Shown here in pieces: positions 1 through 21,344 of a DNA stretch of 21,344 bases; the first letter of the stretch is position 1; every line of letters begins with the position of its first letter. Source of the DNA: Chloroflexota bacterium (GTDB lineage Bacteria; Chloroflexota; Anaerolineae; UBA3071); contig JACNHM010000458.1 of NCBI GenBank assembly GCA_014383605.1, forward strand, positions 1 to 21,344, in the 5' to 3' direction. The notes under the pieces are model-generated. The model was not told where the DNA came from and made no database searches. It saw only the letters and a list, made by a program, of their open reading frames with translations. Both the position numbers and the translations under genes were made by a program.

Positions 1-1343
1 GGTGTCGGCAGGTCGCCGCAGCGGTCGGCGTACTCGCCTTCGAGGGTGCAGGGCACGCCGAGTTCGTCGTAGGCGCTGACGTAGACCGTCTCGAAGAACT
101 CGTACTCGTTGACCCCGTCGCCATCCTTGTCCGGCTCCAGGTTGACCAGCCTGAGGATGTTCATCGGCTGCTCGCAGACGTGGTCTTCGGGCCGAATGTA
201 GTAGATGCCCTTGGGACCGTCGAACTTGAGGCCCTCCAGGGCCGGGATCATAGCATCACCACTGGCGTCGCCGCCGGTCTTCTCCAGCGCAGCCGCCAGG
301 GCAATGGCCGAAGCCATGCCGCCAGCGGTGAACAGGTCGGGCGGCTCGTTGTACTCCTCGAAGTGACGCTTCGTCAGCCAGTCGTTGATGGGGTTGTCGG
401 GGACGGTGTAATGGTAGACGTTGAGGCCGATCTGATCTATGGCCGAGCCGTAGATGGCGGCGAAAGAGGCATTGTCGCCGTAGCCCGTGGCCACCTGCAT
501 CTCGTCCAGCGCGCCCAGGTCGCCCAACTGCTGGAACAGGGTCACGTAGCCCGTGCCCGCCCAGGTGAGGAACAGGCAGTCCGCGCCGGAGTCCATGGCC
601 TGCTGGATGTAGGGTGTGAAGTCGGTGGTATCGAAGGGAGCGTAGATGTCCTCAATGACCTCACCGCCGTACTGGGCAACCGAGTAGGCCAGGGCCGCGC
701 CGCTGCCCTGCCCAAAGGCGTTGTCAATGCCGATGTGGGCAAAGGTCTTACCGACGTTCTCCACCAGGTACTTGGCGATGACGAGGGTGTCGTCGTAGTT
801 GGTGCGGCTGGTGCGGAAGACGTAGGGGTTGAAGTACTTGCCTGTGGTGAAGGCCGATGCTGCCGGGTCTACCATCAGGATCATCTTGTTCTCCTGGGCA
901 ACGGTGGTCAGGGCTGCTGCCACTGCCGAGCTCACCGGCCCTTGCAGGAGTTCCACGCCCTCCGACTCGATGAGCTCGCGGGCCAACTGGACGCCTTTTT
1001 CGGGATTGCCCTCGGTGTCGCGCAGGATGACCTCCACCGGGCGGTTGGCGATGATGAAGCGGCCCTCGTCGTCGGTCTTGCCGCCGGAGGCGTATTCTAT
1101 CCCCAGCAGGAAGCCCCGATGCTGCTGCTGCCCGTACAACGCCATCACCCCCGACTGCATGGACAACTGCCCGATCTTGAGCACCGGGCCGAGTTTTTCT
1201 GCTTCTTTGGTAGGCTCAGGTGCAGTAGTGGGCGGCACCGGAGTGGGTGCCGGAGTGGCGGTCGGCTCCACTTTTGTGACGCAGGCACTCAACAACATGC
1301 TCAGCAAAGCCAACACGCCCAAAAAACTGAAAAGCTTTTTCAT
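1..1343 (-). CDS. LivJ-type ABC transporter substrate-binding lipoprotein (3' end outside window)
   Basis: The product is the extracytoplasmic solute receptor of a branched-chain amino acid/amide-type (HAAT) ABC importer, family Peripla_BP_6. The ATG is preceded by a good AAGGAG Shine-Dalgarno. The protein opens with MKKLF, a hydrophobic stretch and the lipobox LLSAC (Cys21), so it should be a membrane-anchored lipoprotein. A Thr/Pro-rich linker follows (about residues 25-45). The binding domain then begins at KIGQLSMQSG, with family-like segments LLQGPVSSAV and YAPFDTTDFTPYI. At least 447 codons are open with no stop, and the gene runs off the left edge. No permease or ATPase gene is visible here; they would lie beyond position 1. 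Position behind the catabolic genes suggests it imports their substrate (inference); LivJ-like proteins also bind aromatic and short organic acids, so the ligand cannot be named. Confidence 0.88.
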   Translation of the reverse strand, partial: MKKLFSFLGVLALLSMLLSACVTKVEPTATPAPTPVPPTTAPEPTKEAEKLGPVLKIGQLSMQSGVMALYGQQQHRGFLLGIEYASGGKTDDEGRFIIANRPVEVILRDTEGNPEKGVQLARELIESEGVELLQGPVSSAVAAALTTVAQENKMILMVDPAASAFTTGKYFNPYVFRTSRTNYDDTLVIAKYLVENVGKTFAHIGIDNAFGQGSGAALAYSVAQYGGEVIEDIYAPFDTTDFTPYIQQAMDSGADCLFLTWAGTGYVTLFQQLGDLGALDEMQVATGYGDNASFAAIYGSAIDQIGLNVYHYTVPDNPINDWLTKRHFEEYNEPPDLFTAGGMASAIALAAALEKTGGDASGDAMIPALEGLKFDGPKGIYYIRPEDHVCEQPMNILRLVNLEPDKDGDGVNEYEFFETVYVSAYDELGVPCTLEGEYADRCGDLPT

Positions 1344-1380
1344 GGTTTTCTCCTTACCTTTCTTTTTTACTTGATTTGAT

Positions 1381-1404
1381 GACGGTCGGGGAAAGCCCGC
1401 CGTC
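1381..1404 (-). other. Imperfect hairpin upstream of the binding-protein gene
   Basis: GACGGTCGGG and CCCGCCGTC pair around a short GAAAG-type loop with one bulged base. It lies between the MBL-fold gene and the binding-protein gene, about 40 bases before the latter's ATG. There is no following T-run on the minus strand, so an intrinsic terminator is not well supported. An attenuator or mRNA-processing hairpin is possible. Confidence 0.35.
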
Positions 1405-1468
1405 TGACTGTCTGCCACCGGACGCCGTGTCCGCTGTGGCACGATGAGCGTATTATCTGTTCGATGGA

Positions 1469-1478
1469 CCACCTCCTT
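1469..1478 (-). promoter_or_regulatory. Orphan, near-perfect Shine-Dalgarno without a start codon
   Basis: On the minus strand this reads AAGGAGGTGG, complementary over nine bases to the usual 16S anti-SD (CACCTCCTT). It sits about 20 bases after the stop of the MBL-fold gene. Six bases after GGAGG there is ATC rather than ATG/GTG/TTG. The ATC frame stays open for 33 codons and ends just before the binding-protein gene. The GTG overlapping the SD is in frame with the binding protein, but would add 43 residues in front of an obvious signal peptide, so it is not a convincing start. Confidence 0.5.
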
Positions 1479-1497
1479 TTTAAGTTATTCGGCATTT

Positions 1498-2454
1498 TCA
1501 CTCTGACCCGAATAGCACGATGCGCGTGCCGACGGAATTAAGGGCAAAACTATCTGGCATCTGGTGCGCGAACTCGCTCTGGGCTTCAAAGCCGGTGCAG
1601 TGAGTGGGCACCACCAGCGCGGGCGACAGGGCTTTGAGCGCGCTGACCGTGGCGCCGATCTGTTCTTTGGGCATGCCGGTCAGGTGAAAGCCACCGATGA
1701 CGGCGTGCACGCGCTCCTCGCCAGTGATTGCCTGGGCCTGCTTGACGGTGTTGACGATGCCGGCGTGGGCGCAGCCGGAGATGACCACCAGGCCCTTGTT
1801 CTTGAGGTGCGCCACCAACCCCTGGTCGTCCCAAAAGTCGTCGGGCCGCCACTCGCCGTCCACTTCGGCGTAGGCCAGCGGGAAACGGCCCTCGAAAGGG
1901 GTGACGCGCTCCACCTGCCCCGTGCTGGTCAGGCCAGGGGCCAGTAGATAAGGCTCGTCGGTGACGATCACATCGGCGCCCAGTCCTTCCAAAACCTGGC
2001 GGGGCAGGAGCATGTCCAACTCGATTTTTAGACCGTTGGGAAAGATGAGCGCCCGCTTGAGAAAGGCGTCGGGGTGCAAGACCAGCGGGATTCTCTCTCC
2101 CCTGGCTTCCAGAAAAGCGCCCAGGGCGGCGAAGTGATCCGGGTGCCCGTGGCTGAGAAAGGCGCCGTCCGCGACCGCCGGCTCGAAGCCCAGGACGCGC
2201 CAGTTGTGTTGGATGCCCGCCGTGGGGAAGCCAGCGTCCATCAGAATCGCATGTTTTTCACCGTCTTGATAGATTTCAATGAGCAGCGACAGCCCGTGCC
2301 CGGCCAGCGGCGGCTCGGCTGCTTTGCCATCACGGTCCACCAGTGGAAAGCGTTTCATCGTCTCCGTGCTGGGCAACAACAGATCAGAGTAGTTGTCCAT
2401 CAGGGTGGTGATCTCGATGTGATCCACCGGTATCAGATCCATGCTTTTAGTCAT
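1498..2454 (-). CDS. MBL-fold metallo-hydrolase, COG1237 type
   Basis: This 318-residue protein belongs to the metallo-beta-lactamase superfamily, the subgroup often annotated as 7,8-dihydropterin-6-yl-methyl-4-(beta-D-ribofuranosyl)aminobenzene 5'-phosphate synthase-like (COG1237). The metal motif SHGHPDH is at residues 101-107. Further ligand candidates are His230 in GCAHAGIVNT, His257 in GGFHL and His285 in VPTHCTGFEA. GCAHAGIVNT and GGFHL are characteristic of this subgroup. The methanopterin-type function is known only for archaeal relatives, so the bacterial substrate is unknown. Its ATG overlaps the stop of the preceding chimeric ORF in an ATGA arrangement and has no strong SD of its own, suggesting translational coupling. 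It has no signal peptide and should be cytoplasmic. Confidence 0.85.
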   Translation of the reverse strand: MTKSMDLIPVDHIEITTLMDNYSDLLLPSTETMKRFPLVDRDGKAAEPPLAGHGLSLLIEIYQDGEKHAILMDAGFPTAGIQHNWRVLGFEPAVADGAFLSHGHPDHFAALGAFLEARGERIPLVLHPDAFLKRALIFPNGLKIELDMLLPRQVLEGLGADVIVTDEPYLLAPGLTSTGQVERVTPFEGRFPLAYAEVDGEWRPDDFWDDQGLVAHLKNKGLVVISGCAHAGIVNTVKQAQAITGEERVHAVIGGFHLTGMPKEQIGATVSALKALSPALVVPTHCTGFEAQSEFAHQMPDSFALNSVGTRIVLFGSE

Positions 2455-2639
2455 GGTTCGCTTCTATTGTTTGTCTGCTTGGCCAGAAAACCCAAAATCA
2501 ACGTGTTGAAGACACCCGTCCGCTCCCACAACACGGTCGGATTGTCGTCGCCGCTCAGGGCAGCGAAGCGGTTGAAATCCGTTTGGCTGAAGACCCGCTT
2601 AACGCTTTCTATTTGCCCAACTTGCACCGGGACCCTCAT
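2451..2639 (-). pseudogene. Chimeric stub: MaoC hydratase N-terminus fused to alpha/beta-hydrolase C-terminus
   Basis: The 62-codon frame has a good GGGAGG SD five bases before its ATG. Residues 1-34 resemble a MaoC/R-hydratase N-terminus (VGQIESVKRV, then FAALSGDDNP, matching FAGLIGDFNP of the MaoC gene at 2941-3369). Directly after DDNP the sequence switches to LWERTGVFNTLILGFLAKQ. That is the C-terminus of the hydrolase at 3451-4248 (LWERPGVFNSLILGFLAKH), with about 80% identical bases over roughly 60 positions. The catalytic His of the hydratase and the whole hydrolase core are missing, so neither activity is expected. The stub lies directly after the acyl-CoA synthetase remnant stop and overlaps the MBL-fold gene by four bases. 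It may persist as a small translated coupling ORF. Confidence 0.72.
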
Positions 2640-2758
2640 TCATGCCTCCCGTATCCAACCATTGTAACGCATGACGTCTTCCAGCGCAACTTTGCTTTTT
2701 GGATACCCGAACTGCTTGCGCAACCCTCGCTTCAGCACCTTACAGCCAGCCGTCAGTT
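2640..2758 (-). pseudogene. C-terminal remnant of an acyl-CoA synthetase
   Basis: On the minus strand the frame reads LTAGCKVLKRGLRKQF, then about 23 unrelated codons, then TGA at 2642-2640. The first part matches the end of acyl-CoA synthetases, including SAAGKILKRDLREQF of the gene at 6067-7617; the underlying bases are also visibly similar. The Lys of GK is kept (here CK). Immediately upstream, another frame reads GAILNTLN then TGA then RLA, like the N-domain motif GAI..LNWRLA with the Trp codon changed to a stop. That second match is short and could be chance. The remnant abuts the chimeric stub with no gap. Confidence 0.55.
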
Positions 2759-2792
2759 GAGGGTGTTGAGGATGGCGCCCATGTTCTCCTCC

Positions 2793-2892
2793 AGTCTCAG
2801 TGGATCCAAAATTGCTCTGAGGGGATTGCCAAATCCCCGCTTTTGGCCTGGATCTGACGATCCAGGCCGAGCAAATTGGATCTACTGAGTCT
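2793..2892. repeat. Compound palindromic element: long imperfect inverted repeat enclosing two perfect hairpins
   Basis: The outer arms are 2793-2817 and 2869-2892 (about 21 of 24 paired, one gap). Between them lie GGGGATT-GCCA-AATCCCC (2821-2838) and GGCCTGGATC-TGAC-GATCCAGGCC (2845-2868), both perfect stems with four-base loops. The result is a cloverleaf-like fold of about 100 bases on either strand. No transposase is nearby. It could be a REP/MITE-like element or a strong RNA-processing structure between the MaoC gene and the remnants. Confidence 0.65.
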
Positions 2893-2896
2893 CTCA

Positions 2897-2937
2897 GTCA
2901 AACGTCATGCGTCAAGCGTCATACTCTTGCGTTTGAC
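2897..2937. repeat. Heptamer array GTCAWRC x4 with inverted copy, abutting the maoC stop
   Basis: Four tandem heptamers GTCAAAC, GTCATGC, GTCAAGC, GTCATAC occupy 2897-2924. GTTTGAC (2931-2937), the exact reverse complement of the first unit, follows. The array begins within four bases after the stop codon of the MaoC gene as transcribed on the minus strand. Confidence 0.8.
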
Positions 2938-2940
2938 GTT

Positions 2941-3369
2941 TTACTCTCCAGGTCGGTCCACCAGCAGCACAGCTTTTCCAGTAACAACCTGCTTCTCATC
3001 CTGGTTGTAACAATCCGTCTTGAGGGTGATGATGCGCTTATCAAGCTGCCACGAGACTACCTCAACTACGGCGGTGATGGTGTCGCCGATGAAAACCGGC
3101 GCCAGGAACTCGATCTGCTGGCTGAGGTAGATGGAACCGGGGCCGGGCAGCTTGTTGCCCAGCGCGGCCGAGATCAGCCCGCCCGTGAACATGCCGTGGG
3201 CCACCCGGCGACCGAAACGGCTCTGGCGGGCGTATTCGGCATCCACGTGGATGGGATTGAAGTCGCCGATCAGCCCGGCAAAGGTGGTCACGTCGGCCTC
3301 GGTGACCGTCTTGGAAAAACTGGCCCGCTCACCAATGCGGAAGTCGTTGCGAATGGAAACATCAGCCAT
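2941..3369 (-). CDS. MaoC-like (R)-specific enoyl-CoA hydratase
   Basis: The 142-residue single hot-dog-fold protein matches the hydratase-2 family (PhaJ/MaoC). The signature LIGDFNPIHVDAEYA places the catalytic Asp at 36 and His at 41, close to Asp31/His36 of Aeromonas PhaJ. HGMFTGGLISAALG and IEFLAPVFIGDTI are the other usual family segments. It should hydrate trans-2-enoyl-CoA to (R)-3-hydroxyacyl-CoA in the cytoplasm. The ATG has GGAG eight bases upstream. Together with the thiolase, ligases and SDR it fits a beta-oxidation-like or PHA-precursor role; the PHA synthase remnant upstream makes the second idea worth noting. Single-domain MaoC proteins can also act on aromatic or steroid side-chain intermediates. 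Confidence 0.88.
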   Translation of the reverse strand: MADVSIRNDFRIGERASFSKTVTEADVTTFAGLIGDFNPIHVDAEYARQSRFGRRVAHGMFTGGLISAALGNKLPGPGSIYLSQQIEFLAPVFIGDTITAVVEVVSWQLDKRIITLKTDCYNQDEKQVVTGKAVLLVDRPGE

Positions 3370-3386
3370 CGGTCAATCTCCATCAT

Positions 3387-3453
3387 TAGTGATCAGTGGA
3401 CAGTGGTCACTGGTCCGCTGGTCGCGGGTCTAACCACTGTTCACCGATCACTA
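3387..3453. repeat. Inverted heptamer array (CAGTGGW family) between maoC and hydrolase
   Basis: Left arm 3387-3406 and right arm 3434-3453 are inverted repeats matching at 18 of 20 positions, separated by 27 bases. The left side is built of heptamers CAGTGGA, CAGTGGT, CACTGGT. The right arm contains the TAG stop codon (3451-3453) of the upstream hydrolase. The same unit family recurs at 8753-8842. Confidence 0.8.
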
Positions 3454-4248
3454 CCCACTATGTTTGGCCAGGAAGCCCAAGATCAGCGAGTTGAAGACGC
3501 CCGGCCTCTCCCACAGCGCGGCGTGACCGGCGTGCGGCACGATGGCGTACTCGGCGTGGGGGATCTGGCGGGCGATGATCTCGGAATACTTGCGCGGTTT
3601 GATGAGATCATCCTCGCCCACAACGATCAGGGTCGGCGCCGCGATCTTGTGCAGGTCGGCGGTGACGTCCAGTTGACAGAAGCTGTGCAGCAACTCCAGA
3701 AAGGCGTCGAAATCCAGCGTCTTGTATCGCTCCCGCGCCGTGTCCAGGGCAGCCTGGTTGGCGGCGATCCAGGCTTCGGAGAAGGTCAACGGATAGACGA
3801 CCTGAAAGAGCATGTCCGGATCATGCGCTCGTGCGGCGGCGGCCCAGGTGTCTATCATGCCCTTGAGCAGTGGGTCCACCTGGCTCACTGCCGACGTCAC
3901 GATGAGTCTGCGCGTCCTTTTCGGATATTTGAGGGCAAAGACCATGCTGATCTCGGCCCCGTAGGATGTGCCGCCGATGTGGGCACTCTCGATGGACAGG
4001 ACGTCCAGCAGCGCGGCCAGATCGTCGGCGTGCATCTCCATGGAATAGGGCCCCGGTGGATGATCCGACTGCCACATGCCCCGGCAGTCGTAGAGCAACA
4101 GCCGATAGTGCTGCGACAACACCGGCGTCTGGAAGGCCCAACTAGCGGTACTCATCAGCACGCCGTTGGAGAGCACCAGCACGTCGGCGTCTTCCGGCCC
4201 GTGCAGCTCATAGTAAATCTGAATTCCATTGGCTTCGATCTCAGGCAT
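3451..4248 (-). CDS. Alpha/beta hydrolase, 3-oxoadipate enol-lactonase-like
   Basis: The product is 265 residues from the ATG at 4248, which has GGAGGG a few bases upstream. A longer frame exists, but its extra 37 codons are translated repeat DNA, so I reject them. The fold is visible as NGVLM (oxyanion region), LLYDCRGMWQSD, nucleophile elbow GTSYG (Ser95), GEDDLIKP (Asp214) and HAGHAALWERPG (His242). The pattern resembles PcaD-like lactonases and C-C hydrolases; the substrate is unknown. Its last residues and stop (SG then TAG) come from the repeat array at 3387-3453. The C-terminal segment LWERPGVFNSLILGFLAK also appears in the chimeric stub at 2451-2639. Confidence 0.85.
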   Translation of the reverse strand: MPEIEANGIQIYYELHGPEDADVLVLSNGVLMSTASWAFQTPVLSQHYRLLLYDCRGMWQSDHPPGPYSMEMHADDLAALLDVLSIESAHIGGTSYGAEISMVFALKYPKRTRRLIVTSAVSQVDPLLKGMIDTWAAAARAHDPDMLFQVVYPLTFSEAWIAANQAALDTARERYKTLDFDAFLELLHSFCQLDVTADLHKIAAPTLIVVGEDDLIKPRKYSEIIARQIPHAEYAIVPHAGHAALWERPGVFNSLILGFLAKHSG

Positions 4249-4263
4249 AATCCCTCCGGGGGT

Positions 4264-4303
4264 GGATATTGGGCAATCCCCAATACCCAATATCCAGTAC
4301 CTA
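4264..4303. repeat. Heptamer array TATTGGG and hairpin between DUF35 gene and hydrolase
   Basis: As transcribed (minus), units TACTGGA, TATTGGG, TATTGGG run directly on from the TAG stop (4303-4301) of the DUF35 gene. Arms 4263-4273 and 4286-4296 are a perfect 11-bp inverted repeat with a 12-base loop. The hairpin ends before the hydrolase SD and could influence its translation or act as an mRNA-processing site. Confidence 0.75.
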
Positions 4304-4717
4304 ATCCCTCTCAAACGCCAGGTACGTGCGCTTCTTCTCTCCCTCGCCCCGCTGGACAAAGACGACCCGCAGCGGCGTGCCGATGGTTATCTGCTCCGGC
4401 TGCATCGGGTCTACGCCCAGGATCTGGGCACTGATGGCCGGCCCCTCCTCCAACTGCACGATGCCGGTGCAGTAAGGGTTATCGCGGCCGTAGCCAGCCT
4501 CGATCATGGCCGTGGGCGCGATGTGGATCGTGGTGAAGGCTATGAGCTTGCCTTTTCCACTCATCTCTTCCCATGCCATCTCCCCGCCATGGCAGACAGG
4601 ACAGAGCGCACGCGGCGGCAGGTGCCGCGCCCCGCACGACTGGCAGCGAGAGCCCATGAGTCTGTTTTCGCCCAGGAACTCATAGAACGACGGCCCCGTG
4701 AAGTCTCTATCACTCAT
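4301..4717 (-). CDS. DUF35 (zinc-ribbon plus OB-fold) thiolase partner protein
   Basis: The 138-residue protein starts with a rubredoxin-like zinc ribbon, Cys25-X2-Cys28 and Cys39-X2-Cys42, followed by an OB-fold (about residues 50-138) with GKGKLIAFTTIH and PYCTGIVQLEEGPAISAQILG. This is the DUF35/ChsH2-like family. Known members form complexes with SCP2-type thiolases, aldolases or HMG-CoA synthase and help position acyl-CoA. The thiolase gene lies 21 bases upstream, consistent with a subunit pair. The first codons (MSDRD) and the preceding spacer lie in a GATAGA hexamer array, so the repeat contributes to the N-terminus. The substrate is not readable from sequence. Confidence 0.87.
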   Translation of the reverse strand: MSDRDFTGPSFYEFLGENRLMGSRCQSCGARHLPPRALCPVCHGGEMAWEEMSGKGKLIAFTTIHIAPTAMIEAGYGRDNPYCTGIVQLEEGPAISAQILGVDPMQPEQITIGTPLRVVFVQRGEGEKKRTYLAFERD

Positions 4718-4743
4718 CTCTATTTCTTCTCTCTATCTCTATC
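4704..4743. repeat. Hexamer array GATAGA spanning thiolase stop and DUF35 start
   Basis: On the minus strand two exact GATAGA units (4743-4732) include the TAG stop of the thiolase (4741-4739). Degenerate GAGAGA/AATAGA units follow, and another GATAGA lies inside the DUF35 gene (4711-4706). The same unit occurs at 13881-13905. Confidence 0.7.
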
Positions 4744-6001
4744 GGCGCTCGTAGATGTGCACAACACACGTCTGCCCCGTGCCGCCGACGTTGTGGGTCA
4801 GCGCCAGGTTGACGTCGCCGGGCACCTGGCGCGCACCGGCGCGGCCCCGCATCTGCTTCCAGACTTCGACCACCTGTCCCGCGCCGGAAGCGCCCACCGG
4901 ATGGCCCTTGGATTTAAGCCCGCCGGAGGTGTTGACGGGACGCGGCCCGCTGCGGGCCGTCAACCCTTCCTCGGCGGCCTTGCGACCCTCGCCGGGCGGG
5001 AAGAAGCCCAGGTCTTCGGTGGCGATGACCTCGGCGATGGTGAAGCAGTCGTGCACCTCGGCCACCTTGATGTCGGCGGGCGTCACGCCGGCCATCTCGT
5101 AAGCCTGCTGGCCGGCCAGCCGCGCCGCGCGCAGCGTGGTCAGATCAGGCCGGTCGTGCAGGGCCACGTCGCTGGCCTGGCCGGAGCCGATGACATAGAG
5201 AGGATCGTCGGTGAATGATGTGGCCAGCTCTTCGCTCACCAGCAGCAGGGCCGCTGCTCCGTCAGAGATAGGCGAGCAGTCGAACAAGCGCATGGGCCAG
5301 GCGATGATCGGGTTGGCGCGGTCGTCGTGGAGGAAGTCCATCTCGTCAGCCCAGGCGGGGAGGGGCCGCCCTTTGGCCTTGGCGCGGGCGACCTTGCTTT
5401 CCATGATCTGGCGGATGGTGGCGCCGAACTGAGCCTTCTCGTTGAGCGCGCCGTTCTCGTGGTTCTTGATGCCCACGCGCATGAACGTTTCCGGCGTAGC
5501 GCCGTAGCGGGCCATGTAGGCCGTGGCCATGGCGGCGTAGAAGCCAGGGAAGGTAAAACCGGCGGGGATCTCGTAGAGCACGTCGCCGGCGGTGGCCAGC
5601 GTGTCGGTGACCCGCTCGGTGGGCAGGTTGGTCATCTTCTCGATGCCGCCCACGAGAACGACGTCGTACAGGCCGGAGGCCACAGCGATGAGCCCCTGAC
5701 GCAGGGCCACGCCGCTGCTGGCGCAGGCGTCTTCCACGCGGGTGGCCGGGCGCGGCGCCAGCCCCACCCAGTCGGCCATGATGGGGGCCGTGTGTCCCTG
5801 CCCCTCGAACAGATCGCTGGAGTAGTTGCCGATATACAGCGCCTCGATGTCCTTGGGGTCGAGCCCTTTGTCCACGGACGAGCGCATCTCCTGAAAGGCT
5901 TCGACGAACAGGTCGCGCGTCGCCTTCTCCGGAAAACTGCCGAACTTGCTCATCCCGGCGCCGACGACGGCGACGCCGCGGCCGAGTTTGCGTGTGGTCG
6001 T
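4739..6001 (-). CDS. SCP2-type thiolase (acetyl-CoA C-acyltransferase family), apparent ACG start
   Basis: The product is a thiolase of the SCP2/SCPx class, forming or cleaving 3-oxoacyl-CoA. Numbered from the ACG at 6001 it has 420 residues. The nucleophilic Cys93 lies in VEDACASSG; later motifs are VHDCFTIAE, SKGHPVGASG (catalytic His) and the C-terminal NVGGTGQTC. The first ATG (5953) is too late. The codons before it read RGVAVVGAGMSKFG, the usual thiolase N-terminus, and that ATG lacks an SD. The in-frame TAA at 6007-6005 leaves only AAA and ACG, and GGGGAG lies seven bases before ACG. Either initiation is at ACG or an ATG was mutated or misread. The gene lies just downstream of acyl-CoA synthetase 1 and just upstream of its DUF35 partner. 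Confidence 0.88.
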   Translation of the reverse strand, partial: TTTRKLGRGVAVVGAGMSKFGSFPEKATRDLFVEAFQEMRSSVDKGLDPKDIEALYIGNYSSDLFEGQGHTAPIMADWVGLAPRPATRVEDACASSGVALRQGLIAVASGLYDVVLVGGIEKMTNLPTERVTDTLATAGDVLYEIPAGFTFPGFYAAMATAYMARYGATPETFMRVGIKNHENGALNEKAQFGATIRQIMESKVARAKAKGRPLPAWADEMDFLHDDRANPIIAWPMRLFDCSPISDGAAALLLVSEELATSFTDDPLYVIGSGQASDVALHDRPDLTTLRAARLAGQQAYEMAGVTPADIKVAEVHDCFTIAEVIATEDLGFFPPGEGRKAAEEGLTARSGPRPVNTSGGLKSKGHPVGASGAGQVVEVWKQMRGRAGARQVPGDVNLALTHNVGGTGQTCVVHIYERR

Positions 6002-6047
6002 TTTTTATCTCCCCAAGTGGTACATTGGAGCTGTTCCCCCGATTCCC

Positions 6048-6071
6048 AATCTACCAATTTACCAATCTACC
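6048..6071. repeat. Octamer array (AATCTACC)x3 at the end of acyl-CoA synthetase 1
   Basis: Three tandem octamers AATCTACC, AATTTACC, AATCTACC on the plus strand; on the coding strand they read GGTAGATT. The TAG of the gene-proximal unit (6069-6067) is the stop codon of acyl-CoA synthetase 1. The same octamer flanks the other end of that gene at 7634-7673. Confidence 0.82.
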
Positions 6072-7617
6072 GCCTTACAAACTGCTCGCGCAAATCACGC
6101 TTCAATATCTTGCCGGCCGCCGAAATGGGCAGTTCTGTCAGGAGCTCAACGCTCTTGGGCACCTTGTAGCGGGCCAGGTGGTCGCGCATGAAAGCGATGA
6201 GCTCCTCTTCCGTGGTTGTCATGTCCGGTTTGAGCACAACACAGGCCTTGCCTACCTCGCCCCACTTCTCGTGCGGCACGCCGATGACAGCGCACATGTG
6301 CACGACGGGGTGCTTGTAGAGCACGGCCTCGATCTCCGCCGGATAGACGTTCTCGCCGCCGGAGATGAACATGTCCTTCTTGCGGTCCACGACGTAGAAG
6401 TACCACTCATCGTCATGGTATACCATGTCGCCCGTATGGAACCAGCCCTCATCATCCACAGCCACGGCGCTGGCCTCGGGGTTATTCCAATAGCCGGAAC
6501 AGCCACTGGTCCCCTTGAGCACCAACTCGCCCACCTCGTGGGGACCAAGGGGGTTGTTGTCGTCGTCCACGACGCGCACGTCCACGAAGAAGTTGGGGCG
6601 GCCAATGCTGCCCGCTTTGCGGATGGCGTCCTCGGCGGGCAGGGCAAAGAGGCCCGGCCCATACTCGGTCATGCCAAAGCCTTGCTTGAAGCGCACGCGC
6701 TTCTCGCGGGCGTACTTTTCTACCAAGGGCACCGGCAGCGACGCGCCGCCGCTGGTGCAGAAGCGCAGGCTGCTCAGGTCGGCTGTTTCCCAGTTGGGGG
6801 CCTGCGTCATCATCTGGTACATCGTCGGCACGCCGCCAAAGACGGTCACCCGCTCCCGTTCGATCAGTTCCAGCACCTGTTGCGGGTTGAACTGACGAGT
6901 CAGGATGCTGGTGTTGCCGAAGACGACCTGCGAGGACATGTAGGCAAACAGCCCGCCGGCGTGGAACAGTGGGAAGACGCAGAGGTAGATGTCGTCGTGG
7001 GTCAGGTCATGAATGACGGTGTTGAGGACGTTCCAGCAGATCTGGCGGTGGCTGATCATGGCCCCCTTGGGCAGGCCGGTGGTGCCGCCGGTGAAGATCA
7101 GACAGGCGATGTCGTCCTTCTCCAGCGTCTCGCAGGTCACAGCCGTGTCCGGCGACGATTGCCACGTCGTATCGTAGTGCAGGCTGCCAGGGATGCCCTC
7201 GCCCTCGATGTGCAAGTAGTGGCTGACAGCGTGTGGCGTGTGGCGTGTGGCGTTCTCTACTTCGGCGACGATGCTCTTGAAATCATCCGAATAGATCAAC
7301 GCTTTGGGCTGGGTGTCCTCGATCAGCGCCGCCAGCTCGCGCCAGTGCAGCCGCCAGTTCAGCGCCGTGTGAATGGCTCCCAACTTGCCGCAGGCGTAGA
7401 GCAGGTCCAGGTGCTCGATGCCGTCGCGGGCCAGGATGGCTACCCGGTCGCCCTTCTCCGCGCCGACCTCGTGCCGCAGCCAGTTGGCCAGCCGGTTGAC
7501 CCGCCGGTTCCACTGGCGGTAGGTCAGCCGCAGCTCCGGATCTTTGCCCACGTCAATGATGGCCAGTTTGTCAGGGCTGTAGATTTCTCGTCGTCCAAGA
7601 TAGTCTCCGATGTACAT
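6067..7617 (-). CDS. Acyl-CoA synthetase 1 (AMP-forming, ANL superfamily)
   Basis: The 516-residue ligase activates a carboxylic acid to its CoA thioester through an acyl-adenylate. The phosphate-binding loop is at 174-190 (IFTGGTTGLPKGAMISH). The A5-like motif is FGMTEYG, the A7/A8 region is GWFHTGDMVY and VVDRKKDMFISGGENVYP, and the C-terminal GKILKRDLREQF carries the catalytic Lys. Length is normal for medium/long-chain or aromatic acyl-CoA ligases; the acid cannot be named. GGAGGTGAACC precedes the ATG. Residues 122-130 are encoded by a 7-bp tandem array (7229-7253) inside the gene. Both ends are flanked by GGTAGATT octamers, and the stop codon lies in one of them. Confidence 0.92.
   Translation of the reverse strand: MYIGDYLGRREIYSPDKLAIIDVGKDPELRLTYRQWNRRVNRLANWLRHEVGAEKGDRVAILARDGIEHLDLLYACGKLGAIHTALNWRLHWRELAALIEDTQPKALIYSDDFKSIVAEVENATRHTPHAVSHYLHIEGEGIPGSLHYDTTWQSSPDTAVTCETLEKDDIACLIFTGGTTGLPKGAMISHRQICWNVLNTVIHDLTHDDIYLCVFPLFHAGGLFAYMSSQVVFGNTSILTRQFNPQQVLELIERERVTVFGGVPTMYQMMTQAPNWETADLSSLRFCTSGGASLPVPLVEKYAREKRVRFKQGFGMTEYGPGLFALPAEDAIRKAGSIGRPNFFVDVRVVDDDNNPLGPHEVGELVLKGTSGCSGYWNNPEASAVAVDDEGWFHTGDMVYHDDEWYFYVVDRKKDMFISGGENVYPAEIEAVLYKHPVVHMCAVIGVPHEKWGEVGKACVVLKPDMTTTEEELIAFMRDHLARYKVPKSVELLTELPISAAGKILKRDLREQFVRR
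7229..7253. repeat. In-gene heptamer array GCGTGTG x3.5
   Basis: Three exact GCGTGTG units plus GCGT lie inside the acyl-CoA synthetase 1 coding sequence (residues about 122-130, N-terminal domain). Three units equal 21 bases, so the frame is kept. Confidence 0.85.
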
Positions 7618-7633
7618 GGTTCACCTCCATTTT

Positions 7634-7720
7634 GGTAGATTGGTAGATCGGTACCTTGGTAGATTGGTGAATCGTGTCCCCATCTACCAGTTTCCCAATT
7701 TCCCAGTTTCCCAATTTACC
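7634..7720. repeat. Inverted octamer arrays between KAS III and acyl-CoA synthetase 1
   Basis: Left array: five octamers at 7634-7673 (GGTAGATT, GGTAGATC, GGTACCTT, GGTAGATT, GGTGAATC). Right array: CTACCAGT, TTCCCAAT, TTCCCAGT, TTCCCAAT, TTACC at 7684-7720, broadly the reverse complement. The TAA stop of the KAS III gene (7718-7716) lies inside the right array, and the left array ends just before the acyl-CoA synthetase SD. The pair could fold into a long imperfect stem. Confidence 0.85.
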
Positions 7721-8741
7721 ATCCCGCTGTCCACCGCCACACGGCTGCCGCCATGGCCAGCCCGCCGCCGCTGGCGCAGAAGACGACGTTGTCTCCTGGC
7801 TGGGGCGCAGGAGGCTGTCCGTGCTTGGCGCGGCCGCCGTGCAAGGCGTCGTCCAGCGCCGCCGGGATGCAAGCTGAGCCCAGATAGCCCCACTTGTCCA
7901 TGATCCAGTGGGTCTTGCTCATCGGCTGGCCCAGGTTGGCCATGACGAATTCGATGGTGCGCAGGTTGAGCTGGGTGAACACGTAGAAGTCAATGTCGTC
8001 CACCGTCAGCTCTGCCTTGCGCACGACCTCCCGTATCAGCGGCGGCCAGTTGTCGCTGTTGAAGGTAGACGGGAACTTCTTGACGAACTGCACGCGCGGC
8101 TTGCCCAACTCGGCCACCACCTGCGGCGTGGCCGGGCGGTAGGTACCGCCGGTGTAGATGCCCAGCGCGTCGTGATACTCGCCGCGGGCCAGCAGCTTGC
8201 CGCTGAGGTAGCCCGGCTCGTCGCCCGCGCTGACGATGGCCACGCCGGCGCCGTCGGCGAAGAGCGTGCAGGTGTACTTATCCGTCCAGTCAATGAACTT
8301 GGTCATGCCGTAGCCGCCGGCGACCAGGATGTGCTGGTAGTCAACGTCCGTGGCGACGTAGCGGGCGGCCATGTCCAGCGCGGTGACCCAGGCGGCGCAG
8401 GCGCAGTTGACGTCGTAGGTGCCGGCGTTGGCCGCGCCCAGCTTGGCCTGCACCGCCGAGGCGGTAGCCGGGCTCAGGTAGTCGGGTGTATCGGTGGCGA
8501 CGAGGATCAGGTCGAGGTCGGCGGCGGTGAGGCCCGCCCGCTCCAACGCCTGGCGGGCGGCGACAACGACCATGTCCGACGTGGTCTCGTCGTCGGCCAT
8601 GACGTGGCGCTCGTGGATGCCCACGTTCTCCACCAACCAATCGCCGACGTTCTCGCCCAGCATCTCATTCAAGTCGTTGTTGGTGATGACTCGCTCAGGG
8701 ATGTAGCGTCCTGTAGACAGGATGTGTGCGTATCTGGTCAT
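7716..8741 (-). CDS. FabH-like 3-oxoacyl-ACP synthase III homologue with altered catalytic triad
   Basis: The protein is 341 residues from the ATG at 8741 (MTRYAHILSTGRYIPE). An upstream frame extension is repeat DNA and is not used. The nucleophile Cys115 is present in DVNCACAAW, aligned with the AAACAGF of FabH. The catalytic His of FabH (VPHQANLRI) is replaced by Thr256 in VFTQLNLRT, and the Asn of YGNTSAAS by Tyr286 in KWGYLGSAC. A Cys-only site argues against ordinary decarboxylative condensation and for acyl transfer, thioester binding or a structural role. It precedes acyl-CoA synthetase 1, thiolase and DUF35. The family call is firm; the function is open. Confidence 0.87.
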   Translation of the reverse strand: MTRYAHILSTGRYIPERVITNNDLNEMLGENVGDWLVENVGIHERHVMADDETTSDMVVVAARQALERAGLTAADLDLILVATDTPDYLSPATASAVQAKLGAANAGTYDVNCACAAWVTALDMAARYVATDVDYQHILVAGGYGMTKFIDWTDKYTCTLFADGAGVAIVSAGDEPGYLSGKLLARGEYHDALGIYTGGTYRPATPQVVAELGKPRVQFVKKFPSTFNSDNWPPLIREVVRKAELTVDDIDFYVFTQLNLRTIEFVMANLGQPMSKTHWIMDKWGYLGSACIPAALDDALHGGRAKHGQPPAPQPGDNVVFCASGGGLAMAAAVWRWTAGW

Positions 8742-8752
8742 TGTTGCTCTCT

Positions 8753-8842
8753 TAGTGGGCAGTGAGTAGTGGACAGTGGGTAGCGCGTGGCTGGACTGAT
8801 CATTGACCACTATCCACTGATCACCATCAACTATCCACTGAT
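8753..8842. repeat. Heptamer array TAGTGGG/CAGTGGA with inverted partner
   Basis: Left side: TAGTGGG, CAGTGAG, TAGTGGA, CAGTGGG, TAG at 8753-8783. Right side: CTATCCACTGAT occurs twice, at 8810-8821 and 8831-8842 (period 21), in inverted orientation. The right end contains the TAG stop (8833-8831) of the frameshifted hydrolase. The unit is shared with 3387-3453. Confidence 0.82.
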
Positions 8843-9716
8843 TTCGAAGTTCACGGATTTCGCTGCGAAAAAGGCCCGTACGGTGGGCCAGAAGATGTCG
8901 CCCCGTTCCATGTAGGTCATGTGCCCACTTTCCGGCAGCATGATCTGCCGGCTGTTGGGCAAGATGTCCAGGAGCTTCCTCTGCTGCCAGGGCGGGAGCG
9001 CCCGGTCTTGCTCGCCGGTGAAGATCAAGGTGGGCGTCATGATGTGGCGGTAGGCATCGGGATCGTGGTCAATGTTCTCGAAGAAAGGGTTTTGCGCTTC
9101 TGTCAGGCGGATCAGACAGTGCTTCCTGTCGTGGTAGCGATCGTAGAACTTGGCACGCCCTTGCTCCATTCTGTCGCCGTAAAGCCGGCGCGCAAAACTC
9201 TCGCCAAACATCTTCTCGTACATGTAGTGGGTGTAGATCTCGAAGGCTGGCTCTGGCGCCCGGTAGAACATGAGCGACAGGTCTTGATACATCTGAAACA
9301 GGATCTCTCGCGTCAATATGATGCCGGACAGCGTGAGAGTGTGCAAGCGATCCTGGTACAGCCGGCCCAGATCGGCGGCGATAAACCCTCCGTACGAAAC
9401 GCCCACCGGATGAATGCGCTCAATGGACAATTCATCCATGATCTGGATCAGGTAGTCGCAAAACCTGGGTGTAGTACGGCTCGTCCTCCTGCGATGATTG
9501 GCCCTGCCCGAAGTAGTCGTAGAGCAGCACGTCGTACTGGGGATAGACATAGGACACACTGCGATACCATGACCGGGTGAGCATGGCCACGCCGTTCAGG
9601 AGGACGACGACTTCCCGCTCTCCTGTTCCGAAGTACTCCCAGTAGATGCGTCTGGTTCCGTTTTCCACATGGACGAAGCCTGTCTTGTCGGGAGCGACTT
9701 GAGTTGTATCAGCCAT
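8831..9716 (-). pseudogene. Frameshifted alpha/beta hydrolase
   Basis: The N-terminal part (from the ATG at 9716, MADTTQVAPDK) contains VVVLLNGVAM and LLYDYFGQGQSS. The C-terminal part, in another frame, contains the nucleophile elbow GVSYGG, FTGEQDRALPP (acid) and ESGHMTYMERGD (His). Neither frame alone encodes the hydrolase. Homology places the switch near 9455-9475, around ACCCAGGTTTTGC, where deleting one G would restore PYYTQ-FCDYLIQIMDEL. The span of 886 bases is one more than a multiple of three. It may be a true inactivation or an assembly error. A GTG at 9806 would extend the N-terminus, but the ATG fits family length. The final SG and TAG come from the repeat array. Confidence 0.8.
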
Positions 9717-9809
9717 GTCCGTTCTCAGGAACTTCTCCTGATCAGAGCCTTCTGAAAGCGGTCGGCTTGTGCGCTTGATGGGCGAGGAGTAGCCCGCAAA
9801 CCACACCCC

Positions 9810-10595
9810 TCAAGTCTGTTCAGGGTGCGCTATCCAGCTTTCGATAGCTCTCTTCACTGACCGTGCCATCTCAACGGAGTAGTCCGCCGAGAACTTCCGG
9901 GCATAGACATGCTGGCCGATGTTGGTTGCGCCATCCACATAGCGTTGCGGCCTCGTGGGCTCGAACATCTTGTCCAACGCTGGCTTGTCCAGCCTCTCAT
10001 ACCTGTTTACGAAGTGTATGTTCTCTTGGGGGAATCGGGAAGTGAGTTTTCTGGCAGCCGCTTTCGCCGTCGGGTAGCCCAGGCAGAGAAGTGTGATCGG
10101 AAAAGCATATTGCGGCAGTCCCAGAAGCTCCTTGTGATATTCGTAGTTCTCCATGATGTCGCCGATGTAGCAGGAACCCAGGCCCAGCGATTCGGCGGCG
10201 ATCACGGCAGTTTGGGCAGCAATCAAGGCATCACAACAGGCCAGCAGCAGGTCTCCTTCGCCCGGATAACGAAGCTTTTTCCCTTGCGCCTCACAGTATG
10301 CTTCCACACCTGAGGCGATGAAGAAGTCAAACCATCGTTGGTAGTCGGCAAGGAAGAGCAGAACCAACGGCGCTTTGGCGATGAAGGGTTGGTTGTCACA
10401 GGACTGGGCAAGCTTCTCCTTGATTGTCTGGTCTGCGATCTCCACGATAGAATACAGCATCATGTTCCCAGCAGTGGGAGCACGCATAGCCGCGCCTATG
10501 ATGACATCCACAATGTCTCTGTCAATTGGCTTGTCTTGAAAGGCTCGCACAGACTTGCGATTGTGGATTACCCTTATCGTTTCGTTCACCGGCAT
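9810..10595 (-). CDS. NfsA-like nitroreductase / FMN reductase family protein
   Basis: The product of about 260 residues belongs to the FMN-dependent nitroreductase family. Near the N-terminus HNRKSVRAF provides the FMN phosphate-binding Arg/Ser, and AAMRAPTAGNMM, AAESLGLGSCYIGDI and LLCLGYP follow NfsA/FRP-type order. It should be a cytoplasmic NAD(P)H-dependent flavoprotein. The start is ambiguous: GGAGG directly touches the ATG at 10595, while the GTG two codons later (10589) is six bases from GGAGG and better placed. A longer upstream frame overlaps another gene and is rejected. Base composition looks lower in GC than the thiolase/ligase region. Neighbouring genes on both sides are frameshifted, suggesting a distinct, decaying segment. 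Confidence 0.85.
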   Translation of the reverse strand: MPVNETIRVIHNRKSVRAFQDKPIDRDIVDVIIGAAMRAPTAGNMMLYSIVEIADQTIKEKLAQSCDNQPFIAKAPLVLLFLADYQRWFDFFIASGVEAYCEAQGKKLRYPGEGDLLLACCDALIAAQTAVIAAESLGLGSCYIGDIMENYEYHKELLGLPQYAFPITLLCLGYPTAKAAARKLTSRFPQENIHFVNRYERLDKPALDKMFEPTRPQRYVDGATNIGQHVYARKFSADYSVEMARSVKRAIESWIAHPEQT

Positions 10596-10633
10596 CCTCC
10601 AGAGGCGCACGCAGCATGGTGAGCGTTTCCTAT

Positions 10634-11018
10634 CTACCCAGGCATTGAGCTGAAAAGCTGTTCGGTTTCCTCTTGACCCAACTCGAAATACTCCTTCTGT
10701 GCCCGCGCATCTTTGAGTGAGACAGTCATGCTCTCCAGATTTTGGGGTTTCAGAATGTGCAACGGCTTGCGATGGTAGGTCTTGCCTGCAACCTCTATGG
10801 ATGGCTTGTCCAACGTCTCCAGGAGTTGATTGATGAAGGCAGCCTGAGAGAGAATGGCTGTATTGGGCAAACTCCACTGGATGTCACTGACCAGGAGGTT
10901 CATCTCTATGCTGGTCGAGAGCATGACCAGGGACAGTTTACAGAAACACCAGCAGCGCGGCCAGCGCCACCCCACCTTTTGCGACCTGATGCAACCAATC
11001 AGAGATCCGTTTCCCCAT
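10634..11018 (-). pseudogene. Small membrane-anchored protein of unknown family, apparently frameshifted
   Basis: I do not recognise this gene. An ATG at 11018 with GGAG seven bases upstream gives MGKRISDWLHQVAKGG followed by a hydrophobic run (VALAALLVFL), like a signal anchor, and then a TAA at 10940-10938. One frame over, a reading frame continues without interruption to 10634 with LVSDIQWSLP, LETLDKPSIEVAGKTYH and an acidic end (ELGQEETEQLF). Joining the two near 10940-10960 would give about 128 residues. Alternatively the second frame starts alone at 10975, without a good SD. The composition is relatively AT-rich for the window. Confidence 0.45.
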
Positions 11019-11167
11019 GAGCACGCTCCACAGATGGACAGACGTGGGCCCCTGGCGCGGCGGTTGGCCGAAGGCTAGCCAGCAGACATAGTCTACAGCG
11101 CCGTTGGCACAGACGCGGGGCGTCCGCTCTCCCGTGGTCTCCCCTGACCCCGATGCATGACACCCAG

Positions 11168-12235
11168 CTACTCGCCGCGCAGATGGGCGTGGAAGACTTT
11201 GTTGAACTCCTCTGGCTTCTCAAGGTATGCCAGGTGGCCAGCGTCTTCGATCACGACTTCTTTGTAGGAACCGCCGGCGGCGGCGTATTTCTCCAGCACG
11301 GCGCGGGTCTGGCCGAGCATGGGCTGCGGGGGATAGGTCTCCTCGCCAGGCCAGCCGGGTAAGAGTCCTACTCTGCCCAGGTAGCCAGGATCGGCGGCCG
11401 CCGTGTCTGATACCACCAGGTCGTGGCTGCCGCGCACCCACAATACGGGGACCTGGAGCCGGCCATCGTAGATTTCGCTGACGTCGCTGGCGTATTTGGG
11501 CGATAGAGCGTTGGTCGCGCCCCAGACACCTGGCGCCATGTGCGGCCAGTTCGGAGACTGCGCCGAGTCCCCTGGCACGTCTTGCGCCCCGATGTGCGTT
11601 GACAGCAGCGACGAGAGCAGCTCTTCCTCTCTCGGCGGAATGAAGGGCGGCTTGACCAGCAGGAAGCGAATGGCCATCCGTGGCGAGACCTGGCTTTCCA
11701 TGCTGCGGTCGCCGTTCTTCATCCGTTGAATCAGCTCAGGGTTCGACAGGCCGCCACCGGAACCGGCAAAGTCGGGGGTGCTCGGTGTGCCGTCCACGTC
11801 CTTGGTAGCACCAAAGCCGAAAGGTGAGCCGGGGTTGACCACCGTAACAGTCAAGAAACGCTCAGGGTAGTCCCGCATCATCCGCCAGACGACCACGCCG
11901 CCCAGCGAGATGCCGACGATGTGGGCTTTCTCGATGCCCAGATGATCGAGCAAGGCCGCGGCGTCGTCGGCCAGATCGCCCATGCCGCGGGTAGCATCAA
12001 TCTTTTTCCCCAGATCGGCATCGCCGAAGCCGCGCTGGTCCGGCGCGATGCCCCGATAGCCTGCGGGCAGGGTGACCATTGTCTCTTCCCACCAGGTCGC
12101 CGACGAGACGTTGCCGTGCAAAAAGAGCACAGGGATGCCATCATCGGGTCCGGTGAAGAGCACTCGCGTGGTGATGCGATTGGTCGTGATGGTTTTGGCA
12201 GTGACACCGTCCATTGTGGGGATACTCACGTTCAT
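11168..12235 (-). CDS. Alpha/beta hydrolase, haloalkane dehalogenase/epoxide hydrolase-like
   Basis: The 355-residue protein has the full alpha/beta-hydrolase pattern: VLFLHGNVSS (oxyanion), APDQRGFGDAD, nucleophile elbow GISLGG (Ser110), LWVRGSHDLVVSD (acid) and EDAGHLAYLEKPEEF (His). The substrate is unknown; a Ser nucleophile excludes a true dehalogenase. The start is ambiguous: AAGGAGG touches the ATG at 12235, whereas GTG at codon 3 (12229) is six bases from GGAGG, the same arrangement as the nitroreductase gene. The first 95 bases lie inside the 3' end of acyl-CoA synthetase 2 in another frame, so translation of the two may be coupled. Confidence 0.85.
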   Translation of the reverse strand: MNVSIPTMDGVTAKTITTNRITTRVLFTGPDDGIPVLFLHGNVSSATWWEETMVTLPAGYRGIAPDQRGFGDADLGKKIDATRGMGDLADDAAALLDHLGIEKAHIVGISLGGVVVWRMMRDYPERFLTVTVVNPGSPFGFGATKDVDGTPSTPDFAGSGGGLSNPELIQRMKNGDRSMESQVSPRMAIRFLLVKPPFIPPREEELLSSLLSTHIGAQDVPGDSAQSPNWPHMAPGVWGATNALSPKYASDVSEIYDGRLQVPVLWVRGSHDLVVSDTAAADPGYLGRVGLLPGWPGEETYPPQPMLGQTRAVLEKYAAAGGSYKEVVIEDAGHLAYLEKPEEFNKVFHAHLRGE

Positions 12236-13802
12236 CCTCCTTCTCCCATTCTGCAACATATCGCTGACGTAGTTCCGCTTTCTGCACCTTGCCGTAAGAA
12301 GAATAAGGCAGTGCATCAGTGAAAACGACCTTCTTGGGGATCTTGTAGCGGGCCAGGTGCTCGCCGCAGAAGGCCTTCAGTTCCTCCTCGCTGGCCGATT
12401 GCCCCTCTTCCAACACGACGACCATCAGGCCCACCTCGCCCCAAGTCTCGTGCGGCATGCCGATGAGCGCCGCCTCGCGCACGGCGGGATGCTCGCGGAA
12501 GACTGCTTCCACCTCGGCGGCGTAGATGTTCTCTCCGCCGCTTTTGATCATGTCCTTGTAGCGCCCAATAATGTAGTAGAAGCCGTCCTCGTCCCTGCGG
12601 GCCATGTCGCCGGTGCGGAACCACGGCCCGCCGGGCCCATCGAGCAGTGACCTGGCGCTGGCTTGGGGATTGCGCCAGTAGCCGGTGCACACGTGCGGCC
12701 CGGCGATGAGCAGTTCGCCCTCCTGGCTGACCGGCACGTCCTGGCCGGTACCGGGGTTGACGAGCCGCATCTTGCTGTGGAAGATCGGCTTGCCCACCGA
12801 ACCGAGTTTGGTGACCGATTCCTCGTCGGTCATGCTGAAGCAGTTGGCGCCCACCTCGGTCAGGCCGTAGCCCTGGCGAAAGACGCCACCTTTCGCTGCC
12901 AGCCAGGCCTCGACGAGATCCACGGGCAGCGGCGCGCCGCCGCTGATGAAAAAGCGTACGTGGCGAAAATCGGCCTCGGGGAAGCTGGGATAGCTCATAA
13001 ACATGCGGAAAATCGTCGGCACGCCGAGGACTACGGTGCACTTCTCGTTAACAATGGTCTGAAAGATGGCCTCCAGGCCAAAGGCGCGGAAGAGCACGAT
13101 GCGCCCGCCGACGTAAAAGAGCGGCGTCAGGAAGGCGAACAACCCACCGGCGTGAAAGAGCGGCGTGAACACGGGCGAGACGTCGTTTTCGGTCAGCCCC
13201 CAGCTAACGACGGTGTTGATAGCATTCCACAGCACCTGGCGGTGGGGGATCATGGCTCCCTTGGGCCGGCCGGTGGTGCCGGAGGTGTAGAGGATAGCGT
13301 AGGTATCGTCGGCACGCAGCGGTGGCCGCTCCGGCTCAGCGTCGGAAGCAGTGGCCAGCTCCTCCTCGTAGCACAGCGCACCCTCGATCTGCGCACTTTC
13401 CAGGCTCACGGTCAGAAACCCGTTTTCGCCCAGAAAACGGGTTCCTTGGCGCACTTCGGCCAGCACGTCCTCAAACTCCGGGCCACAGATCAGCACCTTG
13501 AGAGTGCAATCGTTGACGATGTAGATCACCTCGCGAGCCGCCAGTCGCCAGTTCAGCGGAGCGAGAATGGCGCCGATCTTGGCCAGGCCGTAGAACAGGT
13601 CAATGTAGGCCACGCTGTTGTGAGCCAGGATCGAGACGCGATCACCCTTCTGCACGCCCAGTTCCCGCATCCAGTTGGCCAGGCGATTGGCTCGACTGTT
13701 CAGCTCAGCATAGGTGTAGCGCCGACCGGTTGGCAATTCCACCAATGCCTCCCGGTCAGGCGTCAGATACGCTCGTTTGCTAAGCAGGTCGCCAGCATGC
13801 AT
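12141..13802 (-). CDS. Acyl-CoA synthetase 2 (AMP-forming, ANL superfamily)
   Basis: The 553-residue paralogue of acyl-CoA synthetase 1 has ILYTSGTTGRPKGAMIPH (phosphate loop), YGLTEVG, FRTGDMARRDEDG, GRYKDMIKSGGENIY and the C-terminal SSYGKVQKAELRQRY with the catalytic Lys. GGAGGG lies eight bases before the ATG. After the normal end (about WEKEDERE) the frame runs on for some 27 residues of unlike composition (NHHDQSHHHAS). This region overlaps the next hydrolase, suggesting that an original stop was lost. A perfect 11-bp stem-loop (13417-13443) lies inside the coding sequence at the same protein position as the repeat in synthetase 1. The acid activated is unknown. Confidence 0.9.
   Translation of the reverse strand: MHAGDLLSKRAYLTPDREALVELPTGRRYTYAELNSRANRLANWMRELGVQKGDRVSILAHNSVAYIDLFYGLAKIGAILAPLNWRLAAREVIYIVNDCTLKVLICGPEFEDVLAEVRQGTRFLGENGFLTVSLESAQIEGALCYEEELATASDAEPERPPLRADDTYAILYTSGTTGRPKGAMIPHRQVLWNAINTVVSWGLTENDVSPVFTPLFHAGGLFAFLTPLFYVGGRIVLFRAFGLEAIFQTIVNEKCTVVLGVPTIFRMFMSYPSFPEADFRHVRFFISGGAPLPVDLVEAWLAAKGGVFRQGYGLTEVGANCFSMTDEESVTKLGSVGKPIFHSKMRLVNPGTGQDVPVSQEGELLIAGPHVCTGYWRNPQASARSLLDGPGGPWFRTGDMARRDEDGFYYIIGRYKDMIKSGGENIYAAEVEAVFREHPAVREAALIGMPHETWGEVGLMVVVLEEGQSASEEELKAFCGEHLARYKIPKKVVFTDALPYSSYGKVQKAELRQRYVAEWEKEDEREYPHNGRCHCQNHHDQSHHHASALHRTR
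13417..13443. repeat. Perfect 11-bp inverted repeat inside acyl-CoA synthetase 2
   Basis: AACCCGTTTTC and GAAAACGGGTT flank the five-base loop GCCCA. It encodes residues about 120-129 of the ligase, aligned without gaps to residues 122-130 of synthetase 1, where the heptamer array lies. Confidence 0.85.
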
Positions 13803-13880
13803 GCCACTGTCCCTCCATTCCCGTTATTGCGATGGGTTGTTTTGCGCTCTGGGGCGGGGAAATGGAAATAGTGAAGGCTC

Positions 13881-13905
13881 TCTATCTCCCCTCTCTATCT
13901 CTATC
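13881..13905. repeat. Hexamer array TCTATC after the SDR gene
   Basis: TCTATC occurs at 13881-13886, 13894-13899 and 13900-13905 with TCTC-rich filler. On the coding strand this is GATAGA, the unit seen at the thiolase/DUF35 junction. It begins six bases after the stop of the SDR gene. Confidence 0.7.
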
Positions 13906-13911
13906 TGCTGT

Positions 13912-14676
13912 TCACGTGCCGACGACGATGCCTCCATCCACTCGCAACACCACTCCCGAGATAAAGCTGGCCTCGTCTGACGCCAGGAAGAGGTAGGCGT
14001 TGGCGATATCCCGCACGTGCCCCAATCGGCCCAGCGGTGTGCGAGCCCTCATGCCCTCCAGAATCTTCTCCGGCATCTGCATCACCATCTCGGTGGCTGT
14101 GAAGCCAGGGGCCACGGCGTTGACGCGGATACCGTAGCGGCCCAGTTCGCGGGCCCACACCTTGGTCATGCCGATCACACCGGCTTTGGTGGCCACGTAG
14201 TTGGTCTGACCGAAGTTGCCATCCAGGCCGACGATGGAGCTGGCATTGAGGATCACGCCGCTGCCCTGCCTGATCATGACCGGGGCCACGGCCTGCGTGC
14301 AGTTGAACACGCCCTTGAGGTTGACGGCGATCACCAGGTCGAAGTCGGCCTCGGGCATCTGCTTGACCAACTCGCCGTCTTTGACCCTGACCAGCAGGTT
14401 GTCGCGCAGCACGCCAGCGTTGTTGACCAGGATGTCCACACGGCCATGCTTATCCACCACGTCGTCCACCCACCCCTGCACTGCCTGCCGGTCGGTGACG
14501 TCCACTCGATAGAAAGTGGCCCCGGAGCCGAGCTCCTGAACCGCGGCTTCGCCGGCCTCCTGGTTCACGTCGCAGATGACCACTTGGGCCCCTTCCTCGA
14601 TGAAACGTTGGGCCGTTGCCTTGCCAATACCCGCCGCTCCGCCCGTGATGAGGGCGACCTTGTCTTTCAAGCGCAT
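13912..14676 (-). CDS. fabG: FabG-like short-chain dehydrogenase/reductase
   Basis: The 254-residue classical SDR is of the 3-oxoacyl-(ACP or CoA) reductase type. The nucleotide motif TGGAAGIG is at 11-18, NNAG at 85-88, and the catalytic tetrad is Asn119, Ser147, Tyr160, Lys164 (YVATK). PGFTATEM and the ending DGGIVVGT are typical of FabG/PhaB-like enzymes. It probably interconverts 3-oxoacyl and (R)-3-hydroxyacyl thioesters with NAD(P)H in the cytoplasm. It is the first gene of the minus-strand cluster and lies upstream of acyl-CoA synthetase 2. Whether it serves fatty acid synthesis, PHA precursor supply or degradation cannot be read from the sequence; context favours a catabolic CoA pathway. 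Confidence 0.88.
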
Positions 14677-14712
14677 AGTTGTACTCTCTCCCCTATCTGA
14701 TCTATTCTGTGA

Positions 14713-14779
14713 GGACGAAAGACCAAGGACGAAGGACGAGCCGCCAGACTTTCCGTCGTTCGTCTTTCGTCATTCGTCC
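14713..14779. repeat. Inverted heptamer arrays GGACGAA / CGTCNTT
   Basis: Left: GGACGAA, AGACCAA, GGACGAA, GGACGAG (14713-14740). Right: CGTCGTT, CGTCTTT, CGTCATT, CGTCC (14754-14779). The arms are reverse complements at about 22 of 26 positions with a 13-base spacer. They lie between the PHA synthase remnant and the SDR gene and could form a long hairpin in RNA from either strand. Confidence 0.85.
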
Positions 14780-14829
14780 GCCTCCACTTGACCTGGACTG
14801 TATCCTGATCGTCGCCAGCGCTGCCCGCC

Positions 14830-15084
14830 TCAGCGGGAGCGTGGCCCCAGCCACTCCACGATCTCCGGCCACAGCCTGTAGCGCGCCCGACCGCTGGCCA
14901 TGATGCCGACGTGCGTGGAGGGGATGACGCGCAACTCCTTGTCCTCGCTGGACGCCAGGTCCATGATGCTCTCCGCCTGCGACTGGGCCACGATGTGATC
15001 GTACTCGGCGACGATGTTGAGCAATGAGGCGCGTCTGGTCATTCTGGACACCATAGGTTGGCGGCTTCGCAAGGCTGGAAACAC
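14830..15084 (-). pseudogene. phaC: C-terminal remnant of a class III PHA synthase (PhaC)
   Basis: About 65 residues match the end of PhaC: LLNIVAEYDHIV (catalytic Asp region), then LASSEDKELRVIP, STHVGIMASGRAR (His region, usually GHIG or GHVG) and LWPEIVEWL. The nucleophile Cys domain and roughly the first 290 residues are absent. The frame upstream opens within or just after the terminator of the RRM gene, from a GTG without an SD. It therefore appears to be a stump left by a deletion or rearrangement whose breakpoint is near 15050-15085. Full-length relatives polymerise (R)-3-hydroxyacyl-CoA. Neighbouring FabG and MaoC genes are the enzyme types that supply that substrate. A different alpha/beta-hydrolase C-terminus is possible but fits less well. 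Confidence 0.68.
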
Positions 15085-15116
15085 AAAAGCGAGGCGCCAG
15101 ATGTCTGACGCCTCGC
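15085..15116 (-). terminator. Intrinsic terminator of the cold-shock transcript
   Basis: Stem GCGAGGCG..CGCCTCGC extends to 13 paired positions with one mismatch (15089-15116) and is followed on the minus strand by TTTT (15088-15085). It lies about 30 bases after the stop of the RRM protein gene. Confidence 0.85.
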
Positions 15117-15144
15117 TCCGTTGTTCTTTCGCTAGCGCTGGAAT

Positions 15145-15474
15145 CTACCAGCGATCGCGACGGCCGCCACCGCCGCCACCGCCGCCACCGCGGCGGTCAT
15201 AGCCACCTGATCGTTCTGTTCGCTCTCGGGGCGGCCGGGCCTCCGCCACGGTGATCTCTCGATCATCCAGCGAGGTGCCATTGAACGCGCTGATGGCCTT
15301 CTCGGCCCCTTCGACTGTTTCCATCTCCACGAAGCCAAACCCTTTCGAGCGGCCTGTGTAGCGGTCGCGGATCACCTCAGCCGACAGCACAGTGCCCTGG
15401 CCGCTGAACAGCTCGCGCAGTCCATCGTCCGTTGTGTCGTAGGACAGGCTGCCGACGTATAGTTTCTTATTCAT
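15145..15474 (-). CDS. RRM-type glycine-rich RNA-binding protein
   Basis: The 109-residue protein has one RNA recognition motif: RNP2 LYVGSL at 5-10 and RNP1 KGFGFVEM at 44-51. A basic tail with a run of nine glycines and RRDRW at the end follows. This is the architecture of bacterial Rbp proteins, best known as cold-induced RNA chaperones in cyanobacteria. The tail is encoded by a simple GGN-rich repeat. The gene follows a CspA-type gene by about 80 bases on the same strand, with only a small hairpin between and a strong terminator after it. The two are probably cotranscribed as a cold-shock unit (inference). The SD (GAGGAA) is rather far from the ATG. Confidence 0.9.
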   Translation of the reverse strand: MNKKLYVGSLSYDTTDDGLRELFSGQGTVLSAEVIRDRYTGRSKGFGFVEMETVEGAEKAISAFNGTSLDDREITVAEARPPRERTERSGGYDRRGGGGGGGGGRRDRW

Positions 15475-15521
15475 TTTGTTGTTTGTTCCTCTTTTTGTCT
15501 TTCAATCATTGTGCTCATCGC

Positions 15522-15540
15522 CCTGGTCCGAACGACCAGG
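15522..15540 (-). other. Short hairpin between the csp and RRM genes
   Basis: CCTGGTC and GACCAGG form a perfect seven-base stem with loop CGAAC about 15 bases after the csp stop. No T-run follows on the minus strand, so it is more likely an RNA-stabilising or partial-termination element than a full terminator. Confidence 0.5.
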
Positions 15541-15555
15541 CATTGCTGTACAGAT

Positions 15556-15765
15556 CTACAGCCTGACTACGTTGGCGGCCTGGGCACCCTTCTCGCCCAT
15601 GCGCACTTCGAATTCTACTTGCTCGTTCTCATCCAGATTGCGGAATCCCTCTTCCTGGATAGCTGAGAAGTGGACGAAGACGTCTTCGCCACCCTCGCGG
15701 GCGATGAAACCATAGCCCTTGGAGCCATTGAACCACTTGACCGTGCCAACAATACGCTCACTCAT
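15556..15765 (-). CDS. CspA-family cold shock protein
   Basis: The 69-residue single cold-shock domain has RNP1 KGYGFI (16-21) and RNP2 VFVHF (29-33), with [12 protein letters not shown] at the front. It should bind single-stranded RNA or DNA and act as an RNA chaperone. Two in-frame ATGs exist. The one at 15765 is eight bases from GGAGG, whereas the one at 15771 is only two bases away, so 15765 is preferred. A much longer upstream frame covers the leader and promoter and is not coding. The gene has a strong promoter and a leader of about 130 bases with two hairpins, as is usual for cold-shock mRNAs. Confidence 0.95.
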
Positions 15766-15781
15766 GTGCATTTCCTCCTTT

Positions 15782-15804
15782 CCCTCAAAATCCGTCGGTG
15801 AGGG
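15782..15804 (-). promoter_or_regulatory. Leader hairpin next to the csp ribosome binding site
   Basis: CCCTCA and TGAGGG pair around an 11-base loop, ending three bases before the AAGGAGG of csp on the minus strand. It is placed where folding could affect ribosome access; a temperature-dependent role is inference. Confidence 0.45.
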
Positions 15805-15830
15805 TGAACCTGCCACGGTGAGCAGCGAAA

Positions 15831-15860
15831 CGCCGCCAGACTTGGCAAAGCCTGGCGGCG
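15831..15860 (-). promoter_or_regulatory. Strong leader hairpin in the csp 5' UTR
   Basis: CGCCGCCAG and CTGGCGGCG form a perfect nine-base GC-rich stem with a 12-base loop in the middle of the leader. On the minus strand TTTCG follows, so partial early termination is also conceivable. Confidence 0.55.
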
Positions 15861-15904
15861 GTAAACTACATCCGGACAGACACTTCCCTTCGACCTTCGC
15901 GCTC

Positions 15905-15933
15905 ACTATAGCACGGATAGAGATGCTTGTCAA
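15905..15933 (-). promoter_or_regulatory. Sigma70-type promoter of the csp-RRM transcript
   Basis: Minus strand: TTGACA (15933-15928), 17-base spacer, TATAGT (15910-15905), with an extended -10 (TGC before TATAGT). Predicted transcription starts near 15898, giving a leader of about 130 bases. Confidence 0.88.
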
Positions 15934-15964
15934 ATCCGCTACTGCAGATGTGCAGAAGCGGACA

Positions 15965-15992
15965 GCAGTCGGGAGGGTAGGTACCCTACTGC
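15965..15992 (-). terminator. Nested palindrome at the 3' end of the regulator gene
   Basis: AGGGTA-GG-TACCCT is nested within the outer arms GCAGT and ACTGC, overlapping the TAG stop of the regulator. There is no T-run, so termination is only possible, but it separates the regulator from the csp promoter about 30 bases downstream. Confidence 0.4.
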
Positions 15993-18900
15993 GAGAGTCT
16001 CTCGAACAGCGTTTGGGTAGCGGGGGAAGGTTCGACGCCCAGCTCGTCGCTGAGGGTGGCGACGCAGCGCTGGTAGACCTGGTGCACGTGAGGCCGGTTG
16101 CCCTGGGCAGCGTAGGCCCGCATCAGCAACCGGTAGGCGGCTTCCCAGGTGTCGTCGCGGCTCAGGATGGACTGACACACCTCAATGGCCTCGTCCCACG
16201 CTTCTTTTTCGATCAACAGCCGGGCCAGACGTTCGGCGGCGGTCAGGTAGAGCTGGCGCAGCCGCTCCCGCGTGGCTGCGGGCCAATCCTCGTACAAGCT
16301 GTCGAGCAGGTAGTCGTCCTCGTACAGCGACAACGCCCAGCGCAACGTGTCCACGTCATCAGAGGTGGCGAACTGCTCGAAATAGTCGGCGTCCACCGCC
16401 AGCCGCGCCGTCGGATTCAGCCGGTAGACGTCCTCCCGCCGGGCCACGAAGAAGGGCTGTGCGCCTCGCGGACGGCCTGGCTCCAGCGCCCGGTTCAGCG
16501 TGCTGAGCGCCACCTTGAAGTCCCGCAGCGCCGCCTCGGGGCCCAGGTGCGGCCACAGCCGGTCTACGATCTGCTCCCGATGCAGCCACTGGCCGCGATG
16601 GGTGAGCAGCAGTTGGAAGATCTGCCGCGCCTTCTCCCGCTGCCAGTCGCGGGAGGTCACCGGATCGTCGCCGCGCCAGGCGGCAAAGGTGCCCAGCGTG
16701 CGCACGGAGAGGGTGTAGCCGGGGTGGTATTCGACGCCGACCAGGTCCATCTCGCGCAGCAGCCGGTCGGCATACGCGGTCTCAATCCCTTGCCGCCGCG
16801 CGGCGATGAGCAAGGGCACGGCGGCCTGATCATCCTTCAGTCCCAGGTGGGTGCAGCGGGTCAGCAGCCCGTCGTAGCCGCGCTCGCGGGCCAGCGGCAC
16901 CAGGTCGGACAGGTGACCCAGCGCCCCGTCAACGTCGCCCTGCCACCAGCAGTTCAAGGCCAGCCAGAGCCATGCCGCCGAACGGCCGAAGGGGTCGCCC
17001 ACCTGAGCAAAGCCTTCGGCGGCGCCGTTGAGCCAGTGGCGAGCCTGCTCTGGCCGGCCAGCCAGGACGAAGCTGGCCCCCAACGTCACCTGGAGCACAT
17101 CGCTGCCCCACTCGTCGCCGGCCCGCCGGGCGATGATCAGGGCCTGCTGGGCATACCGCTGCGCGGCCGCCAGGTCTCCGGCGTAGCCATGGGCGCGGCA
17201 CAGGCCCCACAGCGGCTCCACCTGGACGCGCATCACTTCGAAGACGCGCACCTGCTCGATGGCGCGGTGGTAGCAGTTAATGGCCTGCTGCCGCATCCTG
17301 TCGTCCCAAGGCCAGAAGCCACACAATTGCAGGGCATGGCCCAGCCGCATGGTGCCCACCGCTTCCACGAAAGGAGATTCCAGGCGCTGGCCGATGGCCA
17401 TGCCCTCGCGGGCATACCGTTCGGCGGCCTGCCCATCGCCCTGCAAGGCGCAGATTAACGACAGGAGCACGACGGTCTCACGGTGAAAACGCTGGGCGCG
17501 GGATTGATCGGCCTGGCGCTCTTTCTCAGCCTGTTCCTCCAGCCGCCGCCGGCCTTCCGCCAACCGCCCGGTGCGCACCATGGCTCGGGCGTCCAGGTAG
17601 ACGTCGCCGGGGTCAGCTTGAGTGCGCAGCAGGCGGGCCTCGTGGTGCAGAGCCTGCGCCTCGTCCGGATAGCCCAGGTTCAACTTGTTTTCGGCCAGTT
17701 GATCCAGCAAGGCCGCGGCCTCCTGGCGGTGCTCCTGCGGTTCCAGCAACCGCAGCGCCTCTTCCAGCAGGCTCTCGGCTTTCAGGGGACGCACCGTGTC
17801 CAGGTAGACCTGGGCCTGGCCGCGCAGCGCGCGGCTGCGCCCCAGGCGATCACGCTGCTGCACGTAGCGATGCTCAGCCGCGGCGTAATGCTCCAGCGCG
17901 TCGTCGAAATGGGCCCGCAAACGCAGCACGTCGCCCAGCAGCAGATCCAGACCGGGATGGGCCACGCGCACCTCTTCGGGCAGGCGGGCGATCCAACCGC
18001 TGAGGCTGTCGAGGCGGCCCAGGCGCACCAGCCCCGGGCCGATCTCTTCCAGCAACTGGGCGGCTGCCGTGTGCTCCTGTGCTTCCAACAGGTGGTAGAC
18101 CGTTTCCTCCAGATGTCCTGTCTGGCGGAAATGGTCGGCGGCCCGGCGATGCAGCGCCTGCGCCTGCTCGGTGTTGCGGGCCAGTTGGGCCTGCAAGAAG
18201 TCGTGAAACAGCCGCTGGTAGCGGTACTCGTCGTCCCCCAGGGAGACCACGAACAGGCCACTCTCGTGCAGCCAGCGGAGCGTGCTCTGACTCCCCTGAA
18301 CCTCCAGCAGGTGATCGCAGGCTGCCCCGTTCATCTGGCGCAGCACCGCAGTGGTGAGAAGGAAACGCGGCACGTCCGGCGGCTGGCGGGCCAGTACCTC
18401 CTGCGCCAGGTAGTCAAACAGAGCTTCCAGCGAGGAGGGAAGGTGGCCCAGCACCGCCGCCAGGTCCGGTATGGCGCCACTCTGCAAGCCCTGCCAGACC
18501 ATCTGCAAGGCGATGGCCCAGCCTTCGGTCTCCGTCGCCAGGGCCTGGGCCTGCTGCGAGGAGAGGGGATGACCGTACTGCTCGCGGAAGAGCGCGGCGA
18601 TCTCGGCGGGGGTGAAGGCCAGGTCGGCACGGGTGATGGTCAAGACCTGGCCCTTGACGCGCCAGCGGGTGAGGGATGCAAAGGTGGGCAGTTGCCGGCT
18701 GGCGATGACGACGTGCAGCCGGGGTGGCAGGTAGTCCACCAAACGCTCCACCAGGGCAGCGATCTCGGGCACGTCGCCCACCAGGTGATAGTCGTCCAGC
18801 ACTAACACGGCCTCGCCGTCCAACCCGACGGTCAGAGCGTTGAGGAGTGGCGTCAACGCATCGGGCGTCACGCGGCCGCCCGACTTTTCCAGCAGGCGCA

Positions 18901-19195
18901 GGGCCGGCTCAGACCAGGCGGGCACCTGCCGGTCAAAGGCGCAGATGAGGTGGGCCAGGAACAGAAGGGGGTCCGTGTCTGGCTCGGTGATGGTGTACCA
19001 GAACAGCCGCTCCACGGCACCGGCCAGGGCGGCCAGGGTGGTGCTCTTGCCGTAGCCGGTGCCGGCCTGGACGAGGGTCAAGGGGTGATCGAGCACGGCG
19101 GCCAGGCGCGCCTCCAGGCGGGGGCGGCGCAGCACCCCTTTGCGCTGGCGGGGCGGGATCAGTTGGCTCTGGATCACCAGGTCTTTGAGTGCCAT
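15986..19195 (-). CDS. MalT-like STAND NTPase transcriptional regulator with C-terminal wHTH-BTAD
   Basis: The 1069-residue regulator starts at [18 protein letters not shown]. The Walker A motif is AGTGYGKST at 44-52 and Walker B VLVLDDYH near 131-137, within a MalT/LuxR-type STAND module. TPR-like helical repeats fill about 370-800. The C-terminus, from about 829, holds an OmpR-like winged helix ([25 protein letters not shown]) and a bacterial transcriptional activator domain (about 935-1069, [23 protein letters not shown]). It thus combines a MalT-type sensor with a SARP-type output instead of a LuxR helix-turn-helix. The longer frame to 19381 crosses the promoter and is rejected. TATAAT ends nine bases before the ATG and there is no SD, so the mRNA is probably leaderless. 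Its targets are unknown; the divergent PqqB-like operon is a candidate. Confidence 0.9.
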
Positions 19196-19204
19196 GGTAG
19201 CCGA

Positions 19205-19233
19205 ATTATAACGCAAAACGGGCGGGCTGACAA
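19205..19233 (-). promoter_or_regulatory. Promoter of the MalT/BTAD regulator
   Basis: Minus strand: TTGTCA (19233-19228), 17-base spacer, TATAAT (19210-19205). The ATG begins only nine bases after the -10, so the transcript should start at or within a few bases of the start codon. Confidence 0.82.
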
Positions 19234-19244
19234 CCGGACAACTC

Positions 19245-19263
19245 TCGCCAAATCCTTTGGCGA
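19245..19263. promoter_or_regulatory. Perfect palindrome, candidate operator between divergent promoters
   Basis: TCGCCAAA-TCC-TTTGGCGA is an exact 8+8 inverted repeat with a three-base centre. It overlaps the -35 of the plus-strand promoter and lies 11 bases upstream of the -35 of the regulator promoter, a suitable site for control of both genes. Confidence 0.65.
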
Positions 19264-19285
19264 ATCGGCAGGAGTAGGATATAAT
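19257..19285 (+). promoter_or_regulatory. Promoter of the PqqB-like/sixA operon
   Basis: TTGGCG (19257-19262), 17-base spacer, TATAAT (19280-19285). This gives a leader of about 60 bases before the ATG at 19353. Confidence 0.75.
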
Positions 19286-19352
19286 GACGGCCGGAGAGGA
19301 CAGGGGATGTCGGACCTGACTCAGCGGAACCCTGCTGCTGTAGAGATGCGTC

Positions 19353-20198
19353 ATGAGCGTTGAGGCCATCCTGCTGGGCACGGCGCAGGATGGGGGTGTG
19401 CCGCAGGCTGGATGCTATTGCGCCCATTGCCGCGCCGCGCGGACTGACCCGGCTCAGGGCAAGTGGGTCACGTGTCTGGGGCTGGTGGATCAGGCCACCG
19501 GCCCGAGTTGGCTGATAGACGCCACCCCCGATTTTCGAGAGCAGTTGCATGCCCTGCACAGCCTGGCTCCTGATTGCCGGCTGGCCGGTATCGTGCTGAC
19601 CCACGCTCACGTGGGGCATTACGCCGGGCTGATCCACCTGGGGCGGGAGGCATGGCACACACAGGGGCTGCCTGTGTACGTCTCACCGCGGATGGCCGAC
19701 TTCCTGCGCAGCAATGGGCCCTGGTCGCAACTGGTCGCCTTGGGCAACATCCGGTTGTGTGTGCTCACGCCTGACCACGAGACCCCACTCAGTCCCAGTC
19801 TGCATCTGAGGCCCTTGCTCGTGCCTCATCGCGACGAGTTCAGCGACACGCTGGCGTTGGTGGTGCGCGGCCCCGCTCGGCGGCTGTTCTACTGCCCGGA
19901 CATTGATGCCTGGGATCGCTGGGAGCACGACCTGCGCCGCTTCGTGGCGGCGATGGACGTGGCCCTGCTGGATGGCACCTTCTTCAGCGCTGACGAGCTT
20001 CCCGGCCGTGATCTGAGCCAGATTCAGCATCCTCTGGCCACCGACACGGCGGAACGGCTGGTGGGAGTGCATTGCGACGTGCGGCTGATTCACCTCAACC
20101 ACAGCAACCCGCTGCATCGGCCTGGCCCCGATCGGTTGTGGCTAGCCGCGCGAGGGATCGGCGTGGGAACCTTTGGCCAGCGCTGGGAGTTGGGCTGA
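19353..20198 (+). CDS. pqqB: PqqB-like metallo-beta-lactamase-fold protein
   Basis: The 281-residue protein resembles PqqB, an MBL-fold protein needed for pyrroloquinoline quinone production. It has the N-terminal GTAQDGGVPQAGC with a Cys cluster (Cys21, Cys23, Cys26), LTHAHVGHYAGLIHLGREA (84-98), PHRDEFSDTLAL and LIHLNHSNPL. In the metal motif the Asp of HxHxDH is Gly88 (HAHVGH); PqqB relatives commonly depart from the canonical motif. No pqqA, C, D or E gene is visible, so it could be an orphan homologue with another substrate. It is the first gene of the divergent operon; sixA follows after 30 bases. The SD is weak. Confidence 0.82.
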   Translation: MSVEAILLGTAQDGGVPQAGCYCAHCRAARTDPAQGKWVTCLGLVDQATGPSWLIDATPDFREQLHALHSLAPDCRLAGIVLTHAHVGHYAGLIHLGREAWHTQGLPVYVSPRMADFLRSNGPWSQLVALGNIRLCVLTPDHETPLSPSLHLRPLLVPHRDEFSDTLALVVRGPARRLFYCPDIDAWDRWEHDLRRFVAAMDVALLDGTFFSADELPGRDLSQIQHPLATDTAERLVGVHCDVRLIHLNHSNPLHRPGPDRLWLAARGIGVGTFGQRWELG

Positions 20199-20228
20199 AC
20201 CTGAGACGATGGTGGATTGGAGAAGAGC

Positions 20229-20738
20229 ATGAAACAACTCACCTTGCTGCGCCATGGCAAATCGGACTGGAGTGCCCCCTATCCCAGCGATTTCGAACGT
20301 CCCCTCAAGGCCCGCGGCCGCCGCGACGTGCCGCGGATGGGCGAGTACCTGGCCGACCTCGGCCTGGTGCCTGATCTCATCGTCAGCTCTCCGGCCGAGC
20401 GGGCGCGGCAGACCGCCGAGCTGTTCGCCGCGGCCGTCGGCTACGACGGCGAGATCTTCTGGGATGAAGCCGTCTACGGAGCCGGCGTTGGCGAGCTAAT
20501 GGCCGTGCTGCGCCGGCTGCCGGACGATGCCGATCACGTCGTGCTCATCGGCCACAACCCCGGCCTGGAAAATCTGGCCTCTCGCCTGATCGGAGCTGAC
20601 GCGTACGACGTCCGCCTGCCCACGGCGGCCGCCGCGCATATCCTCCTCGCTGGGGAAAGCTGGCACGATGTGCAGGTCAACACCGGCCAGTTGCAGTGGC
20701 TGATGACACCCAAGATTCTCCAGGAGCAAGCGCCATGA
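20229..20738 (+). CDS. sixA: SixA-type phosphohistidine phosphatase
   Basis: The 169-residue histidine phosphatase has the phosphate-binding motif LLRHGKSDW at the N-terminus (catalytic His9), SSPAERARQTAE (Arg of the site, about 53-64) and IGHNPGLE (His109). Length and order match SixA, which dephosphorylates phosphohistidine in HPt domains or phosphotransfer proteins. The ATG at 20229 is preceded by GGAGAAGAGC; a TTG at 20217 would lie before this SD and is rejected. It is in the same direction as the PqqB-like gene. Its stop overlaps the ATG of the next short frame by an ATGA junction. The physiological partner is unknown. Confidence 0.9.
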   Translation: MKQLTLLRHGKSDWSAPYPSDFERPLKARGRRDVPRMGEYLADLGLVPDLIVSSPAERARQTAELFAAAVGYDGEIFWDEAVYGAGVGELMAVLRRLPDDADHVVLIGHNPGLENLASRLIGADAYDVRLPTAAAAHILLAGESWHDVQVNTGQLQWLMTPKILQEQAP

Positions 20739-20833
20739 AAGTAGACCGCATTGAGCTTTTCCACCCGCGAGAAAGGGCTGTTCATCGCCCTGCGGCTGGC
20801 CCGCAAGCGGAAGCGATGAGGAGGCGCACGTGA
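20735..20833 (+). pseudogene. 32-codon stump, possibly two gene ends fused
   Basis: The frame starts in an ATGA overlap with sixA and reads MKVDRIELFH, an N-terminus like that of enolase/mandelate-racemase superfamily proteins (such as MKITRIELYHV). It then becomes a low-similarity Arg/Pro/Ala tail. In the +1 frame the same DNA reads TREKGLFIALRLARKRKR then a stop, which looks like a genuine protein C-terminus. This suggests an internal deletion joining the start and end of one or two genes near 20760. The assignment of both halves is tentative. Confidence 0.4.
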
Positions 20834-21222
20834 TGGAACAGAACGACAAACTCAAGTGGACCACCAAGCTCATCTACGGCGTGGGTGACGTTGGCAACGC
20901 CGTCGTCAACTCAGCCGTCCAGTTTTTCCTCATGATTTTTTACACGGACGCGGCGCTCATCGCCCCGGCGCTGGCCGGCACGGCGCTGTGGGTGGCCAAG
21001 GGCTGGGACGCCGTCAACGATCCCCTGTTCGGCTGGCTCTCCGACCGCACCACCTCCCGCTTTGGCAAGCGTCGCGTCTACATGATCTTCGGAGCGCTGC
21101 CGTTGGCTGTGGCCATAACGCTGCTGTGGTTCGTACCCCAGGGTCTCCCCAACACCTGGACCTTCGTGTGGGCAGGGGTCTTTTTTCCCTCAGGCGGCCG
21201 CCCTCCAGATGGGCGTGCTTAG
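20833..21222 (+). pseudogene. GPH-family (MelB-like) sugar:cation symporter, N-terminal part only
   Basis: The N-terminus matches glycoside-pentoside-hexuronide symporters of the major facilitator superfamily: KLIYGVGDVGNAVVN, FFLMIFYTDAALIAPALAGTALWVAKGWDAVNDPLFGWLSDRT, then RFGKRR (loop 2-3). Three to four membrane segments are seen. Family members have about 450 residues; here the frame ends after 129 with a non-family tail (PSGGRPPDGRA) following the run TTTTTT near 21180-21185. Another frame stays open from there to the window end, but I do not recognise a transporter in it. Either a frameshift or rearrangement breaks the gene, or the contig end is unreliable. GGAGG lies eight bases before the ATG at 20833. 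Confidence 0.7.
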
Positions 21223-21344
21223 CACCGCAACCCAGGTCGTGTTGGAGCAGAGAGCCACCTACCAGGGGCCTGACCGCGCATCAGCAGGCGGGCCTGACCG
21301 AGCCATCTGTCACCACCGGTCGGAAACCATCACCCGCCGTCTGG

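Follow-up and report, generated by a model that had tools for sequence, protein, structure and literature searches.

The short tandemly repeated repetitive sequences (STRR) of filamentous cyanobacteria consist of degenerate 7-bp units in tandem, and are present in many intergenic spacers. REP and REPIN elements are palindromes associated with RAYT transposases that occur as dispersed intergenic hairpins, and the palindromic elements of Rickettsia are repeats of fixed family sequence that lie in frame within proteins. The G-rich heptamers of Xanthomonas and Nostoc, GGGAATC and GGGGA(C/T)T, are described in the accessible part of their report (PMC4692102) as a single unit type with G-tracts for quadruplexes, lying between co-directional genes and less common than expected at divergent ones, with stop codons near the G strand and start codons near the C strand; an inverted pair is noted there, and relatives vary in length and sequence. 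TAACTGA heptamers of Beggiatoaceae, Cyanobacteria and Bacteroidetes form short 7-bp tandem sets, mostly intergenic and near start codons, with a fixed unit mostly in one orientation and one inverted case in 170 sets, according to the accessible part of that work (PMC4679880). The studies of cyanobacteria, Xanthomonas and Beggiatoa leave the questions of why bacterial heptamers have seven bases, how they spread and whether they have any function.

We have analyzed a stretch of 21,344 nucleotides from a Chloroflexota bacterium (contig JACNHM010000458.1), here called the window, together with sampled stretches of related genomes. The closest known kinds to its arrays are the cyanobacterial STRR and the Xanthomonas/Nostoc heptamers; the latter have a layout relative to stop and start codons that the arrays described here share on the G side and, on the C-rich side, only partly. 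The likeness to STRR drawn in the original prediction is upheld and lies in degenerate 7-bp tandem units present in many dispersed intergenic copies, the copy number being taken from the relatives' stretches as the window provides only 21 kb. Unlike STRR as generally described, the Chloroflexota arrays comprise dozens of unit families per genome, with units of both 7 and 8 bp, often form inverted pairs in a near-fixed order of G-rich then C-rich, and occur in frame within genes as well. With the Xanthomonas/Nostoc heptamers, so far as the accessible text describes them, they share the preference for co-directional genes, the G strand near stop codons, the inverted pairs and the variation among relatives. 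They differ in that many units coexist and that most units of the window lack a run of three G; TATTGGG alone among its unit families has GGG in its consensus. The TAACTGA heptamers, on the same partial basis, are similar as short 7-bp intergenic tandem sets, whereas the Chloroflexota arrays have many units and inverted pairs. Like REP and REPIN elements they are dispersed intergenic hairpins, but they are tandem, with no fixed palindrome seen and no fitting transposase pattern; like the Rickettsia elements they include in-frame palindromic repeats, but their tandem units change. A literature search, with most subscription journals outside its reach, found no account of repeats of this kind in Chloroflexota, nor of intergenic tandem repeats in Anaerolineae, and the accessible parts of tree-of-life surveys contain no occurrence of 'Chloroflex'.

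Short tandem arrays in the window

The arrays are carried by a cluster of co-directional genes encoding MaoC, alpha/beta hydrolases, OB-fold/zinc-ribbon proteins, thiolase, two acyl-CoA synthetases, KAS III, nitroreductase and SDR. The features are as follows; array letters at the cited places were also checked by direct reading of the sequence.

2941..14676, minus strand: co-directional gene cluster carrying the arrays
2899..2940, no strand assigned: GTCAWRC array (period 7) with a short inverted arm, immediately beyond the MaoC stop codon (2941)
3386..3456, no strand assigned: CAGTGGW inverted array pair (period 7) overlapping the alpha/beta hydrolase stop codon (3451), the left arm G-rich and the right arm C-rich
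4259..4305, no strand assigned: TATTGGG / CCCAATA array (period 7) forming a hairpin, located between the OB-fold gene stop (4301) and the hydrolase start
4704..4743, no strand assigned: GATAGA array (period 6), single arm, non-folding, covering the OB-fold gene start codon (4717)
6046..6071, no strand assigned: GGTAGATT array (period 8, gene sense), single arm, overlapping the acyl-CoA synthetase stop codon (6067)
7229..7253, minus strand: GCGTGTG in-frame coding array (coding strand CACACGC) within the acyl-CoA synthetase gene 6067-7617
7632..7722, no strand assigned: GGTAGATT and CCAATTTC inverted array pair (period 8) between the KAS III stop (7716) and the acyl-CoA synthetase start (7617), the left arm G-rich and the right arm C-rich
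8753..8842, no strand assigned: CAGTGGW inverted array pair (periods 7, 14 and 21), G-rich left and C-rich right, located between the hydrolase stop (8831) and the KAS III start
13879..13906, no strand assigned: GATAGA array (period 6), single arm, non-folding, located between the SDR stop (13912) and the second acyl-CoA synthetase
14712..14778, no strand assigned: GGACGAA inverted array pair (period 7) upstream of the SDR gene, the left arm G-rich and the right arm C-rich

Short tandem arrays between genes are confirmed in the window. Tandem Repeats Finder (TRF) reports an array at all nine intergenic places where one had been predicted, at 2903, 3388 and 4274 (period 7), 4704 (period 6), 6046, 7632 and 7687 (period 8), 8753 (period 14, that is 7 doubled), 13879 (period 6), and 14712 and 14749 (period 7), and the list bears out that different unit families occur together within a single cluster. 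Beyond 14778, in the part with the cold-shock, regulator and plus-strand genes that was said to be free of arrays, there is indeed no TRF array of period 6 to 8; the only hits there, at 15163, 17720 and 19021, have period 3, 9 or 11 and lie inside reading frames. At a strict threshold (TRF score at least 36, periods 6-8) arrays are found in 5 of the 19 window spacers, where 20 dinucleotide shuffles average 0.05 and never exceed 1; the arrays at 2903 (score 33), 3388 (35) and 13879 (33) fall below it. Self-matching of the spacers is raised at lag 7 (z = 7.5) and lag 8 (z = 3.6). None of the 95 window-spacer shuffles was unchanged, nor any of 1825 spacer shuffles overall, and dinucleotide counts were kept in all of the former. 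Shuffled spacers thus lack the periodicity, which they should have had if composition accounted for it.

The prediction that arrays are often followed by an inverted copy and can fold holds at six of the nine sites. Folding goes beyond that of shuffles at 2887-2945, 3376-3456, 4256-4306, 7628-7724, 8750-8845 and 14708-14782, where the z values of the two strands range from -1.8 to -6.8, the CAGTGGW pair at 3386..3456 giving -6.5 and -6.8. There is no folding beyond shuffles at the two GATAGA arrays (4700-4745 and 13875-13912) and at 6040-6075, where z lies between -0.3 and +1.4. In four of five control spacers z lay between -1.7 and +0.5. The remaining one (15043-15144) contains a terminator-like hairpin, which accounts for its value of -3.6 on the minus strand.

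Period, placement and turnover in relatives

In sampled stretches of two relatives, arrays are present in 29 of 195 spacers of one and in 51 of 151 of the other. A period detector with mismatch -1 and threshold 10, its settings compared with shuffles, counted spacer segments at periods 6, 7, 8 and 9 as 3, 42, 7 and 4 in G001; 2, 67, 26 and 1 in G003; and 1, 6, 2 and 0 in the window; shuffles gave at most 1 each. The two relatives therefore have a clear excess at periods 7 and 8 only, with 7 foremost, and of the predicted units of 6-8 bp those of period 6 lie outside the enriched class. The arrays are dispersed: the hairpin L122 14792-14853 of G001 has matches at more than 20 places in G072, and the array at L006 13310 has matches on 11 further contigs.

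Placement is uneven. In G001 and G003 together, 85 of 265 co-directional spacers carry arrays, against 14 of 80 divergent or convergent ones; for convergent junctions taken alone the count is 8 of 36. Of 130 co-directional spacers with arrays, 64 have a first array that starts within 5 nt of the stop codon or over it; the last array ends a median of 17 nt before the next start. Arrays occur inside coding sequence too in the sampled relatives. We considered and rejected the idea that 7- and 8-bp units act as an all-frame stop barrier: a stop triplet is held by 4 of 5 first arrays in the window, and by 31 of 93 over all sets against 39.0 after letter shuffling.

Adjacent arrays are often inverse copies of each other. 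Adjacent TRF array pairs have inverse units (at most two changes) in 26 of 43 cases in G003 and 10 of 14 in G001, where random re-pairing gives 3.5 and 1.6, respectively. The order of the arms is near-constant. Among inverted pairs of the relatives, G-rich comes before C-rich in 33, the opposite holds in none and 4 are ambiguous; read on the other strand, the counts are 33, 0 and 5. The window has five pairs in this order and one opposite, the hairpin at 2897 (2899..2940), in which the left arm is C-richer and the right G-richer. Over 13 genomes plus the window, with data that overlap the other count, the order is G-then-C in 43 against 1, with 5 ambiguous, and 5 against 0 inside coding sequence. 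Pairs of unlike units are G-first as well, by 8 to 1. Single G-rich arrays in co-directional spacers fall in the 5' half in 26 cases and the 3' half in none; for single C-rich arrays the numbers are 15 and 11. An impression from the TRF lists that the left arm is longer than the right was dropped, as a second detector gave 14 against 14 in G003.

Turnover of units is fast. We examined 42 array sites of G001, of which 24 had no usable orthologue in G072; at the remaining 18, several of them short and near background, a unit is shared at 5, arrays without a shared unit face each other at 8, and none was detected in G072 at 5, one of which (L123 15644) actually keeps its hairpin there with a 100% match that the alignment missed. 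Median identity between the two genomes is 0.78 in arrays and 0.95 in outer flanks, the array being lower at 16 of 17 sites. Within a gene for 844 aa, four units in a row read GGCGATT in one genome and GGAGATT in its counterpart, and the length is the same in both. Identical changes that recur at a lag of 7, 14 or 21 number 39, against a mean of 28.5 and a maximum of 42 in 500 draws under a strict null, a modest excess only; at most sites concerted change and an independently born replacement array look alike since both versions of the site are periodic. At the examined junctions orthologous to those of the window, relatives have array-free spacers of varied length, often short, or arrays of other units, rather than the conserved non-repetitive spacer that would have explained the motifs by chance. 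The in-gene array of the acyl-CoA synthetase (7229-7253) was not part of the original prediction; 6 of 34 orthologous stretches have an array at this site, and each of the six has a unit of its own. By our own reading of the sequences, the conserved codons beside this site may already hold a 7-bp quasi-repeat.

The two arms change together. Between G001 and G072 there are 7 double compensatory changes, against a mean of 1.6 and a maximum of 6 in 1000 deals. Of 379 fold pairs, 43 are broken in G072 and 336 are kept, and the number kept lies within its null (mean 329.9, maximum 338).

Unit dialects within a genome are clear in G041, G030, G078, G002, G007 and G004, with 5 to 13 arrays each; the window and G001, G003, G072 and G088 show them weakly or not at all. 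In G041 units recur within the genome for 13 of 13 arrays, against 0.26 with arrays of other genomes. Units found in more than one group of genomes number 32 of 188, against 9.5 after letter shuffling, which convergence could also explain.

Origin of the arrays

We lean towards reading the arrays as a dispersed population of hairpins with 7- or 8-bp units, of the STRR type, that are amplified by slippage, copied from arm to arm, exchange units, and are filtered by placement; most lie between co-directional genes, and some in frame within genes. Slippage of the replicating strand by one unit on a short quasi-repeat or an existing array would amplify the unit. The nascent strand might then fold back, so that one arm is templated by the other, which would explain why both arms keep the same unit. 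Arrays within one genome could trade units by template switching or gene conversion, and such exchange would account for units being replaced in place, sometimes at constant length. The main role of selection would be to restrict arrays to places that tolerate them, namely the interval that starts at the stop codon and ends shortly ahead of the ribosome-binding site, and within genes only loops in which the frame is kept. If the RNA hairpin affects the operon message, that effect would be secondary. The predicted repeat-generating process, or selection for foldable spacers, is upheld as an idea; that it is local is not, the arrays occurring throughout the sampled stretches of some relatives and also within coding sequence.

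It is possible, if unlikely, that the arrays are instead selected RNA hairpins, intercistronic elements of the mRNA that protect 3' ends or insulate stop from start, in which the fold is conserved rather than the sequence. Arm co-variation is equally expected under selection maintaining an RNA hairpin, and the preference for co-directional junctions, the proximity to stop codons and the short distance to the next start are all consistent with it. Yet three of the nine window arrays do not fold, arrays and G-then-C pairs are found within coding sequence, the orthologous junctions of relatives are often short and array-free, and folding alone needs no tandem units of 7 or 8 bp.

We consider it quite improbable that each array was born on site from a chance quasi-repeat, with no exchange between loci and with shared units the result of convergence. 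Relatives do carry different units at the same junction, our reading of the codons beside the in-gene site provides a candidate quasi-repeat, and in the window, G088 and G072 units recur hardly more than with other genomes. Against this, units recur in some genomes, as in G041, a whole hairpin is matched at more than 20 places in G072, and units occur in more than one group of genomes beyond shuffled expectation, unless these converged.

Dispersal between genes would also suit REP/REPIN-like palindromes that a Y1 (RAYT) transposase or a reverse transcriptase mobilizes. This is very unlikely, as no fixed sequence or tag is seen and units change in place. Y1_Tnp is present in 5 of 8 genomes, with 0 in the array-rich G072 and G017 and 3 in the array-poor G006; RVT_1 is present in 12 of 21, with 0 in the array-rich G041, G007 and G088 and 1-2 in the array-poor G005, G055 and G076, absence being uncertain in these draft genomes. 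The presence of both is out of step with array richness.

The location of hairpins after stop codons might suggest intrinsic terminators, which we find hardly credible: the scanned stretch of the window has 10 terminator-like sites where 9.5 are expected, the strongest (15086-15119) lies outside the arrays and only a weak 5-pair site (14728-14745) within them, and convergent junctions are not richer in arrays than co-directional ones. Chance or low complexity is already refuted by the near absence of arrays from shuffles of the same spacers with a checked shuffler, even though some individual arrays of the window come close to the score threshold or fall short of it.

A stronger form of the slippage and exchange reading, which we put forward tentatively and think unlikely, is that some Chloroflexota lineages run an active repeat-writing process, in which the 3' end of the G-rich strand would be extended in steps of 7 or 8 bases, folded back and copied, leaving inverted arrays with the G-rich arm first, and with units traded and overwritten in place even in reading frames. 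G-first order, seen also in unlike pairs and inside genes, is as expected if extension starts at G-strand 3' ends, and is by analogy what one expects of head-to-head telomere fusions. Were this so, gene junctions and some protein loops would be continually rewritten.

The diversity of units and their fast change between relatives with flanks about 95% identical make unit replacement, arm co-variation and in-frame replacement traceable site by site. A G-first order common to an unrelated phylum points to a general and testable mechanism. In genomes of this kind it would be a mistake to take the spacers, and some of the protein loops, for conserved regulatory sequence.

Occurrence across the phylum

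The array phenomenon is sporadic in Chloroflexota, and is no trait of the phylum. We sampled 60 first-contig stretches and excluded 12 shorter than 7 kb; of the remaining 48, at least three non-coding arrays per 20 kb are found in three (L276, L278 and L260, the last being GC-rich with shuffles that give 3.5) and none in 32. The perfect word (GGTAGATT)3GG is absent from all 201 genomes sampled, even from G003, although degenerate copies exist there; the perfect run is therefore not widespread, a count that does not cover degenerate arrays. For the stretch L203, which holds N, the shuffled count of 0.8 comes from changed shuffles. AT-rich loci of Lokiarchaeota also lie above their shuffles, clearly at L065 (12 against 2.2) but less so at L073 (9 against 6.2).

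Arrays in the window and in related genomes

Short tandem arrays form the bulk of many spacers within one gene cluster of the window:

2941-14676, minus strand, fatty-acid/CoA-type gene cluster carrying arrays

The cluster encodes MaoC, alpha/beta hydrolases, an OB-fold/zinc ribbon protein, thiolase, two acyl-CoA synthetases, KAS III, a nitroreductase and an SDR. The thiolase, at most 82% identical to its nearest relatives, places the window in an uncultivated Chloroflexota genome, probably of Anaerolineae type. The original prediction placed arrays of 6, 7 or 8 bp units at gene junctions, and all nine cited places were found by Tandem Repeats Finder (TRF) and direct reading of the sequence. 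At a TRF score threshold of 36, period 6-8 arrays are present in 5 of 19 window spacers against 0.05 in shuffles. Spacer self-matching gives z = 7.5 at lag 7 and z = 3.6 at lag 8. A further array lies in frame in an acyl-CoA synthetase gene, at 7229-7253.

Other features of the window were noted. The RRM protein gene contains a nine-base GCCGCCACC repeat (15163-15191) that codes for a glycine-rich tail. The spacer 2455-2940 contains the remnant of an alpha/beta hydrolase C-terminus (2472-2531, minus strand; 20 residues, 80% identical to the neighboring gene), which looks like the trace of an old duplication or recombination. Good sigma-70-like promoter matches lie upstream of the cold-shock gene (15905-15933) and in the divergent spacer ahead of the plus-strand genes (19205-19285).

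A process local to one cluster had been proposed, and this is not so. We sampled 20 stretches from each of two array-rich related genomes, G001 and G003, calling genes with a simple custom script that gives approximate gene borders. Period 6-8 TRF arrays occur in 29 of 195 spacers of G001 and 51 of 151 of G003, whereas shuffles give 0.05 and 0, respectively. Called coding sequence also contains some arrays. A second detector found 42 (G001) and 67 (G003) segments of period 7, a smaller excess of period 8 (7 and 26), and 0 to 6 segments at each remaining period within 4-12. Since the clear excess is at periods 7 and 8, the six-base GATAGA arrays of the window do not clearly belong to the same class. 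Co-directional junctions carry arrays in 33 of 143 cases (G001) and 52 of 122 (G003); array-bearing divergent (2/29 and 4/15) and convergent (3/23 and 5/13) junctions are rarer. Across the Chloroflexota the arrays are sporadic: of 48 usable stretches, three have at least three non-coding arrays per 20 kb, and one of the three is GC-rich and doubtful.

Hairpins and the order of their arms

The arrays were also predicted to be often followed by inverted copies and so to be foldable. This holds at six of the nine sites, where an inverted array follows the array and folding exceeds that of shuffles (z -1.8 to -6.8 across both strands), but not for the two GATAGA arrays or the array at 6048. Arrays extend from one gene's stop codon, which is overlapped by several of them, up to shortly ahead of the next start. 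Of 130 co-directional array-bearing spacers from 12 genomes, the window among them, 64 have their first array over the stop codon or beginning at most 5 nt from it; the median distance from the end of the last array to the next start is 17 nt. The arrays are not intrinsic terminators. Within the part of the window that was scanned, the strongest terminator-like site (15086-15119, minus strand, a strong 15-pair hairpin that follows the RRM protein gene) lies away from them, and only a weak one (14728-14745) falls within an array.

Five of the six window hairpins have a G-rich left arm and a C-rich right arm, an arm being one half of the hairpin. At 7632-7722 the left arm has 14 G and 3 C, and the right arm 2 G and 14 C. 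The hairpin at 2897 is reversed, with 5 G and 9 C in the first arm and 4 G and 2 C in the second. Inverted pairs of G001 and G003 run G-then-C in 33 cases and C-then-G in 0 (4 ambiguous), and pairs of unlike units divide 8 to 1 (2 ambiguous). Inverted pairs built from TRF arrays give 33 to 1 (2 ambiguous), and 24 stretches including the window and some of G001 and G072 give 8 to 1 (3 ambiguous). A wider set, overlapping the other counts and drawn from 13 genomes and the window, was split by context. G-then-C prevails 31 to 1 in co-directional, 3 to 0 in convergent and 1 to 0 in divergent spacers, 5 to 0 in coding sequence and 3 to 0 for unplaced pairs (5 ambiguous overall). Single G-rich arrays of co-directional spacers lie in the 5' half in 26 cases and in the 3' half in 0; single C-rich arrays divide 15 to 11, and are therefore not confined to the 3' half. 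As described in PMC4692102, heptamers of Xanthomonas and Nostoc have the G strand near stop codons and the C strand near start codons, so the G-first order itself is not new. The new addition is that it extends across many units, to unlike pairs and within genes.

Turnover at orthologous sites

The in-gene site 7229-7253 was compared among 34 distinct orthologous stretches, window included, at least 62% identical. Six carry a strong period-7 array (lag-7 matches at 17 to 20 of 21 positions), with six different units, and three more carry a weak one (14/21). The 34-residue length of the site is unchanged in four of the six; in L082 it is shortened by three residues, and in L153, whose match contains one in-frame stop, it is lengthened by 18. 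Two further loci, L012 and L171, have a different insert in this loop, sharing the string TGAGCGAAGCCGAAG, so that repeats in general seem to settle in this loop.

Arrays at the same junction also differ in unit between relatives. At the KAS III-synthetase junction, 5 of the 17 loci listed (two from one genome) have period 7 or 8 arrays, the units all different; of the 12 array-free junctions eight are only 3 to 49 bp and four 84 to 200 bp. The thiolase/OB-fold gene junction has such arrays in 4 of 14, again with all units different, and a period-6 array in the window. Loci L156 and L158 come from two relatives whose genes are 89% identical, yet the arrays ahead of one gene that they share are different.

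Most matches of G072 to the G001 stretches are 87-95% identical. Seven stretches of G001 gave 42 array sites, and 18 of these have an orthologue whose flanks can be used. A unit is shared at five of the 18; at eight both genomes have arrays but no common unit, and at five no G072 array was detected, although one of these (L123 15644) retains the hairpin by a separate match. Arrays have a median identity of 0.78 and outer flanks one of 0.95, the array being the lower at 16 of 17 sites with L123 15644 left out (Wilcoxon p = 3e-5). In an 844-aa gene the same C/A difference recurs in four successive units with length unchanged. Repeated identical changes peak at lags 7 and 14 (22 and 13 pairs; other lags at most 8), an excess that is modest against a strict null (39 observed, 28.5 expected, maximum 42).

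Both arms differ in one spacer hairpin, which reads GGAGATT/AATCTCC in one of the two genomes and GGAGACT/AGTCTCC in the other. Among the base pairs of the G001 fold, counted at 13 of these sites with 33 gapped pairs set aside, 7 show double changes that still pair, against 1.6 expected (maximum 6 in 1000 deals). The number of pairs kept in G072, 336 of 379, is within the null (mean 329.9, maximum 338). Between two close genomes the arms of one orthologous hairpin (L006 19450-19517 and L223) look exchanged, as if the hairpin had been inverted.

Origin of the arrays

Of 188 canonical units, 32 occur in two or more of 14 genome groups, whereas letter shuffling gives 9.5 (maximum 18). Units are near-copies of one another within G041, G030, G078 and G002, and not within the window or G088. 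One G001 hairpin has more than 20 matching places in G072, and another array has matching places on 11 contigs. Unit sharing and recurring hairpins favor a trade of units among arrays, or a preference for few kinds of unit, over purely independent birth.

The most likely origin, to which we lean somewhat, combines slippage, fold-back copying and unit trade, with selection deciding retention. Arrays would be made through slippage, one unit at a time, one arm would serve as template for the other, and units would pass between arrays through template switching or conversion. Selection would set where arrays are retained. A start of the process at G-rich 3' ends, which we infer, would give the G-first order. 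The main rival, selection for RNA hairpins, also accounts for the co-variation of arms, but it fits arrays in coding sequence, non-folding arrays and the unit length less well, and we consider it unlikely. The presence of a Y1 transposase (8 genomes) does not follow the arrays, nor does that of a reverse transcriptase (21 genomes), and both are disfavored as agents.

In kind the arrays are STRR-like heptamer repeats, and the predicted resemblance to the short tandemly repeated repetitive sequences (STRR) of filamentous cyanobacteria stands as a likeness in kind. Probable differences from STRR are the many different units in one genome, the pairing as hairpins with nearly fixed arm order, the replacement of units in place between close relatives, and the occurrence in frame in protein genes. 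A literature search found no account of such repeats in Chloroflexota.

Dispersed repeats of ~80-90 bp with many G072 copies (L123 1554-1796, L119 2239-2446, L006 8950-9038) have a length unrelated to the heptad arrays. A locus of G017 (L203) has a very long heptamer array, GCCATTT in ~26 copies. In AT-rich Lokiarchaeota stretches (L065, L068, L071) period 7/8 arrays exceed shuffles too, for example 12 against 2.2.
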